The notes under the pieces were generated by a model that saw only the letters and a list, made by a program, of their open reading frames with translations, was not told the origin of the DNA and did not search any database. A DNA stretch of 64,000 nucleotides from Nitrososphaeria archaeon (GTDB lineage Archaea > Thermoproteota > Nitrososphaeria > JACIWG01). The position numbers and the translations under genes are program-made. The stretch lies in assembly GCA_029776065.1 (NCBI GenBank), contig JARVJP010000006.1, positions 1-64,000 on the forward strand, written 5' to 3'. Shown in pieces: positions 1 to 64,000 of the stretch (the stretch's first letter is position 1; every line of letters begins with the position of its first letter).

Positions 1-240
1 GTCTACGCGAATCCAGTTTATCACGAGTACTGGAAGAGCGCAGGGGTTCCAAACTACCCTGACGTGCTCCAGAAGGTGCTGAAGTATGGTAGACCTACCA
101 TCCCGGCTATGGATGAAATCGCTCAGATTGGTGACATCATCGGAACGGAAGCCGAGCTCGCTATTCTCGGTAAGAAGACGCCTCAGCAGGCGATGGACGC
201 TGCAGCAGCAGCAATAACACCACTAGTGCCTAAGGTATAG
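1..240 (+). CDS. ABC transporter extracellular solute-binding protein, C-terminal end (partial)
   Basis: The window opens inside a gene in frame 1 that ends with TAG at 238-240, giving the last 79 residues of a protein. The segment has the pattern of family 1 (sugar-type) extracellular solute-binding proteins near their C-terminus: a 'GRPTIPAMDEI' stretch followed by a helix ending 'KKTPQQAMDAAAAAITPLV', where the QQAMD-AA pattern is typical of these proteins. The start and signal peptide lie outside the window, so ligand and transporter partners cannot be read. Base composition is visibly more GC-rich than the genes that follow, which may reflect high expression. The family call is an inference from a short tail. 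Confidence 0.6.
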   Translation, partial: VYANPVYHEYWKSAGVPNYPDVLQKVLKYGRPTIPAMDEIAQIGDIIGTEAELAILGKKTPQQAMDAAAAAITPLVPKV

Positions 241-370
241 CATCAAACATAGTCACTAATAAAAGGTGTGGCTATGTATTCCTTTATTTTTTGAATTCGT
301 TTTATTTAATTTAATTCAGCTTGTTCGAATTTATAACATTTATATAGATTTTTATATTTTAAGATAGAAC

Positions 371-1762
371 ATGGAAGACGTCAAATTTATAGTTGAACCT
401 CAAAGAGAGACTGCTGTTATAATGGATGTTGATGTTGCTGTTGCAGGTGGTGGACCAGCAGGCTTTGTGTCTGCTATAGCAGCAGCACGGAACGGAGCTA
501 AAACCGTTTTAATAGAACGCTTTAACTTTCTTGGCGGAATGGCTGCTACAGGGCTTCCATTTTTAACATTCCATAATTTACTTCATGAACAGATAATTAA
601 GGGTATTCCCCAAGAACTTGTTGACAGACTCGTGGAAATTGGTGCCAGCCCTGGGCATATCTTCTGTCCTCATCATGTTTCTTTTACAACGTTTGATCCT
701 GAAATGCTCAAATATGTTGCTCTTCAGATGGCTGAGGAAGCAGGTGTAAAGTTGCTTTTCCACACCTTTGTTGCTTGTCCTATTATTAAGGATAACGTTG
801 TTAAGGGCTTGATTGTCGAAAACAAGTCAGGTCGGCAAGCGATCTTAGCTAAGGTAGTTATTGATGCAACAGGAGATGCGGACTTAGCAGTTGCTGCTGG
901 CGCGCCTTATGAAAAAAGAGAGGTCTCGATATTACAGCCTGGGACATTAATGTTCAGGATGGGTAATGTGGATGTAGATAAGATTAGAGAGTACATTGTA
1001 AAACACCCAGAATCATTGCCAACAGAAACAGAGTGGGAAAAACAAAGAATTTGGGAACCTAAGTACTTTCAAGAAAATAAAAAATTCATTCTAGTAGGGC
1101 TTCGTAACCTAGTAAAGGAGGCTCGAGAAAAAGGAGACTACAAGTCTCTACAAGACTTTGTGATATTAATTACATTACCTAGAGAGGGAGAAGTCGCAAT
1201 AAACATGGCTAAGGTTATTTTCGATGGATCAAATGCGCTAAGCCTATCCAATGCTGAATTAGAAGGTAGAAAGAGCGTTATGGACGTTGCGAACTTCCTT
1301 AAGACGTATGTACCAGGTTTCGAGAACTCTTATCTAGTAGATACCGCGCATCATATAGGTGTTCGAGAAACTAGAAGGATAGTAGGCGATTATATGCTGA
1401 CCAAAGAAGACGTTATGAATGATAAGAAGTTTGACGATGGAATTGCGATGTGTGGCTACTTTATGGATGTTCATGCACCAGGAGGAAGACAGCAGCATTT
1501 CAGAGGAGGGGCAATTAAAGGCTTTGATATTCCATACAGATGTTTGGTGCCTAGAAATGTGGAAAACCTTTTGGTAGCTGGAAGAACGATTTCGTCAACC
1601 TTTGAAGCCCAGGGTGCTATCAGGATTATGGCTACTTGTATGGCGGTAGGTCAAGCTGCTGGCACAGCTGCTGCTTTGGCGGCGAAAGAGGGTATTACTC
1701 CCAGACAGTTGAACATACAAAGACTACGTAAAACACTTAAAGAACAGGGTGCATACTTTTAG
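371..1762 (+). CDS. FAD-dependent oxidoreductase (FAD_oxidored family)
   Basis: The 463-residue protein begins with a Rossmann FAD-binding motif, GGGPAG at about residues 26-31, followed about 20 residues on by the ribose-binding acid in 'LIERFNFLGGMA'. Near the C-terminus 'VENLLVAGRTIS' and 'MATCMAVGQAAGTAAAL' form the second FAD-contacting segment, the usual layout of the FAD_oxidored (PF12831) family. Members are flavin-dependent dehydrogenases of mostly unknown substrate; some act with heterodisulfide reductase-like or sugar-acid pathways. No Fe-S motif is present. An AT-rich promoter region with TATA-like TTTATATAG lies about 20 nt upstream of the ATG. The gene stands alone, so its substrate cannot be inferred. 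Confidence 0.8.
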   Translation: MEDVKFIVEPQRETAVIMDVDVAVAGGGPAGFVSAIAAARNGAKTVLIERFNFLGGMAATGLPFLTFHNLLHEQIIKGIPQELVDRLVEIGASPGHIFCPHHVSFTTFDPEMLKYVALQMAEEAGVKLLFHTFVACPIIKDNVVKGLIVENKSGRQAILAKVVIDATGDADLAVAAGAPYEKREVSILQPGTLMFRMGNVDVDKIREYIVKHPESLPTETEWEKQRIWEPKYFQENKKFILVGLRNLVKEAREKGDYKSLQDFVILITLPREGEVAINMAKVIFDGSNALSLSNAELEGRKSVMDVANFLKTYVPGFENSYLVDTAHHIGVRETRRIVGDYMLTKEDVMNDKKFDDGIAMCGYFMDVHAPGGRQQHFRGGAIKGFDIPYRCLVPRNVENLLVAGRTISSTFEAQGAIRIMATCMAVGQAAGTAAALAAKEGITPRQLNIQRLRKTLKEQGAYF

Positions 1763-1967
1763 AGCATTATTTATGCAGATTCTGTTAATCAGAATTTGAG
1801 TACAACCATGTTTTATGGTATATGTGATTAGTGGCTATTTTTTAATTAACAATATTGTTATCGTTCTATGCCTTTTTATAGAGTATTACATTTCTTGTAG
1901 GTTCAATCGCGTTTTTAGAAAATTTGTTATGAAAAACTTAATAATTTAGGATAAGAGATATTTGTCA

Positions 1968-2492
1968 ATGCCTATAATTACGCCTGACTATATATTAGGC
2001 TTTGTTGAAGGTCAAGGAAACTTTTCTATAATATCCTCCCATAATCGTTTTTATCCAAAGTTCGTCGTAACTAGTAAAAGCCAGTCGATGATAAAGCAGA
2101 TTCAAAGCTTCTTTGGAGTTGGTAAAGTTTCTATTATACAACCCAAGAAGGCATCACATAATGTGATATTTGTCTACTCGGTTACTAAGTATGAGGAGGT
2201 CAAGGTTATTATAGACTTCTTTACAAAACATTCACCTATCGTCAAAGCAAAAGAGTTTCAAAAGTTTAAGGAATGCTTTGATAGATGGAGACCTAAGTTC
2301 ATAAAGAGGAAGAGAGAAGAAGGTATGAAGTCATTAAATGATGCTATCAAAATGTACAAAGAGGGTGTGCCTATCAAAGAGATTATCAAAAGTACAAGGG
2401 TAGACTTGAAGAAATTTTACTCGGTTTTAAACATTTACGGTGTTAGGCGTTATAAGAAACCATCCAAAGGTGGATACCGACATGGATTATAG
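1968..2492 (+). CDS. Free-standing LAGLIDADG endonuclease-like protein with substituted catalytic residue
   Basis: The protein of about 174 residues carries one LAGLIDADG motif at its start, read as ILGFVEGQG at residues 9-17. A beta-sheet region of the homing-endonuclease type follows, with 'KFVVTSKSQSMIKQIQSFFGVGKV', the usual L/I-spaced helix after the motif. In this family the acidic residue second from the end of the motif binds the metal; here that position is Gln16, so cleavage activity is probably lost. The last 65 residues look like a basic helix-turn-helix. No intron, intein or rRNA gene surrounds it. A TTG at 1962 could also start it, but the ATG at 1968 is preferred. It may be a decayed homing endonuclease or one co-opted as a DNA-binding protein. 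Confidence 0.7.
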   Translation: MPIITPDYILGFVEGQGNFSIISSHNRFYPKFVVTSKSQSMIKQIQSFFGVGKVSIIQPKKASHNVIFVYSVTKYEEVKVIIDFFTKHSPIVKAKEFQKFKECFDRWRPKFIKRKREEGMKSLNDAIKMYKEGVPIKEIIKSTRVDLKKFYSVLNIYGVRRYKKPSKGGYRHGL

Positions 2493-2536
2493 CATGCGCC
2501 ATGTGTTAGGAGCATTTAATATAAGGCTATCTTAAG

Positions 2537-2546
2537 GCTTAAAAAC
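2537..2546 (+). promoter_or_regulatory. TATA box of the HAD hydrolase gene
   Basis: GCTTAAAAAC is a good archaeal TATA-box match centred about 23 nt upstream of the ATG at 2564, so the transcript is probably leaderless. Confidence 0.5.
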
Positions 2547-2563
2547 ATTTTATCTTTGTATAT

Positions 2564-3283
2564 ATGAACATGGGTATAACTGTGGTTTCTTTCGACGTAT
2601 GGGATACACTCTTCAGGCTTAACACCTTTAATGAGGTGATTGTTAAAGAAATTTCTTCTGCAACAGGTATACAGCGGAATGAAGTGAGCAGTAACTTGAT
2701 CAAAGCATATGCCCTTTTAAAGGATTATAGAACAAAGGGAATACTACGTCAAGACAATATTGTGAACCATTGCCTTAAGATAGGTGCACAAGTTATTGAG
2801 GTTAGTGAAGAAATCTTAAAACGTAGTATTGTAAAGGCGGTTTTAAATGTTGATCTAGAAAGGCTACTAGACAGGGAAGCGCAATATGTGATTAAGAAAA
2901 TATTTTCTCAAGGTAAACAGATTACAACTTTAGGGAATGTGATATATTGGCCTGGTGCTTATAACCGAATACTTATAGAAAAGGTAGGGTTAACCAAATA
3001 TTTCGCTACACAGCTCTACGCTGATGAATTGAAATGTTCTAAGCCTAGTAAGAAGATGTTTTTTGAGGTATGTGAAACCTTTAATGTTAAACCTGAAAAC
3101 ATCGTCCACATAGGGGATAACAAGGTGGAAGACTATGAGGGTGCGTTAACCTTCGGATCATATAGTGTATTAGTGAATCATTCATCTAAAGAGGAACTGC
3201 ACATAGAAGGAAAGGGCGCTGTAATAAATAGGATAAATAAAGTACTTGATGCACTTTATCTATTCGAAAAAGGTGATTACTAG
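2564..3283 (+). CDS. HAD-superfamily hydrolase (haloacid dehalogenase-like phosphatase)
   Basis: The 239-residue protein has all four HAD motifs. Motif I is DVWDT at residues 11-15 with the nucleophile D11 and acid/base D14. Motif II is the Thr of 'QITTLGNV'. The lysine is in 'KCSKPSKKMFFEV', and motif IV is 'VHIGDNKVEDYEGA'. The region between motifs I and II is a helical C1 cap, as in phosphoglycolate-phosphatase and haloacid-dehalogenase types, which usually hydrolyse small phosphorylated metabolites. The DxWDT form of motif I is common in archaeal HADs of unknown substrate. It converges with the dehydrogenase pseudogene immediately downstream, with only four bases between the stop codons. 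Confidence 0.82.
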   Translation: MNMGITVVSFDVWDTLFRLNTFNEVIVKEISSATGIQRNEVSSNLIKAYALLKDYRTKGILRQDNIVNHCLKIGAQVIEVSEEILKRSIVKAVLNVDLERLLDREAQYVIKKIFSQGKQITTLGNVIYWPGAYNRILIEKVGLTKYFATQLYADELKCSKPSKKMFFEVCETFNVKPENIVHIGDNKVEDYEGALTFGSYSVLVNHSSKEELHIEGKGAVINRINKVLDALYLFEKGDY

Positions 3284-3287
3284 AAGG

Positions 3288-4179
3288 TTATGGATAAGCC
3301 CTTTGCTTCACCTTTTGTGCTTGTTCCACTAGGTACTTCATCACAAGAGGGTAGTTTCGATCAGCGTAGCCTTGCATTGCTTATTCTTCGTAAACCTTTG
3401 CTATCGAGTAAAAGATGTGTTGCGGAAGCCCCATCATCGAAGCTGCTCCAGCGAGATATACCATATCTTTCCCAGCAAGTTGCCCCTAAACCTAGGTGGA
3501 GTTATTTCTTCCTCAAAAGCTCTTTTCCAAACTCTTTCTATACCGAACTCCAATCATGTCCCTTTTGCGTTCTCATTTATCGTCTCTTTTGAAATATTAC
3601 ATGCTTCTTGTGTTGTGACAGCCTCTCCTAAGAAAGGGACAAAACCTACCTATAAACCATTCGCGACAAGCTTCAATATTGTTGCTTTGGGAACTTCGCC
3701 AACATAGTACCTTTTTGATGCGAAAAGCTTGATAAACTCTGTAGACTTTTCAGCTAGCTCTTTGGGCCTACCTAAAAAAGCAATTTGTGAGCCGGTTTCT
3801 AAATCTGGGCCTGAACCCATTACTGAACTTGTATTGGATGTTCTTCTCCTTTAACATTTTTTGGCAATTTGGCTTGCTAAAGGGGTGATAGTAGCCATGT
3901 TCACTGTAGTTGTTTTAGAAGTACAGTTAAGAAGCCCTCTAGACGAAGTGAATAATGGGAAGAACGCGATATCGTCTGACACAAAGATTGCTATGTAGTC
4001 AGGTTGACTTCTCACCATCTCTTCTATTGATTCAATGTGTTGTACATTTAAGATTGTAGCCAAGTTCTTTGCCTTATCAAGTGTTCTATTAAAAAGTATT
4101 AGATCAACATTTAACGTTTTAAGCCTTTTTGATAGCCCAGTCCCCCCATGTTGCCTAAGCCGATCACACCGACCATCAT
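3288..4179 (-). pseudogene. Pseudogene of a 3-hydroxyisobutyrate dehydrogenase-like (beta-hydroxyacid) dehydrogenase
   Basis: Read on the minus strand, three frames must be joined to recover a full beta-hydroxyacid dehydrogenase. The N-terminus, from the ATG at 4177-4179, gives 'MMVGVIGLGNMG', the NAD(P)-binding glycine motif. The frame is then lost at the run of six C at 4142-4147 and resumes as 'TGLSKRLKTLNVDLILFNRT'. The substrate motif 'GLLNCTSKTTTVNMATI' follows, then a stop near 3854. In another frame come 'VMGSGPDLETGSQIAFLG', 'VGEVPKATILKLVANG' with the catalytic-type lysine, an in-frame stop, 'VGFVPFLGEAVTTQEA', and finally 'KYLVEQAQKVKQRAYP' before TAA at 3288-3290. Total length fits an intact gene of about 295 codons. 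With several frame changes and stops it cannot make a whole enzyme. Confidence 0.8.
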
Positions 4180-4237
4180 ATTAAGTCAAAAAGAATAAAC
4201 TATTCAACTAATAAATATTATTGGTAAAGCTTCTTAA

Positions 4238-4699
4238 TCATTGGGGATTTACTGTAATGTCGTCAACAATTGCTCCACTTAAAGTTATTATATCATTTGT
4301 CTTTAATTCAAGTAGCCTGTCTCTTGAACCTCCACCACAGTATATTGTGTCGTGCTTAGTTAGTGCACGATCAAGGATGGTCTTCATTCTCACTTTATGG
4401 CCTATCGACGGCGTCGCTCCAGGAAGATATCCACTGATTTCAGAGGCTTGGTCGAACGGGACGAGACGTACTTTTTTAACATTAAGTATTCTCGCTACCT
4501 TCTCAAGATCGACTTTTCTATCACCAGGAACTATTAATAGGACATATTCTCCTAGATCAGTTTTTGAAACAAGATTTTTTGTTACTAGGCTTAGTTCGAT
4601 TCCTGCAGCCTTGGCTGCATCAGCTGTATGAATTGTTTCAGCTTTCTCAATGAAGCGATACCAAATTTTATTTTGCTTTAAATATGATTCAAGATCCAT
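4238..4699 (-). CDS. YbaK/EbsC-family aminoacyl-tRNA deacylase
   Basis: The 153-residue protein matches the YbaK/ProX domain (PF04073) along its whole length. Marks are 'LVTKNLVSKTDLGEYVLLIVPGDRKVDLEKVA', the lysine-containing strand that lines the editing pocket, then 'VPFDQASEISGYLPGATPSIGH' and 'YCGGGSRDRLLELK'. Such proteins act in trans to hydrolyse mischarged tRNA, for example Cys- or Ala-tRNA(Pro). The start codon at 4697-4699 is preceded by a Shine-Dalgarno-like GAGGTG. It is transcribed away from the Pot permease operon. A second, divergent YbaK protein lies at 61490-62005, so the two may edit different tRNAs; that is inference. Confidence 0.85.
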   Translation of the reverse strand: MDLESYLKQNKIWYRFIEKAETIHTADAAKAAGIELSLVTKNLVSKTDLGEYVLLIVPGDRKVDLEKVARILNVKKVRLVPFDQASEISGYLPGATPSIGHKVRMKTILDRALTKHDTIYCGGGSRDRLLELKTNDIITLSGAIVDDITVNPQ

Positions 4700-4899
4700 T
4701 TATCACACCTCAACTTATGTTATGTTCTTTAGGTCGAAATCCTAGATTAATTAATATTAACATTATTAGAACCACATGTTTAACATCAAACTTGATATCG
4801 AGCTTGATAAACATCTTTTACTCTAAAGCCATACTTGCGTTTGGAAGGTTTATATCGAGATTAACTTTTTAAGTTTAAACATCAAAGGTTATGGAATAA

Positions 4900-5778
4900 A
4901 TGAACGAAGGAAAACAATTATCTTCAAACGAGCATAAAAATATTAAAGCGTATTACCTTTTAATTCCAACAGTAGCCTTCGAATTTATATTCTTCATAGT
5001 TCCTTTGGTCATTGTATTCATATATAGTTTCTCTCAAACAGACCCATTTGGGCGAATCCGATTTGAATTCACTTTATCGAATTATTTTCGTGTGTTTACA
5101 CCAGAATTTACAAGGACTATGTTTAGGACCTTTAGTTTGGCAACAATATCTACCATATTATGCTTGATAGTAGGTTATCCTCTTGCATATTATATTGGGT
5201 ATAAAGAGAAGAAGTATCAAAGCTTACTTCTAATGCTGGTGATAATTCCCTTTTGGTTAAGCTTCGTGACCAGGACCTATTCTATGATTTCCATCTTTAG
5301 TTCGAACGGTATCTTAAACCAAGTCCTAGCGTTCTTTGGGTTAATAAAAGACAGGCCTCAATGGCTCTATAACTGGTACTCTGTTGTAGCCGGGATGATA
5401 TATAATTACCTTCCAATGGCAGTTTTACCAATTTACGCTTCTGTAGAAAAACTAGACAAAGCATATCTTGAAGCAGCCCAGAGCCTTGGTGCGAACAAAT
5501 TTGTGACATTTCTTAAAGTTACTTTACCCTTGACCCTCCCTGGTGTGGTTGCAGGTTCGATACTTGTTTTTATCCCATCGGTTGGCGAATTCTTAATTCC
5601 TGAGCTTCTCGGCGGAGTCGACTGGTACATGATGGGTAACTACCTATGGATGACGTTTCTAACAATCGGAAACTACCCATTTGGAGCAGCTCTCTCTATT
5701 GTGTTAATAGTGATTGTCTTGTTGTTCATAGCAATATATTCTAAGTACTTTGCTAAGGAGGTTGAACTTGGTTTTTGA
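4900..5778 (+). CDS. potB: Spermidine/putrescine-type ABC transporter permease, PotB-like
   Basis: This is a 292-residue inner permease of the MetI superfamily, with about six membrane helices. The first is 'YYLLIPTVAFEFIFFIVPLVIVFIYSF'. The cytoplasmic EAA loop that docks with the ATPase reads 'YLEAAQSLGANKFVTFLKVTLPLTLPGV'. It is most like PotB/PotH subunits of polyamine and related small-solute importers. It overlaps the next permease by four bases, where TTGA serves as start and stop. The matching ATPase and binding protein lie at 7989-10178 on the opposite strand. The family also includes iron(III) and phosphonate importers, so polyamine is only the default ligand guess. Confidence 0.85.
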   Translation: MNEGKQLSSNEHKNIKAYYLLIPTVAFEFIFFIVPLVIVFIYSFSQTDPFGRIRFEFTLSNYFRVFTPEFTRTMFRTFSLATISTILCLIVGYPLAYYIGYKEKKYQSLLLMLVIIPFWLSFVTRTYSMISIFSSNGILNQVLAFFGLIKDRPQWLYNWYSVVAGMIYNYLPMAVLPIYASVEKLDKAYLEAAQSLGANKFVTFLKVTLPLTLPGVVAGSILVFIPSVGEFLIPELLGGVDWYMMGNYLWMTFLTIGNYPFGAALSIVLIVIVLLFIAIYSKYFAKEVELGF

Positions 5779-6572
5779 AGAACCTTTGGGATAAATTCCT
5801 TAAGGGATACACTTTTCTAATATTTCTGTTTTTATACGCTCCTATTGCGATTCTTGTTCTTTTCTCGTTTAATGAAGGTTTTATGGTGGGTGCGAGGAGG
5901 GTTGGATCCACCGTTGTTTGGAGGGGTTTCTCAACTGAGTGGTACACTAAGCTCTTTGATTCACCAGCCATATGGGCTGCTTTAGGAAATAGTTCCATGA
6001 TAGCTATGATCACTTCAATTGCTTCGGCTGTGCTTGGCACGTTGTCAGCATATGCTGTTATAAGATATAATTTCAAGGGCAAAAATCTTTTTTATATATT
6101 CATGCTCATCCCTATTATAATACCTGAGATCACTGAAGCATTGTCGTTACTACTTTTCTATGTGACCTTCGGAGTGAAACTAGGACTTCATACGATAATC
6201 ATAGGCCATGCAACATTCTGTATCTCCTTTGTGTTCACAGTTGTGAAGGCCAGGTTGGCTGATTACGATAAATCTCTTGAAGAGGCAGCTCAAAGCCTTG
6301 GTGCAACGCCGGTTCAAGCCTTCATTAAAGTCACACTCCCAATTTTAGCCCCAGGGATTCTAGCTGGAACACTACTGGCTTTTACCCAATCCTTTGACGA
6401 TTTGATTAAGGCATCATTTACTACAGGGGCAGGTGTTATAACACTTCCTATGCTTATCTTCTCAAAGATCAAATTTGGGGTTTCTCCTGAGATCAATGCT
6501 ATTGCCACAATTACACTTTTAATTTCAGGTACCTTAGCGCTTATAAGCTATTGGATTCAGAACAGTTCCTGA
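5775..6572 (+). CDS. potC: Spermidine/putrescine-type ABC transporter permease, PotC-like
   Basis: This is the second permease subunit (265 residues) with about six membrane helices. Its EAA loop is 'LEEAAQSLGATPVQAFIKVTLPILAPGI'. The N-terminal 'FLIFLFLYAPIAILVLFSFN' and the 'FTQSFDDLIKASF' segment are characteristic of PotC/PotI. It begins with TTG at 5775, inside the last four bases of the PotB-like gene, which implies coupled translation. The start codon is supported by that overlap and by family length. The C-terminus ends shortly after the last helix. It probably pairs with the PotB-like subunit as a heterodimer fed by the PotD-like protein at 9057-10178. Confidence 0.85.
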   Translation: MKNLWDKFLKGYTFLIFLFLYAPIAILVLFSFNEGFMVGARRVGSTVVWRGFSTEWYTKLFDSPAIWAALGNSSMIAMITSIASAVLGTLSAYAVIRYNFKGKNLFYIFMLIPIIIPEITEALSLLLFYVTFGVKLGLHTIIIGHATFCISFVFTVVKARLADYDKSLEEAAQSLGATPVQAFIKVTLPILAPGILAGTLLAFTQSFDDLIKASFTTGAGVITLPMLIFSKIKFGVSPEINAIATITLLISGTLALISYWIQNSS

Positions 6573-6644
6573 TAAACCTAGTTTCAAATGTTTATGGTCA
6601 TAAACCTTATATGACTTGAATTTGAACCTAATCAAGACGATAGT

Positions 6645-7577
6645 ATGGTATTAGTTAGAACACAAGATATGTTTGAAGAAGCGAGAAAAGGGAAATACGC
6701 TATAGGCCAATTTGTTGTTTTCAACACAGCTTTTATCGACCCTATAATTGCTGCGGCAGAAGAGATGAATTCACCTATTCAGCTAGGTGCGACGTACAGC
6801 TTTGCAGAAAAAGAAGGGACAAGTCGTTTCTTAGAGTTCATGAGAATCGCCGCGGAAGAAGCAAAGGTTCCTGTATCTGTTCATCTTGACCATGGTAGGA
6901 AATACGAGGAAGTCATGGCTTGCATAAGACATGGTTGGACTTCGGTGATGTTCGATGCATCCGATAGACCCTTCCAAGAAAACATAAAGATAACTGCTGA
7001 AGTTGCTCGAGCATGCCACGCTGCAGGTATACCAATAGAAGCTGAGTTGGGGGATATGCCTGTTATATCTGAGCAGAAAGCCGTTGAAAATCCTGAAGCA
7101 GTTTCTGCTACGACACAGATGAGCAAAAGCCAGAAGTCTTTAGCTGAAATGATGACAAAGCCAGAAGAAGCAGGATTATTTGTTAGGGAAACTAAGATAG
7201 ACATACTGGCAGTATCAATAGGGCAGGTTCATCATTTCCCTGTTCTCGAATGGGGAGTACATCCTGTGAAGAGAATTTCTAAGCTAGATTTCGGGCGCTT
7301 AAAGAAGATAAAAGAGACGATTGGCGATACATGGCTATGCACACACGCTACTTCGCACATTCCATTTGAGGATTTAAGGAAAGCTATTTCGATGGGCGTG
7401 GTAAAATGCAACATTGGCACCGCCCTCTCATCTGTTTGGGCTGACGAACTAAGAAAGACTGTAACAGAGAACCCAAATGAGTTATGGCCCTTCAATATTC
7501 TTGAAAAAGCATCTAAGGCAGTAAAAAATGTTACTGCAGAATATACAAAAGTCTTAGGTTCAGCAGGCAGGGCATAA
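6645..7577 (+). CDS. Class II (zinc) aldolase, fructose/tagatose-bisphosphate aldolase family, divergent active site
   Basis: The 310-residue TIM-barrel protein keeps the class II aldolase metal and catalytic residues: HLDHG at 80-84 (catalytic D82, zinc ligand H83), an acidic pair around E132-E134, H196 in 'GQVHHF' and H234 in 'CTHATSHIP'. Two phosphate-contacting motifs differ from the family norm. The usual G-G/A-S-G loop after the last zinc ligand is replaced by ATSH, and the usual NID-T motif reads NIGT. This suggests a substrate other than fructose or tagatose 1,6-bisphosphate. It lies 72 bases after the PotC-like gene, probably in the same transcript, so it may act on the imported compound. 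A stem-loop follows it. Confidence 0.75.
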   Translation: MVLVRTQDMFEEARKGKYAIGQFVVFNTAFIDPIIAAAEEMNSPIQLGATYSFAEKEGTSRFLEFMRIAAEEAKVPVSVHLDHGRKYEEVMACIRHGWTSVMFDASDRPFQENIKITAEVARACHAAGIPIEAELGDMPVISEQKAVENPEAVSATTQMSKSQKSLAEMMTKPEEAGLFVRETKIDILAVSIGQVHHFPVLEWGVHPVKRISKLDFGRLKKIKETIGDTWLCTHATSHIPFEDLRKAISMGVVKCNIGTALSSVWADELRKTVTENPNELWPFNILEKASKAVKNVTAEYTKVLGSAGRA

Positions 7578-7604
7578 AAAATTAGTCTTAGCAAATATCA
7601 GAAA

Positions 7605-7638
7605 AGCATAGAAGGAACCAAATGCTTCCTTCTATGCT
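7605..7638. terminator. Perfect 13-bp stem-loop between convergent genes
   Basis: AGCATAGAAGGAA and its exact reverse complement TTCCTTCTATGCT flank an 8-nt loop. It sits just after the aldolase stop and before the end of the convergent Lrp-type gene, so it probably ends or stabilises transcripts from one or both sides. Archaeal termination mostly uses T-tracts, so the role is inferred from position. Confidence 0.55.
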
Positions 7639-7691
7639 CCTATTTGAGTTGTGTTTGCAAATTTGGAAGTTGACATAAAAGAAAAATGGTA

Positions 7692-7925
7692 TTATCCTTC
7701 CATTACAATCATAGTTAAAGTTGAGATGACATTATCTAATCTTCTCGTCTTCCATGTTACAATATCCTTTAACTTATCCATCGTTTCCGCTTCAACCTTA
7801 GCTATTACATCATATGTGCCATAGACGACATAAACTTCTTTTACCTCAGGAATCTTCTTCAGTTCACTGACAACAGACTTCTCAGTTCCTGCTTCTGAGT
7901 TAATTAATACGAATGCTATTGGCAT
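7692..7925 (-). CDS. Stand-alone Lrp/AsnC ligand-binding (RAM) domain protein
   Basis: This short protein (77 residues from the ATG at 7925) consists only of the alpha-beta RAM fold of Lrp/AsnC regulators: 'PIAFVLINSEAGTEKSVVSELKKIPEVKEVYVVYGTYDVIAKVEAE' then 'IVTWKTRRLDNVISTLTMIVME'. The N-terminal helix-turn-helix is absent. Such SARM (stand-alone RAM) proteins are common in archaea and bind amino acids or modulate full-length Lrp proteins. A TTG nine bases further upstream could also be used, but the ATG gives the canonical start of the fold. It lies 63 bases downstream of the PotA-like ATPase stop on the same strand and may be cotranscribed with it. Confidence 0.8.
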   Translation of the reverse strand: MPIAFVLINSEAGTEKSVVSELKKIPEVKEVYVVYGTYDVIAKVEAETMDKLKDIVTWKTRRLDNVISTLTMIVMEG

Positions 7926-7988
7926 AAAATACAATGAAATTAAATGATATTAAACTTTTCTATTTAGAAATAGTTATGCGTCATAGGT

Positions 7989-9053
7989 TTAACCTTGCAT
8001 GGGAAGGATAACCGCATCTTCTACGTTCCAACTAACAAAGATGTTCTCTCCCTTGCTAAACTGTGTTCCAATTGACTGTGCTCGAGCGGAAAGTTCAAAC
8101 TTATCTCCAATTGAAATTTTATATATTGTATCATCACCCCTATATATGAAGTCTTCAATCTTCCCTTCAATTGAGTTATCGAACTTTCTGACATAGTGGC
8201 TTTTAGCAACCATAATCTTCTCAGGTTTTATACTGATGTAGATCTCTTTGCCGCACAGTTCGTTTGGAAAGATGCCTTTGAGCTCAAACCCGTTAACAAC
8301 AACTTTGTTTCCCTCTAAGCACTTACCTGTTAACAGATTACTTTCGCCAACGAACTGTGCTACAAACTTTGTTTTAGGACGCTCGTACACCTCTTTAGGG
8401 GTCCCAATCTGTTCAATTTTACCATTATTCATTACCGCGATCCTATCAGACATAGCCATCGCCTCTCCCTGATCATGGGTAACGTATATGAAGGTGTTAT
8501 TGGTTTTATCATGAATTCTCTTTATTTCTGTCTGCATCTGGATCCTCAGTTTTAGATCTAGAGCGCCTAGAGGTTCGTCTAAGCATAGGACAGAGGGTTC
8601 TATTACGAGTGCTCGAGCTAATGCGACACGCTGTCTTTGCCCACCACTAAGTTCGTTGATCTTTCGATTTCGATAGTCTCTAAGCTCTACTAAATCTAGA
8701 ATCGAATCAACTCTTCTATCGATCTCATCTTTAGTCAGTTTCTTTAGCTTCAACCCGAAGGCTATATTCGCCCCAACTGTTAAATGAGGAAAAAGTGCTA
8801 GGGATTGAAAGACCATGCCAACGTTTCTTTTGTAAGCTGGGACATCATTCACTATGTGACCACCTATCTTTACATCCCCATATGTAGGTTCTTCGAAACC
8901 TGAAATCAGTCTTAAAGTTGTTGACTTTCCACAACCACTTGGTCCTAAAAGTGAAAAAAATTCACCTGGCTTTATATAAAAGCTAACGTTGTCTACAGCA
9001 GTAGTATTGCCATATTTCTTTACAACATTGAGTAACTCAACGTCGTAGGACAT
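7989..9053 (-). CDS. potA: Spermidine/putrescine-type ABC transporter ATP-binding protein, PotA-like
   Basis: The 354-residue ATPase carries Walker A GPSGCGKST, Q-loop 'MVFQSLALFPH', signature LSGGQRQRVALARAL, Walker B 'VLCLDEPLGALD' and the H-loop 'YVTHDQ'. After about residue 235 comes a TOBE-type regulatory beta-barrel ('NLLTGKCLEGNKVVVNGFELKG' and 'EGKIEDFIYRGDDTIYKISIG'), as in PotA and the CUT1/Fbp ATPases. It lies three bases after the PotD-like binding protein, so the two are one operon. It must energise the PotB/PotC-like permeases encoded on the other strand at 4900-6572. The C-terminal domain is full length. Confidence 0.88.
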   Translation of the reverse strand: MSYDVELLNVVKKYGNTTAVDNVSFYIKPGEFFSLLGPSGCGKSTTLRLISGFEEPTYGDVKIGGHIVNDVPAYKRNVGMVFQSLALFPHLTVGANIAFGLKLKKLTKDEIDRRVDSILDLVELRDYRNRKINELSGGQRQRVALARALVIEPSVLCLDEPLGALDLKLRIQMQTEIKRIHDKTNNTFIYVTHDQGEAMAMSDRIAVMNNGKIEQIGTPKEVYERPKTKFVAQFVGESNLLTGKCLEGNKVVVNGFELKGIFPNELCGKEIYISIKPEKIMVAKSHYVRKFDNSIEGKIEDFIYRGDDTIYKISIGDKFELSARAQSIGTQFSKGENIFVSWNVEDAVILPMQG

Positions 9054-9056
9054 TTC

Positions 9057-10178
9057 TTATGCCTTTATCTCCACCCAAAGCTGTCCCATCCTATCCTTTT
9101 CCTCTACAGTGAAGGGCTTGAATATTTCCATCTTTTGTAAGATTTCCTCTGGAGGGTAGATGTTCTGATCCTCTGCTAATTCTGCAGAAACATACCCTCT
9201 TTCAACTGTTTCAAAGCATGGATTCGCTATGAAAAGATAGTTGCTGTTTATCGCGCAAACGCTTGGCCTCAACATATAGTCTATAAATTTATGTGCTGAG
9301 TTTACGTTCTTGGCTTCATTTAAAAGAACAAAGTTGTCTACCCACATAGTACCTCCTTCCTTTGCGATCTTGTATTGTATGCTCTCGTTCTGTGCAGCTG
9401 CTAAATACACATCCGTGCTGTATCCTAAAGCGATTGCCACATCACCTGATATAAGAAGCTCTTTCACCTGCTCTGCTGAGAACTTTAAAATATGCGGTTT
9501 TATCTTCATTATTAGGTTCTTTGCTTCGATTAATCGTTCTTCCTTAGTTTCATTTAGACTATACCCTAGATATTTTAGAGCGGCTGCGAACACCTCCCTC
9601 ATCTCGTCTACTAGAACCACCTTCTTACTGTACTTTGATATTTTTTTTTCTTCGAAGAGTAGTTCGAATCCTTCAAACTCCTCTGTGACAACATCTTTAT
9701 TGTAACCTATGCCTGTGGTACCCCACATATAGGGTAGTGAATATTCTTGACGTGGATCGTATAGAGGGTTAACGAATTCTTCGCTTATATTTATAAAATT
9801 AGGTATCTTTTCGAAATCTAATCTTTGTAGTAGGTTCAGTGGTATCATTTCTCCAACTTTATAGTCAGAGGCTATTACAACGTCGTATCCAGAGCCGCCT
9901 GCCATGACTTTTGCAAACATTTCATCAGGGTTACCATAGTAAGAAGGATTTATTTTGACATTAAACTCAGAGGTGAAGTCTTCGAACACCCCAGGTGCAA
10001 CATAGTCGTACCAGTTGTAAACGTTTAATTCTGGCTCTAAGTTTGGATATGTCTCTTTAAGCGCTTCGTTTAGTCTAGAAATCTCTGACTGAAGAAGGTA
10101 ATAAGCTATGCCACCACCAGCTAAAGCACCTAAACCAAAAAACCCGCCGAATTTTAAGAAATCCCGTCTGTTAGGCAA
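9057..10178 (-). CDS. potD: Spermidine/putrescine-type extracellular binding protein, PotD-like, with twin-arginine signal
   Basis: The 373-residue protein starts 'MPNRRDFLKFGGFFGLGALAGG', a twin-arginine signal (RRDFLK) followed by a hydrophobic stretch, so it is probably exported folded and held by its uncleaved N-terminal helix. The mature part begins 'LNVYNWYDYVAPGVFEDF', which is the standard opening of PotD/PotF polyamine-binding proteins. It contains 'DVVIASDYKVGEMI', 'LPYMWGTTGIGYN' and 'VDNFVLLNEAKNVNSAHKFIDYMLRPSV', all typical. It is the first gene of the minus-strand operon with the ATPase. The family binds polyamines but also opines and other cationic solutes, so the ligand is open. 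Confidence 0.87.
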   Translation of the reverse strand: MPNRRDFLKFGGFFGLGALAGGGIAYYLLQSEISRLNEALKETYPNLEPELNVYNWYDYVAPGVFEDFTSEFNVKINPSYYGNPDEMFAKVMAGGSGYDVVIASDYKVGEMIPLNLLQRLDFEKIPNFINISEEFVNPLYDPRQEYSLPYMWGTTGIGYNKDVVTEEFEGFELLFEEKKISKYSKKVVLVDEMREVFAAALKYLGYSLNETKEERLIEAKNLIMKIKPHILKFSAEQVKELLISGDVAIALGYSTDVYLAAAQNESIQYKIAKEGGTMWVDNFVLLNEAKNVNSAHKFIDYMLRPSVCAINSNYLFIANPCFETVERGYVSAELAEDQNIYPPEEILQKMEIFKPFTVEEKDRMGQLWVEIKA

Positions 10179-10312
10179 TTTTTATTATAAAAGGTTCATT
10201 TATGTTATTATATAAATGTTAATTTCATTTAGGATTTAAAGAAGATCTGAAACTTTTTTCCCATATTAATTCAATATGATAAGAACATAAAATAAAAGGA
10301 GGGTTGTTCTGA

Positions 10313-10951
10313 TTAAACAAACCCGTGCCATTTCTTATACATTTCTTTTTCCTTTTCAATCGCCCAATCAGGTAACACGTGCGGTGTACCAAATATCTTA
10401 GCTAAAACGTACACTTTTGAAAAGTTAGCGAGCACTACCATGTTTTCTAAAGCTTCTTCTACCGTTCTTCCAACTGTAACACACCCATGGTTGGCAATTA
10501 AGGATGCATTGTTCATCCCCAACGATTCAACTACACTTTCAGCAAGCTTATCTGTACCTGGGAACTCGTATTTGGAGACCTTAATCTCCCCGCCTAAAAG
10601 TATCGTAAACTCGTCTGAGATAGGCGGTAAACTTTGATGCGTCACAGATAAGACATAAGGCCAAATAGCATGAGTGTGAATGATGGCGTTAACATCTGGC
10701 CTCTTCTTGTATATCGCTAGATGAAGTGGTAACTCAGAAGAAGGTTTTCTCTCACCTTCGATCACCTTTCCTTGATAATCTACGACAATCAAATCCTCTT
10801 CTTTAACTACAGAATAGTCCTTTCCTGAAGCAGTCACAACTAACTGATCTTTACCGCACTTTGCACTCAAGTTCCCTCCCTTTGCGAAGAGAATATTTTG
10901 ACTCACAAGTTCTTTGATCGCTTTAATAATTTCTTTACGTACATCCGACAA
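10313..10951 (-). CDS. Class II aldolase/adducin-family aldolase (L-fuculose-phosphate aldolase-like)
   Basis: The 212-residue protein shows the aldolase II/adducin domain throughout: 'NLSAKCGKDQLVVTASGKDYS' (phosphate binding), 'SSELPLHLAIYKKRPDVNAIIHTHAIWPY' with the HTH zinc pair and the preceding glutamate, and 'NASLIANHGCVTVGRTVEEALENMV' with the third zinc histidine. This is the pattern of L-fuculose-1-phosphate and related aldolases, which release dihydroxyacetone phosphate or glycolaldehyde phosphate. In many archaea this family supplies sugars or takes part in pentose routes. It precedes the PotD/PotA-like genes on the same strand with 134 bases between, so it has its own promoter. 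Confidence 0.83.
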   Translation of the reverse strand: MSDVRKEIIKAIKELVSQNILFAKGGNLSAKCGKDQLVVTASGKDYSVVKEEDLIVVDYQGKVIEGERKPSSELPLHLAIYKKRPDVNAIIHTHAIWPYVLSVTHQSLPPISDEFTILLGGEIKVSKYEFPGTDKLAESVVESLGMNNASLIANHGCVTVGRTVEEALENMVVLANFSKVYVLAKIFGTPHVLPDWAIEKEKEMYKKWHGFV

Positions 10952-11077
10952 AATCGATCACGTATGGGAAGCGTATGTTCTCTTTTATAAATATTGTTTA
11001 AAATTTCTAGTGCCTTTTATTTTCTTTTTAACTAATTTGAAAGTTATAGATTCTCTATATGATAACAAATTGATGTC

Positions 11078-12256
11078 TTAGGGTAAGTCTATTCCAGAAA
11101 GTTTTAGAGTTAACATACTAATGATTATCAATAAAAAACTTAGTGGGAACATTATCAGTAATGATGAAAACTCTATGAGTTTTGCGGTAATTGGTGGAGT
11201 TAAAGCAAAGACGATTTGGTAGACTGAAATAAACACACTATAAGCCAGGCCTCGTCTGTTTGAAGGGGACAAAGTAGCGATGATTGATGTAATAGGTGGA
11301 AACATGGAGTGCGAAAAGAAATTGAAGCTGATGAAAGCTGTTGCCAGTAGGCTTATTGTAGATGCGAAAGGGATCAAAATGGCAAAGGTTGCAGAAAAAA
11401 GCATAGCAAAAAATAGAAATCTTTTATCGCCAACACGACTGGAAGCATACCCTGCGAAGAACGAACTAAAAATACCAATTAAAGGCCCTATAGAGAATAT
11501 TAAACTAGCCATCGCTTCTGAGATGTTTCTCTCAACAACCATATATGAGGTCATGAAGGTTAATATGACTATAGTACCAATTTGGCAGGCTATTATTGAA
11601 CACAAGAAGCGAAGAAAATTTGCAGATAGAACATGTTTAGGTTCTTTGATATCACAGTTATTATTTGATGTATCTGATACTATATTTATCCTAAAAAGTA
11701 GGACCGCCCAAAAAGAGATCGGGATAATCCAAATTAGATACGCTAACCGCCAACTGTCGTATATTAATATTATAGACAATGATATGAGACCTAGAAAGGC
11801 GCCGAAGCTGCCTAATGCGTTATGCGTTCCCATCGCTCTTGAGCGTTCTTTGTCATAGGTATCAGTACTTATAGCGGTCAATCCAGAGTTATGGTAAAGT
11901 GGTGATGCGATCCAAATTAATGTAACTCCTAAAAAAAGTGATACCACATTCCAACATTCAGCGACCAATGATCCTCCAAAAACTTGTAGGCACATGCTTA
12001 AGATTAACACTGGTTTAGCTCCCACTTTGTCAACTATAATGCCTGAAAAAAGACTAAACACCAGTGCAACCAAAGTCGGAATAGAAACCAAAAAGGAGAT
12101 CTGAAAAAGGGTTAAATCGAATTCTTTTATAAAAACAGGAATTAAGGAAATATGCATCATTAAATAGACTTCTATTAAAAGATGGGAAATACTCATCGTC
12201 CAAACGGTACTATTTATTTTTTGAAGAGGTTTTCTCAGCGTCAGTAAACTATTCAA
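11078..12256 (-). CDS. Major facilitator superfamily transporter
   Basis: The 392-residue hydrophobic protein has about 12 predicted membrane helices. The family A-motif region after helix 2 is 'SGIIVDKVGAKPVLIL', and its repeat in the second half is 'AGYASSRVGDKRFLFF'. The pattern resembles the fosmidomycin-resistance/sugar-efflux branch of MFS, but the substrate cannot be read from the sequence. It is a single gene, upstream of the photolyase pseudogene in map order but transcribed in the same direction from its own region. AT content is high. The start at 12254-12256 places a short cytoplasmic N-terminus before the first helix. Confidence 0.8.
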   Translation of the reverse strand: MNSLLTLRKPLQKINSTVWTMSISHLLIEVYLMMHISLIPVFIKEFDLTLFQISFLVSIPTLVALVFSLFSGIIVDKVGAKPVLILSMCLQVFGGSLVAECWNVVSLFLGVTLIWIASPLYHNSGLTAISTDTYDKERSRAMGTHNALGSFGAFLGLISLSIILIYDSWRLAYLIWIIPISFWAVLLFRINIVSDTSNNNCDIKEPKHVLSANFLRFLCSIIACQIGTIVILTFMTSYMVVERNISEAMASLIFSIGPLIGIFSSFFAGYASSRVGDKRFLFFAMLFSATFAILIPFASTISLLATAFISFNFFSHSMFPPITSIIATLSPSNRRGLAYSVFISVYQIVFALTPPITAKLIEFSSLLIMFPLSFLLIIISMLTLKLSGIDLP

Positions 12257-12420
12257 GCTTAGCTTTTGCTCACAACTTTTTCTTTGATATAAATCTTTCC
12301 TTTAAGTATGGCATTTGTTTTTTTGCTCCTATTAGTAAGCATTGATTCGCAGATTTTGTAGTGCTATTATACCAACATATTAACAATGGAGTTAAATATG
12401 AAAATGATTATATTGACACC

Positions 12421-13791
12421 TTATTTAGGTGGTTTTAATATCTTAGAAAACATTTCTAGGGCAATTTTACTTTCAACTTCATGTTTGACTATGGGTTTTG
12501 GATAACCTTCGATGTCATATTCTTCAATTTGTGAATTTCTTTAGAACTTAAATGTCTTAACTCAGGAATCCATTTCTTTATGTAAATGCATTCTGGATCG
12601 TACTTTCTTTGCTGCAACCAGGGTTAAATATTCTAAAGTAAGGTTGTGAGTCACACCCTGTTGAAGCAATCCATTGCCAGTTACCATTATTAACAGAAGG
12701 ATCATAATCTATAAGCTTCTGTGCAAAATATTTCTCACCTACTCTCCAGTCTATATGTAGATCTTTAACTAAAAATGAGGTAACAATCATCCTAATTCGA
12801 TTATTAATGAAACCTGTAGCATTTAACTCTCTCATGCCTGCGTCTACGAGAGGGAAACTTGTTCTTCCCTTTTTCCACGCGTTAAGTTTATCTTTATCAG
12901 TGCTCCATTTAACATAATCAAACCTACGTTGAAAAGAACCTTCGAAAACATACGGAAAGAAACAAGCTATATGAATGTAAAAGTCCCTCCAATATAGCTG
13001 GGTTGTTATCTTTGATTCATTAAACTCTTTTTTATTGCGTAATAAACCTCTCTGATCGATATTGTTCCAAATTTATTATGTGCACTTAAACGTGTTGTTG
13101 CTTGTTTAGCAGGAAAGTCTCTTTTTAATTCATATTTTTTAAATTTTTTAAGGTTTCTTAGTATCTTAAGAGCTCTTTCCCTTCTCCCTCTAATAAAAAC
13201 AAGATTATTTCTATTTCTTTTATAATTAATGTTTAACGCAAAGTTTTCCAATTCTACTTCAAAATTTATTTGGTCGTTGAAAAAGTTGTTTCTCTTTACT
13301 TTAACTGGTTTTCTAACCGGCATAGTAATTGTCTTTCTATAAAAATATGCGAAATTTGTATAAGGTTTCCCATTTGATGTTACAGTTCCAGGTTCATTCA
13401 ATAGCGCATCTGAATTCGAATCAAACTTCACGCCAAACTTCTTGCAGACCGCTTCGATTAGCTCATCTCTTCTTATAGAATACGGAGTATAATCCCTATT
13501 GACTTAGACCCCCTTAATACCTTTCTTTTCAATCAACTCTTTGACAATCTTGTGAGGTGAACCTTTGAAGAAGTACAACCTTCCCCCTCTTCTTTCTAAT
13601 TGTAATTTTAAGTCTAGAAGACTTTCTACCATGAACTTGAAAGAATTAATCGAGAAATAGCCGTGTCTTCTTATTTGTTCAGGGTCAAAGATGAAGCAAG
13701 GTAAAACTAAAGTAGATCCTGTTAAGGCTTTGATCAACCCAGTGTTATCATCAATCCTCAGATCCCTCCTAAAAATAAACAACGAATACAT
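12421..13791 (-). pseudogene. Deoxyribodipyrimidine photolyase pseudogene
   Basis: An almost complete photolyase can be read on the minus strand by joining frames. The N-terminus is intact: 'LFIFRRDLRIDDNTGL' and 'LVLPCFIFDPEQI'. A TAA at 13504-13506 replaces a codon just before 'VNRDYTPYSIRRDELI'. The frame then holds to 'SLMNQR', and is lost near 13020. Another frame gives 'TTQLYWRDFYIHIACFFPYVF', 'WKKGRTSFPLVDAGMREL', 'FLVKDLHIDWRVGEKYF' and 'NGNWQWIASTGCDSQPYFRIFNP'. It then shifts again for 'WLQQRKYDPECIYIKKWIPEL', and once more for 'EEYDIEGYPKPIVKHEVE', ending at TAA 12421-12423. The FAD-binding motifs are recognisable, so decay is recent. At least three frameshifts and one stop make it non-functional. 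It would have repaired UV cyclobutane dimers. Confidence 0.88.
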
Positions 13792-14030
13792 TAAGAATCT
13801 TATGGCTTATTAGAATTTATAGTTTGCTTATCAATTTGCATTAAGAAAATGAACTACTAATTTTAGGTATTTACTTTTGACAGTATTGAAGTGATGAACT
13901 CTTCTACTATGGTAATTGCCTTTAACTTCAACAACCTTCTTCCATTAATCATTATTTAAAATTTCTAGTACAGTAATTTGACAGAGTTGGTGTTATCTCA
14001 CAAATTTTAAAAAGTTAGAAAGTAATTAGA

Positions 14031-14333
14031 TTAACCGAAGATCCCACTAAAACCTTCAAGTGATTTTTCGCTTTCCTCACTTAGTTGTTTTAGAACTTTT
14101 TCCTTTTCTTCATCCTTGACTTCTGTTGCGAGGTCTTTGGAAAGTTCGATCGCCCTTTTACATTGCTCTTCATCACCTAGGACACGTATGTAGAACCCTC
14201 CTGCTCTTCCAAGTGATCCTGACTCGTGAACAACTATATTTGCCCTAGATACAACATTATCACTGAACAGAATCTGTTTCAACTTTTCATTATTCTTTGA
14301 TTCAACATATACGACAACTTCCATGGAACTCAA
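14031..14333 (-). CDS. Conserved-looking hypothetical small protein
   Basis: This is a 100-residue soluble protein with no recognised family. The first 60 residues have alternating beta and alpha character ('MEVVVYVESKNNEKLKQILF', then 'GGFYIRVLGDEEQCKRAIELSKD'), and the last 35 are a charged helix ending in a glycine-rich tail, 'SLEGFSGIFG'. That tail resembles small archaeal proteins with a C-terminal interaction peptide. Starts at MSSM or at the second Met (MEVVV) are both possible. It is divergent from the membrane protein at 14430, with about 96 bases between them that hold AT-rich promoter sequence. No function is assigned. Confidence 0.65.
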   Translation of the reverse strand: MSSMEVVVYVESKNNEKLKQILFSDNVVSRANIVVHESGSLGRAGGFYIRVLGDEEQCKRAIELSKDLATEVKDEEKEKVLKQLSEESEKSLEGFSGIFG

Positions 14334-14429
14334 ATGGGCTTGTTAAGTTATTTATTTAAGCGTTAAGTTGTATCATTTTTTAGCAGATATGTTTATATTA
14401 GCCAAATATCAAGAACTTTGTGTTACAGT

Positions 14430-14822
14430 ATGAATTGGAGTAAAGCTTTTTGGAAGGGCTTCCTAATCTTTTTATGGACCGTTTTATGGTCAATCGTAGG
14501 TCTGCTTGTATTCTTCCTTTTAAGTTCGTCCTTACTTGCAGGAATGCTAAGTATAATAGAGGATCCACAAGAAATTATAAACAACCCGGAAATTGCTTCT
14601 CAGTTAGCAATGCAGTTCATAGGACCTATAATGTTAATAACTATATTGGTAACGGCCTTCGTTGGAATTGCTACTTATGCGACATTAGTTAAGATTATTT
14701 CAGAAACCGTAGCAGAAGAGATAAAGTCATCAAACATCAAAGTCCTTCCAATCCCCCCACCTCCTCCACCACCAATACCCAATGCTAAAGACGATGTGGC
14801 GAACAGGGAAAAGGGCGCCTAA
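14430..14822 (+). CDS. Small two-helix membrane protein with proline-rich cytoplasmic tail
   Basis: From the ATG at 14430 the protein has about 130 residues. Two hydrophobic segments are clear: 'GFLIFLWTVLWSIVGLLVFFLLSSSLLAGML' and 'FIGPIMLITILVTAFVGIATYATLV'. A short acidic extracytoplasmic loop separates them. The tail carries a run of eight prolines broken by one residue (IPPPPPPPIP) before a charged end, so it may bind a partner. A TTG at 14418 would add four residues, but the ATG is a better start. The next gene, a winged-helix regulator, begins 44 bases later, and the pair may be functionally linked. No family recognised. Confidence 0.65.
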   Translation: MNWSKAFWKGFLIFLWTVLWSIVGLLVFFLLSSSLLAGMLSIIEDPQEIINNPEIASQLAMQFIGPIMLITILVTAFVGIATYATLVKIISETVAEEIKSSNIKVLPIPPPPPPPIPNAKDDVANREKGA

Positions 14823-14836
14823 ACATATTATTAATA

Positions 14837-14846
14837 TTTATATATA
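14837..14846 (+). promoter_or_regulatory. TATA box of the winged-helix regulator
   Basis: TTTATATATA lies about 25 nt upstream of the ATG at 14866, the spacing expected of a leaderless archaeal transcript. It supports that ATG rather than any start further upstream. Confidence 0.55.
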
Positions 14847-14865
14847 TGAACGAATCATTAAAATT

Positions 14866-15213
14866 ATGCCTAAACAACCACATAAAATGGTCTTAGGTGT
14901 ATTAGATGAAAGCGCCTATACTATAATGGGGGTTCTTAGAAACAGTTCAATGAAATCTTTTTCCGAGCTACTTAGTCTAACTAGATTGCCTAAGTCATCA
15001 TTATATGTGACATTGATAAAGATGGTTGATAACAATTTGATCATAAGAAATGGTGCTTTCTTTAAGCTTTCAGATGATGGGGTTTTGGTGTATAGAACCT
15101 TTTATTCAATAATCAATAGAACTGAAGAGCCACTAATTGAGGCAAAGGAAGAAGTTCAAGAATCGACTTTGAGTAGGTTATTTAAAGGGATAAAGAAAAT
15201 TCTTGGAAAGTAG
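14866..15213 (+). CDS. Winged helix-turn-helix transcriptional regulator
   Basis: From the ATG at 14866 the protein is 115 residues. The central part is a winged helix: 'YTIMGVLRNSSMKSFSELLSLTRLPKSSLYVTLIKMVDNNLIIRNGAFFKLSDDG'. The recognition helix is in 'KSSLYVTLIKMVDNN' and the wing is 'IRNGAFFKLSDDG', similar to the archaeal MarR/TrmB-like proteins. A basic C-terminal stretch, 'LSRLFKGIKKILGK', may be an amphipathic helix that touches DNA or membrane. A longer open frame exists upstream but overlaps the preceding gene. The TATA box at 14837-14846 and a canonical fold boundary favour 14866. Confidence 0.7.
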   Translation: MPKQPHKMVLGVLDESAYTIMGVLRNSSMKSFSELLSLTRLPKSSLYVTLIKMVDNNLIIRNGAFFKLSDDGVLVYRTFYSIINRTEEPLIEAKEEVQESTLSRLFKGIKKILGK

Positions 15214-15284
15214 TTTCCCTTTAAATCCTTTCCGTTCTAAAAAGTTTATATTGGGTATAGTTTTTGATATGGGGAGTTTAAAAA

Positions 15285-16628
15285 ATGTTGGAAAAAAGGG
15301 GGATCGAAAGTTCACTCTCAACAGAAAGGATGAATTTTTTTAAAGACATATACCCCTTCGACTCTCCCCCTATTTTAAAGACCAATAAACCCCTAGGAGA
15401 TATTTGGATAACAGATACTACTTTGAGAGATGGGCAACAAGGCTGGAAGACCTTCTCGGTTGAAGAATCATTAAAGATCTACGAACTTTTAAGCGGGCTT
15501 GGTGGAAAGGATGGCGTAATTCGTACAACAGAACTCTTTCTTTACACTAAGAAGGATAAGGAGGTTGTTCGAAGGATAAAGGGGCTTGGCTTTGATTATC
15601 CTAAACCTACAGGGTGGATCAGAGCAACGATGAACGATGCAGCTTTAGTTCTCGAAGAGAAATTGGATGAAGCCACGGTCTTGTGTTCAATATCTGATTA
15701 CCATATTTCTGCTAAGTTTGGTTTAAGTAGAAGTCAAGTCCTTTCAAAATATTTAGAGGTTAATGAATTTTTACTTAAGAACGGTGTTGTCCCCAAGGCC
15801 ACCTTAGAAGACACTACAAGAGCTGATGTTGAGGGTGTTGTCGTTCCATTTATAAACCAGTTGGTTAGATTGTCTGAAAAATATAAGGTGCCTGTGAAGA
15901 TCAAAATAGCAGATACATTGGGTGTAGGGTTACCATTCAAAAATGTGGGGCTTCCGAGAAGTATTCCTTTAATTATTGAAAAGATTATTGAAAATAGTGG
16001 GATAGACCCTGCTAATATTGAATTTCACGGACATAACGACCTTTTTATGGTTACAGCGAATCACTTAGCAGCGTGGCTTAGTGGCGCCACACTATCTAAC
16101 TGTACCTTATTTGGGATAGGTGAGCGATCTGGTAATTGCCCCCTTGAAGCTATGCTCTTAGAGTATGCTATGATAAAGGGTACTAGTGGTATAAATCTTA
16201 AGGAAATCAGAAAGGCAGCAGAATTGTTTAAAGAAATGGGGTTCTTCTTTGCACAGCACTACCCGATTGTTGGAGAGAATTCGTTTAGGAGTAAAGCGGG
16301 TATACATATAGATGCTTTATTGAAGAACCCAGAGGTGTATCTTCCATTTGACCCCGTTCGTGTGTTAGGAATATGGCCAAAGGTGACGATCGATCAATAT
16401 TCGGGTAAGGCGAGTATTGTGTATTGGATCAAGACCTACTTTAACATGGACGATGACGGTGACTTAAAGAAGGACCCAAGAATAACTGAAATACACAACG
16501 AGATACTTAAAGCTTACGATAAAGGAAGGCAGACGCCTTTTACTGACAACGAATTATTGGATTTAGTAAGGAAGTACTGCCCAGAATATGAACAAAAGAT
16601 TACTGAAGCAAAAATGGCTGTGGAGTAG
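15285..16628 (+). CDS. Homocitrate synthase / Re-citrate synthase / 2-isopropylmalate synthase family enzyme
   Basis: The 447-residue protein belongs to the DRE-TIM (HMGL-like) Claisen condensing enzymes: 'WITDTTLRDGQQGW' (metal and catalytic residues), 'IEFHGHNDLFMVTANHLAAW' (metal-binding HxH) and 'GIGERSGNCPLEAM'. It lacks the C-terminal LeuA allosteric domain, ending instead with a helical region, 'DNELLDLVRKYCPEYEQKI'. It heads a tight operon with a LeuC/LeuD-type aconitase. Length, the DTTLRDGQQ form and the partner enzymes fit homocitrate synthase of the 2-aminoadipate lysine route or Re-citrate synthase rather than isopropylmalate synthase. The sequence alone does not decide. The ATG at 15285 is the chosen start. 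Confidence 0.75.
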   Translation: MLEKRGIESSLSTERMNFFKDIYPFDSPPILKTNKPLGDIWITDTTLRDGQQGWKTFSVEESLKIYELLSGLGGKDGVIRTTELFLYTKKDKEVVRRIKGLGFDYPKPTGWIRATMNDAALVLEEKLDEATVLCSISDYHISAKFGLSRSQVLSKYLEVNEFLLKNGVVPKATLEDTTRADVEGVVVPFINQLVRLSEKYKVPVKIKIADTLGVGLPFKNVGLPRSIPLIIEKIIENSGIDPANIEFHGHNDLFMVTANHLAAWLSGATLSNCTLFGIGERSGNCPLEAMLLEYAMIKGTSGINLKEIRKAAELFKEMGFFFAQHYPIVGENSFRSKAGIHIDALLKNPEVYLPFDPVRVLGIWPKVTIDQYSGKASIVYWIKTYFNMDDDGDLKKDPRITEIHNEILKAYDKGRQTPFTDNELLDLVRKYCPEYEQKITEAKMAVE

Positions 16629-17891
16629 GTGAAGTCCTTGTCGACCATTGTTGAGAAGATCTTAGCTAAAAAATCTGGAAAAAACAGCACTACAGCAGGA
16701 GACTTTGTTGTTGCAGATATAGATGTTGTATTCGCGCATGATGGTACAGCTCTACTGGCAATCGAATCGATGCAAGAACTAGGTATAAACAAAGTGTTTG
16801 ATCCAAATAAAGTTGTTTTCTTTATAGATCACGCTGCACCTAGCCCTTCCCCACAAATTTCAAACATACACTTAGCAATGAGAAAATTTGCTAAACAACA
16901 AGGAATAAAGTTATTCGATGTGGGGTCAGGCATCTGCCATCAAGTCTTGCCAGAAGAGGGTTATGTGAAGCCTGGTAGTGTGATCGTAGGCGCTGATTCA
17001 CATAGTGTGACCCACGGGGCTTTTAATGCCTTTGCCATTGGGGTTGGAAGCACAGACGCAGCACTTGCTATGGCTACAGGAAAACTTTGGTTTAAAGTTC
17101 CTGAGACAGTTAAGGTCATAGTTGATGGTGAACTTAGGAAATATGTTATGGCAAAAGATCTTATTCTGAATGTGTTAAGTATTATTAAAGCTGATGGGTT
17201 AACCTACGAGGCTGTTGAATATCATGGAAGCTGTATAAAAAACATGGGTGTAGATGGTAGAATGACAATTGCAAACATGGCAGTTGAAATGGGTGCAAAA
17301 GCATCTCCTATGGAGTTAAATGAACCTACGGAATTATGGTTAAAACAAAGAATTGATGTAATAGAACCTGTAAAAGCAGATAAGGATGCGAAATATTATG
17401 ATGAATTTTTCATCGACGCTTCGAAACTTGAACCATTAGTAGCCGTTCCTCCGAACGTGGACAACGTAAAACCAGTTAGAGAAGTTGAAGGCTTAGAAGT
17501 AGATCAAGTCTTCATAGGCAGTTGTACTAATGGAAGAATCGAAGACATTTTAACAGCGGTAAAGATTCTTGAAGGAAAGAAAGTGAGAGTTAGATGCGTT
17601 GTAATCCCTGCATCGAGGAGAATCTACATGGACGCGATCAAGAAGGGCTATGTAGAGAAGTTAGTTAGAGCAGGGTGCACTGTTGGCCCTCCAACTTGCG
17701 GCCCATGTATAGGAGCGCACATGGGTCTCTTAGGCGAAGGCGAAGTAGCGATATCTACTAGCAACAGAAATTTTACAGGCAGGATGGGTGCTAGTTCTTC
17801 AAAGATCTTCTTAGCAAGCGCTGCTACCGCAGCTGCGACGGCATTAGAAGGAAAATTGGTAGACCCGAGAAAATATGGTGAAAAATTATGA
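16629..17891 (+). CDS. Aconitase-superfamily hydro-lyase large subunit (LeuC/homoaconitase type)
   Basis: This is a 420-residue large subunit of the LeuC/LysT/HacA group. The [4Fe-4S] cysteines are C299 in 'FIGSCTNGR' and C357/C360 in 'TCGPCIG'. 'GADSHSVTHGAFNAFAIGVGSTD' and 'ISTSNRNFTGRMG' are the signature stretches. A GTG start directly follows the previous stop codon TAG, and the gene overlaps the small subunit by four bases (ATGA). The enzyme would interconvert 2-hydroxy and 3-hydroxy acids through dehydration and rehydration: isopropylmalate, homocitrate or citrate depending on the small subunit. The operon context with a condensing enzyme makes it the next step of that pathway. Confidence 0.85.
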   Translation: MKSLSTIVEKILAKKSGKNSTTAGDFVVADIDVVFAHDGTALLAIESMQELGINKVFDPNKVVFFIDHAAPSPSPQISNIHLAMRKFAKQQGIKLFDVGSGICHQVLPEEGYVKPGSVIVGADSHSVTHGAFNAFAIGVGSTDAALAMATGKLWFKVPETVKVIVDGELRKYVMAKDLILNVLSIIKADGLTYEAVEYHGSCIKNMGVDGRMTIANMAVEMGAKASPMELNEPTELWLKQRIDVIEPVKADKDAKYYDEFFIDASKLEPLVAVPPNVDNVKPVREVEGLEVDQVFIGSCTNGRIEDILTAVKILEGKKVRVRCVVIPASRRIYMDAIKKGYVEKLVRAGCTVGPPTCGPCIGAHMGLLGEGEVAISTSNRNFTGRMGASSSKIFLASAATAAATALEGKLVDPRKYGEKL

Positions 17892-18409
17892 AGATAACAG
17901 GAATAGCTGTAAAGCTAGGTAACCATATAAATACAGATTTAATTATTTCTGGGAAACACAAATATAGAACACAAGTTATAAGTGAACTTACAAAATATGT
18001 TTTTGAAGATTTAGATCCTAAACTAAAGGATAAACTGGCAATAGGGAGTGTCATCGTTGCAGGAAAGAACTTTGGATGTGGTTCTAGTAGGGAGCAAGCA
18101 CCAAGGGTTCTAAAAGCAGCAGGAGTAAGAGCTATAGTAGCTGAATCCTTTGCACGTATATTCTTTAGAAATTCGGTTAATGTAGGACTTCCAACAATAG
18201 TAGTTAACTTAGAGTACATAAGAAAGATTAAGGATGGTGACAGTCTAACTATAGACCTAATAGAAGGAAGAGTCTTTGATAATGAACTTGGAATTGATAC
18301 TAAAGTAAGCCCTTATCCAAAGTTCATTCTCGATATAATAAATGATGGAGGAATTGCTGAATACTACAAAAGGTTTAACGCCTTTCCTTGGGATGGGAAG
18401 TTGCTTTAA
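17888..18409 (+). CDS. Aconitase-superfamily hydro-lyase small subunit (LeuD/homoaconitase type)
   Basis: The 173-residue small subunit carries 'NHINTDLIISGKHKYRT' and the active-site loop 'GKNFGCGSSREQAP', followed by 'AGVRAIVAESFARIFFRNSVNVGLP'. In this family the loop after the DT(D) motif sets substrate range. Isopropylmalate enzymes usually show a hydrophobic residue where homoaconitases have Arg, as in YLRT. Here the aligned segment reads K-Y-R-T at residues 25-28, so R27 favours a tricarboxylate such as cis-homoaconitate or cis-aconitate. That specificity call is an inference from family knowledge. It is the last gene of the three-gene operon, and a paired operator follows. Confidence 0.84.
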   Translation: MKITGIAVKLGNHINTDLIISGKHKYRTQVISELTKYVFEDLDPKLKDKLAIGSVIVAGKNFGCGSSREQAPRVLKAAGVRAIVAESFARIFFRNSVNVGLPTIVVNLEYIRKIKDGDSLTIDLIEGRVFDNELGIDTKVSPYPKFILDIINDGGIAEYYKRFNAFPWDGKLL

Positions 18410-18427
18410 CAAAATATTTAAGTTTAT

Positions 18428-18501
18428 GGTATATTAGGTTTACCGCACACTATTAAATATAAGCCATCGTTTTTAATGGTTTAGCGTAAACCAAATATAC
18501 G
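18428..18501 (+). promoter_or_regulatory. Paired 17-bp palindromic operator A, upstream of ferritin-like gene
   Basis: Two related 17-mers are present: GGTATATTAGGTTTACC at 18428-18444 and CGTAAACCAAATATACG at 18485-18501. Each is an imperfect palindrome of the form SGTAwAN5TwTACS, and their centres are 57 bp apart. The proximal site lies about 100 bp upstream of the ATG at 18591. The same pair with the same spacing is found upstream of the genes at 28768 and 31642. The proximal site also forms GGTTTA-GCG-TAAACC with flanking bases. Probably bound by a dimeric regulator at both sites. Confidence 0.7.
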
Positions 18502-18590
18502 GTAATAACAAACTAAGCTAATGCGCTTTAGAATTAAATTACTCTTACTTCATGTAAATACTTAAATAAGCAGATTAATCATATGAAATT

Positions 18591-19070
18591 ATGTCAATCA
18601 AAGTAGATATGAAAAACATTCTAAAAGATATGGTTGGCGAAGAATATGACCTATCAAAGAAGCTAAAAGAATTAGCTGAAGAAATTAACAGTTCCGTTAT
18701 TAAATCGCTCTTAATGGTGATCGCTTTAGATTCTGAAAAACATTCCAACTTGTATTCCACCGTTATTGACCTCCTCGATGTGAGCAGAAGAATGGTTCCA
18801 GAAAGTGATATCGAAAGAATAGAGAGCGAAGTTGATTATCATATAAGAAATGAAGCAAGGCACTTCGATGAAGTGAAAAAGATCATGGATTCCACAGAAG
18901 ACTTTAGAATAAAGTTTCTTTTAGAACTCATTCTTGAAGATGAAGCCAAACATCACAGAATATTTAAGGAGTTAAAGAACGCTATAATGTCAAAGGAAGC
19001 CCTAACGGAGGACATTGTATGGGACATGGTATGGAAAGACGCAGTTTTTCATGGTGGACCTGGTGGCTAA
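18591..19070 (+). CDS. Ferritin-like / rubrerythrin-like four-helix protein
   Basis: This 159-residue all-helical protein has repeated carboxylate-histidine motifs: 'GEEYDLSKKLKELAEEI' in helix 1, 'VIALDSEKHSNLYSTVIDLL' in helix 2, 'YHIRNEARHFDEVKKIM' in helix 3 and 'LLELILEDEAKHHRIFKELK' in helix 4. This is the di-metal ferritin-like arrangement seen in many small archaeal rubrerythrin relatives. There is no rubredoxin domain. Likely roles are peroxide, iron or oxygen handling; none is proven. The ATG at 18591 lies about 27 nt from a TATA-like TACTTAAATAAG, so it may be leaderless. Operator pair A precedes it. A second, related protein lies at 31787-32311. Confidence 0.75.
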   Translation: MSIKVDMKNILKDMVGEEYDLSKKLKELAEEINSSVIKSLLMVIALDSEKHSNLYSTVIDLLDVSRRMVPESDIERIESEVDYHIRNEARHFDEVKKIMDSTEDFRIKFLLELILEDEAKHHRIFKELKNAIMSKEALTEDIVWDMVWKDAVFHGGPGG

Positions 19071-19131
19071 GAAGTTAATTTCTATAATACCTTAATAGAA
19101 GTATTTATTATACGGTAATATATCGCATAAG

Positions 19132-20358
19132 ATGATGGCAGCAACAAACGAAGCTAATGAGGAAACAGAGAGTAAAAAGGGCAATAAATGCTTAGCTTCT
19201 AGAAGGTTTACAACAGATAGCATTCATGGCCACGAATACTATGATCTAAAATTAGGTCTTTTCAAAGTCCCTATCTATATGACTGCAGTATGGGAGCAAT
19301 TTGATAAAAACACCGGGGAACCTAGAAGAACAGATAGAAACTTAGATTTAAAGTATTCAAGAGAGGAAAATATTACAGTTAACTCGCTTGAGAAGGCTTT
19401 AAGTAAATTAGAAAAAGCCGAAGACTCACTTGCCTTTAATAGTGGAATGTCCGCATTATCTGCAGTATACCTTGCAACATTAAAAGTTAATGACACTATC
19501 TTGATTTCAAAAGAAAGTTATGGGACGACGCAGCAATTAGCTAGCCATATGGAGAAGTTCGGTATTAAAACCATCTTAGCAGGACCAGAGACAGAGGAAT
19601 TAATAGAATCAATAAATGATAGCGTTAAACTAGTTATAGTAGAAACGATAACAAACCCTCTTTTAAAGGTTATCGATGTAGCTGCTGTAGCTAAAAGATG
19701 CACTGAAGTTGGATCAAAACTTGTTGTAGACAACACCTTCGCATCCCCTGTTATATTTAGACCACAGGAGTATGGTGCTTCAATGACGCTGCACAGCTTA
19801 ACCAAATACATCGCAGGGCATAATGACGTAATCGGAGGATCTGTCACAAGTAATAAGGAAACAATAAAAGATCTTTGGGATTGGAGAAGAAAGTTAGGTA
19901 ATATAATGAACCCGTTTGAAGCCTTTTTGATCATTAGAAGTTTGCCGACTTTAAAGTTAAGATTCACACAACAGTCTAAAACAGCAAAAATACTTGCAGA
20001 ATTTTTAGAAGATAATTCTAAAATCAAAGAAGTTTATTACCCTGGTCTTAACAGTAGCCCTTATCGTTCAATTGCTGATAGAATCTTTTCTGAAAGAATG
20101 TATGGAGGCGTATTAAGCTTCAAATTGAGGGAGGGAAAGGAGGGTGTATTTAAATTCTTTAAGGAAACCAAGATCATAAAGTCTTCCCCGAGTTTAGGAG
20201 GCACTGAGTCACTGGCTACGTCTCCTGTTTTAAGTGCTGCATCCACAATGGCTCCAGAAGTTCAGAAAGAGCTTGGTATCACAGAGGATCTTATACGATT
20301 ATCTGTTGGGCTTGAAGATGTCGAAGACCTTAAAGAGGACATCGAACAAGCATTATAA
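19132..20358 (+). CDS. PLP-dependent trans-sulfuration enzyme (cystathionine gamma-synthase/lyase family)
   Basis: The 408-residue protein is a Cys/Met metabolism PLP enzyme. PLP-binding features are 'AFNSGMSALSAVYLATL', 'VDNTFASPVIFRPQEYGASMTLHSLTKYIAGHNDVIGG', with the Schiff-base lysine in SLTKY, and the substrate-binding C-terminal 'SSPSLGGTESLATSP' and 'LIRLSVGLEDVEDLKEDIEQAL'. These place it among cystathionine gamma-lyase, cystathionine gamma-synthase, methionine gamma-lyase and O-acetylhomoserine sulfhydrylases; length and motif do not separate them. Two consecutive ATG codons stand at the start. It is followed by the his operon leader. Confidence 0.85.
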   Translation: MMAATNEANEETESKKGNKCLASRRFTTDSIHGHEYYDLKLGLFKVPIYMTAVWEQFDKNTGEPRRTDRNLDLKYSREENITVNSLEKALSKLEKAEDSLAFNSGMSALSAVYLATLKVNDTILISKESYGTTQQLASHMEKFGIKTILAGPETEELIESINDSVKLVIVETITNPLLKVIDVAAVAKRCTEVGSKLVVDNTFASPVIFRPQEYGASMTLHSLTKYIAGHNDVIGGSVTSNKETIKDLWDWRRKLGNIMNPFEAFLIIRSLPTLKLRFTQQSKTAKILAEFLEDNSKIKEVYYPGLNSSPYRSIADRIFSERMYGGVLSFKLREGKEGVFKFFKETKIIKSSPSLGGTESLATSPVLSAASTMAPEVQKELGITEDLIRLSVGLEDVEDLKEDIEQAL

Positions 20359-20390
20359 AATATTTAAGCCACCAGGAAACACACATTACA

Positions 20391-20540
20391 TTTATATAGA
20401 GTATATTTATGAAGGATGAGTGGATGGTAGATGGGTGGTTTAGTTCATAATTCCATATGAACTTGGCGTAACTGATTCTTCTACTTCTAATACCACCTAC
20501 CCAAACGCCATTCATTCAAAAGAAGTTTTGGTGTATTTTA
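20391..20540 (+). promoter_or_regulatory. Promoter and structured leader of the histidine operon
   Basis: TATA element TTTATATAG at 20391-20399 starts a leader of roughly 120 nt before the TTG of hisG at 20541. Bases 20413-20438 can pair with 20493-20518 over about 20 of 26 positions including G-U pairs (outer block GGATGAGTGG with CCATTCATTC, inner block GGGTGGT with ACCACCT), leaving a loop of about 54 nt. No obvious histidine-rich leader peptide is visible. The hairpin could regulate hisG translation or transcription elongation. Confidence 0.45.
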
Positions 20541-21527
20541 TTGAGTAAAATACTATTCGCAATACCAAAGGGTTCATTAGAAAAAGCAACGTTCGATTTC
20601 TTAGAAAAAGCGTTTGTCAAAATATACGGGAGAGAGAGAAGTTATAGACCAACATCAAATGACCCTGACCTAAAGTTTAAGATCCTAAGACCACAAGAGA
20701 TACCAATATATGTTGGAGACGGCCTTTACGATGTAGGAATAACAGGTCTAGACTGGGTTCAAGAGACAAGCGCAGACGTCAAGGTTTTATTGCATCTAGA
20801 GTTTGGTGCTGCAAAATTGTTAATGGCTGTACCAAAGACTATAAACGCCAGCTCCACAAACGAATTATTAAATGTCTATAACACGTCAAAGAAGGTACTT
20901 AGAGTCTCCACAGAGTATCCTTCTCTAGTTTCAAGGTACTTCTTAGACTTGTCTGAGTATAAGCGCCTTTACCAAGAAGAGGAACCTATCATAGTCACCC
21001 CATGGGGGAAGAGAGGAAGTAATAAATGGGTTCAACTGTATCTTTCCTTTGGTGCTACTGAAGCAAAGCCACCTGAAGAAGCGGATGCGATAGCAGATAT
21101 TTCTGAGACAGGGACAACGCTTGAACAGAACGGTTTAAAGCCCATAGACGTAATAGTTAGATCACAAGCGGTATTAATTGCAAACAGATCTACTTTAAAA
21201 GATCTGGGTAAAAGGGAGAAGGTCTATGACATTATTGCACTTTTTAGAGGGGTGATAGAAAGTTCAAAGAAACTACATATCTTCTTAAACGTCAAAGAGG
21301 ATAACTTGCAATCGGTACTCTCATTTCTACCTGGTTTGAAGGGGCCTACAGTGAGTAATCTCTCAAAGCCTGGTTGGTATGCTGTGAATACTATTGTTGA
21401 TAGATCAGAGTATATTAAACTACTTCCGAAGTTACGGAAGATTGCGCAAGGGCTTGTTGTCCACGAACCTCAACTCATCATGCCTTTAGAAGATATAGCT
21501 CGAGAAGAAGAAGGTGTTCAAATATGA
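20541..21527 (+). CDS. hisG: ATP phosphoribosyltransferase (long form)
   Basis: This is a 328-residue HisG that condenses ATP with PRPP, the first step of histidine synthesis. The N-terminal half has 'LFAIPKGSLEKATFDFLEKA', 'YVGDGLYDVGITGLDW' and 'EADAIADISETGTTLEQNGLKPI', the PRPP-binding loop region. The last part, from about residue 240 ('LHIFLNVKEDNLQSVLSFLPGLKGPTVSNL' and 'WYAVNTIVDRSEYIKLLPKLRKIAQGLVV'), is the HisG_C regulatory domain that binds histidine in long-form enzymes. It starts with TTG directly after the leader and overlaps hisD by four bases. As a long form it needs no HisZ partner. Confidence 0.93.
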   Translation: MSKILFAIPKGSLEKATFDFLEKAFVKIYGRERSYRPTSNDPDLKFKILRPQEIPIYVGDGLYDVGITGLDWVQETSADVKVLLHLEFGAAKLLMAVPKTINASSTNELLNVYNTSKKVLRVSTEYPSLVSRYFLDLSEYKRLYQEEEPIIVTPWGKRGSNKWVQLYLSFGATEAKPPEEADAIADISETGTTLEQNGLKPIDVIVRSQAVLIANRSTLKDLGKREKVYDIIALFRGVIESSKKLHIFLNVKEDNLQSVLSFLPGLKGPTVSNLSKPGWYAVNTIVDRSEYIKLLPKLRKIAQGLVVHEPQLIMPLEDIAREEEGVQI

Positions 21528-22807
21528 GGGTTTTTGAATTAGAAGCATGCAACTTCAAAGAAGTTATCAGAACCATTCAATCATATGTTCGAGTCAGCGA
21601 TAAATTGGAACGCTCTGTGCAAAATATTTTACGTGATGTTAGAAAAAGAGGGGACTTCGCCCTCTTCAAATACACTAGAAGCTTTGATAAGTTCGAACTC
21701 ACTGAAAATAACATTAGAGTATCCAAGAAAGAAATTCAGGAAGCCTATGACAAAGTGAGCAGAGGAGACTTAAAGGCGTTTAAGACTCTAAAAAACAACA
21801 TAGAAAGAGTTGAAGTAAAGACTTTATGTAGATTGAAGATAAATTATACTTTTAATGGTATCCGAGTGTCCCAAGAAATTAGACCGCTAGATAGTGTTGG
21901 CTGTTATGTTCCAGGTGGCAAGGCCTCTTATCCAAGCACCCTTCTGATGACGGTCGTCCCTGCGAAAGTGGCGAAAGTACGGAGGGTTGTTGTGGTTTCT
22001 CCTCCTAAAAAAATCACCCCTGAACTTCTAGTCGCAGCGGATATAGCCGGAGTAGATGAAGTATATAGAGTTGGAGGGGCCCAAGCTATTGCAGCGCTTG
22101 CTTATGGAACGAAGAGCATATTACCTGTCCAGAAGATTGTGGGGCCTGGAAACCTCTATGTAACGATTGCTAAAAAGGTTGTCTCAAAAGATGTTGAAAT
22201 CGATATGTTAGCAGGTCCTACTGAAATACTGATCTTTGCAGATGAAAGTGCTGATCCAAGGGAGATAGCGTTGGATCTAATATCTCAAGCGGAGCATGGA
22301 CCTGATTCGGTCTGCGGTGTTGTAACCCAATCTAAGGCATTAGCAAACAATATTATAAAAGAGGTCATCCAATTTTGTAAGAGTGTGGAACGTGGTGATT
22401 TTGTTTTAAACACGATGGAGGATAATGCGTTCGTCGTAGTAACAAAGGGGATAGAGGACACTTTAAGCTTAATAAACGATTTTGCGCCGGAACATCTCGA
22501 AGTACTTTCTAGGGAACCAGAAAAGATTGTAACGAATGTATCAAACGCAGGTGTAATAGTTGTAAATACACCAAGCGTGATAACAGACTATTATTCAGGG
22601 GTTAACCATGTTCTCCCCACAAGCTGCAACGCAAAGATCAGAGGTGGGCTAACCATTCTTGATTACATGAAGGTCATTAGAATAGTTTCTGCTTCAAAGC
22701 AAGGCATGGCTAAATCCTTTCCGACGATAAGGAGACTTGCGCTTTTAGAAGGACTACCAAATCATTTAAAATCTGTCGAGTATAGGGTGAAAACGAATGT
22801 TGCTTAA
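21524..22807 (+). CDS. hisD: Histidinol dehydrogenase
   Basis: The 427-residue HisD oxidises L-histidinol to histidine in two NAD-dependent steps. Diagnostic stretches are 'VGCYVPGGKASYPSTLLMTVVPAKVA', 'GGAQAIAALAYGTKSILPVQKIVGPGNLYVT', 'AGPTEILIFADESADPREIALDLISQAEHGPDS' and 'INDFAPEHLEVL' with the zinc and catalytic histidine. The ATG overlaps the TGA of hisG (ATGA). It ends inside the start of hisC, so translation is probably coupled through all three. Length is normal for the family. Confidence 0.94.
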   Translation: MRVFELEACNFKEVIRTIQSYVRVSDKLERSVQNILRDVRKRGDFALFKYTRSFDKFELTENNIRVSKKEIQEAYDKVSRGDLKAFKTLKNNIERVEVKTLCRLKINYTFNGIRVSQEIRPLDSVGCYVPGGKASYPSTLLMTVVPAKVAKVRRVVVVSPPKKITPELLVAADIAGVDEVYRVGGAQAIAALAYGTKSILPVQKIVGPGNLYVTIAKKVVSKDVEIDMLAGPTEILIFADESADPREIALDLISQAEHGPDSVCGVVTQSKALANNIIKEVIQFCKSVERGDFVLNTMEDNAFVVVTKGIEDTLSLINDFAPEHLEVLSREPEKIVTNVSNAGVIVVNTPSVITDYYSGVNHVLPTSCNAKIRGGLTILDYMKVIRIVSASKQGMAKSFPTIRRLALLEGLPNHLKSVEYRVKTNVA

Positions 22808-23864
22808 AAAAAGCATTAGGAAAAGGCTATCCAAGTTAGAGAAAACTCAGTATTATCCATTAGAAGATACAAGGGAGATGATAGCGAGATTAAACCTTAA
22901 TGAAAATTTTGTGATAGACAAGGAAGAGATGATTCGACTTGCTAATGAAACTTTGAGAGAGGTAGACTTTAGGCTTTACCCAAACACAGAACAGGATGAG
23001 CTTATACGATGTTTATCAGAGAAGTATGGATTGAGCAAAGATTGTTTTGCACTTGGTTGTGGAGAGGATCAACTGATAGATATGTTAATCAATGTGTTTG
23101 GCCGCCGAAACAAAGTTGTCTCAATTACTCCTACTTTTCCAGTTTACCGCTATAGAACATTATTACATGGGGGGATTTTTATCGGAGTTCCTTTAAACTC
23201 CGACTTCTCTTTGAATGTGGAAAAACTGGTTAAAGAGGGTAAAGAAACAAATCTTTTGTTCATCTGTTCGCCTAATAACCCAACAGGAAATCAATTTTCA
23301 AAGAAAGTAATAGAAGAGGTCCTATCTTCTGTGGAATGTTTAGTTGTTGTCGACGAGGCTTATGTCGACTTCGCAGAATATAGTGTTTACCCTATGGTGT
23401 CCAACTATGAAAACCTAGTTGTGTTAAGAACATTTTCAAAAGCTTATGGTTTAGCTGGGTTAAGGCTAGGATATATGATTACATCTCCAAGAGTTGCTAA
23501 ACCGATAGCTACTGTAGCACAACTGACATACCCTGTAGTTAATTTCGCTTTAAAAATGGCAACCAAGCTAATACGAAATGATGACTTAGTATTAAAAGCA
23601 GTTAAACAAGTAAAAGAGGAAAGGGAGCGACTTTACAATGAATTAATACGGATGGGAATAGATGCTAAAAGGTCTCAAGCCAATTTCATATTATTTAAGT
23701 CTCCTATCAACCCGAAGCGATTCTACAACGCACTTGTTAAAAACAAGATAATTATCCGTAATTCAGGCATGTTCTTTGGAGACCACTACTTCAGAGTAAC
23801 TGTAGGAACTCGTGAACTAAATGACATGTTCATAAAGGTGGTGAAAAGAATTATTAACAAATGA
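22797..23864 (+). CDS. hisC: Histidinol-phosphate aminotransferase
   Basis: This is a 355-residue class I/II PLP aminotransferase that converts imidazole-acetol phosphate to histidinol phosphate. Marks are 'RLNLNENFV' near the start, 'LGCGEDQLIDML', 'FICSPNNPTGNQFS', 'LVVVDEAYVDFAEYS' and the PLP lysine in 'LRTFSKAYGLAGLRLGYM'. It overlaps hisD by 11 bases. It is followed after 28 bases by a HAD phosphatase gene that probably supplies the next enzymatic step. Assignment rests on the family motifs plus position in the operon. Confidence 0.92.
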   Translation: MLLKKSIRKRLSKLEKTQYYPLEDTREMIARLNLNENFVIDKEEMIRLANETLREVDFRLYPNTEQDELIRCLSEKYGLSKDCFALGCGEDQLIDMLINVFGRRNKVVSITPTFPVYRYRTLLHGGIFIGVPLNSDFSLNVEKLVKEGKETNLLFICSPNNPTGNQFSKKVIEEVLSSVECLVVVDEAYVDFAEYSVYPMVSNYENLVVLRTFSKAYGLAGLRLGYMITSPRVAKPIATVAQLTYPVVNFALKMATKLIRNDDLVLKAVKQVKEERERLYNELIRMGIDAKRSQANFILFKSPINPKRFYNALVKNKIIIRNSGMFFGDHYFRVTVGTRELNDMFIKVVKRIINK

Positions 23865-23892
23865 GTACCTCCCATTAAAGGGATTACGAGAA

Positions 23893-24951
23893 GTGCTTAT
23901 CCGAAAAACGAGTGTTAAAGACCTGTTAAATGTGAACAGGATTATCTTCGACTGCGATGGAGTTCTAGTTGAGAGTAAAAATTCTTACGACTTAGCTATC
24001 AGAGAAACCTTAAGATACATCTTTAAGCCATTAAACTTCGAAGAAATTAGCTTAAAAGAATTGGAGAATCTAAGGCTCACAGGGCTTTACAACATCGAGT
24101 GGGATACAACATTTGCACTTGCGATCTTCGTCTTCTCGCAGTTGACAAAGAAGCAGGCAAAAGCGATTCTAGAGTATTTGGGAGGAAAAGAATTTATCAA
24201 TAAAGTTGAAGAACTTGATAATTCTGGGATAGCAAGAGCATTTAATGAATTTGTGAAGGGGTTAAAGAAGGACCCTGTTGGCGACGTCGAAGAATATGCT
24301 AGAAGGCTTTGTTCAAAAAAGAATACGGTTAAAGAACTTGGGGAATTAGTAAGAATTCTAGGTAAACCAAACGAACCAAATAAGAGCTATTTAGTTAAAC
24401 TCTTTGATTCTTTATACTATGGAAATTCTTTATACACTAAAGTATATGGAACTCGCCCCCCATTGAACTTGAGTAGAGGATTCATAGAGAATGAAAAACT
24501 TTTGGTAAATGAGGACACCCTAAAGGATTTAAAAGAGCTGTTTGGAACGAAGTTCTATATTTTAACAGGTCGATCTAGAATTGGGGTAGAACATGTTTTA
24601 ATAGATTTAAAAGACTTTTTCGACTTTGACCATTCTATATTTATTGAGGATATGGTTCGGACTAAGCCTGAGGAGGCTAGGGACTTTAAGAAGCCTTCAC
24701 CAATTCCTTTACTGAATTTAGCGAATAACTCGAATTCATTATATGTAGGAGACTCAGCTGAAGATGTGATAATGAGCTTAAAAGCCAAAGAAATGTTTCA
24801 AAAGTTATATTTCATTGGGGTTACAGGTAATAAGGCAAATCCTAAACAGATGGAAGAGTTTTTGATGTCATCAGGTGCAGATGCACTTGTGGATTCAGTT
24901 AATGATTTGGTGTGCATCTTTAAATCAATCAAGAGAAGTGATATATTTTGA
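23893..24951 (+). CDS. HAD-superfamily phosphatase in the his operon (candidate histidinol-phosphatase)
   Basis: The 352-residue protein has HAD motif I in 'RIIFDCDGVLVESKNSYDLAIRETL' (D20 and D22), motif II in 'FYILTGRSRIG', the lysine in 'KPEEARDFKKPSPIPLL' and motif IV in 'LYVGDSAEDVIM'. A large helical insert of about 170 residues lies between motifs I and II, much longer than ordinary HAD caps. It sits between hisC and hisB, starts with GTG, and overlaps hisB by four bases, exactly where a histidinol-phosphatase is needed. No other phosphatase candidate is present in the operon. The step assignment is inference from context. Confidence 0.75.
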   Translation: MLIRKTSVKDLLNVNRIIFDCDGVLVESKNSYDLAIRETLRYIFKPLNFEEISLKELENLRLTGLYNIEWDTTFALAIFVFSQLTKKQAKAILEYLGGKEFINKVEELDNSGIARAFNEFVKGLKKDPVGDVEEYARRLCSKKNTVKELGELVRILGKPNEPNKSYLVKLFDSLYYGNSLYTKVYGTRPPLNLSRGFIENEKLLVNEDTLKDLKELFGTKFYILTGRSRIGVEHVLIDLKDFFDFDHSIFIEDMVRTKPEEARDFKKPSPIPLLNLANNSNSLYVGDSAEDVIMSLKAKEMFQKLYFIGVTGNKANPKQMEEFLMSSGADALVDSVNDLVCIFKSIKRSDIF

Positions 24952-25523
24952 GAAAAGCAACGATAACTAGGTCGACTAAGGAAACCACTGTGAAGGTAAG
25001 CCTTAACCTCGATGGAAAAGGACTATGTAATATCAATACAACGATAAAATATCTTGACCACATGCTCCAACAGTTATCTGTACACAGTTTTATGGACCTT
25101 GACGTATTTGCTGAAGGTGACCTATCACATCACATTGTTGAAGATGTTGCGATAGCTCTGGGCACAGCAATTAGTGAAGCTCTAGGTAACAGGCATGGTA
25201 TTAAAAGATTTGGTCACGCAATCGTTCCTATGGATGAAACCTTGGCCATGGTGGCAGTAGACCTTGTTCAGAGACCGCATGTAGAAATAAAGCTTGAACT
25301 AAGTTCAAATAAGATAGAAGATATATATACAGAGGACATTCCACACTTTCTAAAATCTTTTGCATCATCACTACAATTCACTTTACATGTGGATATATTG
25401 AAAGGGACTAACAACCATCACAAAGTAGAGACTATATTCAAGGCCTTAGCGCTTTCTTTAAAGGAAGCATGGTCGATAGAAGCGAAAAGGAAAGGAGTTC
25501 CTAGTTCGAAAGGTAAGATGTAG
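24948..25523 (+). CDS. hisB: Imidazoleglycerol-phosphate dehydratase
   Basis: The 191-residue HisB dehydrates imidazole glycerol phosphate using two manganese ions. Characteristic repeats are 'YLDHMLQQLSVHSFMDL', 'GDLSHHIVEDVAIALGTAISEALG', 'MDETLAMVAVDL' and 'LHVDILKGTNNHHKVETIFKALALSLKEA', with the paired HHxxE-type metal motifs. TTG at 24948 overlaps the stop of the HAD gene as TTGA, the same coupling seen between the Pot permeases. It is monofunctional, without the bacterial HisB phosphatase domain, which fits a separate phosphatase gene upstream. Confidence 0.94.
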   Translation: MRKATITRSTKETTVKVSLNLDGKGLCNINTTIKYLDHMLQQLSVHSFMDLDVFAEGDLSHHIVEDVAIALGTAISEALGNRHGIKRFGHAIVPMDETLAMVAVDLVQRPHVEIKLELSSNKIEDIYTEDIPHFLKSFASSLQFTLHVDILKGTNNHHKVETIFKALALSLKEAWSIEAKRKGVPSSKGKM

Positions 25524-26126
25524 ATGAAGTTTGCGTTATTAGATTACCATGCTAGCAACATGTTCAGCCTTATAGCAGCATTTAAGAGATTAGACGTTGA
25601 AACAAAAATAGTCACAAAAGAGGATAACTTTAATGAATATTCTGCAATAATATTACCTGGGGTTGGCAATTTTTCATCTGCAAGTGATATTACATCTGAT
25701 TGTAAAGAGAAGATATTAGCATGCGTAGATAAAGGGGTTCCTTTACTAGGCATATGCTTGGGGCTTCAAGTATTATTTGAAAGCAGCAGTGAAGGAGATG
25801 GTAAAGGTCTTGAAATATTTGAAGGAGATGTTATCAAATTTCCTCCGCATGTTAAAGTGCCACATATAGGTTGGAACCAAGTCTTTCCATTAATGAACAG
25901 CGTCCTTCTTAAAGGCTTAGAAAATAAAAACTGGGTCTACTTCGCACATTCTTATTATCCAAAACCAAGGGATGAATCTATTATTAAAGGTATTACAGAG
26001 TATGGTATAAAATTTGCATCAGTAATAGAAAGGGAACCTGTATTTGGAACGCAGTTCCATCCTGAAAAGTCAAGCGCTACAGGTAAGTCGATATTGAAGA
26101 ATTTTATTGAATATGTTAAAAGGTGA
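25524..26126 (+). CDS. hisH: Imidazole glycerol phosphate synthase, glutamine amidotransferase subunit
   Basis: This is a 200-residue class I glutamine amidotransferase. The catalytic triad is visible: Cys in 'LLGICLGLQVLF', and His and Glu in 'VFGTQFHPEKSS'. The N-terminal 'YHASNMFSLIAAFKRLDVE' and 'AIILPGVGNFSSA' fit HisH. It delivers ammonia from glutamine to HisF, encoded two genes downstream. It starts with ATG directly after the hisB stop, and its last codons contain AGGTGA, which can serve as Shine-Dalgarno for hisA. Confidence 0.93.
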   Translation: MKFALLDYHASNMFSLIAAFKRLDVETKIVTKEDNFNEYSAIILPGVGNFSSASDITSDCKEKILACVDKGVPLLGICLGLQVLFESSSEGDGKGLEIFEGDVIKFPPHVKVPHIGWNQVFPLMNSVLLKGLENKNWVYFAHSYYPKPRDESIIKGITEYGIKFASVIEREPVFGTQFHPEKSSATGKSILKNFIEYVKR

Positions 26127-26130
26127 AAGA

Positions 26131-26850
26131 TTGGAAATCTGGCCTTCACTGGATTTGATGGGAGGAAAAGTGGTTAGACTAGTTAAAGGCAATCCTTCAA
26201 AGTCTATTGTATATAGTGATGACCCTCTCAAAGTAGCGCTCAAATGGCAGAGAGCTAGAGTTTCAGGTTTGCATATAATCGACTTAGACGCTACGCTTCA
26301 ACTAGGAAACAACATAGAAGTTATACAAAAGATAGTAAAGAATATCGACCTACCAACACAACTTGGGGGTGGAATTCGTTCAATAAGGTCGATAGAGGCA
26401 GCGTTCAAGTTAGGTGTTGAAAAAGTTATCGTTGGGACAGCTTTATTTACAAATAAATTAGACCCAATTGAACTTCTCAAATTCGGTTCAAACAAAGTCG
26501 TGATTGCTATTGACCATATAAATGGGCAAATTGCAATAAGCGGTTGGAGAACTAAATTAAGTCTCAAACTATCTTCATCAATACAGAAACTTTGGAACCA
26601 AGGGTTCAGACTTTTTCTTTCAACAAGCGCTAGTAGGGATGGTACTCTTAAGGGATGTGATAAATCGCATTTAATGAAGATAGAAAAGTTCTTACCATAT
26701 ACTTACATTGCAGGAGGAATATCGTCTCTAGAAGACTTACGTTTTCTAAAAAACAAGAATGTTAAAGGCGCCATTCTGGGGCGAGCGTTATATGATAGTG
26801 TCATAAAAATTGAGGAGGTAATGGAGGTGGCAGGGCTTGCCAAAAGCTAA
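26131..26850 (+). CDS. hisA: ProFAR isomerase
   Basis: This (beta-alpha)8 isomerase converts ProFAR to PRFAR. The start is best placed at the TTG at 26131, giving 'MEIWPSLDLMGGKVVRLVKG', the usual opening with the catalytic Asp. AGGTGA at 26121-26126 is a good ribosome-binding site five bases ahead. TTG 26107 or ATG 26113 would add residues overlapping hisH and are less likely. Later marks are 'LPTQLGGGIRSIRSIEAAFKLGVEKVIVGT' and 'YIAGGISSLEDL', the phosphate-binding repeats. The usual second catalytic Asp region is present in 'STSASRDGTLKG'. It overlaps hisF by 14 bases. Confidence 0.9.
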   Translation: MEIWPSLDLMGGKVVRLVKGNPSKSIVYSDDPLKVALKWQRARVSGLHIIDLDATLQLGNNIEVIQKIVKNIDLPTQLGGGIRSIRSIEAAFKLGVEKVIVGTALFTNKLDPIELLKFGSNKVVIAIDHINGQIAISGWRTKLSLKLSSSIQKLWNQGFRLFLSTSASRDGTLKGCDKSHLMKIEKFLPYTYIAGGISSLEDLRFLKNKNVKGAILGRALYDSVIKIEEVMEVAGLAKS

Positions 26851-27607
26851 AAGAATAATCCCTTGCTTAGACGTTGATGCAGGTAAGGTGATGAAAGGCA
26901 AAAGCTTTGTCGATCTGAAAGTAGCAGGAGAACCTGTTAAGATGGCTCTTAAGTATAGTGAAGAAGGAGCTGATGAACTAGTATTCTTAGATATAACCGC
27001 GACAATAGAGTACAGGAAAACCTTAGTAGAAATAGTTAGGCAAGTTGCGGAAGTTTTAGATATACCATTCACTGTTGGTGGAGGGATAAGAAGCGTAGAG
27101 GATACTTATGAAATTCTAAGAAATGGTGCCGATAAGGTTTCGATAAACACGATGGCTGTTGAAGAACCGGCAATAATAACAAGGCTTTCTAAAAGATATG
27201 GTAGTCAATGTGTGGTTATAGCGATTGATGCAAAGCGTTCGAGCATAGCCCCCTCTGGCTTTGAAGTGTATACTCATGCAGCACGAAAGCCGACGGGTAT
27301 TGATGCTGTAAACTGGGCTAAGCAAGTAGAAAAATTAGGCGCAGGTGAAATTCTACTTACTTCTATTGACCGTGATGGATCCAAACAAGGATATGATTTA
27401 GAATTGACCTCAAAGATAGCTGAGAACATCAACATACCTGTTATTGCAAGTGGGGGATGTGGTACGCCAGAACACTTGTACGAAGCACTCACATTAGGTG
27501 AAGCAGACGCAGTACTCGCAGCATCGATATTTCATTATAATGAGTTTTCCATTCCTTATGTTAAGAAGTACCTTTATGAGAAAGGACTGAATGTGAGATT
27601 GCTATGA
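26837..27607 (+). CDS. hisF: Imidazole glycerol phosphate synthase, cyclase subunit
   Basis: The 256-residue HisF barrel closes the imidazole ring, releasing imidazole glycerol phosphate and AICAR. Marks are 'RIIPCLDVDAGKVMKGKSF' with the catalytic Asp, 'GADELVFLDITAT', 'PFTVGGGIRSVEDTYEILRNGADKVSINT', 'LLTSIDRDGSKQGYD' with the second Asp, and 'VIASGGCGTPEHLYEAL'. It starts with TTG at 26837 inside hisA, preceded by GGAGGTGG as ribosome-binding site. It partners HisH. The released AICAR feeds purine synthesis, relevant to the fusion gene that follows. Confidence 0.94.
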   Translation: MPKAKRIIPCLDVDAGKVMKGKSFVDLKVAGEPVKMALKYSEEGADELVFLDITATIEYRKTLVEIVRQVAEVLDIPFTVGGGIRSVEDTYEILRNGADKVSINTMAVEEPAIITRLSKRYGSQCVVIAIDAKRSSIAPSGFEVYTHAARKPTGIDAVNWAKQVEKLGAGEILLTSIDRDGSKQGYDLELTSKIAENINIPVIASGGCGTPEHLYEALTLGEADAVLAASIFHYNEFSIPYVKKYLYEKGLNVRLL

Positions 27608-28569
27608 AAATTGTAAGTGAAACTTCACTTGAAGATTTGAAGTTTAATGAATACGGGCTTGCACCAGTTGTAGTTCAAGACTACGTTACTCGTGAAGTTT
27701 TGATGTTTGCTTATGCCAATAAAGAGGCTATAACAAAGACTGCTGAAACTGGGTTTGCACATTTTTGGAGCCGATCAAGAAAGAAACTATGGCTTAAAGG
27801 AGAAACCTCAGGAAACCTCTTAGAGATCGCAGAAGTAAGAATTGACTGTGATTACGACACAATATTATACATAGTTGAACCCTATGGACCAACATGCCAC
27901 ACCGGTATGAAGTCTTGTTTCCATAACAAATTTAGAAACACATGTATGGTTGAGAACAAGTATGAACAAGAAGTAGTCTCAGAAATAATTTCCTATTATG
28001 AGAAGGCAAAGATCATTAAACGCAAATGGGTTAAAGACCCAACCAAAAGAACATATGAATTCATATTGAATGGAATAACTGAACATGTTCCACCCCCAAA
28101 CCCAAGAGTGATTACTTGGATCGCTAACAAAATAAATTCAATTACTTCAGACGATATAGATAAAGTGGTTGTCCCTGAATCACTCGGCATCCCTATCGGC
28201 ACACTCGTCTCACAAATAAAAGGAAAACCGATGACTATTGTTAGGAAAAGGCCCTTTTATTCAGATGAATACCTTTTAGAAAAGGTAAAATATGCTTCAG
28301 GATACGAAAAAGGGGTCTACTATATTTATGGTGTAAAGAAAAACGATAACATTTTGATAATTGATGACACTATATCAACTGGTGGTACTTTAGAAGCATT
28401 ACTTGAATCTTTTATTAAAAATGGAGTAAGAGTAGTGGATGTTGCTTGTATAATGGATAAGGTTTTTTATCACGGCTCTGAAAAAATTGAATCAAAATTT
28501 GGTATAAAGGTGAAGTCACTAATTAAAGTCGACAAAACTATGAATGTTATAAAATGTACTTTAGTCTAA
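27604..28569 (+). CDS. hisI: Fusion: phosphoribosyl-AMP cyclohydrolase (HisI) + archaeal HGPRTase-like phosphoribosyltransferase domain
   Basis: Residues 1 to about 110 are HisI: 'YVTREVLMFAYANKEAI', 'FWSRSRKKLWLKGETSGN', the Mg/Zn motif DCDYD at 81-85, and zinc cysteines C98 and C105. The remaining 210 residues match the archaeal hypoxanthine/guanine phosphoribosyltransferase family (APRT-like Hpt), not HisE: 'KVVVPESLGIPIGTLVSQI', 'GKPMTIVRKRPFYSDEY', the PRPP-binding loop ILIIDDTISTGGT at about 250-262, and 'KSLIKVDKTMNVIKC'. The reading frame is continuous with no stop or linker break. It overlaps hisF by four bases. HisE is not found in the operon, so phosphoribosyl-ATP pyrophosphohydrolase must be encoded elsewhere or supplied otherwise. 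Confidence 0.87.
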   Translation: MKIVSETSLEDLKFNEYGLAPVVVQDYVTREVLMFAYANKEAITKTAETGFAHFWSRSRKKLWLKGETSGNLLEIAEVRIDCDYDTILYIVEPYGPTCHTGMKSCFHNKFRNTCMVENKYEQEVVSEIISYYEKAKIIKRKWVKDPTKRTYEFILNGITEHVPPPNPRVITWIANKINSITSDDIDKVVVPESLGIPIGTLVSQIKGKPMTIVRKRPFYSDEYLLEKVKYASGYEKGVYYIYGVKKNDNILIIDDTISTGGTLEALLESFIKNGVRVVDVACIMDKVFYHGSEKIESKFGIKVKSLIKVDKTMNVIKCTLV

Positions 28570-28597
28570 TATGCTTTAGATAAATGAACAATTATAT

Positions 28598-28671
28598 GGT
28601 AAATTAAGTTTACGGGACACTCTAAATATTTGTCAAAAAAAAAGAAAGGTGCTCGGTAAACCTAGTTTAGA
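28598..28671 (+). promoter_or_regulatory. Paired 17-bp palindromic operator B, upstream of hemerythrin-PAS gene
   Basis: GGTAAATTAAGTTTACG at 28598-28614 and GGTAAACCTAGTTTAGA at 28655-28671 match the SGTAAAN5TTTACS palindrome, again 57 bp apart centre to centre. The distal site and the bases after it (GGACAC) closely resemble operator A (GCACAC). A TATA-like CTTAAATTAATAC lies about 36 bp past the proximal site. Confidence 0.7.
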
Positions 28672-28767
28672 GTAAATATTCTAATATGACAATCTTAAAT
28701 TAATACAAAAAAGTCTAAACAATTAATAGACTTAGATAAACTAATAAGAAAAGCCTAAGAAGTCACG

Positions 28768-29982
28768 TTGGTGAAAATGTTAGAGGATAAAAGTAAAGCA
28801 TTAAAAGAGATCATTAAACAGCTGCATTCAGGAACCCCGCCTTCTGATGTTAAGGAAAGATTCAGTAAAATTTTAGAGACCGTAACACCACAAGAGATAG
28901 CGAAAATAGAGCAACAACTAGTAGTGGAAGGTGTTCCACGTGAGGAATTACAAAAGTTATGTGATATCCATCTCGCTGTTTTTAGTGAACAATTAGATAA
29001 AACAACTGTTCAAATTCAATCATGGCATCCAATAAAGATCCTGATGGAAGAACATAAAAGTATACTAAGTCTTTTAGAAAATTATGGAAGACTGTTTGAC
29101 ATCGTAAAGAAAGCAGAAAAATTAACGCAAGTAGAAGATGAGATCTCTAAATTGAATAGCATCGCTGAAGACTTTAATGACTCCGAGAAACATTATTTAA
29201 GGGAGGAAAACGTGATTTTCCCATTATTAGAAAAACATGGAATCACTGAACCTCCTGCGATAATGTGGATGGAACATGACAAAATAAGAAATGCCAAAAA
29301 AGAGTTTCAAGAACTTGTTAAGAAGATCAAAGAACAAGACTTCCAAATATTCAAAGAAAAAATTGATAAAAATTTTGAAGCGATGAACACGATTATACCA
29401 AACCATTTCTATAAGGAGAATAACATACTCTTCCCAACCGCTTTACAATTGATCACAAAAGAGGAATGGGAAGAGGCTTTAACCGTATTCAATGAAATTG
29501 GCTATTGTCGTTTTACACCTCTTCCAACAGTTGCTCCGGAGATTCGCGAAGAAAAAATAAAAGAGGTTTCACTTGATAAAATAAAGTTTGAGACCGGATC
29601 ACTTACAATTGAGGAAGTAGAAGCAATATTAAATTCGCTTCCAATAGACATAACCTTTGTAGACACTGAAGATAAGGTAAAGTTTTTTAACAAAAGCGAA
29701 AGAAGAATCTTTATCAGAACAAAAGCAGTGATTGGAAGAAAGGTCCAACAATGCCATCCACAAAAAAGCGTACATATTGTGAACAAAATATTAGATAGTT
29801 TTAAAGATGGAAAAAGAGATGTAGCTGAATTTTGGATTGAAATGGGAGGACGTTTGATATATATAAGGTACTTTCCTGTAAGAGGTAAAGTTGGAAAATA
29901 TTTAGGGACTATCGAAGTGACACAAGACGTAACAGAGATCAAGAAACTTGTAGGTGAGAGAAGACTATTAAACTGGGAATAG
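28768..29982 (+). CDS. DUF438-hemerythrin-PAS sensor-like protein
   Basis: The protein of about 404 residues has three parts. Residues 1-85 are a DUF438 helical domain ('LHSGTPPSDVKERFSKILETVTPQEIAKIEQQLV'). Residues 86-230 are a hemerythrin HHE domain, with candidate iron ligands H87, H96, H142, E146, H170, H213 and E217 in 'SWHPIKILMEEHKSIL', 'SEKHYLREENVIFP', 'MWMEHDKIR' and 'IPNHFYKENNILFP'. Residues 285-395 are a PAS domain ('SLPIDITFVDTEDKVKFFNKSE'). Such proteins are thought to sense O2, NO or iron-sulfur damage. TTG 28768, GTG 28771 and ATG 28777 are all possible starts. Operator pair B controls it. Confidence 0.85.
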   Translation: MVKMLEDKSKALKEIIKQLHSGTPPSDVKERFSKILETVTPQEIAKIEQQLVVEGVPREELQKLCDIHLAVFSEQLDKTTVQIQSWHPIKILMEEHKSILSLLENYGRLFDIVKKAEKLTQVEDEISKLNSIAEDFNDSEKHYLREENVIFPLLEKHGITEPPAIMWMEHDKIRNAKKEFQELVKKIKEQDFQIFKEKIDKNFEAMNTIIPNHFYKENNILFPTALQLITKEEWEEALTVFNEIGYCRFTPLPTVAPEIREEKIKEVSLDKIKFETGSLTIEEVEAILNSLPIDITFVDTEDKVKFFNKSERRIFIRTKAVIGRKVQQCHPQKSVHIVNKILDSFKDGKRDVAEFWIEMGGRLIYIRYFPVRGKVGKYLGTIEVTQDVTEIKKLVGERRLLNWE

Positions 29983-30033
29983 GTCTAATGTCTAGTAGAA
30001 TCTAATGCTTAGAATAAACGGACATAGGAGGGT

Positions 30034-30609
30034 TTATTCTATATCTTTTAACCAAACTTTGATTGCACCCTTAGCTTCCATTTCTTTTATTGCCTTTTCA
30101 CTATCACCTGGGTTAACATCAACACCTTTTATTGAGTCCATAAGCAGATAAACGTCATATCCTTCTTTTAAGCCGTCTAAGACGGTGTTCTTTACACAAT
30201 AGTCAGTAGCAAGGCCACCAACAAATATTCTCTTTACTTTAAGCTCTTTCAAAATTTTATTTAATCTTGTTCCTTGAAAACCTGAATAAGCTTCAAAATC
30301 AGGTTTATCTGCTTTAGATATTATAATTATATCCTTTGGAAGTATCAGTTTAGGATGAAATTGAGCACCCCAAGTGTTCTGTATACAGTGAGGGGGCCAG
30401 ATCCCACCATATTCTTTAAAACTCATATGGTTTTTAGGGTGCCAATCTCGAGTAACAATTATTGATGCTTTCCTTTCAGAGAATTTAATAATATATTTGT
30501 TTAAAATAGGAACTATTTTATCACCTTCAGGAACTGCGAGTGAACCAGATGGGCAAAAGTCGTTCTGAACGTCTACAATTATGAGTGCATCTTTTATGTT
30601 AATATCCAT
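30034..30609 (-). CDS. pncA: Nicotinamidase (isochorismatase-like hydrolase)
   Basis: This is a 191-residue cysteine hydrolase that converts nicotinamide to nicotinate in NAD salvage. The catalytic triad is D13 in 'IIVDVQNDFCPSG', K99 in 'ISKADKPDFEAYSGF' and C138 in 'GGLATDYCVKNTVLDGL'. The metal site is D55, H57 and H61 in 'TRDWHPKNH'. 'GGIWPPHCIQNTWGA' is the usual PncA loop. Both motif content and length match archaeal nicotinamidases well. It converges with the hemerythrin-PAS gene and stands alone, without NAD genes nearby. Confidence 0.92.
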   Translation of the reverse strand: MDINIKDALIIVDVQNDFCPSGSLAVPEGDKIVPILNKYIIKFSERKASIIVTRDWHPKNHMSFKEYGGIWPPHCIQNTWGAQFHPKLILPKDIIIISKADKPDFEAYSGFQGTRLNKILKELKVKRIFVGGLATDYCVKNTVLDGLKEGYDVYLLMDSIKGVDVNPGDSEKAIKEMEAKGAIKVWLKDIE

Positions 30610-30784
30610 ATCAAATCAAATAATTATTAGTTAAGATGGTTTACTTTAAGTTTTTCTTAGAAGGAATACTCTTTCGTCAAGTTAGCTAAAAAAATTAATT
30701 ATATTTCTGATGATGTTAGGCTTAATCGTTTAATTATCTTTTTTTATTTATGAATTATAATTCTAGCATAAACCTAATAAAACA

Positions 30785-31642
30785 TCATTGATTATATTTT
30801 AAGATAAAGTCACCAACATTTGAATTTAAATATCTGGCGACCACAGGACATTTTACTATAAGTAAAAAGAACACCCCTTTTATATCATCCAATAGTTCAA
30901 AGTTACCTTGGCCTTTAGATATGATCAAATCTCCTTTTTCAACCTTAGAATTCAAATATTCCTTAAACTGTTGAACCTCATGGGAAGAACTTATATCTAT
31001 CGCATCTAGCTCTAAGTTTTTTAATTCTTTAAAGAATCTTTTTGGGACGTCTGTGATAATTACGTCATTAAGTATTGGCTTCTTCTTCACGATCATGGAA
31101 ATTTTAGGGTTGTTCATCATCTCCGATAAGACTTTTAGAAGTAGCAAGTCAAAGACTATCTCCCCTGAATTATCTGCAACCAAAATAACTTTCTCACTTT
31201 TATTTAACATCTTTTTCAAGATAGATACGTCATTTACTTTAAATCCTCCTCTTTTTGCAATTCCTATTACTTGATTAACATCCACGTTATTTAAGGCGCC
31301 TAAATCAATTATATTACCAGCAATAGAAAAACGAATTGAAGTCATCAAAGGGGTCCTACTTTGTTTTATAATCCTTAGTAAAGAAGGATAAAGTTGGAAC
31401 GCTTTTTTGTTATGCATTTCTTTTGCCTTTAGATATGGATCTTCAATTCCAGTAAATCTAGGGATAGCTTGGTAAATCTTTGAGAAACATTCGTGTATAG
31501 AATAATCCCAATCTAAGTCGGCAAGTTCTCTCATTGAGGATTTAAGGATTTCGCTTAAGATCTTTTTATCGTTTGTAACTATTTGTGCTGACCTTAACAT
31601 TTGCCCTATGTAACATAACACGCATTCAGGGGAAGTCTCCAT
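30785..31642 (-). CDS. DUF89/ARMT1-like metal-dependent phosphatase
   Basis: The 285-residue protein is of the DUF89 family, metal-dependent damage-control phosphatases that hydrolyse sugar-phosphate or cofactor by-products. Family marks are the N-terminal 'SPECVLCYIGQMLRSAQIV', the 'SIRFSIAGNIIDLGAL' motif, 'VILVADNSGEIVFDLLLLKVL' with the metal-binding D/N, and 'LIISKGQGNFELL'. Start ATG at 31642; a TTG at 31648 would add two residues. Operator pair C lies just upstream, which ties it to the ferritin-like and hemerythrin-PAS genes. The exact substrate is unknown; the archaeal subgroup has been linked to sugar-phosphate clean-up. Confidence 0.85.
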   Translation of the reverse strand: METSPECVLCYIGQMLRSAQIVTNDKKILSEILKSSMRELADLDWDYSIHECFSKIYQAIPRFTGIEDPYLKAKEMHNKKAFQLYPSLLRIIKQSRTPLMTSIRFSIAGNIIDLGALNNVDVNQVIGIAKRGGFKVNDVSILKKMLNKSEKVILVADNSGEIVFDLLLLKVLSEMMNNPKISMIVKKKPILNDVIITDVPKRFFKELKNLELDAIDISSSHEVQQFKEYLNSKVEKGDLIISKGQGNFELLDDIKGVFFLLIVKCPVVARYLNSNVGDFILKYNQ

Positions 31643-31696
31643 AGGCAAGCTAATAGGTTAACATTATTATAAGTTGACAATCTATAAAAACTTTAC

Positions 31697-31770
31697 CGTA
31701 CACTTAATTTACGGAAAATGTTTCTGAAATTTAGTTCTTTTAGATGAGTTTTGCGTAAACCTAATTTGCC
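31697..31770 (-). promoter_or_regulatory. Paired 17-bp palindromic operator C, upstream of DUF89 gene
   Basis: CGTACACTTAATTTACG at 31697-31713 and CGTAAACCTAATTTGCC at 31754-31770 fit the SGTAAAN5TTTACS palindrome, again centred 57 bp apart. Read toward the DUF89 gene, the distal site is GGCAAATTAGGTTTACG, nearly identical to the distal sites of A and B. A TATA-like CTTATAAT follows about 35 bp past the proximal site and about 28 bp before the ATG at 31642. Confidence 0.7.
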
Positions 31771-31786
31771 GTAAAACCATAGCTTA

Positions 31787-32311
31787 TTAGACGTATCCCT
31801 TTGAAACTATTGTAGAAATTGCTTGTATAATTTTAACATGACGTTCTTCATCTTCAATAATCCAATCAATGATGGTCTTAATCTGATTATGCTCAAGACT
31901 GCTTTCTTTTAATGAGAGCTCTATCAATATAAGCTGGGTTGCTGAAAAGTATTCTTCACCTAAATAGCTTTCAAAAGCAGACATATCCTTTATCAGTCCA
32001 AATAGATCCGATTTCTCAGGTACACTGTACACTTCGGTTCTAGCTAGTTTTTCAAGCTTATTCCATGCGTCGCCCATTAACTCACTACAATCAATTTCTG
32101 TTTGGTTAACCTTTTCTATGCTTTCACTTAAGACTTTAAGAAGTAATGAATGTTTTTTGCTGTCTACAGCGATGGAGTGTAACAGTGTTGATATTTGTGT
32201 ATTAGTTACTCTTTCAGCAAGACTGTCATATGCTTTATAAACCCGTTCTTCAAGAATACTTGAACAAAGCAGAAATCGTGCTATATCATTTTTTTCTAAT
32301 CCGGGAGACAT
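31787..32311 (-). CDS. Ferritin-like / rubrerythrin-like helical protein (paralogue)
   Basis: The 174-residue helical protein has ferritin-like metal motifs: 'CSSILEERVYKAYDSLAERV', 'LHSIAVDSKKHSLLLKVLSESI', 'ESYLGEEYFSATQLILIEL' and 'IIDWIIEDEERHVKIIQAI'. The DSxKH and EDExxH motifs parallel those of the protein at 18591-19070, so the two are probably distant paralogues. It is a complete open frame starting with ATG at 32309-32311 in AT-rich sequence. Operator pair C lies just past its stop, so the pair more likely serves the downstream DUF89 gene. A role in iron or peroxide handling is inferred from the fold. Confidence 0.72.
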   Translation of the reverse strand: MSPGLEKNDIARFLLCSSILEERVYKAYDSLAERVTNTQISTLLHSIAVDSKKHSLLLKVLSESIEKVNQTEIDCSELMGDAWNKLEKLARTEVYSVPEKSDLFGLIKDMSAFESYLGEEYFSATQLILIELSLKESSLEHNQIKTIIDWIIEDEERHVKIIQAISTIVSKGYV

Positions 32312-32669
32312 ACAATAAGTATGAATTAATATTATTTAATTTTTTCTAATTAAAATGTCATTTGTCTTTAAAAGGGTTTCTTGATTTCCAAATCCTTATT
32401 TTTAATACCGTTTACCCTTAAAATTATTGTATCAACTGACAGCGTTTAAGTTGGTGTCGTTAACATAGAATGCGAGTTTCCATGCAGGTATCATCTTTAT
32501 GTTGTTGACCATAGTTGTAAAATCTTTTGTGACAATAATTCCTTTTTTATCTGATACTTTCCGCCCTTTGTACCTATAGCTTGTTTAGCCATCAACTAGA
32601 ACGTAAGCATGAATAATTTATTTATGTCAGAAACTCTTTATAGAAGGTTTATTAAATCTTTAAGGAGAC
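32312..32669. other. Intergenic region, 358 bp, with a possible coding remnant
   Basis: This divergent gap holds promoters for the ferritin-like gene (minus) and the DUF2139 gene (plus; a Shine-Dalgarno-like AAGGAGA at about 32661 precedes its ATG). Between about 32432 and 32568 on the minus strand an uninterrupted 45-codon stretch ends with TGA at 32432 and reads like protein ('GIIVTKDFTTMVNNIKMIPAWKLAFYV'), but has no convincing start and changes frame upstream. It may be the decayed end of a gene. A degenerate half of the paired operator (CCGTTTACCC) occurs near 32408. Nothing else is seen. Confidence 0.3.
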
Positions 32670-34145
32670 ATGGCCAATATCACTCAAAAAGATCATAGAT
32701 TTCCGCCAAGATACGGACCTGAATGGGGTTCTGGAGGAATATTTGGATTAAAATATTTCAAGAGCACGTTATTTTTTAATCTAGCCTTTGAGGGAGAAGC
32801 GCATTTTTTAGATGAAGAAGGTGAGATTATCTATAAATACGGGTTGGTCGGGCCTGAACCGGTTTCTGGAGGAGACACTTATAATGCTGTTGACGTAGTC
32901 GATGACTTTATCTATTTCGGTGGATGGGTTCATGCTCCTGCTAAATATATTAAAAAAGGAGAAAGAAAAACTATTTCTTTCACAAATAAGTATAGTCATG
33001 TTCACCAGTTTGATACAAAAGAGAAGCAAGTGAAACTGGTTTGGAAAGAAACCATCAACAGCGAAACCGATTGGACTGGGGAAGTATCTAATATAGTCTA
33101 TAACCCTGTAGACGATAACCTTCTTTTATCGCGGGCTGATGGGCACACGAATCTAGGGGTTTACTCTTTAGATAGGAGAACGGGTGTGATTTCGCAACTA
33201 AGCTCTGATCCTAGCGTTAAAGGTACACTATTTCTAGACTCTGTGTGCTTTGATATATCAAGCATAGGGGATTTTAGAGGAATACAACATGTTGACCTTC
33301 AAACTAACAATTGGTCCAAGATAAGAATTAATGACATGAAAAAAATTTCCATAGATAAAGGTGATGTGATAAAACCCTTTGTTGGTGCTATGGCCTCTGC
33401 TTACGCCCAGCTTTTTACATTCATTAAAGGAGGGGTTGTTATAGGAAACCCCCTAGATGGTACGGAGGATTCGATACAATTTATTAGGTTGTTTGATTTT
33501 GTTTTGTCAGGTTATTCTCCTAGTAGGACAACAGCAATACCTGTTGGAGGGGGGATTCTCACTTCTTTCAACGCCTTTACTCACGGTCTTGTGAACCCTA
33601 TGAATGAAGAAGAGAAGAAAGCGATGGAAGCAGGAAACACAATTATAGGTCCATCTGTTTTAGTATACATTACGCCACCAATTGCAAGAATAGTTGGTGT
33701 GTTTGGTGCAAGAATAACTTCAATAGAAAACTGCTTTAAAAAAATATTGTTAGGAACATCAACTACCGCGAATTTGGGAATGTTTAATGCGACACCAATC
33801 GATGCTGGATATAGGGAAATTATAGCCATTGACGAAGGGATTTTATCAGCTCCTTCCCCTCCTACATATTACAGCATCCCGGGGCATAGAGTCTTAAACC
33901 AAACCTGGGGGGGTATACCACTTTTTGGATATAAAGATCCAAAGTTTAGGATAAAATCTTCTAAAACAAACCGTGTTCATATATTTGAATATGACCTTGG
34001 GATACCTATCCAACCTCCTGAAGAAACAACTTACGAGCTACATGAAGGCATTAATATCCTAGATCTAAATGGGTTCAACCGCATAGTCTCATTTAAGTTT
34101 GATGAGGAAGATTTGAAATCGATGATATATATATCATTGATTTAA
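32670..34145 (+). CDS. DUF2139 family protein (archaeal, function unknown)
   Basis: The 491-residue soluble protein begins 'HRFPPRYGPEWGSGGIFGLKYFK', then 'LAFEGEAHFLDEEGE', which matches the archaeal DUF2139 family known mainly from Thermoproteota. The protein is rich in short beta strands and repeating aromatic and glycine turns ('DDFIYFGGWVHAPAKY', 'DNLLLSRADGHTNLGVYSLDRRTG'), consistent with a beta-propeller. No signal peptide or catalytic motif is visible. The ATG is preceded by AAGGAGA. It is followed after 63 bases by an MFS carrier with its own TATA box. Function is unknown. Confidence 0.7.
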   Translation: MANITQKDHRFPPRYGPEWGSGGIFGLKYFKSTLFFNLAFEGEAHFLDEEGEIIYKYGLVGPEPVSGGDTYNAVDVVDDFIYFGGWVHAPAKYIKKGERKTISFTNKYSHVHQFDTKEKQVKLVWKETINSETDWTGEVSNIVYNPVDDNLLLSRADGHTNLGVYSLDRRTGVISQLSSDPSVKGTLFLDSVCFDISSIGDFRGIQHVDLQTNNWSKIRINDMKKISIDKGDVIKPFVGAMASAYAQLFTFIKGGVVIGNPLDGTEDSIQFIRLFDFVLSGYSPSRTTAIPVGGGILTSFNAFTHGLVNPMNEEEKKAMEAGNTIIGPSVLVYITPPIARIVGVFGARITSIENCFKKILLGTSTTANLGMFNATPIDAGYREIIAIDEGILSAPSPPTYYSIPGHRVLNQTWGGIPLFGYKDPKFRIKSSKTNRVHIFEYDLGIPIQPPEETTYELHEGINILDLNGFNRIVSFKFDEEDLKSMIYISLI

Positions 34146-34177
34146 ACAAGTTATAACCATTATAAGAAGGCACAAAG

Positions 34178-34186
34178 TATTTATAG
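34178..34186 (+). promoter_or_regulatory. TATA box of the MFS gene at 34209
   Basis: TATTTATAG is centred 27 nt before the ATG at 34209, supporting a leaderless transcript and that start codon. Confidence 0.5.
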
Positions 34187-34208
34187 AAATATCTTTTCCA
34201 CACAATCA

Positions 34209-35354
34209 ATGTGTTCTAACCTCACTTCACAGAGCAGTGTAGAAGATATTAATCGAAGAGATATCCCACCATATATCATCTCTTTTCTTTCTGGCATAGT
34301 TATGTCTTTAAGTATGATGTACCTCCCTCTTTATGCGTATGACTTAGGTGCAAGCGAAATCGAAGTTGGGTTCATAGCTGGCGCGCATAGTTTAACATAC
34401 GTGTTTATGCCGATTTTATTAGGACGTTTAAGCGATAAAATAGGGTATAAAAGGGCTATGCTTTATGGAACAGTGATCATATCAATTATATATTTGTCGT
34501 ACTTTTATATTACAAACCCGATTCTATTCATCCCATTAAAGGCTGTTGAAGGAACTGGTTGGGCTTTCATATGGCCTTCCCTTATTGCATATTTCAGTGG
34601 CAGTAGAAAGAGGCTAAGAGTTTACAACATGATGTGGAGTTTTGGCGTTGTTGTCTCACCTTATATCGGTGGACTTATAATACAGCAATCAAGTTTTAGA
34701 AACGCATTCATTTTGTCACTGTCGATGATGACCTTATCTTTTCTACTAGGTGCGACACTACCACGTATCAATCGCACCAAAACTAAGGTTACATCAACCT
34801 TTAGCAGTATCAGAAATAATAAGGAGTTGACCCTTTTCCTTTTTCCTTTCATGTTCGGTTTCATAATGTTAACCGTCTTCACCTTCTTCCCGATTTATGC
34901 GAAAGAAAAAGGTCTAGAAGTGCTCGAGGGAAGCAGCATTTTAACGCTATCTAATTTAGCTAGGTTTGTCGCCTTCCTCCTGCCAATAACAATACATAAA
35001 ATGTTTAGCGGAGTTAAAAGCTTGCGTTTCTTTACTCTTTTACTTGGATTAATTCCTGCTACCATCGCACTTTATATGAACATATACTTCCTCTACATCG
35101 AGCTGATTCTTCTTGGACTTTTCTCAGGGCTCCTTTACATGTCGATGCAGTATAAGATCTTACAATTAGATGCTGAAAATAGGGGATTATTTGCAGGCAT
35201 CATCGAATCAACAATAGGTATTGGTTTCTTACTTGCGCCTACGATTGGCGGATTTGCGGCATCTATTGACATAACTTATCCTTTCTTTCTACCTGTAATA
35301 GCGGCGATAATTATTTTAGCTTTAAACTTGTTGGCAAGCGTAAGGGTTCGATAA
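34209..35354 (+). CDS. Major facilitator superfamily transporter
   Basis: The 381-residue protein has about 12 membrane helices. The first half contains 'SGIVMSLSMMYLPLYAYDLGASEIEVGFIAGAHSLTYVF' and the A-motif 'LLGRLSDKIGYKRAMLYG'. The second half contains 'FFPIYAKEKGLEVLEGSSIL' and 'YMSMQYKILQLDAENRGLFAGIIESTIGIGF'. It is of the general drug/metabolite MFS type; no substrate can be named. A soluble N-terminus of about 20 residues precedes helix 1. It lies between the DUF2139 gene and an ABC-2 exporter, each with separate promoters. Confidence 0.8.
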   Translation: MCSNLTSQSSVEDINRRDIPPYIISFLSGIVMSLSMMYLPLYAYDLGASEIEVGFIAGAHSLTYVFMPILLGRLSDKIGYKRAMLYGTVIISIIYLSYFYITNPILFIPLKAVEGTGWAFIWPSLIAYFSGSRKRLRVYNMMWSFGVVVSPYIGGLIIQQSSFRNAFILSLSMMTLSFLLGATLPRINRTKTKVTSTFSSIRNNKELTLFLFPFMFGFIMLTVFTFFPIYAKEKGLEVLEGSSILTLSNLARFVAFLLPITIHKMFSGVKSLRFFTLLLGLIPATIALYMNIYFLYIELILLGLFSGLLYMSMQYKILQLDAENRGLFAGIIESTIGIGFLLAPTIGGFAASIDITYPFFLPVIAAIIILALNLLASVRVR

Positions 35355-35441
35355 CATTTTATACCCTTTATTCTAAGAGAACACCCTAATAAAAATAAAA
35401 ATATATTCTAAATAGCGTTTAGGTGGTTTAGTGCAAATCTT

Positions 35442-36353
35442 ATGGTCGCGTCAATACTCAAAACCATAAACCTATCAAAAATATATCGAAGGGGGAAGAT
35501 TAAAGCGTTAACTGATGTTTCGTTAGAGTTCAATGACCGAGGTGTTCTGACCCTCCTTGGGAGAAATGGTGCAGGTAAGACCACATTTTTGAGGGTTATT
35601 TCTACACAGCTTATGCCAACAAGTGGTAAGGTGTTTGTTCTCGGATACGATGTAGTAAAGGAGGCAAAAGCCGTAAGGAATAATATTGCTGTGATGCCTC
35701 AAGAAGGCGCGACATTACCGCCATTAACACCTTGGGACCATGTATATTTTACGCTTCGAATAAAGGGAATAAGTAAGAATGTTGCAAAAGAGTATACAAA
35801 TGATGTCTTAGAGAAGCTGGATTTGATGCAGTATAAAGATGTTCATGCAGATCGCCTTTCAGGAGGTTTAAGGCAGAGAATACTTGTTGCTATGGCGATG
35901 GCGTATAAAGCTAGGCTTTTGTTACTTGACGAACCGACTCTTGGGTTAGACCCTCTAAGTAGGAGAAAAATTTGGAAGATTGTAAGGGAATATTGTAAGA
36001 ATGTTGGATCTGTGATCCTGACAACACATTACTTAGACGAAGCAGAGGTTTTATCTGATCAAGTGGTCATTCTAAATAATGGCAAAGTTTTAGCGAATGG
36101 AACGGTAGATGAATTAAGAAACTTTGTTAAAGAGAAGGTCAAAATTGAGGTTTACAGTGGTTTCTTGTTTGAGGAACTGCAATCGTATGGGCGTTTAGTG
36201 CCTGTAGCAGACAGGCTTAGAGTTTTAACGAACGAGAAAACAGCTCAAGAACTGGTTAATGAAGCTATAAAAAGAGGTGCAAGGGTACAGACATCTCCTA
36301 TAACATTAGATGATGTGTTTGTAGAATTATCTACGGAGGTAGAACAGGAATGA
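35442..36353 (+). CDS. ABC-2 type exporter ATP-binding protein
   Basis: The 303-residue ATPase has Walker A GRNGAGKTT, signature LSGGLRQRILVAMAMAY, Walker B 'LLLLDEPTLGLDP' and an H-loop in 'SVILTTHYLDEAEVLSDQV'. The C-terminal 70 residues form the usual short regulatory extension of DrrA/CcmA-type ATPases. It starts with ATG and overlaps the permease gene by four bases (ATGA). The pair probably exports a small hydrophobic molecule or handles a lipid or antibiotic; the cargo cannot be read. A similar but separate pair lies at 48626-50558. Confidence 0.88.
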   Translation: MVASILKTINLSKIYRRGKIKALTDVSLEFNDRGVLTLLGRNGAGKTTFLRVISTQLMPTSGKVFVLGYDVVKEAKAVRNNIAVMPQEGATLPPLTPWDHVYFTLRIKGISKNVAKEYTNDVLEKLDLMQYKDVHADRLSGGLRQRILVAMAMAYKARLLLLDEPTLGLDPLSRRKIWKIVREYCKNVGSVILTTHYLDEAEVLSDQVVILNNGKVLANGTVDELRNFVKEKVKIEVYSGFLFEELQSYGRLVPVADRLRVLTNEKTAQELVNEAIKRGARVQTSPITLDDVFVELSTEVEQE

Positions 36354-37081
36354 ACATTAAAACAATAATGATGTTAGGGTATATGTATGGGTTTCTATGG
36401 TTAAGGCGAAATATGCTTTCCATGATCTGGCTTTTTTCTACACCTTTTACAATACTTTTCTTATTTTATGTTGTTGCAGGAGAAGGGGCATTGATTACTG
36501 CACTGATAGGGTCGTACATTATGTTGTTTGTTAACGCTGGAGTGGGTGTGATAGGTGATGCGGTTTGGAATAAGCATGAGCTTAAGTTTCAAGACATTCT
36601 GGTCGCTTCTCCTGTAACTGTGTTCGATTATATTGCAGGCATCGCTTTAGCGGAAATCTTCTTCACGCTTCCAGGCATCGTTGTGTTACTAATACCATTG
36701 ATTTTGTACCAAGGTAGTTTTTACTGGCTATTTACGTTGGTTGCTGTTCCAACTATTACTTGGTTAATTGTTTCAGCAATCAGTTTCTATTTTTCGACAT
36801 ATGTTCCTAACGCACGTAACGGTTGGCAAGTAGGTGTCCTACTTAACCTTCTGTTGACGATTTTACCTCCAGTATTTTATCCTATAGAGAAAATACCTGA
36901 TGCAATTAGACCTATTGCTTATTTAGTTCCAACAACACATTCAGCTCTACTTCTTAAGAATAGTGCAGGAATCATACAACTTGGAACAATAGATATTTTA
37001 TTCAGTTGGAGTTACTTGCTTATAGCCTTGGTCACATTAACGTTGCTGACGATAAATAAGGCGCAATGGAGAGAGAACTGA
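36350..37081 (+). CDS. ABC-2 type exporter permease
   Basis: The 243-residue membrane protein has six predicted helices of the ABC-2 fold: 'MLSMIWLFSTPFTILFLFYVVAG', 'LITALIGSYIMLFVNAGVGVIG', 'IAGIALAEIFFTLPGIVVLLIPLIL', 'FTLVAVPTITWLIVSAISFYF', a helix around 'VLLNLLLTILPPVFYP' and a last one in 'LFSWSYLLIALVTLTLL'. The 'PPVFYPIEKIPDAIRPIAYLVPTTH' stretch is characteristic of the family. Its ATG overlaps the ATPase stop. The two form one transporter. Confidence 0.85.
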   Translation: MNIKTIMMLGYMYGFLWLRRNMLSMIWLFSTPFTILFLFYVVAGEGALITALIGSYIMLFVNAGVGVIGDAVWNKHELKFQDILVASPVTVFDYIAGIALAEIFFTLPGIVVLLIPLILYQGSFYWLFTLVAVPTITWLIVSAISFYFSTYVPNARNGWQVGVLLNLLLTILPPVFYPIEKIPDAIRPIAYLVPTTHSALLLKNSAGIIQLGTIDILFSWSYLLIALVTLTLLTINKAQWREN

Positions 37082-37133
37082 AAGCGATACATGTTAAAAA
37101 GGCTTATGAACAACATGGACAAAACGATTGCTA

Positions 37134-38258
37134 ATGAATTATAGTATCTTTTGTAGTAAATGTGGTAAAGAGCGTGAGGAGAAAACCCAATGGAGATGCA
37201 TCTGCGGTGCGCCTTTTGATATAGCGCTTAACATCAAGTTTGACAAAGAAAAGATAATAAGAAGTTGCAAATCAATTTGGCGTTACAAACACTACTTCCC
37301 CTATGTTAAACGTGACAAAATTATTACCCTAGGGGAAGGATGCACACCTATAACCAAGTTAGACGATAATCTTTGGATAAAACTGGATTACCTTATGCCA
37401 ACAGGTTCTTATAAGGATCGAGGCTCCTCGACTCTAGTATCGAGCTTATGCTCTGAATCTGATATAATAAAGGGGTTATCAGAGGATTCCTCAGGTAATG
37501 CAGGAGCTTCTTTAGCAGCTTATTGTGCGAGGGCCAACATTAAACTAAAGGTATTTGTTCCAAAAAGTACTTCAGGTCCTAAACTCTCGCAAATAAAAGC
37601 ATACGGTGCAGAGGTCTTTAGAGTCGAGGGTACAAGGGAAGACGTGTCAAAGATGGCTCAAAGAGCAATGAAGGATCACCTTTATGTAGGGCATGTTTGG
37701 CATCCATTCTTTAGAGATGGAATTCGAACACTCTTATATGAAGTAGCAGAACAGACTGGTTGGAGAATGTTTGATAAAATATATGTGCCTGTCTCAGCAG
37801 GAACACTATTGCTGGGAGTTATATCTGGAATCAAACATCTTTTATCCTCAGATATTATAAACAAAGTTCCTAGGATAATAGCCGTCCAAACTAGGCAGGT
37901 TTCACCTTTATACCATCGAATGGAGAAGTTGAGCTACGTCCCTCCAGAAAGCATTAAAACAGTAGCGGATGCACTTGTAAGTACTAACCCTCCTTTACTA
38001 GATTTAATGGAGAAAAACCTTAGAGAAGTCGATGGCGGCTCAGAAGTTGTTGACGAAGAAGAGATAGTATCATCTTATTATGCTCTTGCTAAGAAAGGTT
38101 TTCACGTGGAACCAAGTTCAGCAGTTACTTATGCTGCATATCTTAAACAACTTGCTAAAGGAGGCTTCAGTGAAAAGGAAAAGGTTCTTCTAATATTAAC
38201 TGGGACTGGGTTAAAAAGTCCAATGAAAAGCTTTAGAAACAACAAGGTACTTCTTTGA
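37134..38258 (+). CDS. thrC: Threonine synthase-like PLP enzyme
   Basis: From the ATG at 37134 the protein is about 374 residues. The N-terminus is a zinc ribbon (C7, C10, C22, C24 in 'FCSKCGK' and 'WRCICG') typical of archaeal threonine synthases. The PLP lysine is in 'KLDYLMPTGSYKDRGSS', followed by 'SEDSSGNAGASLAAYCARANIKLKVFVP' with the phosphate-binding loop, and 'SAVTYAAYLKQLAKGG' near the C-terminus. It would convert O-phosphohomoserine to threonine. A TTG six bases upstream is a weaker start. It converges with the CoA-ligase gene, with stops only a few bases apart. Confidence 0.85.
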   Translation: MNYSIFCSKCGKEREEKTQWRCICGAPFDIALNIKFDKEKIIRSCKSIWRYKHYFPYVKRDKIITLGEGCTPITKLDDNLWIKLDYLMPTGSYKDRGSSTLVSSLCSESDIIKGLSEDSSGNAGASLAAYCARANIKLKVFVPKSTSGPKLSQIKAYGAEVFRVEGTREDVSKMAQRAMKDHLYVGHVWHPFFRDGIRTLLYEVAEQTGWRMFDKIYVPVSAGTLLLGVISGIKHLLSSDIINKVPRIIAVQTRQVSPLYHRMEKLSYVPPESIKTVADALVSTNPPLLDLMEKNLREVDGGSEVVDEEEIVSSYYALAKKGFHVEPSSAVTYAAYLKQLAKGGFSEKEKVLLILTGTGLKSPMKSFRNNKVLL

Positions 38259-38265
38259 ATGGAAG

Positions 38266-39780
38266 TTAGTGCAGGTCGGTTGAGCCCTTACGTTCCTTAA
38301 AAGAAGTTAAATATCGCTCTAAACAACCTTGACTTTTTAGGTAATCGCCATAGTTATAAAGCGCTACCATCGCCCTCGCCGCGTCTTCAGGAGAAGAATA
38401 CGATGGAATCATAAACTTTTCAAACTTAGCTCTTATATATAACGCCATTTCCGTCTCACCTATATCACATGCGATTATGGGTTTAAGAAAGTTTTTAGAA
38501 ACCATAGCTACCTTATCAACATAATCCTCTTGTAACCCTGGGACATGGTGTAAGCCTAGTAGAATTACACCGTTAACGTTTAAGGATTGTAAAACAACTT
38601 CAGTTACGCTAACGAGCATATCTGAAGTAACGGAACCTGTTAGGTCTACAGGATTATTTATTGAAGCAAACTGAGGAATTTTACCATTCATTCTCATGCT
38701 TTCAAGCACTTTTTTGCACTCCTCTGGTAGTGCACCGATCTTCAACCCTCTAAGTTCACATTCGTCAGCAGCCATGATCGCAGGTCCTCCAGCATCGGTA
38801 ATTATTACGATGTTTCTTCCAGTTGTTGGTGGTTGGAAGACTAAAGCCTTACACATGTCAAAAAATTCCTCCATATCTCTAGCTCTAATGATTCCACTTT
38901 GCGTAAAGGCAGTACTGTATATCTCATCAGATCCAGCTATAGACCCTGTATGTGACATTGCAGCCTTAGCACCTGCAGATGTCTTTCCTGTTTTAAGGGC
39001 TACAATCGGTTTGACCTTAGTAACCTTTTTTGCAACTTTCATAAATCGCTTTCCATCCTTTATTCCCTCTAAGTAACATAAGATCGCCTTCGTCTGATCA
39101 TCGTTAAGAAAATACTCAAGGAAATCTGATTCATCAAGGTCGATCCTATTTCCAAAGCTAACAAATCTGCTTACTCCAAGCCTTCTACCAGCTAGGTAAT
39201 CGAGTGATGCAACACCAAAGGCGCCGCTCTGTGTTACAACAGCTATCTCACCAGGCTTAGGTCTTGGGGTTGCGATCACTTCTTCATTAGAGATAAGTAT
39301 CTTAGTTTCGGGCAAAAATAAGGTGTCGATACCAGTTAGCGGATCATATACTCCAAGACAATTAGGGCCTAAGACTCTTATCTTAGCTTTTGAAGCTATT
39401 TCCTTCACTTTACGCTCTAATTCGAGGTTGCCAATCTCTGCGAACCCACTGGTAATAATTATAGCTGCTTTTACCTTTTTTATTGCCGCCTCCTCCATCA
39501 CCTTAGGAACGCCTACAGAAGGGATCACAACTACAATCAAATCAACGTCATTAGGTATCTTAGTGAGCGAGGGATAACAATCGTATCCAAGTATTGCATC
39601 TTCGTTGGGGTTAACAGGGTAAAGCTCACCCCTGTATAGGCGACTATTCTTGTTTTCAACAAAATTCTTGAATATTACATACCCAGCTTTATTTACCTTT
39701 TTAGACGCCCCGATAACTGCAGTCGATTTAGGCTCAAAAAAAAATTTGACCTGCTCAACTATTTGAAGATTACCTTCCAT
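38266..39780 (-). CDS. Acyl-CoA synthetase (ADP-forming), alpha subunit (CoA-binding/ligase domains)
   Basis: The 504-residue protein has an N-terminal CoA-binding Rossmann domain ('FFFEPKSTAVIGASKKVNKAGYVIFKNF' and 'VLGPNCLGVYDPLTG'), then the CoA-ligase domain with 'IAVVTQSGAFGVASLDYLAGR' and the phospho-histidine motif in 'AAMSHTGSIAGSDEIY'. A third domain follows. This matches the alpha part of archaeal ADP-forming acetyl-CoA synthetases, which make ATP from acyl-CoA. The ATP-grasp beta part is neither fused nor adjacent, so a separate subunit elsewhere is required. Substrate acyl group is unknown. It runs toward the threonine synthase gene. Confidence 0.88.
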   Translation of the reverse strand: MEGNLQIVEQVKFFFEPKSTAVIGASKKVNKAGYVIFKNFVENKNSRLYRGELYPVNPNEDAILGYDCYPSLTKIPNDVDLIVVVIPSVGVPKVMEEAAIKKVKAAIIITSGFAEIGNLELERKVKEIASKAKIRVLGPNCLGVYDPLTGIDTLFLPETKILISNEEVIATPRPKPGEIAVVTQSGAFGVASLDYLAGRRLGVSRFVSFGNRIDLDESDFLEYFLNDDQTKAILCYLEGIKDGKRFMKVAKKVTKVKPIVALKTGKTSAGAKAAMSHTGSIAGSDEIYSTAFTQSGIIRARDMEEFFDMCKALVFQPPTTGRNIVIITDAGGPAIMAADECELRGLKIGALPEECKKVLESMRMNGKIPQFASINNPVDLTGSVTSDMLVSVTEVVLQSLNVNGVILLGLHHVPGLQEDYVDKVAMVSKNFLKPIIACDIGETEMALYIRAKFEKFMIPSYSSPEDAARAMVALYNYGDYLKSQGCLERYLTSFKERKGSTDLH

Positions 39781-39903
39781 TAAGAAAAGGTTACATTGCT
39801 TTGTAATTAAATTTTTTGAAACAACAACACAAATATAACCAATTTGTTATCAAGTTAAGAAGGTTAAAATGTTTAATATTGCAAAAGACAAGGGGGATAT
39901 AAT

Positions 39904-40596
39904 ATGAAACTTATAATATTTGGCCCACCTGGTTCAGGAAAAGGGACCTATTCAATAAGACTAAAGGAAAGATACGGCCTTGAGAAAATTTCTACAGGAG
40001 ACATATTCAGAGAAGAAATCAAAAGTGGAACAGTATTAGGAAAAGAAATAGAACATTTCTTGAAGGAGGGAAAACTTGTACCAGATGAAGTTGTAATCAA
40101 GGTTGTAAAGAATAAGCTCAAAAATTTGGATAACTTCATCTTGGATGGGTATCCTAGAACAGTAGAGCAGGCTAAGGCACTTGATGAAATCACCAAGATA
40201 GATGCGATAATTAGAATAAACGCGCACAAAGAGATTCTTATTGAGAAGATATCCGCTCGTAGGATCTGCTCGAACCCGAAGTGTGATGGGAACTACAATA
40301 TTGCTGATATCAGGAAGACTGTTAATGGCGTAGACTACCTTTTACCACCTCTACTTCCTAAGAACGATTTGGTGTGCGATAAGTGTGGTTCACCATTAAT
40401 ACAACGTGAAGACGATAACCTAAAAACAATAGAAGAACGACTTAAGATCTATGAGAATCAAAGTAGACCCGTTTTAGACTACTACAAAAGTAAGGGAGCA
40501 GGCAGGGTTCCAATTATAGATATCTGGATGAGTAGGCCACCTGAAATCACAGTAGAAAAAATCATAGAGAGTTTAAATCAACTCAAGATCAAATAA
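39904..40596 (+). CDS. adk: Adenylate kinase with zinc lid
   Basis: The 230-residue kinase has the P-loop GPPGSGKGT at 7-15, 'STGDIFREEI', 'DGYPRTVEQAKAL' with the NMP-binding Arg, and a lid with four cysteines (C122, C127, C158, C161) that should hold zinc. The 30-residue spacing within the lid, including an insert around 'VNGVDYLLPPLLPKND', is longer than usual. It interconverts ATP, AMP and ADP, and also serves ribosomes in archaeal operons, though no translation genes are adjacent here. The start is ATG at 39904. Confidence 0.92.
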   Translation: MKLIIFGPPGSGKGTYSIRLKERYGLEKISTGDIFREEIKSGTVLGKEIEHFLKEGKLVPDEVVIKVVKNKLKNLDNFILDGYPRTVEQAKALDEITKIDAIIRINAHKEILIEKISARRICSNPKCDGNYNIADIRKTVNGVDYLLPPLLPKNDLVCDKCGSPLIQREDDNLKTIEERLKIYENQSRPVLDYYKSKGAGRVPIIDIWMSRPPEITVEKIIESLNQLKIK

Positions 40597-40715
40597 GCTA
40601 TTCTAATCCCCTTACTGTTTATGCCTAATACAGTAATAGAGATTCAATAGAAGTAAATACTCACCTTGGAAATATCCGCAATTTTTAAATATCAGAGTAT
40701 CAGTTAATAGCGACA

Positions 40716-42038
40716 ATGAAAACATTCCAATTACTTGCTGCATTTGGCTTAATATTGTTAATTCTTGCAACCCCTATTCCATGGTTAACGTTTAACTTCT
40801 TTAGTGAATCTTCAAATGATTCATTCAATTTAATATTAGCAGACATGTATATCTTAATGCTGAAGGCGAGCAAGCTCGTCCCAGAAACAGACACAGGCCT
40901 ATTTTACAGAGCTATAACTCAAATGTTACCTACCATGGTAACATTGATCGCAGCAACCTTCCTTTACTCTTTATCAATAGTCCTAGGAACCCTATCTATC
41001 GCATTTAGAAAGGTTTCTATTTGGGCAGGGGTTTCTAGCTTTCTAACAGGATTTTTATGGATAATCGGGGTTGAAACTTTAAAATCAAACTTGATTGAGG
41101 AAGCTGAAAAGAGTGAAGGAATTTTCGGGCCACTTTTTGCAAAAGGCGTTTCATCTGTTATAACAGTTGGGTATGGCGCATATGTCGTTGTCTTAGTTGG
41201 AGTAATCTTCTTTATAGCCTTCTTCATAGATAGGTACGCTTCAGAAGATAAAGTTATAAAATCCTCTTTACGTGAGATCAAAGAAGGGCTGAAAGCAACG
41301 CAGGACAAATGTAATCGCTTAAGTGCAGGAATACAGATGATTCAAGAAACTAACCTAAAACTAGCCAAAGACTATAATGAGTTAAGAAAAGAACATGATG
41401 GAATCATATCCATACTCCTTAAATGTAGAGTAGAAAATGCTTACACATTAGGTGACCGATTATTCGCGGATATCAGGAATACTGGTTCGCTTCCAATCAA
41501 TTGGGTAGAAGTAATGGATATTGAGCCAAGACCAAAGGGTGCGAATTTGCCATCTGAACAAATACAACTTTTAGGAGGGATAAACCCAGGTCAAGCAGTA
41601 AAATTTACTTATGATTTAAAAGACATCTACGGAAAACCAATTGTTTTCGACCCAGTTGTAACGTACACGATCAAGTTTACAGTAGGGTGGAACCAGGTTA
41701 CCCAAACATATGACACCACATTTAAGGTGACTGGAAGTGGAAGCCAGTTTAGAGCAGAAATCGATGGAGAATACACTACAGGGAATAATCTAATATTAAA
41801 TGTGAAGAATGTTGGTGTGTCTAAGATCACCTCAGAAAAGATTACGTCTATCTCACCCTCTCCTGGAGGGGTACCTCCACCCGTTCAGACTGTTGTGATA
41901 AACCCGGGTGAGACGAAGACACTTTGGTTTACGTGGGTCAATGGCGAGTTTGTGTCAGGAATTTCGTACACCGTTGGTCTGGAGCTAAGTGATGGAACCA
42001 ATTCGTATTCACTTTCTTTCGTTGTCGTTGCATCTTAG
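40716..42038 (+). CDS. Membrane protein with coiled coil and beta-rich extracytoplasmic domains (unknown)
   Basis: The 440-residue protein has an N-terminal helix ('LLAAFGLILLILATPIPW'), then three further membrane segments ('LPTMVTLIAATFLYSLSIVLGTLSIAF', 'VSIWAGVSSFLTGFLWIIG', 'VITVGYGAYVVVLVGVIFFIAFFI'). A coiled-coil stretch follows ('SLREIKEGLKATQDKCNRL' and 'LAKDYNELRKEHDGI'). The last 190 residues are beta-rich, with two CARDB-like repeats around 'ADIRNTGSLPINWVEVMDIEP' and 'NNLILNVKNVGVSKITSEKIT', typical of archaeal cell-envelope proteins. No enzymatic motif. It is the first of three consecutive genes with related topics. Confidence 0.65.
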   Translation: MKTFQLLAAFGLILLILATPIPWLTFNFFSESSNDSFNLILADMYILMLKASKLVPETDTGLFYRAITQMLPTMVTLIAATFLYSLSIVLGTLSIAFRKVSIWAGVSSFLTGFLWIIGVETLKSNLIEEAEKSEGIFGPLFAKGVSSVITVGYGAYVVVLVGVIFFIAFFIDRYASEDKVIKSSLREIKEGLKATQDKCNRLSAGIQMIQETNLKLAKDYNELRKEHDGIISILLKCRVENAYTLGDRLFADIRNTGSLPINWVEVMDIEPRPKGANLPSEQIQLLGGINPGQAVKFTYDLKDIYGKPIVFDPVVTYTIKFTVGWNQVTQTYDTTFKVTGSGSQFRAEIDGEYTTGNNLILNVKNVGVSKITSEKITSISPSPGGVPPPVQTVVINPGETKTLWFTWVNGEFVSGISYTVGLELSDGTNSYSLSFVVVAS

Positions 42039-42185
42039 TACTGGGGCCTACTTTATTTCTATAGCTCTGACTTAACATTAGTTATATCCTGGTTTTAATA
42101 AACAGCGCATGACGCACCAATATGATGGATTTGGTGATTAATTAGTAATCCGAAAAGTTTATTATTGATTTAGCCTAAACTTAGT

Positions 42186-43031
42186 ATGCTCATGAGCCAT
42201 AAACTCCAAGACGCTCAAAAGATAGCTACTGAGATCAAGATACTAACCCTACTCTCAAGGCGGGGTAACCTTAGATGGCAGGAGTTAAAACATCTAACAG
42301 GTTTAAGCTCAAGAACGCTAAGCGATAGACTACAGGACCTCACATCAAAGGATCTTGTCAGAAGAAAGGTCGATGTAACCACCAGGCCTCCTTCGACATA
42401 TTATGGGATAAACCCTTCCATAGGCAAAATTGATTTTCCTCCTGGAACCCTCCATGCAGTCTTTAAAGATTATTTGGATAAAAGAAACCAGTCAATCAAT
42501 CTTTTTAAAATAGTCGGTAAAAGGACGCCGAAAGAGGTTCTTCAAACAACCTTCAGGTCGATGTCCCATGACCTATTATTTACTACAGATTATTGCATAG
42601 ATAACTTAGAAAACGCGCAATATGTAATTCTCTTCTACTTGGACATACTTCAATCAGAACTCAATAGTTTACTATCCTTCGCTAAGAAGAACCCTGACTT
42701 TAGAATAGAAATCAAAGAATTATTTAAGGAATTGATCAAGGAGCAAGAAAAGTACGCGGAAAAAGTCGTAGAAAACTTACTTGACGGCTTTGAGGATAAA
42801 GAACTCGCTAGAGCAACGTTAACGATATACTTTAAAGAGGCTTTCACACAGAACATGGAACTATTCATATTCCTAGCGCAAGTATCACAGTCTGAAGAGT
42901 TAAGAAACAAGATCGCCCAGATCTTCGGCCAAGAAATAGACGAGGAGAGACTAAACAAGTTGATATCAGAAAACGCTTGGAAAGACCTTGAAAGCTTTAG
43001 TTCAACGCTTAAACAGATAACGAACAATTAG
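42186..43031 (+). CDS. Winged-helix transcriptional regulator with C-terminal helical domain
   Basis: The 281-residue protein has an N-terminal HxlR/MarR-like winged helix: 'TEIKILTLLSRRGNLRWQELKHLTGLSSRTLSDRLQDLTSKDLVRRKVDVTTRPPSTYYGI'. The next 190 residues are helical and charged, without a known ligand-binding family ('YVILFYLDILQSELNSLLSFAKKNPDFRIEIKELFKELIKEQEKYAEKV'). It starts with ATG in the third codon or at 42186; both fit. Its neighbours are two membrane proteins of unknown function, so it may control them. It is a likely repressor, not proven. Confidence 0.72.
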   Translation: MLMSHKLQDAQKIATEIKILTLLSRRGNLRWQELKHLTGLSSRTLSDRLQDLTSKDLVRRKVDVTTRPPSTYYGINPSIGKIDFPPGTLHAVFKDYLDKRNQSINLFKIVGKRTPKEVLQTTFRSMSHDLLFTTDYCIDNLENAQYVILFYLDILQSELNSLLSFAKKNPDFRIEIKELFKELIKEQEKYAEKVVENLLDGFEDKELARATLTIYFKEAFTQNMELFIFLAQVSQSEELRNKIAQIFGQEIDEERLNKLISENAWKDLESFSSTLKQITNN

Positions 43032-43084
43032 AGAAAACGTCTTCACCATAATCCTTAAAAACAGTATTAAGATAACTCAAACAT

Positions 43085-43783
43085 ATGAAACGACCTATAC
43101 TTATTATTGGCTTGGTCGTACTAGTGATAGGACTGGTCTTAGTTTTAATGCCTTCAGGCATGTTTAACTCACTCATGGAGATGACAGGCCTTACCATTAA
43201 GACTTATAATACTACTTCTTTGATCGAAACAAAGGTTATAACCGTTCCCCGTTCAAACTATAACATTTCATTCATAACTTCTAAGGACATGGTTGTTGTT
43301 GGCAATTACACTGTAGTTACTGAGGGAAAGGTTAGCGTGTTCTGTTTTGACAAGGAAGGTTATAACCTATGGTCACATAACAAGCCAGTTACACCACTAT
43401 TCTACACTAAACCGTCAGAAAACAACTCTTTCTCTCACAAGACTTCAAAGCACGATACCTACTACCTTGTCTTAGTGTCCTCGTCTGGGGCAGATTCAAA
43501 GGTTATAATCTCAGTTGACTTAGTTGAAGAGAAGACATCGCCATCAATGATAGGACTTGTAATTGGGCCTGGTCTTATAGCATTAGGTTCAATAATAGTG
43601 CTATCGAGAATATCACCTGACATCATAGAGCCGAGAATACAAAAACGCAAAAAACAGCAAGAGGAAGTTAGGAGAATAATTAGAGTAGCGATGTCTTTAG
43701 GTATACCAGTTCAAGGAAAGACGTTGGAGCAGATAAGAAAAGATATTAGGGAATACCTAGAGAAGAAAGAAATCATAAGATAG
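43085..43783 (+). CDS. Two-helix membrane protein with an extracytoplasmic domain (unknown)
   Basis: The 232-residue protein has N-terminal helix 'PILIIGLVVLVIGLVLVLMPSGMF', an external domain of about 120 residues with several beta strands ('KVITVPRSNYNISFITSKDMVVVGNYTVVTEGKVSVFCF'), a second helix, 'MIGLVIGPGLIALGSIIVLSRI', and a basic cytoplasmic tail ('RIQKRKKQQEEVRRIIRVAM'). That layout fits archaeal membrane proteins with an EMC6-like or BatA-like sandwich, but no family is certain. It is 54 bases after the regulator, probably in one transcript. Confidence 0.62.
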   Translation: MKRPILIIGLVVLVIGLVLVLMPSGMFNSLMEMTGLTIKTYNTTSLIETKVITVPRSNYNISFITSKDMVVVGNYTVVTEGKVSVFCFDKEGYNLWSHNKPVTPLFYTKPSENNSFSHKTSKHDTYYLVLVSSSGADSKVIISVDLVEEKTSPSMIGLVIGPGLIALGSIIVLSRISPDIIEPRIQKRKKQQEEVRRIIRVAMSLGIPVQGKTLEQIRKDIREYLEKKEIIR

Positions 43784-43970
43784 CCTAACGCACTAAAGAC
43801 AAGGTTCCCTTTTTGAGGAATTATTTGCTTTAGAAAATGCCACTAAACCATATGCTGATATTTCAAAACTTTTATATGTAGAAGACTTTCTTTAAATTAT
43901 CCTTACCATTCTAAGCTCTTACATTCAGATAAGCTCAAATCGAAAAGAGCATATATCATATATCATCTCA

Positions 43971-45230
43971 CTACCAATTCAAACCTCGAAGACAGAATTT
44001 GCTGAGAGGGATTAATCTAACATTTGCTATTTCTCCCTCCAAGTCTTTGGTTACCATGAACATCTTATCAATTTTAAGAGTTCTGCAATAACGTTTGTAG
44101 AAATACTTCAACGGCTCCACATCTCTTTTTCCCACTTTGGAGACATACTTAACTTCGACAGGTAGGGAATCGACTAAAGCATCTATTTCTTTTCCTCTTT
44201 CACGCCAGTAATATTTCGCATCTAACTCTGACAGAACCAAGTTTTCGACAAACTTTTCCATGGGAATATTGAACGGTATAGTAAGTGAGGGATGGTACGC
44301 ATAAATTCTCGATAACTTTTGTGAAGCAGCTCTAATTGAAGGCCTAAAATTCAGAATTTTCCTTATCAGAAAAGAAGATTCTAAATAAGATAATGCTTTG
44401 TACAAAGTCTTTTTGGCTCTCTTTTGTTCGCTTGAAAGTTCATCTAATTGTAGGTATTGACCTGGATTGGTCATAAAGATGTTGAGAAGTGATTCAAGTA
44501 ACAGAATGTCGACTTCTTTAAACTGCTTAGGTATATCCTTTAAAATAACCGGTTCAATGATCGAATTTCGGACATATTTCCTTACAAAGTTGATTTCATC
44601 TTCCCTTATGATCTCCGGAAATGGTCTGAATAAGAAACTGTCGAGTTCTTTCTCGACAATATCTTTGTACAAAAGCGGATACGTGACAGCCTCGTTTAAG
44701 CCTTTAAAGGTTAGAAACTCTTTGAAATTGAGTGGCTTTAATTCATAATAGATCACTCTACCTGCTAAACTTCTTCTTGCGTCAGCAAGAATGTTTAAAG
44801 ATGCAGAACCAGAGATAATCATTTTTATGTTCTTTAGATTATCGTAGACTAATTTTGTGCTTGCTTCCCAGTTTCTGGCTTTTTGCACTTCATCTAAAAA
44901 TAGGTAAACCTTCTCTTTATTATAGTCCACATTGGTTATCCTAGAATATTCCTTCAACATGTCCTCTATTCTTTTTTCTTGAAATTCTGGTTCGTCATAG
45001 GAATAATAAAATATGTTCCTTGGATTATTATTCTTGACTCTGATTAATTGATCAATTAGCTGAAATAGAATAGTCGACTTACCAGTTCTTCTTAAACCTA
45101 TAATAGCTTGAACCTGTCTTCTTTCTATATCTTTTTCAATCTCGAAGTAAAGTTCTCTATACGTTTGAGGAGCAAACTCTTTTCTAACCTCCTTCTCAGT
45201 CCACCAATGGTTCAACTCCTGTAGTTCCAT
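43971..45230 (-). CDS. AAA ATPase with DUF4143 C-terminal domain
   Basis: The 419-residue protein has a Walker A motif in 'VQAIIGLRRTGKSTILFQLIDQL', Walker B in 'KVYLFLDEVQKARNWE' and the sensor 'MIISGSASLNILADA', then 'LAGRVIYYELKPLNFKEFL'. The C-terminal half is the DUF4143 nuclease-like/DNA-binding fold ('DALVDSLPVEVKYVSKVGKRDVEPLKYF'), with the pattern D...E-V-K resembling a restriction-nuclease core. Such archaeal ATPases are numerous and often near mobile or toxin genes; their role is unclear. The start ATG at 45228-45230 abuts a perfect palindrome that probably serves as its operator. Leaderless. Confidence 0.85.
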   Translation of the reverse strand: MELQELNHWWTEKEVRKEFAPQTYRELYFEIEKDIERRQVQAIIGLRRTGKSTILFQLIDQLIRVKNNNPRNIFYYSYDEPEFQEKRIEDMLKEYSRITNVDYNKEKVYLFLDEVQKARNWEASTKLVYDNLKNIKMIISGSASLNILADARRSLAGRVIYYELKPLNFKEFLTFKGLNEAVTYPLLYKDIVEKELDSFLFRPFPEIIREDEINFVRKYVRNSIIEPVILKDIPKQFKEVDILLLESLLNIFMTNPGQYLQLDELSSEQKRAKKTLYKALSYLESSFLIRKILNFRPSIRAASQKLSRIYAYHPSLTIPFNIPMEKFVENLVLSELDAKYYWRERGKEIDALVDSLPVEVKYVSKVGKRDVEPLKYFYKRYCRTLKIDKMFMVTKDLEGEIANVRLIPLSKFCLRGLNW

Positions 45231-45253
45231 ATTCGTTTCCTTAGGAAACGAAT
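45231..45253 (-). promoter_or_regulatory. Perfect palindromic operator abutting the AAA ATPase start
   Basis: ATTCGTTTCC, three bases, then GGAAACGAAT: a perfect 10-bp inverted repeat that begins at the base before the ATG of the ATPase. Read on the minus strand it sits between a TATA-like TTAAATAT and the start. A second degenerate copy follows near 45265. This suggests autorepression or control by a nearby repressor. Confidence 0.55.
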
Positions 45254-45843
45254 ATTTAACATTTTCGTTTTTCTATGAAACAAATACGACAAAAATGGAA
45301 TCACATATCGATCCCTATAAATAATAAGGAAGTCTTGGCCTTTAAAACTGTGGCAGACTGAATAAATCAGAAGCATTATCTCAGCACTTTTATACTAGAA
45401 GGCTTCTATGAGAAAAAATTAAGAATAGAAAGTTGGTCAAAGTAGCACTTTCTTGTAATAGAACCGATAATTAGATACTTATAAGCGTTCGATCTTTCTT
45501 TTATGTCTGTCCCTGTTATAGGATAGAAATGGTTCAACAGCATTTTATAAAATGCTTCTGTCTTTTAATATGAATAAGGTCGTCATATTTTGAAAATTAT
45601 TTGATATATAAATGGTTGAGCCATTTAGTTGAGTTCTTCTAAGTTCTTAATGGCGTAAATAGAGCTCCAATTTGTCCACAGAGTACTTCTTTCCTATCTA
45701 GATATCTTATGTCCTTCGCAAACCCGATATATGTCCATCCCACTTCCAATTGTGTTCTAAGATGTTTAAATTTACATCAACCTATTAGCGTTTCCTTACA
45801 GTCTCCACTAACGATCGCTCTACCTCACGTTGTAACTTTAGGT
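45254..45843. other. Intergenic region of about 590 bp with no recognised gene
   Basis: No convincing coding frame, tRNA or repeat family is seen here. A plus-strand open frame at 45709-45945 overlaps the end of the surface-protein gene and has no family features. The region contains an exact 18-bp palindrome at 45539-45556 and several short AT runs. It may hold the promoter of an unannotated RNA or be the scar of an insertion that brought in the repeat-rich gene to its right; there is no direct evidence for either. Confidence 0.35.
45539..45556. repeat. Exact 18-bp palindrome
   Basis: AGCATTTTATAAAATGCT is its own reverse complement over all 18 bases. It lies in non-coding DNA roughly midway between the AAA ATPase and the repeat-rich secreted protein, so an operator or protein-binding site is likelier than an RNA hairpin. 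Confidence 0.5.
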
Positions 45844-47718
45844 TCAGGGTTCTACGATAAAGTATGTGAAAGATGTATCTCTGCCTACAGCCTTGGTCAA
45901 GTTTATTGTGAATCTATTGTTTCCTGGGTCTCTTTGAATCCATGATACCACAGCCTCTCCTCCAAGGACTGTTGGATCGCTCGTCAATGTTACTGATATG
46001 TGGCTTTTTTCTGTTACAAGCCCAGGTGCCACATTTACTGTAACAGATTTTCTTAGACGGGGTATTGTTCCACTACCTACCGTTTTAAAGCTACTCTTTC
46101 CTTCCACCCTTAGGGCAGGGCTGTTCTTGCTGATCGCTAGTACTCCGATGCCAGTGTCTGAGAAACCAACTACTCCCTTGCCGTCCTTCGCATAACCTAG
46201 TAGCCCTCCTGAACCCCTGCTTGAGTCTGTGTACCAGCTTATGAAATCATTGCTTGGTGGTGTACTAGATATGTCGATTCCCAATCCTGCTACACCGAAG
46301 CTAAACTGTGTGAATCCTTCTATTGCAGGTACCCCAGGTTCGCCTGTTAGACCAGGAGCGCGCTTTCCTTCTGACCGACCTATTATAGCGACACTCGACT
46401 TTGAGTTGGCACTTATGCCCATACCGTTGCTTTGACTATCATTGTAGACACCTAGCGCAGGATAGTTGTCTAGCGTAGACGTCATCTCGCTTTTTCCATC
46501 CACCTTTAAAGCAGTTCCCTGCATACTTCTGGCATGCACACCAATTCCACTCTCACCATCTGAAAGTCCGACAACTCCTGTTCCCTTTAACGAATGCCCC
46601 TCTACGCCGATGCCGCCCTCCTTCTCTAGTGAAAGGCCAGATACGCCAGTTCCCCCTGAATCCGTAACTCCAACTACACCATTCATACCAGATCCGTGTA
46701 CAGCAAAGCCATTTGGACAGTGCCCTGCTAACGCGACAGGAGGATGTAATCCACTTTTTGGATCATAGGCTCCAGAATTAAATACGTGAAACGCAGCTGG
46801 AAATTCACCTGGACCTGTCGCAACGACATCCACCCCGCACTGGCTTTTTCCATCCACCTTCAGAGCGATACCATTCAGACTAGTTGCATGTACACCGATG
46901 CCAGTACTTGACTCTCCTTTCACGCCTTCCCCTTTATATGATGTTCCATGCACACCTGTTCCTCCTTCTATTGATTCTTCGTCATCGCATTCACCACGTA
47001 TGGCTATCTTTGGAGACTTTCCATGAACTCCCTGGAAAGGAGCCTCGCCAGCTATTGCCTCTCCTGTCTCACCATTGTTTATTACTCTAAGGCCAACCTT
47101 CCAGGTACTCCCAGGTATTTCTGTTGTCGAAGCAATCAATACTGTCTCGCTTCCTGGATCAGCCTGATTCACTTCTCCGACGACTAGTGGGTCGCCGATC
47201 TTACCGTTAAAATCGCTTTTCCCCTCTACCTTAAGAGCAGTTCCATTCTGACTTCTGCCTCTGACAGCTATGCCATAATCTGAATAGCCATCCACCCCTA
47301 CACAGTTCACCGGTTCCCCGTTCACTGGTTTCCCAACTCCATTTCCATGAACAGCCCAACCCTTCTCTGAATATCCTGCTACACCGATGCCTTCACCACA
47401 GTATCCAGATATCGAACAGGGCGGGCAGTTCCCACCTTGAATCCCATAGTTTTGCACATGCAACACAGAATATATAGCGTCGTTGCCTGAGTTGACTGTC
47501 GCATCAAGACCAGTCGTATGTCCGACACCTAAACTATCATCACCAGAATTGTCCTGCCCTATCAATAATGCATCTCCCGGAGCTGCATAGGCCTTTTCTG
47601 TAAGCGGCTTCAGTGATAAGCCTGCTGCTGCAGTAGCAGCCAAAAACAGTAGTTTCCTCTTATCTATAGTCTTTTTTGATTCTTCACCCTGAACATCTGA
47701 TTTGTTCTTAGGTGACAT
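45844..47718 (-). CDS. Secreted repeat protein of tail-fibre/beta-helix type
   Basis: The 624-residue protein has an N-terminal export signal ('DKRKLLFLAATAAAGLSL' then AYA-AP, a KR variant of a Tat-like signal). The body consists of short glycine-rich repeats of the form GxGVxGxSxxGxGVxG. Four blocks end in a conserved module: NGTALKVEGKSDF, NGIALKVDGKSQC, QGTALKVDGKSEM and NSPALRVEGKSSF. This is the layout of triple beta-helix fibre-like secreted proteins found in bacteria and phages. The last 70 residues ('SVTVNVAPGLVTEKSHISVTL') form a C-terminal beta domain. Base composition is visibly richer in G+C than its neighbours, hinting at horizontal acquisition. No cell-wall anchor is apparent, so it may be released or held by its uncleaved signal. 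Confidence 0.78.
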   Translation of the reverse strand: MSPKNKSDVQGEESKKTIDKRKLLFLAATAAAGLSLKPLTEKAYAAPGDALLIGQDNSGDDSLGVGHTTGLDATVNSGNDAIYSVLHVQNYGIQGGNCPPCSISGYCGEGIGVAGYSEKGWAVHGNGVGKPVNGEPVNCVGVDGYSDYGIAVRGRSQNGTALKVEGKSDFNGKIGDPLVVGEVNQADPGSETVLIASTTEIPGSTWKVGLRVINNGETGEAIAGEAPFQGVHGKSPKIAIRGECDDEESIEGGTGVHGTSYKGEGVKGESSTGIGVHATSLNGIALKVDGKSQCGVDVVATGPGEFPAAFHVFNSGAYDPKSGLHPPVALAGHCPNGFAVHGSGMNGVVGVTDSGGTGVSGLSLEKEGGIGVEGHSLKGTGVVGLSDGESGIGVHARSMQGTALKVDGKSEMTSTLDNYPALGVYNDSQSNGMGISANSKSSVAIIGRSEGKRAPGLTGEPGVPAIEGFTQFSFGVAGLGIDISSTPPSNDFISWYTDSSRGSGGLLGYAKDGKGVVGFSDTGIGVLAISKNSPALRVEGKSSFKTVGSGTIPRLRKSVTVNVAPGLVTEKSHISVTLTSDPTVLGGEAVVSWIQRDPGNNRFTINLTKAVGRDTSFTYFIVEP

Positions 47719-48035
47719 ATTTATGTTCTTCTGGAGAATGCTTCCTTATAAAAATTATTGTGTGTTTTTATTAATCTTATGTAAATTTTTTTATGTATAA
47801 TCCGAAATTATTTTTTTAATTCTCTTAAATCTACAGAAAAATATTAATTTTATCTCCCAATCTTAGAGATGTAGTTTTACATCCACCTTATATTAAATTT
47901 TTCGACTTGATAATTTTGTAGACCTTCTTACTTCTATTGTGGGAGGGAGCAGACTAGAGGAGGAAATAGAGAGTCAACTATGTTTGTTAGATAAGTTTAT
48001 ATAGAATAAATATCGATGCTGATATCGATATTGAT
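47719..48035. other. Intergenic region, 317 bp, between divergent genes
   Basis: This gap separates the secreted protein (minus) and the PadR gene (plus). It contains AT-rich promoter sequence. On the plus side GTTTATATAG at 47995-48004 is a TATA box, and the PadR operator follows. A purine-rich stretch at about 47941-47970 may reflect a leader. No RNA gene or repeat is seen. Confidence 0.4.
48009..48032 (+). promoter_or_regulatory. PadR-type autoregulatory operator
   Basis: AATATCGAT and its exact complement-order partner ATCGATATT are separated by six bases, 3 bp before the padR start and just after the TATA box GTTTATATAG (47995-48004). Such a site between TATA and start is typical of autorepression by a dimeric PadR protein. 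Confidence 0.6.
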
Positions 48036-48599
48036 ATGATGTTTAAACACTGGCAAAGACATACAGCAAGCGTCCCTAAAGGGTTACTGAGGAACACAGT
48101 TCTTAGAATGCTGAGCCAAAGGCAGATGTCCGGCTCGGAGATAATGGCGGCAATAGAAGAGGAAACGAATGGGCGTTGGAGACCAAGTCCTGGTTCTGTT
48201 TACCCTCTCCTTGCTTGGCTCACAGATAACAACTTTATAAAAGGAGTTCCAGGTTCAGAAGAAGGAATTAAGAGATATACTTTAACTGAAAAAGGAAGGA
48301 AATTCTTAGAGGAAGCGAAGAAGAAAAAAATAGATTTTGGCGAACCAAGATTTATGATACCGCCTATGATGGGGTGGAGCAACTTTTATCCTCCTACTAA
48401 AGAGGATGTTAAACTTAGGAGGGCTTTGGGAAAACTTTTCAAAAGTTTAGTTGATATAAGGATGAACATGTGTGACGAAATTTCAAAAAAGAATTTAGAA
48501 GAAGTTAGCAAAATAATCGATGAAGCATCTGAAAAGATAGAGAAAATTATTAAAGGGGAATTAGGTGAGTCAAGAGATGCCAAGGCTAAGGAAAATTAA
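48036..48599 (+). CDS. PadR-family transcriptional regulator
   Basis: The 187-residue protein has the PadR winged helix at the N-terminus: 'NTVLRMLSQRQMSGSEIMAAIEEETNGRWRPSPGSVYPLLAWLTDNNFIKG', where 'PSPGSVYPLL' is the signature, followed by 'EEGIKRYTLTEKGRKFLEEAKKKKIDFG'. A charged coiled-coil C-terminus ('EISKKNLEEVSKIIDEASEKIEKI') provides dimerisation. It precedes an ABC-2 exporter pair by 26 bases, and probably represses them as in many drug-efflux loci. An inverted repeat overlaps its promoter. Confidence 0.87.
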   Translation: MMFKHWQRHTASVPKGLLRNTVLRMLSQRQMSGSEIMAAIEEETNGRWRPSPGSVYPLLAWLTDNNFIKGVPGSEEGIKRYTLTEKGRKFLEEAKKKKIDFGEPRFMIPPMMGWSNFYPPTKEDVKLRRALGKLFKSLVDIRMNMCDEISKKNLEEVSKIIDEASEKIEKIIKGELGESRDAKAKEN

Positions 48600-48625
48600 T
48601 AGGAGTCGAGTCTTTCCTGAATTAG

Positions 48626-49651
48626 ATGATCGTTAAACTGAGGGTGAATAAATTGGTGATTGTAGAGGTTCAAGGTCTTACGAAGTCCTTTAATGGTAAG
48701 ACAAAAGCAGTTGATGAAGTAAGCTTTGAAGTATATGAGGGTGAAACATTTGGGTTCCTCGGGCCGAATGGGGCGGGGAAGAGCACTACAATTAACATGT
48801 TGACGACCATATTGAAGCCGACATCTGGCACAGCTAAAGTCTGTGGTTATGACATAATCAAGCAACCTAGTGATGTGAGACGCTCTGTAGGTATTGTTCC
48901 CCAAGAGTACACGGCAGATGAAGACCTTACAGGTTATGAGAATCTGGTGCTCTGCGCAGACCTATATGGCATTCCTAGATCTGTTTCAAAACAGCGCACC
49001 CAAGAACTTTTAAAGTTAGTAGAGTTAGAGGATGCAGCAAAAAGGAAGGTTGACACATATTCAGGTGGTATGAGGAGGAGGCTTGAGCTTGCATGTGGCT
49101 TAGTTAGCAGACCTAAGCTTCTCTTCCTAGACGAGCCTACATTGGGGCTTGACGTCCAGACCAGAGTAGCGGTATGGAATTACATTAAAAAGCTAAAGGA
49201 GGAATATGGTATGACTCTTTTTTTGACAACGCATTATTTAGAGGAAGCGGATTCTGTATGTAACAGACTAGCGATTATAGACCACGGGAAGATTTTGAAG
49301 ATCGGTTCTCCTAACGAGTTGAAGGAAAGTTTAGGTGGCGACTTGATTGAAATTGAGGTTAAAGAGCAGGGTGAAGACTTATCGGGTATACTTCGTGTAC
49401 TAAAGCACGTCAAAGAAGTCAGGAAGAATAATTCAACATACTTAGTTCGGACAGAGAAAGGTGAAGAAGTCGCACCTGAGATAATAGAAACGATCAGGGT
49501 TAGAGGTTTCCATATGTCAAAGATTTCTCTAACCAAACCAACATTAGACGAGGTTTACCTAGAGTATACGGGTCGAAAGCTTAGAGAAGAGCAAGCTAGT
49601 TGGGAAGAAACAATGGCAGTCCAGAGGACGCTTAAAAGGGCTAGAGCATGA
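48626..49651 (+). CDS. ABC-2 type exporter ATP-binding protein (drug-efflux DrrA type)
   Basis: The ATPase is about 330-341 residues, with Walker A GPNGAGKST, Q-loop 'GIVPQEYTADEDLTGYENL', signature YSGGMRRRLELACGL, Walker B 'LLFLDEPTLGLDV' and H-loop 'LFLTTHYLEEADSVCNRL'. The C-terminal regulatory domain is DrrA-like ('LTKPTLDEVYLEYTGRKL'). ATG 48626 is possible; TTG 48653 or GTG 48656, preceded by GAGGGTGA, may be the true start of the fold ('VIVEVQGLTKSF'). It is cotranscribed with the PadR regulator and the permease. Likely exports a hydrophobic compound. Confidence 0.88.
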   Translation: MIVKLRVNKLVIVEVQGLTKSFNGKTKAVDEVSFEVYEGETFGFLGPNGAGKSTTINMLTTILKPTSGTAKVCGYDIIKQPSDVRRSVGIVPQEYTADEDLTGYENLVLCADLYGIPRSVSKQRTQELLKLVELEDAAKRKVDTYSGGMRRRLELACGLVSRPKLLFLDEPTLGLDVQTRVAVWNYIKKLKEEYGMTLFLTTHYLEEADSVCNRLAIIDHGKILKIGSPNELKESLGGDLIEIEVKEQGEDLSGILRVLKHVKEVRKNNSTYLVRTEKGEEVAPEIIETIRVRGFHMSKISLTKPTLDEVYLEYTGRKLREEQASWEETMAVQRTLKRARA

Positions 49652-49652
49652 G

Positions 49653-50558
49653 TTGGTCAAAATGCAGCAGAACAATTATAAAGTTGATTCTAATTTTGAG
49701 GTAAATAAAAGCCCTTTACATGGGCTTTGGGCTTTGACGAACAGGGAGCTCAAAAAATGGTATAAAGCACCGTTCATCTTAATTATGTCATTAGTTCAAC
49801 CATTCATATGGCTTGCTCTATTTGGAAAGGCTATGAACATTAGCGCCATCTTCTCAGGTGGCTCGTTTAACATCCCAGGACTTAACATACCTAAGGAAAT
49901 ATTGGATCAACTAGGAAAGGAGATCATGAGATCCACCTTCGGCACATCTGATTACTTCTCTTTCTTAGCCGTAGGGATGCTCTCCTTCATAACCCTGTTC
50001 ACAGCGATGTTCAGCGGTATGTCGATAGTTTGGGATAGGAGACTCGGTTTCCTAAACAAAGTTTTAGGCACCCCTGTCGCAAGAGGCGTGATTCCCATGA
50101 GCAAGGTTTTGAACGCAGTAGTACGATCTCTCATCCAAGCGACAATTGTATTGATGATAGCAATCTTATTAGGAATGGATACTTCTAATATCACAATATT
50201 TGGGCTTTTAGGAACATTCTCAGCGCTATTTCTGATGGTATTGGGTTTCTCTTCACTCTTCGTAATGCTCGCCTTACGTTCAACAAGCTGGGAAACTCAG
50301 TCAGCTATAATGAATCTTTTGAATTTACCGCTGTTATTTGCGAGTAACGCGATGTTCCCAGCAGCCTTCATGCCCGAGTGGCTACAACCCATAGTTAAAA
50401 TCAACCCAGTAAGCTACGCAACAGACATATCCAGACAGATGCTACTTGGCGCCCCTGGGATGGCGAATTTAGCATTTGATTTTCTATACCTTGGAGCTTT
50501 TGCAATATCACTTTCAACAATTGGAATTATATTATCATGGAAATTCCTTAGCAAATAA
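49653..50558 (+). CDS. ABC-2 type exporter permease (DrrB type)
   Basis: The permease is about 300 residues with six helices: 'KAPFILIMSLVQPFIWLALFGKAM', 'YFSFLAVGMLSFITLFTAMFSGM', 'RSLIQATIVLMIAILLG', 'ITIFGLLGTFSALFLMVLGFSSLFVML', 'IMNLLNLPLLFASNAMFP' and 'LAFDFLYLGAFAISLSTIGIIL'. The extracytoplasmic loop after helix 1 contains 'GLNIPKEILDQLGKEIMRSTFG'. The stretch 'MFPAAFMPEWLQPIVKINPVSYATD' is the ABC-2 signature. TTG at 49653 or ATG at 49662 starts it. It completes the PadR-regulated exporter. Confidence 0.87.
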   Translation: MVKMQQNNYKVDSNFEVNKSPLHGLWALTNRELKKWYKAPFILIMSLVQPFIWLALFGKAMNISAIFSGGSFNIPGLNIPKEILDQLGKEIMRSTFGTSDYFSFLAVGMLSFITLFTAMFSGMSIVWDRRLGFLNKVLGTPVARGVIPMSKVLNAVVRSLIQATIVLMIAILLGMDTSNITIFGLLGTFSALFLMVLGFSSLFVMLALRSTSWETQSAIMNLLNLPLLFASNAMFPAAFMPEWLQPIVKINPVSYATDISRQMLLGAPGMANLAFDFLYLGAFAISLSTIGIILSWKFLSK

Positions 50559-50686
50559 ACCCCATCTTCAATAATTTATTAGGTGTTAAAGCATTTAAAG
50601 TAGGGTTCATATAGGTTTCATTAAAATAATCCATTAAAGTATTAATTAAAAAAATTAATATAAAATAAAAAAAGGGAAAACAACTT

Positions 50687-51343
50687 TTATAGCTTCTTAT
50701 GACATAACCACCAATCGAAACACTCTAATTCTCCAGCTTTTGCTTTAGCAAGCCTTTCTTTAACGATTTTCACATCCTTTGGAGGCGGTATTATCGCATG
50801 GTCCCCTATGATCTCATTGTTTGGCCAATTTGCTGGCATAGCGACTCCATTTTTGTCAGATATTTGCATAGCTTCCACAACTCTTAAAATCTCATCCATA
50901 TTTCTACCTAGTTCTTGTGGGTAGTAGAGAATTATTCTTATACTTGCTTTATCGTCTACTACGAATACTGCTCTGACAGTATTCGTACCTTTTCCTGGAT
51001 GAATTAATCCTAATTTCTTTGCAACTTCCCCTGTGTCTGCAATAATTGGGAACTGTATTTCAACACCGAGTTTTTCCTTTATCCATTCCTCCCATTTTAT
51101 GTGCGAAAAGACTTGATCAACACTAAGCCCGATCAATTCACAGTTTAATGACTTGAATTTCTCATATCTATTTTGGAAAGCTACAAATTCTGTAGTGCAA
51201 ACTGGAGTGAAATCAGCAGGGTGACTAAATAGAACAAACCATTTACCTGTGAAAGCTTTAGGAAGCTCCATCATTCCATGTGTTGTTTGAACTTTCATTT
51301 CTGGGAAAATATCCCCTAAGAGGGGAATTCCGATTTCAGACAT
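50687..51343 (-). CDS. Peroxiredoxin (archaeal thioredoxin peroxidase, Prx6/ApTPx type)
   Basis: From the ATG at 51343 the protein is 218 residues. The peroxidatic cysteine is C49 in '[13 protein letters not shown]', with the catalytic Arg in '[22 protein letters not shown]'. Two C-terminal cysteines, C208 and C214 in '[12 protein letters not shown]', match the hexadecameric archaeal enzymes such as Aeropyrum thioredoxin peroxidase. It reduces peroxides at the expense of thioredoxin. A TTG four codons earlier (51355) is less likely. It is divergent from the Lrp regulator, and the intergenic region is only about 60 bases, so they may be co-controlled. Confidence 0.9.
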
Positions 51344-51374
51344 TTTAATCGTCAAATTATATTTAATAGTAAAA

Positions 51375-51384
51375 GTTTATAAAT
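51375..51384 (+). promoter_or_regulatory. TATA box of the Lrp-type regulator
   Basis: GTTTATAAAT is centred 27 nt before the ATG at 51407, supporting a leaderless transcript. Confidence 0.5.
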
Positions 51385-51386
51385 TT

Positions 51387-51407
51387 TTAGTTCGAAACCC
51401 GAACTAA
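51387..51407 (+). promoter_or_regulatory. Palindromic operator overlapping the Lrp regulator start
   Basis: TTAGTTCG, five bases, CGAACTAA: a perfect 8-bp inverted repeat ending on the A of the start codon ATG. The position just downstream of the TATA box suggests autorepression, and it lies in the promoter region shared with the divergent peroxiredoxin gene. Confidence 0.55.
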
Positions 51408-51823
51408 TGGACGAGATTGATAGAATCATAATAGAGAATTTATTGACTAATGCGAGAACATCTAAGGCAATATTAGCAAGAAAACTGAATATTACTGAGG
51501 CAGCGATCAGAAAAAGGTTGAAGAAGCTTGAGAGTTCAGGTACCATTGTAGGTTATAAGGCGATTGTTGATTATCAAAAAGCGGAACTGGTCGCATCGAT
51601 AACTGGAGTAGACGCAGAACCTGAGAGGCTTTGGAAGGTGATCGAACATCTTAAGGCATTAGATGAAGTTAAAATGATATTCTTAACAAGTGGCGATCAC
51701 ATGATGTTGGTTGAGATCGTGGTTAAAAGCATGGACGAGCTGAAGGAGGTTCATGAGAAAATAGGAAGGTATGACGGCGTTATGAGAATATGCCCAGCTA
51801 TATTGATTAAAGGAAGTAAATAA
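51407..51823 (+). CDS. Lrp/AsnC-family transcriptional regulator
   Basis: The 138-residue full-length regulator opens with 'DEIDRIIIENLLTNARTSKAILARKLNITEAAIRKRLKKLESSGTIVGYKAIVD', the Lrp helix-turn-helix, then the RAM ligand-binding domain ('EPERLWKVIEHLKALDEVKMIFLTSGDHMMLVEIVVKSMDELKEVHEKI'). It would bind an amino acid and control its own gene and probably the divergent peroxiredoxin. It is leaderless with its operator over the start. Unlike the stand-alone domain protein at 7692, it retains the DNA-binding part. Confidence 0.9.
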   Translation: MDEIDRIIIENLLTNARTSKAILARKLNITEAAIRKRLKKLESSGTIVGYKAIVDYQKAELVASITGVDAEPERLWKVIEHLKALDEVKMIFLTSGDHMMLVEIVVKSMDELKEVHEKIGRYDGVMRICPAILIKGSK

Positions 51824-51906
51824 ATTTAAACCTATCCTTTGTAAACACTAAAACGTGTTAATTATCTGAAAAAAACTAAATAGTGACAGTTTGATAAGGT
51901 TCTAAA

Positions 51907-52878
51907 ATGGAGAAGACAATCTTAGAAACATCTAATCCGCGTATAAAACCAGAAGAAGTCGAAAGAGTAGAAATAATCAGCTTAATAGACAATTCGGTTG
52001 ACTTCCTGTCCTCAACTAAAAGGAAGGAGGTTGAAGGCGTTAAAAGGTGGGCTAAAAGATACATCAATTTACCATTTGCAGAGCATGGTTTCTCAATACT
52101 CGTGCGTATCTTTAACAAAGAGAAATCATCTTGTATACTTTTTGATGTAGGTAGTAGTCCAAAGGGTGTGGTGATAAACGCAAAAAGGATGGGAGTAGAC
52201 CTTGCTAAAATCGAGTGTGTTGTACTCTCGCATGGCCATTATGATCATTTCGGTGGTTTAAAAGCTATAGTAAAAGCGATCAACAAGGTTAACTTGCCAA
52301 TAATTGTGCATGAAGACATGTTTAAACCGCGGGGTATAGCTAACCCTGATGGAACCATAAGAAAATACCCTGCTTTCCCAGTAGAAGAAGACGTGAGACC
52401 AGCTAAATATGTTCAGACTAAGCAACCACACTTGATATCTGAAGGCATGGCGCTTGTTACAGGCGAAATTCCTAGAAAAACAGACTTCGAAAAAGGATAC
52501 TTTAGACACCGAATCTTCCATAACCATACTTGGCATCCCGACCCTTGGCTTTGGGATGACCGTGCACTAGTAATCAACTTAAAGCGAAAAGGTTTGGTGA
52601 TACTATCTGGATGTGCCCATGCCGGGATAATCAACACAATACTTTACGCACAGCAAATTACCGGTATCAATAAGATCTACGCCATATTAGGTGGTTTACA
52701 TTTAGCTGGAAAAGAAAATGAACAAAGAATCATTCAAACTGTGAAGACATTAAAATCTATAAATCCAGTTTTGATTGCGCCCTCACATTGTACCGGTTGG
52801 CAGGCAGCATCCACGTTGTCAAAGGCTTTACCTAGTGCGTTTATTTGGAATAGTGTGGGAAACTTGTATAGGCTATAA
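51907..52878 (+). CDS. Metallo-beta-lactamase-fold hydrolase
   Basis: The 323-residue protein contains the HxHxDH metal motif in 'VVLSHGHYDHFGGLKAIV', a further ligand in 'LVILSGCAHAGIINTI' and another in 'YAILGGLHLAGKENEQRI', with a final 'IAPSHCTGWQAA'. The 'SGCAHAG' form is the hallmark of the MBL subgroup often labelled beta-RFAP/7,8-dihydropterin-6-yl synthase. Some members are methanopterin-related phosphodiesterases, but the family name is not proof of function. The N-terminal 60 residues are non-catalytic. It starts with ATG and shares no operon with its neighbours. Confidence 0.82.
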   Translation: MEKTILETSNPRIKPEEVERVEIISLIDNSVDFLSSTKRKEVEGVKRWAKRYINLPFAEHGFSILVRIFNKEKSSCILFDVGSSPKGVVINAKRMGVDLAKIECVVLSHGHYDHFGGLKAIVKAINKVNLPIIVHEDMFKPRGIANPDGTIRKYPAFPVEEDVRPAKYVQTKQPHLISEGMALVTGEIPRKTDFEKGYFRHRIFHNHTWHPDPWLWDDRALVINLKRKGLVILSGCAHAGIINTILYAQQITGINKIYAILGGLHLAGKENEQRIIQTVKTLKSINPVLIAPSHCTGWQAASTLSKALPSAFIWNSVGNLYRL

Positions 52879-52969
52879 CTATAATTTTTACTTCTTACCA
52901 TTTAACGAGATTTCTTTCCACAATAGTTCTATGTTTTTTAATTCATCTTCGACTGAAACCTTACAACGT

Positions 52970-54436
52970 TTACCATTCTATAGGCTTTTTTCTAAGATAT
53001 ATCGTATTTGTGAAGAAAGATGCTAAGTTAACCCCATCGTAAGGCTCAATCGCGCTTCTAATGGACATGTCTCGGAGGGGAACAATGCGATATACACCAC
53101 TGGACGTTAAAATCTCTAATACATCTTCTACTTTATCTTCGGACAAGGCTAAACCTACTGTCTGGACCTTGTCGACACCGATATAAGCTTCGTTCATAGG
53201 TAACTCTTCAATAAGTTGATAAATTTGGTTATGATCTTCTATAACTATCATTTCGATGAATCTCTTCCTGTTGTAGATGTTAAATTCTGGAAATGACTTG
53301 ATAACATTTTCCAAAACACTTTTACCCTTGGATACGATCAAGGTCCACATGTTTTCAGTTTCATTCGATGCGTAAACAGTCGAACCACTTAGTCTTAAAA
53401 TTCTTCTAACGCTCTGCAAAGTGTATATTGAACCTTCACTTGTTGATGAGGGATATTCACTCCCTATCCTATTTAGAGCGGTTCCTATCTCTTCTGCGAA
53501 CTTGATCGCATCTTTCCAACATCCAATAAAGATAGCTCTTGTGGGTGAACTGCAAAGTTGTTGGTCATATAGCACCATATTCAACGCCAAATTCTCAGCC
53601 ACGTTTTCGTTAGCAGATTCTTCATCTATTATAGCTACGCCTGTTAATGGGCCGTTGATAAGTAATCTAGGGTGATTTGGGTTCTCTGAGACCAACTTAC
53701 TAACATATGTCCTAGCTGGTTCTCCGCCCCAAAAGTTTATAACCCCTATAGGTGCTTTTCCCAAAATGTACTTTAGGCTATTGCTATCATGCGTGAAGTA
53801 GCTTATTGCCAAGGCGTTCGTCATAAGCCTAGCCGTTTCAGATTCGTTGGAGGCTTCTTTGAATAGTTTACAGACTTCTACTATTCCTAAGTAGTTAGAT
53901 ATTGATGGTTTTAATATTGTGAAGTTACCAGTGGCCATTGAAAGCACTGTTGGTATTAAAGGCGGTATTAGCGAGTTTCCAGAACTTATGACGACTACAG
54001 GCCCAGCGGGTATGAATCTGTAGCTTTCTTGTCCTTCGACTTCGATAAACCTATGCAACCCTTCTATTTGTTTAGAGAAAGAGTATTCTAGGTTCTTCCT
54101 TATGTTCTCCTTGTTTAGTACGAAGGTTACGAAAGAGAATTCCAATTCTATAAGTTGGGTGCTATAGCCTGTTGATTTGGAGAGTAACATTTTTAGTTGG
54201 TTATACTCCCCATGGTCCAGTTTTTCAGCCCATAGCCTACCTATCTTTTCTAGAACTTCTAATCTATCTTGTATTGGTACTTTACAAAGTCTGATTTGCA
54301 GTTTTTTTGATTTTTCTAATATTTTAAGTAAGCTGTCTTCTCTTAGCTCGTTTATCACGAAACGCTCGTATTCCTTCTTATCAACTTCATATTCTTCGAT
54401 CGTGCAAAAAGGGTTCAAGCACGTTATTTCATCCAT
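52970..54436 (-). CDS. luxC: LuxC-type acyl-CoA reductase
   Basis: The 488-residue protein matches the acyl-CoA reductase (LuxC) family. Marks are 'RFIPAGPVVVISSGNSLIPPLIPTVLSMATGNFTILKPS', the NAD-binding region 'GKAPIGVINFWGGEPARTYVSKLV', and the catalytic cysteine C295 in 'NMVLYDQQLCSSPTRAIF'. It would reduce activated fatty acyl groups to aldehydes using NADPH. It follows the LuxE-type acyl-protein synthetase directly: the LuxE stop is adjacent to the LuxC ATG, with GGAGG at the end of luxE as ribosome-binding site. The pair forms the reductase of bacterial bioluminescence, here presumably for another aldehyde product. Confidence 0.83.
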   Translation of the reverse strand: MDEITCLNPFCTIEEYEVDKKEYERFVINELREDSLLKILEKSKKLQIRLCKVPIQDRLEVLEKIGRLWAEKLDHGEYNQLKMLLSKSTGYSTQLIELEFSFVTFVLNKENIRKNLEYSFSKQIEGLHRFIEVEGQESYRFIPAGPVVVISSGNSLIPPLIPTVLSMATGNFTILKPSISNYLGIVEVCKLFKEASNESETARLMTNALAISYFTHDSNSLKYILGKAPIGVINFWGGEPARTYVSKLVSENPNHPRLLINGPLTGVAIIDEESANENVAENLALNMVLYDQQLCSSPTRAIFIGCWKDAIKFAEEIGTALNRIGSEYPSSTSEGSIYTLQSVRRILRLSGSTVYASNETENMWTLIVSKGKSVLENVIKSFPEFNIYNRKRFIEMIVIEDHNQIYQLIEELPMNEAYIGVDKVQTVGLALSEDKVEDVLEILTSSGVYRIVPLRDMSIRSAIEPYDGVNLASFFTNTIYLRKKPIEW

Positions 54437-55708
54437 CTATTTCCTCCTCATAAGCTCCTCAAGCGTTCCGCCACATGCTCTTTGTAGATCCCACCCCTCT
54501 TCAAACTTTAATCTCCTAACGTAAATAAATTCTCTTCCATAGAAGTTTTCTGACCGATGCGAAGACATGATGTCACCAGGGTAAAAAACTTCAAGCCATG
54601 ATGTGACAAAGGGGTTGAATATGCCTACGACGCCTTCCTTACCATCCTCTTCCATCAATTCATATGTTTTAGGATTCAAGATGAAGACTTCTGAAAGAGG
54701 GTGCGGCACCTTATCCATAGCACCGAATCGATCTATTAGAGCGGTCAGAGTTTCGGTCATACCTAGAACGTCCATAAAAGGAACTGGGACTTCAACTCCT
54801 GATCGGTCTTTGGATTTGAAATATTTTCTTGAAAGTTCAACTATCTTATCATATGGAGGTAGGTCCGCGAACCCTTTTGTACCACCACCTGTCACGATAA
54901 CACCACCCTTGCCAAGGCCTACTGGTGGAGCGCCTGCTGCTATCTTATAGATGATTTTTTTGGTAATGTTCATTGTATCAAATTGTTTTGACATCATGTA
55001 TATGCCAGCTGGTGCAGTGAAAAAGAGTTTAGGTTCATCTTTACTTTTCAAAAACTTTAAGATGTTGTCTTTATTTGGTTCAAGTTTTTGCCAAGGCTTC
55101 CCGTCTTTTAATTCATCCTTTAAGCTCATCCCATAGATAAGTCGTATATTTTTTGATTCTAAAGCAAGATGGACAAATGCTACAAAGTTCAACCTAAATC
55201 TAAGTTCTGGCGCTGCCATGAAAAGCGCAATCCCTTTACCTGGTTCAAGATAGTCACCATAAACGTATTCAAAAAGGTCTGTGTTTGCTTTTATCATTAC
55301 TGCAAGATCTATAGGAGTCCTATAGATCTTAACAGGGTTCTTGTTGGTTGTACCACTTGACATGAAATATTCACCATTTTCATCCACATCTTTGATAACG
55401 AACTGCTTATGCCCATCACCTCTTAAGATGTCGGAGGGTATGGCTAGCTTCGCCAGATCTGATAACTCAGCGTTTTTAGGGTTGATGCTTAGCCTTTCGA
55501 AGAGCTGAGCGTAGTATTCGCTGTGGCTTGAGAAGTACTTTAAGGCATCTCTGAGCAAACCTTTCCTTAGTTCCCTTAGGTAGTATGGAGACTTGTTAAA
55601 CAAGCTCTTATCGTTTATGTGGTTCCAGATCTTCTCAACATAGGAATCATGTGTTAACTTGCTCTTTGACGCTAAATCGAATATTTCTGAGCTATTCATA
55701 GCTAGCAC
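54437..55708 (-). CDS. luxE: LuxE-type acyl-protein synthetase / acyl-activating enzyme
   Basis: This protein of about 423 residues belongs to the LuxE (acyl-protein synthetase) branch of adenylate-forming enzymes. The phosphate-binding loop is 'YFMSSGTTNKNPVKIYRT', and 'LFFTAPAGIYMMSKQF' and 'DVLGMTETLTALIDRFGAMDKV' are further nucleotide-binding elements. It would activate a fatty acid and hand the acyl to LuxC. GTG at 55708 or ATG at 55699 starts it. It ends one base before the LuxC ATG, so the genes are tightly coupled. Being longer than bacterial LuxE proteins, it may have an extra domain. Substrate chain length and role are unknown in archaea. Confidence 0.8.
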   Translation of the reverse strand: MLAMNSSEIFDLASKSKLTHDSYVEKIWNHINDKSLFNKSPYYLRELRKGLLRDALKYFSSHSEYYAQLFERLSINPKNAELSDLAKLAIPSDILRGDGHKQFVIKDVDENGEYFMSSGTTNKNPVKIYRTPIDLAVMIKANTDLFEYVYGDYLEPGKGIALFMAAPELRFRLNFVAFVHLALESKNIRLIYGMSLKDELKDGKPWQKLEPNKDNILKFLKSKDEPKLFFTAPAGIYMMSKQFDTMNITKKIIYKIAAGAPPVGLGKGGVIVTGGGTKGFADLPPYDKIVELSRKYFKSKDRSGVEVPVPFMDVLGMTETLTALIDRFGAMDKVPHPLSEVFILNPKTYELMEEDGKEGVVGIFNPFVTSWLEVFYPGDIMSSHRSENFYGREFIYVRRLKFEEGWDLQRACGGTLEELMRRK

Positions 55709-55823
55709 GTATAGACAGCCTACTAATCTGATATAAAGTTAATTTATTATCGCAAATCCTTACTTTATCACTTTTAGAAATACTTTTATTTTATGATGCA
55801 AGCAAAGAATTAGTGGGTATCGT

Positions 55824-56735
55824 TTGAGAATATTTAAACCATTAAAACATTATAGCACATATAGCGCATCTCATCCTCCCGCTTTCGAAGTTGCACTAGG
55901 AGAAAGGTTCTGCGTTGAAACGGCTGATGCTTATAGAGGGAAGATCCAAAAAGAAGAGGATATACCAACTTTAGATAGAATCCCATTTGAAAATGCGAAC
56001 CCTCAAAGTGGGCCAATATATATCAAAGGAGTAGAAAAAGGAGATACCTTAGTTGTTGAGATTCTAGATATAATCATAAAGGCTAAACAAGGAGCAACTA
56101 CTATGGTGCCAGATATGGGTGGTCTCACCAGAACCGATATAACTAGGTTGTTAAACGAACCTCTTCCTCCGAGGACAAAAATATGCCCTATCAATAACGG
56201 TCTAATCCATTTTTCTGACACAATTCAAATACCAGTTGAACCTATGATCGGAACAATTGGAGTAGCACCAGAGTTTGAAGCCATTTCCAGTCTCACCCCT
56301 GGTCCACATGGAGGTAATATGGATTGCCCTGATGTATGTGTTGGAAACAAAGTTATGCTTCCTGTATTTGTTAAAGGCGCATTTCTTTTCTTGGGTGATG
56401 TTCATGCTGTCCAAGGAGATGGTGAAATATCAGGTTCTGCAATCGAGGTACCAGCTGAGTGCATGTTAAAGGTTGATGTTGTCAAGAAGAGGATTAACTG
56501 GCCTCGAATAGAATCTAAGGATTACATCATGACGGTGGGGAGTGCTAGGCCTTTAGAAGACGCGCTTAGGATCGCTATGGTGGAACTCATCGAATGGTTA
56601 GTTGAAGAATACAAATTTGACAAGTTTGATGCATATCAACTTTGTAGCCAAGTTGCTAAAATCAGGGTTGCACAGATTGTTGACCCGCTCTACACTATGG
56701 TTGCAAAGTTTCCTAAGAAATATCTGAAAAAATAG
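55824..56735 (+). CDS. Acetamidase/formamidase family amidohydrolase
   Basis: The 303-residue protein is of the FmdA/AmdA family, which hydrolyses formamide or acetamide to ammonia and acid. Family stretches are 'YIKGVEKGDTLVVEILDI', 'MIGTIGVAPEFEAISSLTPGPHGGNMDCPDV', 'FLFLGDVHAVQGDGEISGSAIEVPAE' with the catalytic Glu and zinc ligands, and 'MTVGSARPLEDALRIAMVELIEWL'. It starts with TTG at 55824. The next gene is an oxalate/formate antiporter-like carrier 85 bases downstream, so the product could be formate, leaving the cell or entering as an anion. Either amide may be the true substrate. Confidence 0.9.
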   Translation: MRIFKPLKHYSTYSASHPPAFEVALGERFCVETADAYRGKIQKEEDIPTLDRIPFENANPQSGPIYIKGVEKGDTLVVEILDIIIKAKQGATTMVPDMGGLTRTDITRLLNEPLPPRTKICPINNGLIHFSDTIQIPVEPMIGTIGVAPEFEAISSLTPGPHGGNMDCPDVCVGNKVMLPVFVKGAFLFLGDVHAVQGDGEISGSAIEVPAECMLKVDVVKKRINWPRIESKDYIMTVGSARPLEDALRIAMVELIEWLVEEYKFDKFDAYQLCSQVAKIRVAQIVDPLYTMVAKFPKKYLKK

Positions 56736-56819
56736 AACGCGATAAAAATTAAAGCAACTAAAAGATTAAGAAGAGAAAACAGAAAACGATTATATAATAC
56801 AGACGTAGAGCTCTTTGCT

Positions 56820-58025
56820 ATGAGAGAAGGGAAAACGTTTAATCGATGGCTGATTGTTATTGCAGCAATCGTTATTCAGATGTGCCTCGGCGCTGTATAT
56901 GCCTTCAGTGTACTCGTTCCTCCTCTTGAGAGCGAGTTCGGGTGGCAGAGGATAGAGACATCGCCGGCCTTTACGATAGCTCTTTTGGTCTTCGCGCTTT
57001 CAATGATCCCTGCTGGCAGGCTTCAAGATAAGAAGGGGCCTAGGCTTATCGCTACCGCAGGTGGGATCTTGTTAGGGTTAGGTATGCTTCTCTCAAGTTT
57101 TACAAGCTCTCTCCCATGGCTTTATGTAAGCTACGGTATAGTTGGTGGACTTGGCCTCGGATTAGCATACGTTACACCGATAACAACTTGCGCTAAATGG
57201 TTCCCTGATAAAAAGGGGTTGATCACAGGTTTAGCAGTATTTGGATTCGGAGCAGGTTCGATCGTCTTCGCGCCATTATGGACCTTTCTTATAAACGCAA
57301 TCGAATGGAGGACCACGTTCTTATTGACAGGGATTCTTTTTACTGCATTAATTGTCCCGTCTGCACAAATATTGAGGAACCCACCTCAAGGGTATAAGCC
57401 AACCAACTGGAACCCGCCTGCAAGCAAGAAGAAGGTTGAAGATTATGAGCCCTTAATGATGGTTAAAACGATCCCCTTCTTTATGATTTGGGTTAGTTAC
57501 TGGTTTGGGACTACTGCAGGTTTGATGGTAATTGGGCATGCGAAGCAAGCGGCTATAGAGGTAGCTCTCTTAGACCCGATACAAGCATCATTAGTAGTTT
57601 CAATACTCGGCCTCTTTAACGCGTTTGGTAGAGTGCTATGGGGTTTCGCTGGCGACCGATTTGGCAGGGAGAAGGTTTTAACTTTACTATTTACATTATG
57701 CTCAATAGCGCTCTTTATGATGGCTTTAATACCTGGAGCTATATCATTTGTGATAGGGGTTATATTGGTTGGACTTTCCTTTGGAGGGTTCCTAGCATTA
57801 TACCCAGCAGTGACTTCAGATTATTATGGAACAAAGAACCTTGGTGTGAATTATGGAATCGTGTTTACTGCGTATGGGGCTGGTGCGGTACTTGGGCCGA
57901 TAATGGCAGCTTATTTTAAGACATTTTCTGGTACATACATTCCTTCATTTCTTGTTGCAGGTGGGCTAGCCCTTATAGGCGTGATTTTAGCGCTTCCTAT
58001 TAAGAAGTTTTCAAAGAAAGTCTAA
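56820..58025 (+). CDS. MFS carrier of the oxalate/formate antiporter type
   Basis: The 401-residue protein with 12 membrane helices begins 'NRWLIVIAAIVIQMCLGAVYAFSVLVPPLESEFGWQ', the standard opening of the OFA (oxalate:formate antiporter) family, followed by 'PAGRLQDKKGPRLIATAGGILLGLGMLLSS', 'FGRVLWGFAGDRFGREKVLTLLFT' and 'GGFLALYPAVTSDYYGTKNLGVNYGIVF'. Members exchange dicarboxylates and monocarboxylates. Following the amidase, it may export formate or take up an amide-related compound. The start is ATG in a promoter with 'TTATATAATAC' about 30 bases upstream. Confidence 0.85.
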   Translation: MREGKTFNRWLIVIAAIVIQMCLGAVYAFSVLVPPLESEFGWQRIETSPAFTIALLVFALSMIPAGRLQDKKGPRLIATAGGILLGLGMLLSSFTSSLPWLYVSYGIVGGLGLGLAYVTPITTCAKWFPDKKGLITGLAVFGFGAGSIVFAPLWTFLINAIEWRTTFLLTGILFTALIVPSAQILRNPPQGYKPTNWNPPASKKKVEDYEPLMMVKTIPFFMIWVSYWFGTTAGLMVIGHAKQAAIEVALLDPIQASLVVSILGLFNAFGRVLWGFAGDRFGREKVLTLLFTLCSIALFMMALIPGAISFVIGVILVGLSFGGFLALYPAVTSDYYGTKNLGVNYGIVFTAYGAGAVLGPIMAAYFKTFSGTYIPSFLVAGGLALIGVILALPIKKFSKKV

Positions 58026-58039
58026 TAGCCCAACATATA

Positions 58040-58084
58040 ATTTACCATAATCAAGATGTTCGATACATTAAGCTTATGGTAAAT
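58040..58084. repeat. 11-bp inverted repeat with 23-nt spacer between convergent genes
   Basis: ATTTACCATAA at 58040-58050 and its exact reverse complement TTATGGTAAAT at 58074-58084. It lies in the convergent gap after the OFA carrier and before the end of the glycosyltransferase gene. It could act at transcript ends or be an unrelated protein-binding site. Confidence 0.45.
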
Positions 58085-58188
58085 ATTGATCCGATTAGAT
58101 GACTTTAATTTCATAATAAATTTTTGATAAACCATAAGGGGTAACAGTTTTTTAGGCCGATTGTAAGTAACTAGAACGTTCTTCTTAT

Positions 58189-58965
58189 CTAATAACCGTT
58201 ACCCACTATCCTATGAATAATAATACTACCATATGTCCTATAATATTCCACAGCATCTTTTATCATATGATAGTCCATTAAATGCCAACACCCATCATAA
58301 ACGATCACAGTTTTGTAGCCCATCTGTTCCACGTAGTTTTTGATATACTTATCTTCAAATACTTGCAAATAGCTTGGGATCCTGATTCCTTCTAGAGCCT
58401 CCCTTCTTAATAACGTATCATGAGTACCTCCCCTAACTTTAAACGCTTTAAGTGAGTACTCCTTCGGGTTAAACCCTCTATATTTAAGAAATTTTGCAAA
58501 CCTTGTTCCTTCAACGTCGTCTAAGCCCCAAATCAAGCCAATATTCGGATCAACCATATATCTCTCAGCTTCTGTGAAGAAATTAGGTTTTAAAACGCAA
58601 TCATCATCCAAGAACATCAGCCACTTTTCTCTAAAGCAATTGAGAAAGTGGTCTATTACAGCTTGACGTGCTTTAGCGCGGTTCATACCCTCACCTTTTA
58701 AAGGAATAAAAGACTTGTTTCTTTTATGACAAAAGTCTGAAGTCACCTTTAGAGTGTCATCTTCACCACTGTCAACTATTATGACGCTATTATAAGGCAC
58801 CTGCAACGAGCCTATAAGAGCATTCAAATATGTAATACCTAAATTTTTATGTGAATTTTTTGTTATTATGCCAAGAACTATTTCAGCCAAGGATTGCACC
58901 TCAAAGTGACCTTTGGAAGAGCTAGAATAGAATTCTATTTTAGGAAAACTAGTGTTATAGGGCAA
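58189..58965 (-). CDS. Family 2 glycosyltransferase
   Basis: The 258-residue enzyme has a GT-A fold: 'EIVLGIITKNSHKNLGITYLNALIGSLQVPYNSVIIVDSGEDDTLKVTSDF' with the nucleotide-binding part, then the metal motif 'WLMFLDDDCVLKPNFF' (DDD), 'IGLIWGLDDVEGTRF', and 'KVRGGTHDTLLRREAL' and 'FEDKYIKNYVEQMG' near the acceptor site. It lacks membrane segments, so it is a soluble glycosyl transferase. Sugar donor and acceptor are not apparent. It lies downstream of the radical SAM gene on the same strand with about 100 bases between, perhaps in one transcript. Confidence 0.8.
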   Translation of the reverse strand: MPYNTSFPKIEFYSSSSKGHFEVQSLAEIVLGIITKNSHKNLGITYLNALIGSLQVPYNSVIIVDSGEDDTLKVTSDFCHKRNKSFIPLKGEGMNRAKARQAVIDHFLNCFREKWLMFLDDDCVLKPNFFTEAERYMVDPNIGLIWGLDDVEGTRFAKFLKYRGFNPKEYSLKAFKVRGGTHDTLLRREALEGIRIPSYLQVFEDKYIKNYVEQMGYKTVIVYDGCWHLMDYHMIKDAVEYYRTYGSIIIHRIVGNGY

Positions 58966-59064
58966 GCCTTTATTATATGAGACCTTAATCTATATGAATT
59001 TTTTCATAAACCCATATTTAAACTAGGGTCATCTAAACACATTTAAAGTTAGATTAGAGAACAA

Positions 59065-60726
59065 TTATCCACTTTGTGTTAAAACATAAGATCGAGATAG
59101 AGTTGAGTCTTTCGAAATGATATCAAGTTCCCTTATCTTGTTTTCGCGTTCAGCAAGATCTTCGATTTTCATAATCTTATCGAATTCAGAAACAAAGATT
59201 CGTTCAAGTTCGACGTCTAATTTTCTCTGCTTACATTCTTCTTCAGTTATCATCCCACTTTCCTTTTTAAGATCTAATATCTTTTCTAACGAATCCAATA
59301 TTATCTTTGCTTGGCCCACTGCATCGATATCTAATGTCTCATAACTTATCCACTGTGCCCAATATGGAGACTTTATCATTGCTTGGTAGTAGTCATTAAA
59401 TTGTTTAAACCTTAATCTATACCTATACTTTTCTGGGTGATCGAAAGCGAGTGAACCCGGGTCTAAGAAGATCATCGGCCCAAACTCTACGAATACGTGA
59501 TGGTCACCTCTAACCTCTCTCTCTATTGAATTGATCTTCTTCCAAAGGGCCCACCCTTGCTTAATTGTGTCATATGTCTCAAAACCTAATCCGTTCATGA
59601 AGAACACACCTAATGGGATATTTAATTCTCGACAATATCGGCATGTACGTAAAAGATCATCATCTGAGTAGTCCCTGCCATGAGCCCTCCTAACACCTTC
59701 CACACCAGATTCAGGTGAAATAGTCAGAAGAACACCATCTGCAGGCCTATTTTCAATAAGGTAACTAAGAAATGACCTATCAGCTGGCTCGAATAATTCA
59801 AATCCAATAGACCGGATATGTGACCACTTTTTCCCTTTCAACACTTCTATTAATCGTTCCACATGTTTTCTCCCACCTAGACGTGGATCCTGAAATAAGA
59901 AGACTGAGCTTATTTTCTGTTCATCTAATATCATAAGGTCCTCTAATATCTTTTTAGGGGACCTAAACGCAGGGTTTTCTCTATTCATCAACTTCATGTA
60001 ACTGTAACTTGATCCTCCACAAGTGGCACAGTTAAAGGTACACCCCCTACAGATAGGTAAACTCCACAACTTTGCTTTAGACATGGGAGGTGTTAGTGCT
60101 CGAGTACCCGGCTCAACTAGCTTTAATCGTGTGAAATCCAGTGAATCAAGTGTCTCAACCACCTTAATATCGTCTGTCCTAACAACACCTTTTTCTCTGT
60201 CTACAAAGGTTAGATTTGGCGTTTGATGGAATGCAGTTGTTCTATCGAATCTACTAATGTTACCTACTAACTTAAAAAGGGGTTCTTCCCCCTCTCCTCT
60301 TACCACACAGTCGATAAACTGGAAGTTTGATACAATTTCATCCGCAAAATAGGTTGAAGTTAAACCCCCAAGGACAACGATGGAGTCAGGGTGGTTTTTT
60401 TTACAGATTTCCGCTACCTTTATCGCACCCTGTGAATGGACAACCCAGTGAAGGTCGATCGCGTATATGTTCGAATCAAGTTTCTTTAGAAAATCTTCTA
60501 CATCAAATTTGTTGTCGATAACCATTTTCTCAGCTATGTTCACTATCTTCACCTTGATCCCTCGATCTTGAAGATATGAGCCAATGCTAACGAAGCCTAT
60601 GGGAAACGTTATAAACACAGCGGTACATATTGGTACTGTATTAGCTATTGGTCCTGTAAACCAAAACTCTCTCCGAAAATCATAAAAGCTGGGTGGATGT
60701 ATTAAGACTACATCATAGGCAACCAA
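59065..60726 (-). CDS. B12-binding-domain radical SAM protein
   Basis: The 553-residue enzyme has an N-terminal cobalamin-binding-like domain (residues 1-150: 'FPIGFVSIGSYLQDRGIKVKIVNIAEK', 'VVHSQGAIKVAEICKKNHPDSIVVLGGLTST', 'VRGEGEEPLFKLVG') and a radical SAM core with CxxxCxxC at C229, C233 and C236 in 'CRGCTFNCATCGGSSYSY'. The B12-linking histidine motif is imperfect. It resembles the Ta0216-type archaeal family, whose substrate is not known to me. A long C-terminal region follows the barrel. B12 radical SAM enzymes methylate or rearrange unactivated carbons. It precedes a glycosyltransferase gene. Confidence 0.82.
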   Translation of the reverse strand: MVAYDVVLIHPPSFYDFRREFWFTGPIANTVPICTAVFITFPIGFVSIGSYLQDRGIKVKIVNIAEKMVIDNKFDVEDFLKKLDSNIYAIDLHWVVHSQGAIKVAEICKKNHPDSIVVLGGLTSTYFADEIVSNFQFIDCVVRGEGEEPLFKLVGNISRFDRTTAFHQTPNLTFVDREKGVVRTDDIKVVETLDSLDFTRLKLVEPGTRALTPPMSKAKLWSLPICRGCTFNCATCGGSSYSYMKLMNRENPAFRSPKKILEDLMILDEQKISSVFLFQDPRLGGRKHVERLIEVLKGKKWSHIRSIGFELFEPADRSFLSYLIENRPADGVLLTISPESGVEGVRRAHGRDYSDDDLLRTCRYCRELNIPLGVFFMNGLGFETYDTIKQGWALWKKINSIEREVRGDHHVFVEFGPMIFLDPGSLAFDHPEKYRYRLRFKQFNDYYQAMIKSPYWAQWISYETLDIDAVGQAKIILDSLEKILDLKKESGMITEEECKQRKLDVELERIFVSEFDKIMKIEDLAERENKIRELDIISKDSTLSRSYVLTQSG

Positions 60727-60907
60727 TGGAACCGCTTCTTTAGGCTAGTAAATTCCTATTTATCTTTTATGAAAGTCTTATTAAAATTCTTTAGATTTAA
60801 TTAACTCAAACCGATTTTATCATAATACTAGCGTAATCGACCTTAATCCTTTTTAGACGTCTTCTACACAAAAAGGATAGTGATATTGTACCTAATACAG
60901 GCTGAAC

Positions 60908-61420
60908 CTATGTGCGCGAAAATCTTTCTTTAGGGTAAAGTTCAGATAAGTGAACATTCAGGCACTCTGACTGAATCAGAATCAACCAGTCAATTGCGTC
61001 GTTGACATTAGGCAGATAATTAGCTTCTTCTACTATTTCTTGGAACCTAACTGCACCATATCGATCTGTGACAAATATGAAAAAAAGGCCTCCTCTCTCG
61101 CCATCAATGTAAGTAAACTTCTTAGCGAAGTCTCCAACTTCGTCTATAAGAATTGGAAAGGGAGTTTGTAGATCATCTAGTTGACTGAGAGGGCTGATGG
61201 TTGAGCGGAGAGTTATTGCTATAACTTCGCTATCTAAACTATTTATTTTAACATACGAATCAATTAATTCTTTAAGTTTCTTCAAACACTCTTGGCACCG
61301 GTTTCCATGGTAGAAAAATAGTACAAGGTTCTCTTTATTTGATTGGAGGGTTGTATAAGGTATCACTTGTTCGCGTTCAAGCTTATGCTTTAGAGAGTTA
61401 GCTTTCATGTATAAAATCAA
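60908..61420 (-). CDS. Thioredoxin-fold redoxin (AhpC/TSA-like)
   Basis: This is a 170-residue thioredoxin-like protein with a CxxC motif, C42-Q-E-C45, in 'LVLFFYHGNRCQECLKKLKELIDSYVK', followed by 'SEVIAITLRSTISPLSQLDDLQTPFPILIDEVGDFAKKFTYI' and 'GGLFFIFVTDRYGAVRFQEIVEE', the alternating strands of peroxiredoxin/redoxin folds. It has no long signal sequence. It may be a peroxiredoxin-like or thiol oxidoreductase protein of DUF899 or BCP kind; the exact family is uncertain. ATG at 61420 or the fifth-codon Met start it. It is divergent from the YbaK protein. Confidence 0.7.
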   Translation of the reverse strand: MILYMKANSLKHKLEREQVIPYTTLQSNKENLVLFFYHGNRCQECLKKLKELIDSYVKINSLDSEVIAITLRSTISPLSQLDDLQTPFPILIDEVGDFAKKFTYIDGERGGLFFIFVTDRYGAVRFQEIVEEANYLPNVNDAIDWLILIQSECLNVHLSELYPKERFSRT

Positions 61421-61489
61421 GATAACCAGTAAAAAGATTTTGAACCTTATCTATAAACGTTCTTTTGTTATTAAATAATTAAGCTATTT

Positions 61490-62005
61490 TTGATTAGAAA
61501 TAAATTTGTAAATGAGCAGCATAGGTTTATTGGTGCAGAAAAGGTGGATGATAGAGATCTGCAGGACTATATAAATAGGAATAAGCTTGATGCGAAAATA
61601 CTTTACTTTGATAAACCAACGGTGACAGTTGAAGACGCAGAAAAGCAGTTAAAGATCGGTAAAGAACGCATAATCAAGAGCATCCTGCTTATGAACGAAA
61701 AAGGTCAACCGATTTTGGTTATAGTAAACGGGGACAAGAAGGTCTCATTCGATAAGGTTTCTAGGGTTGTTGGAACTAATGTTAGAATAGCGAAGATGAA
61801 GGAGGTTAAAGAAGTATTAGGTTATGAAGTTGGAGCAGTTCCACCTATAGGGCACAAAAGTAAAGTGATAACCTTACTTGACTTAGGCACACTCAAGTAC
61901 GGGAAAGTGGTAGGTGGAGGGGGTAGAACAAGCGCATTACTTGAGATAGATCCTCGAGATGTGCTTAAGTTAAATGACGCTAAGTTTTGTGATGTCAGTG
62001 AATAA
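61490..62005 (+). CDS. YbaK/EbsC-family aminoacyl-tRNA deacylase (paralogue)
   Basis: The 171-residue protein has the YbaK domain: 'ERIIKSILLMNEKGQPILVIVNGDKKVSFDKVSRVVG', with the conserved lysine in IIKSI, then 'VKEVLGYEVGAVPPIGHKSKVITLLD' and 'VVGGGGRTSALLEIDPRDVLKL'. It starts at ATT or a start in 'IRNKFVNEQ' and so begins at an atypical codon; the nearest ATG is internal, and the true start is unclear. A first family member lies at 4238-4699. The two differ in N-terminal length and key loops, suggesting separate tRNA substrates. Confidence 0.8.
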   Translation: MIRNKFVNEQHRFIGAEKVDDRDLQDYINRNKLDAKILYFDKPTVTVEDAEKQLKIGKERIIKSILLMNEKGQPILVIVNGDKKVSFDKVSRVVGTNVRIAKMKEVKEVLGYEVGAVPPIGHKSKVITLLDLGTLKYGKVVGGGGRTSALLEIDPRDVLKLNDAKFCDVSE

Positions 62006-62042
62006 ATTAAAAACATCTAAAGACTAAAAAAAGAGAAAGGTT

Positions 62043-62058
62043 AGAGGGAATCCCCTCT
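62043..62058. terminator. Short GC-rich stem-loop between convergent genes
   Basis: AGAGGG, AATC, CCCTCT: a perfect 6-bp stem with a 4-nt loop between the ends of the YbaK gene and the peptide-binding protein, with A-rich sequence before it and T-rich after. It probably serves as transcript end for one or both genes. Confidence 0.45.
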
Positions 62059-62063
62059 TCTAT

Positions 62064-63872
62064 CTACTTCTTCCTTTTTACAAGCAGATATGCTGCAGCA
62101 CCAACAACAATTACTACCACAATGATACCTGCTATCAGAAGTGTATTGTCTTGTGAGCCAGGTTGTGTGGTTGTCGTAGTTATCGTGGTTGCTGTCGTAG
62201 TTGTAGCAGTAGTTGCAGTAGTTGTTGTAGTGGCAGTGGTAGTGGTTACGGTAGTTGAGGTTGTTGCTGTTGTAGTTATTGTGGTTGCTGTGGGTGTTGT
62301 TGTTTCCTCAAAAATGTAGGTGTTTGCTAAACTATCCCAGAACACGTATCGGCCCACGGGTATATCAGGTCCCTTTATGTTTGCTGATTTAACATTCAAC
62401 CAGACAAGGTTGTAAAGTGGGATTTCTGGGAGGTCTGTTAAAAGTATCGTTTCTACTTGTTGTAGAATTTGAATCTGCTTGTTCGGATCTGGTTCGGCTC
62501 TCCAAGCGTCTAGAAGTTGGTCGACTTGCGGGTTACGGTAAAGCATAGTATTTGAGAACTGTACACCTGGTCTAATCCACGAGGAGTGGAAGAGCTGGTA
62601 TGACCACATTGTTTCAACCCAGCGTTTTAGAAGGACAAAGTCAAACTGGTACTTTGTCTCAAGGTCTAGCATAGTTCCGAAGTCAACTCTCTTAAGAACA
62701 ACTTCTATTCCTACCTTAGAAAGATGGTCCTTTACCAGGTCAGCGATCGCTGCTTCCTCTGCTTCTCCTGTACGAGTTAGTAATTCTATCTTGAACCTTT
62801 TACCATCCTGCCCTACAGGGTAACCAGCTTGGTCTAGGAGTTGGTTAGCTTTTGTCAGGTTATATGTGTATTTTGGTAGGTTAGGTGATTCTGGGATGAT
62901 AGGCATTAGGATTCTTGTTGTTGGTTTACATAACCCAAGTGTTGCCTTTGTTGTTAAATCATCTCTATTAATTGCGTAAGATATTGCCTGTCTAACAAGT
63001 GGGTTATTTAGTATTGTCCTATTTGTGTTGATTTGGAGTACCATTTTGTACGGAGGCATGTTATGAGCAATTACCTTTAGGTTAGGGTTAGTTCCTAGTC
63101 GTGCCGCCATCTCATATGCGAGTCCTCTGAAGACGTAGTTTACGTCACCAGTTTCTAGAGAAGAGAGCATTGTCGTTGGGTCTGTGACAAATCGCACTAT
63201 CACCTTTTCTAGGTACGGCTTTGGAGCATCCCAATATTTTGCGTTTCGTTCAAGGACGATATGACTTCCTTTTACCCATTCCTTAAAGACGAATGGCCCT
63301 GTCCCAATAGGATTTGTTCTAAATGTGCTTGTTTCAAAGTTCTGACCTTCGAGAATATGTTTTGGTACGATAGAGGTGTCAAGTGACGCGATAAGCCTCA
63401 TTTGTATACCAGGTAAGAATTGTACCGGCTTTATCTTAACGCCTGTTGAGTTGAGGATCTCAACTTTAACGTCTTTAAAGTACGCAGCCGAGAATATATC
63501 ATACTTGCTTAGGATGTTTTCAAAGGAGAACTTTACGTCTTCCGCAGTAAAAGGTTTACCATCATGCCAGGTTACACCAGAACGTAGTTTAAACTCATAA
63601 GCACCTTCACTATCTAGAATCTTCCACGATGTAGCTAAACTTGGTATATAGTTGAGTTGGGGATCAGTGTTTAGAAGACTTTCAAATATCTGTGCTGCAA
63701 TAAAGCCTGTATTCCACTGACCTGTTGTTGGGTCGAGAACCTTTGGTTCTGCGACTAGACCGACAATGATCTGCCCTCCAACTTGAGGACCTGCATTTGT
63801 TTGTGGTAGAAAGGCGAAAGCGAATAATGTTAACAGCATTACTGCTATAATTTTTGTTATTGTCTTTTGCAT
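62064..63872 (-). CDS. Peptide/oligosaccharide-type ABC transporter substrate-binding protein, C-terminally membrane-anchored
   Basis: From the ATG at 63872 the protein is about 602 residues with a signal peptide ('TKIIAVMLLTLFAFAFLPQTNA'). The body is a family 5 solute-binding protein (OppA/DppA-like): 'VGLVAEPKVLDPTTGQWNTGF', 'YEFKLRSGVTWHDGKPFTAEDVKFSFENIL', 'NPIGTGPFVFKEWVKGSHIVLERN' and 'PLVRQAISYAINRDDL'. A Thr-rich stretch of about 60 residues then leads to a C-terminal helix, 'LLIAGIIVVVIVVGAAAYLLV', and basic end. That is the archaeal way of anchoring such proteins outside the membrane. The upstream TATA box (63894-63903) fits a leaderless transcript from this ATG. Partner permeases lie outside the window. 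Confidence 0.9.
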   Translation of the reverse strand: MQKTITKIIAVMLLTLFAFAFLPQTNAGPQVGGQIIVGLVAEPKVLDPTTGQWNTGFIAAQIFESLLNTDPQLNYIPSLATSWKILDSEGAYEFKLRSGVTWHDGKPFTAEDVKFSFENILSKYDIFSAAYFKDVKVEILNSTGVKIKPVQFLPGIQMRLIASLDTSIVPKHILEGQNFETSTFRTNPIGTGPFVFKEWVKGSHIVLERNAKYWDAPKPYLEKVIVRFVTDPTTMLSSLETGDVNYVFRGLAYEMAARLGTNPNLKVIAHNMPPYKMVLQINTNRTILNNPLVRQAISYAINRDDLTTKATLGLCKPTTRILMPIIPESPNLPKYTYNLTKANQLLDQAGYPVGQDGKRFKIELLTRTGEAEEAAIADLVKDHLSKVGIEVVLKRVDFGTMLDLETKYQFDFVLLKRWVETMWSYQLFHSSWIRPGVQFSNTMLYRNPQVDQLLDAWRAEPDPNKQIQILQQVETILLTDLPEIPLYNLVWLNVKSANIKGPDIPVGRYVFWDSLANTYIFEETTTPTATTITTTATTSTTVTTTTATTTTTATTATTTTATTITTTTTQPGSQDNTLLIAGIIVVVIVVGAAAYLLVKRKK

Positions 63873-63893
63873 TTGCTTTACTCCAAAAATTCC

Positions 63894-63903
63894 ATTATAT
63901 AAG
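63894..63903 (-). promoter_or_regulatory. TATA box of the peptide-binding protein gene
   Basis: CTTATATAAT on the minus strand is centred about 26 nt before the ATG at 63872. It supports that start codon over a longer frame beginning at 63914, which would place the TATA box inside the coding sequence. Confidence 0.6.
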
Positions 63904-64000
63904 TTTTCCACCATTCAATTTTAAAGTGAAATGCAAAAATATCACTTTTTACCTTAGTTTTCTAAAAAAAATTGAAAATTATATGTTTAGCCTACCTTAA

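Follow-up and report, generated by a model that had tools for sequence, protein, structure and literature searches.

A cluster of about three compact palindromic DNA units, shared within one family of Nitrososphaeria archaea, is tied to a chromosomal neighbourhood that carries a winged-HTH gene, and not to particular target genes. The window analysed here is a 64,000-nucleotide stretch of the 1.74-Mb Nitrososphaeria MAG G000 (95.5% complete). It contains three units, each made up of four 13-bp palindromic boxes (GTTTAnSnTAAAC) whose centres lie 16, 41 and 16 bp apart, giving a total of 86 bp. We searched for units with a first sequence profile (R1) and with a rebuilt profile that included the new members from relatives (R3). 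The features of the window are as follows.

18422-18507, no strand assigned: Unit A, with boxes at 18422-18434, 18438-18450, 18479-18491 and 18495-18507 (R3 E-value 1.6e-16)
18591-19070, plus strand: ferritin-like gene downstream of Unit A
28592-28677, no strand assigned: Unit B, with the four-box 16-41-16 layout of Unit A (R3 E-value 3.5e-15)
28777-29982, plus strand: DUF438-hemerythrin-PAS gene downstream of Unit B
30785-31648, minus strand: gene for a DUF89/ARMT1 damage-control phosphatase, lying downstream of Unit C
31691-31776, no strand assigned: Unit C, with the four-box 16-41-16 layout of Unit A (R3 E-value 1.3e-15)
31787-32311, minus strand: second ferritin-like gene (rubrerythrin family), with Unit C at its 3' end
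32670-34145, plus strand: DUF2139 gene, found next to the cluster in both genera (62-63% identical) and serving as a synteny marker
42168-42196, no strand assigned: weak single site covering the winged-HTH gene start, centred at 42182 (R3 E-value 0.02, whole genome)
42192-43028, plus strand: gene for the candidate binding protein, a 279-residue winged-HTH; in the sister-genus genomes G003 and G004, the start region of the orthologous gene is itself covered by a unit

The first-pass annotation had reported six 17-mers in three pairs, and all six were found where it had placed them. The pair centres (18436/18493, 28606/28663 and 31705/31762) are exactly 57 bp apart, and the core mismatches to GTAWAN5TWTAC are 0/0, 0/1 and 1/1, respectively. 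The distal site is nearly constant, as had been described, and no constraint is seen on the 28 bp between the sites. With up to three mismatches allowed, the window has three matches to the fixed pair pattern GTAWAN5TWTAC-N42-GTAWAN5TWTAC, where shuffles predict 0.09 and none of 100 reached three, and a scan of the whole genome returned the same three places plus one 3-mismatch chance match. The single 17-mer at one mismatch or fewer matches five of the six sites and nothing else in the genome, while looser matches with three mismatches are at background level (75 listed vs 72 in the reversed control). A 23-bp matrix scored the six sites at 21.6-27.1, with the runner-up place in 170 kb at 12.6, and matrices built with one pair left out returned both sites of the omitted pair within the top six on the 170-kb contig. 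All three pairs fit inside 13.3 kb, and the chance of three random points lying this close is about 2e-4. A high-scoring single site elsewhere in the genome (C1:8215) was rejected because it lies inside a permease-like coding frame.

To describe the architecture of the unit, we aligned the three window units, their reverse complements and the units of relatives. The 17-mer is real but is only the middle of a 29-bp site of two 13-bp palindromes, each 17-mer being the junction of two boxes; the 57-bp spacing is the distance from box 1 to box 3 and also from box 2 to box 4. Across 40 boxes, the TTTA and TAAA positions hardly vary and position 7, at the centre, is G or C in 37, whereas the spacer varies freely.

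Convincing units were confined by profile search to the family of the window genome, with three each in G000 and in the sister-genus genomes G003 (contig C26, at 29.4, 44.7 and 55.4 kb), G004 (contig C7, at 17.8, 21.4 and 34.4 kb) and G001 (on small contigs). The same search found no convincing unit in G002 (85% complete). The spacing between site centres does not vary at random in these relatives, being 57 bp in every unit but one (56 bp). When the units U1 and U2, which are orthologous in three species, were compared, half-sites were 86-88% identical, as against 44-50% for box centres, 50-55% for spacers and 35-47% for flanks. As half-sites are far better conserved than spacers and flanks, half-sites and geometry are under purifying selection. 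The suggestion of a fixed-spacing arrangement bound by a protein is supported: the units are selected as DNA and keep the same 57 bp in relatives. Exact-pattern searches were misleading here: the fixed 57-bp pair pattern among 61 relatives and a stricter pair pattern among 400 genomes of the class both matched the window genome alone, because sister-genus boxes have drifted to GTTTA/TAAAC and are detectable only by profile. An exact-pattern match in a viral contig is a coincidence, arising from a coding tandem repeat with a 57-bp period, and the inner-box pattern had no match in viral contigs. Profile matches in G039 were rejected as not box-like, and Unit A had no match in plasmids, so that a plasmid origin was rejected.

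The genes around the units differ between the two genera. In the window, Unit A lies 12 bp from the 3' end of leuD and 83 bp from the ferritin-like gene, Unit B 22 bp from the 3' end of hisI-PRTase and 90 bp from the DUF438-hemerythrin-PAS gene, and Unit C 10 bp from the 3' end of the rubrerythrin/ferritin-like gene and 42 bp from the 5' end of DUF89/ARMT1. In the sister genus, where gene names were assigned by reading the sequences, mscS has U1 at its 3' end; this unit precedes deoxyhypusine synthase (DHS) in G001 and G003 but is convergent with an S1C protease gene in G004. Convergent gene pairs flank U2 (B3/4 and Fe-ADH, in G001, G003 and G004) and U4 (nitroreductase and UroD-like, in G001), and U3 overlies the start of the winged-HTH gene in G003 and G004. 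Two of the three independent sister-genus positions are between convergent 3' ends wherever they are present, and a divergent gap holds none of the 12 unit instances. No flanking gene is common to the units of both genera. The leu/his block that carries Units A and B in the window genome keeps its gene order in G003 and G004, where it lies on a different contig and has no units, and the leuD-ferritin-CGS context is likewise retained there without a unit. What is common to both genera is the order units - DUF2139 - winged-HTH - Opp operon. The conserved element is thus the chromosomal neighbourhood with its winged-HTH gene and not a set of target genes.

These comparisons bear directly on the iron, oxygen or redox regulon that had been proposed, in which one regulator would act on both sites upstream of genes for diiron proteins. 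In its favour, Units A and B are followed by a ferritin-like and a hemerythrin-PAS gene, respectively, and Unit C has the second ferritin-like gene on one side and DUF89 on the other. However, the ferritin-like gene beside Unit C has the unit at its 3' end, the genome holds only the three pairs within their short stretch, and no unit accompanies another ferritin-like paralogue that it encodes (C14:19188-19613). The sister-genus orthologues also lack units, both the ferritin-like ones (61-63% identical), with none upstream, and the hemerythrin-PAS ones (56-61% identical), which lie beside a divergent HTH gene, and the sister-genus units are flanked by unrelated genes. Judged on these sequence comparisons, the sister genomes largely refute an iron/oxygen regulon, which we regard as improbable.

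The best candidate for the binder of the units is the winged-HTH protein, in view of the unit over its start region in G003 and G004 and of the restriction of the full gene to unit-bearing genomes. The gene lies within approximately 10-26 kb of the units. Among 61 relatives, a full-length winged-HTH was found only in G000, G003 and G004, all of which bear units; the window protein is 45-46% identical to its two orthologues. G001 has units and no winged-HTH was found in it, its contig ending at the expected place of the gene, while G002 yielded neither unit nor winged-HTH. A search of 150 phylum genomes gave no second full-length family member and one N-terminal match, to a 314-residue protein, and no relatives were found in viral contigs or matches in plasmids, so that a plasmid or viral origin of the winged-HTH was rejected. 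The N terminus is HxlR/MarR-like by Pfam and Foldseek, and the helical C terminus of about 200 residues has no family match. The AF2 model is poor outside the winged helix (pLDDT 52), and the Foldseek matches are valid for that domain only. In both G003 and G004, the 57-bp pair at the winged-HTH start scores higher than that at any other gene start on the contig (26.5+13.1 in G003 and, more weakly, 18.1+5.3 in G004), and its second site overlaps the start codon. The site at the winged-HTH start in the window genome ranks 7 of 166 gene starts and is weak and, alone, not significant. It corresponds in position to the start-region unit of the sister genus.

We consider it nearly an even chance that the clustered units are bound by an autoregulated winged-HTH and form a centromere-like or chromosome-organising local site. 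The main rival is a local regulon, in which a winged-HTH repressor or activator would act through four-box operators on nearby genes, with targets turned over between genera; in the window genome, these would be the ferritin-like gene at Unit A, hemerythrin-PAS and DUF89-pncA. All three window units precede genes, two of which encode diiron proteins, an arrangement unlikely by chance. Units A, B, C and U1 (in G001 and G003) lie 42-90 bp from the following gene, and a TATA-like element, ACTTARATAA, is found 67 bp from the proximal centre of both Unit A and Unit B. Pfam assigns the protein to the HxlR/MarR type, and a unit over its own gene start, as in G003 and G004, is typical of an autoregulated transcription factor. 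The diiron genes beside Units A and B and their shared ACTTARATAA offset keep this explanation alive. On the other hand, convergent 3' ends, where no promoter role is apparent, flank U2 in all three species, U4 and the G004 copy of U1, the genera have no flanking gene in common and the distances to start codons vary. We regard local operators as rather unlikely, and we favour a chromosomal-site role over them as a matter of judgement because the neighbourhood stays constant while the gene neighbours change and the units often occupy convergent gaps.

If the units marked transcription boundaries, acted as insulators or were small non-autonomous repeats that insert just behind genes, this would explain why they start 0-22 bp from a gene 3' end in 10 of 12 instances, and why U4 is found in G001 alone, the corresponding gap being only about 10 bp in G003 and G004. 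Such a reading accounts poorly for boxes that are conserved when spacers are not, for the lack of a conserved T-run or an Rfam match in the units, and for about three copies in one neighbourhood, which is unlike dispersed repeats; we give it little weight. Far less probable still is that the inverted halves fold into an RNA or cruciform structure. The unit as a whole is a dyad and its halves could pair, but the variable box centres do so across the dyad in just 18 of 60 cases, about the chance level, while the boxes are individually palindromic at 153 of 200 positions. With no covariation of box centres across the dyad and no Rfam match, this structure was rejected.

Under the preferred reading of a chromosomal site, each pair would be one nucleoprotein-assembly element of about 86 bp, with one winged-HTH dimer per box and four dimers per unit. 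Boxes 2 and 3 (41 bp, 3.9 turns) would share one face of the DNA, as would boxes 1 and 4 (73 bp, 6.95 turns), and the two boxes of a pair, 16 bp or 1.5 turns apart, would be on opposite faces, which may lead to a compact multi-dimer complex. In the sister genus, the winged-HTH probably represses its own gene via the start-region unit. Approximately three units per genome would be held in one syntenic neighbourhood whatever the flanking genes, and this cluster of sites may act like those of parS, SegB or AspA, but without a neighbouring ParA. The sequences show the element itself, its fixed spacing, the selection on it, its clustering and the synteny; which protein binds it, how many dimers do so, whether that protein is autoregulated and what the units are for we infer. 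The number of units, about three, is below that of most centromere clusters and, like the failure to find a ParA/SegA-like gene on the cluster contigs, counts against a chromosomal site. More tentatively, we propose an undescribed centromere-like or organising system of this Nitrososphaeria family, consisting of a solitary winged-HTH and about three four-palindrome units of invariant 16-41-16 geometry.

To our knowledge, chromosome segregation and organisation in Nitrososphaeria are essentially unknown. A compact, strongly constrained array with a candidate binder offers a directly testable entry, requiring one protein and one 90-bp DNA. If the units are transcription operators instead, the four-box 16-41-16 geometry would still be an unusual and precisely defined archaeal regulatory architecture. 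No description of such an array was found in the literature searched, the coverage of which was incomplete.

Among known systems, the bacterial parS-ParB, matS-MatP (with a 13-bp palindrome), Noc and SlmA use few, clustered, palindromic chromosomal sites that are indifferent to surrounding genes. The units are similar in all these respects, although those systems have other motifs and protein folds and no fixed multi-box unit. Autoregulation is common in archaeal winged-HTH families of the HxlR, MarR, Lrs14 and MsvR type. The candidate shares their fold at its N terminus and has a putative site over its own start, as expected of an autoregulated HxlR/MarR-like protein, but differs in its long helical C terminus. 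A replication origin linked to Orc1/Cdc6 was rejected, as the Cdc6_C matches are on G000 C3 and G003 C24, off the unit contigs.

SegB of the Sulfolobales, a ribbon-helix-helix protein encoded beside segA, binds a 13-bp palindrome with a central S, TCTAGAsTCTAGA; one site is at the segA start and another is centred at -59, and most sites are inside genes (PMC12284271, PMC5120986). The units resemble this system in their 13-bp palindrome with a central S, the site at a gene start and the clustering of sites near the gene of the candidate binder. They differ in being intergenic and four-box, in their GTTTAnSnTAAAC motif and in a candidate binder that is winged-HTH. A SegAB partition system was rejected: the AAA_31 matches read are Mrp/NBP35-like and on other contigs, no segAB-like neighbour was found at the unit cluster contigs, and no ParA/SegA-like gene (KGG-x-GK[ST]) was found on G000 C9, the first 95 kb of G003 C26 or G004 C7. 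AspA of pNOB8 is a winged-HTH dimer; it nucleates on a palindrome of 23 bp that lies upstream of aspA and can form a higher-order complex, and the gene is followed by overlapping parB and parA (PMC5120986). In the candidate, too, a winged-HTH goes with a palindromic site at the gene encoding it (this site is clear in G003, less so in G004 and weak in the window genome), but no parB or parA lies downstream and its putative target is a 16-41-16 array instead of a single palindrome. Altogether, on this comparison the units and their candidate binder appear to be a member of none of the systems tested, and resemble a system of clustered sites with a dedicated binding protein.

At the 3' end of mscS, where an orthologous copy of the 86-bp four-box unit lies (U1), gene order differs between the sister-genus genomes G003 and G004 through a rearrangement (compared in stretches L190, 9758-9857, and L193, 15369-15468). 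The changes between the two genomes comprise an inversion, loss of deoxyhypusine synthase and shortening of mscS, and the unit is retained at the breakpoint.

Outside the units, a match to the paired GTAWAN5TWTAC pattern in a viral contig (L171, 789-860) was dismissed as coincidence, as it falls in a coding tandem repeat of 19 amino acids (57 bp). Three weak, overlapping partial site matches spaced by 16 bp were seen in the window at 58030-58080, in the intergenic space that follows a transporter gene.

In the his operon, a HAD-phosphatase-like gene (23893-24951) sits between hisC and hisB and is kept in the sister genus (42-44%). HisI (27604-28569; 321 aa) reads as carrying a fused C-terminal phosphoribosyltransferase-like domain; the sister-genus HisI has 113 aa and lacks this domain. 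Elsewhere in the window, a 176-aa ORF (1962-2492) resembles, on reading, a LAGLIDADG-type homing endonuclease, and a 95-aa ORF (13504-13791) reads as a photolyase N-terminal fragment, probably a pseudogene remnant.

At 50687-51823, peroxiredoxin and Lrp/AsnC regulator genes diverge across a 51-bp gap, from which the unit is absent. In the sister genus (stretches L166, L162 and L163), the hemerythrin-PAS gene diverges from a short gene for an HTH protein that looks COG2522-like on visual inspection, a pair that may represent another regulator arrangement.
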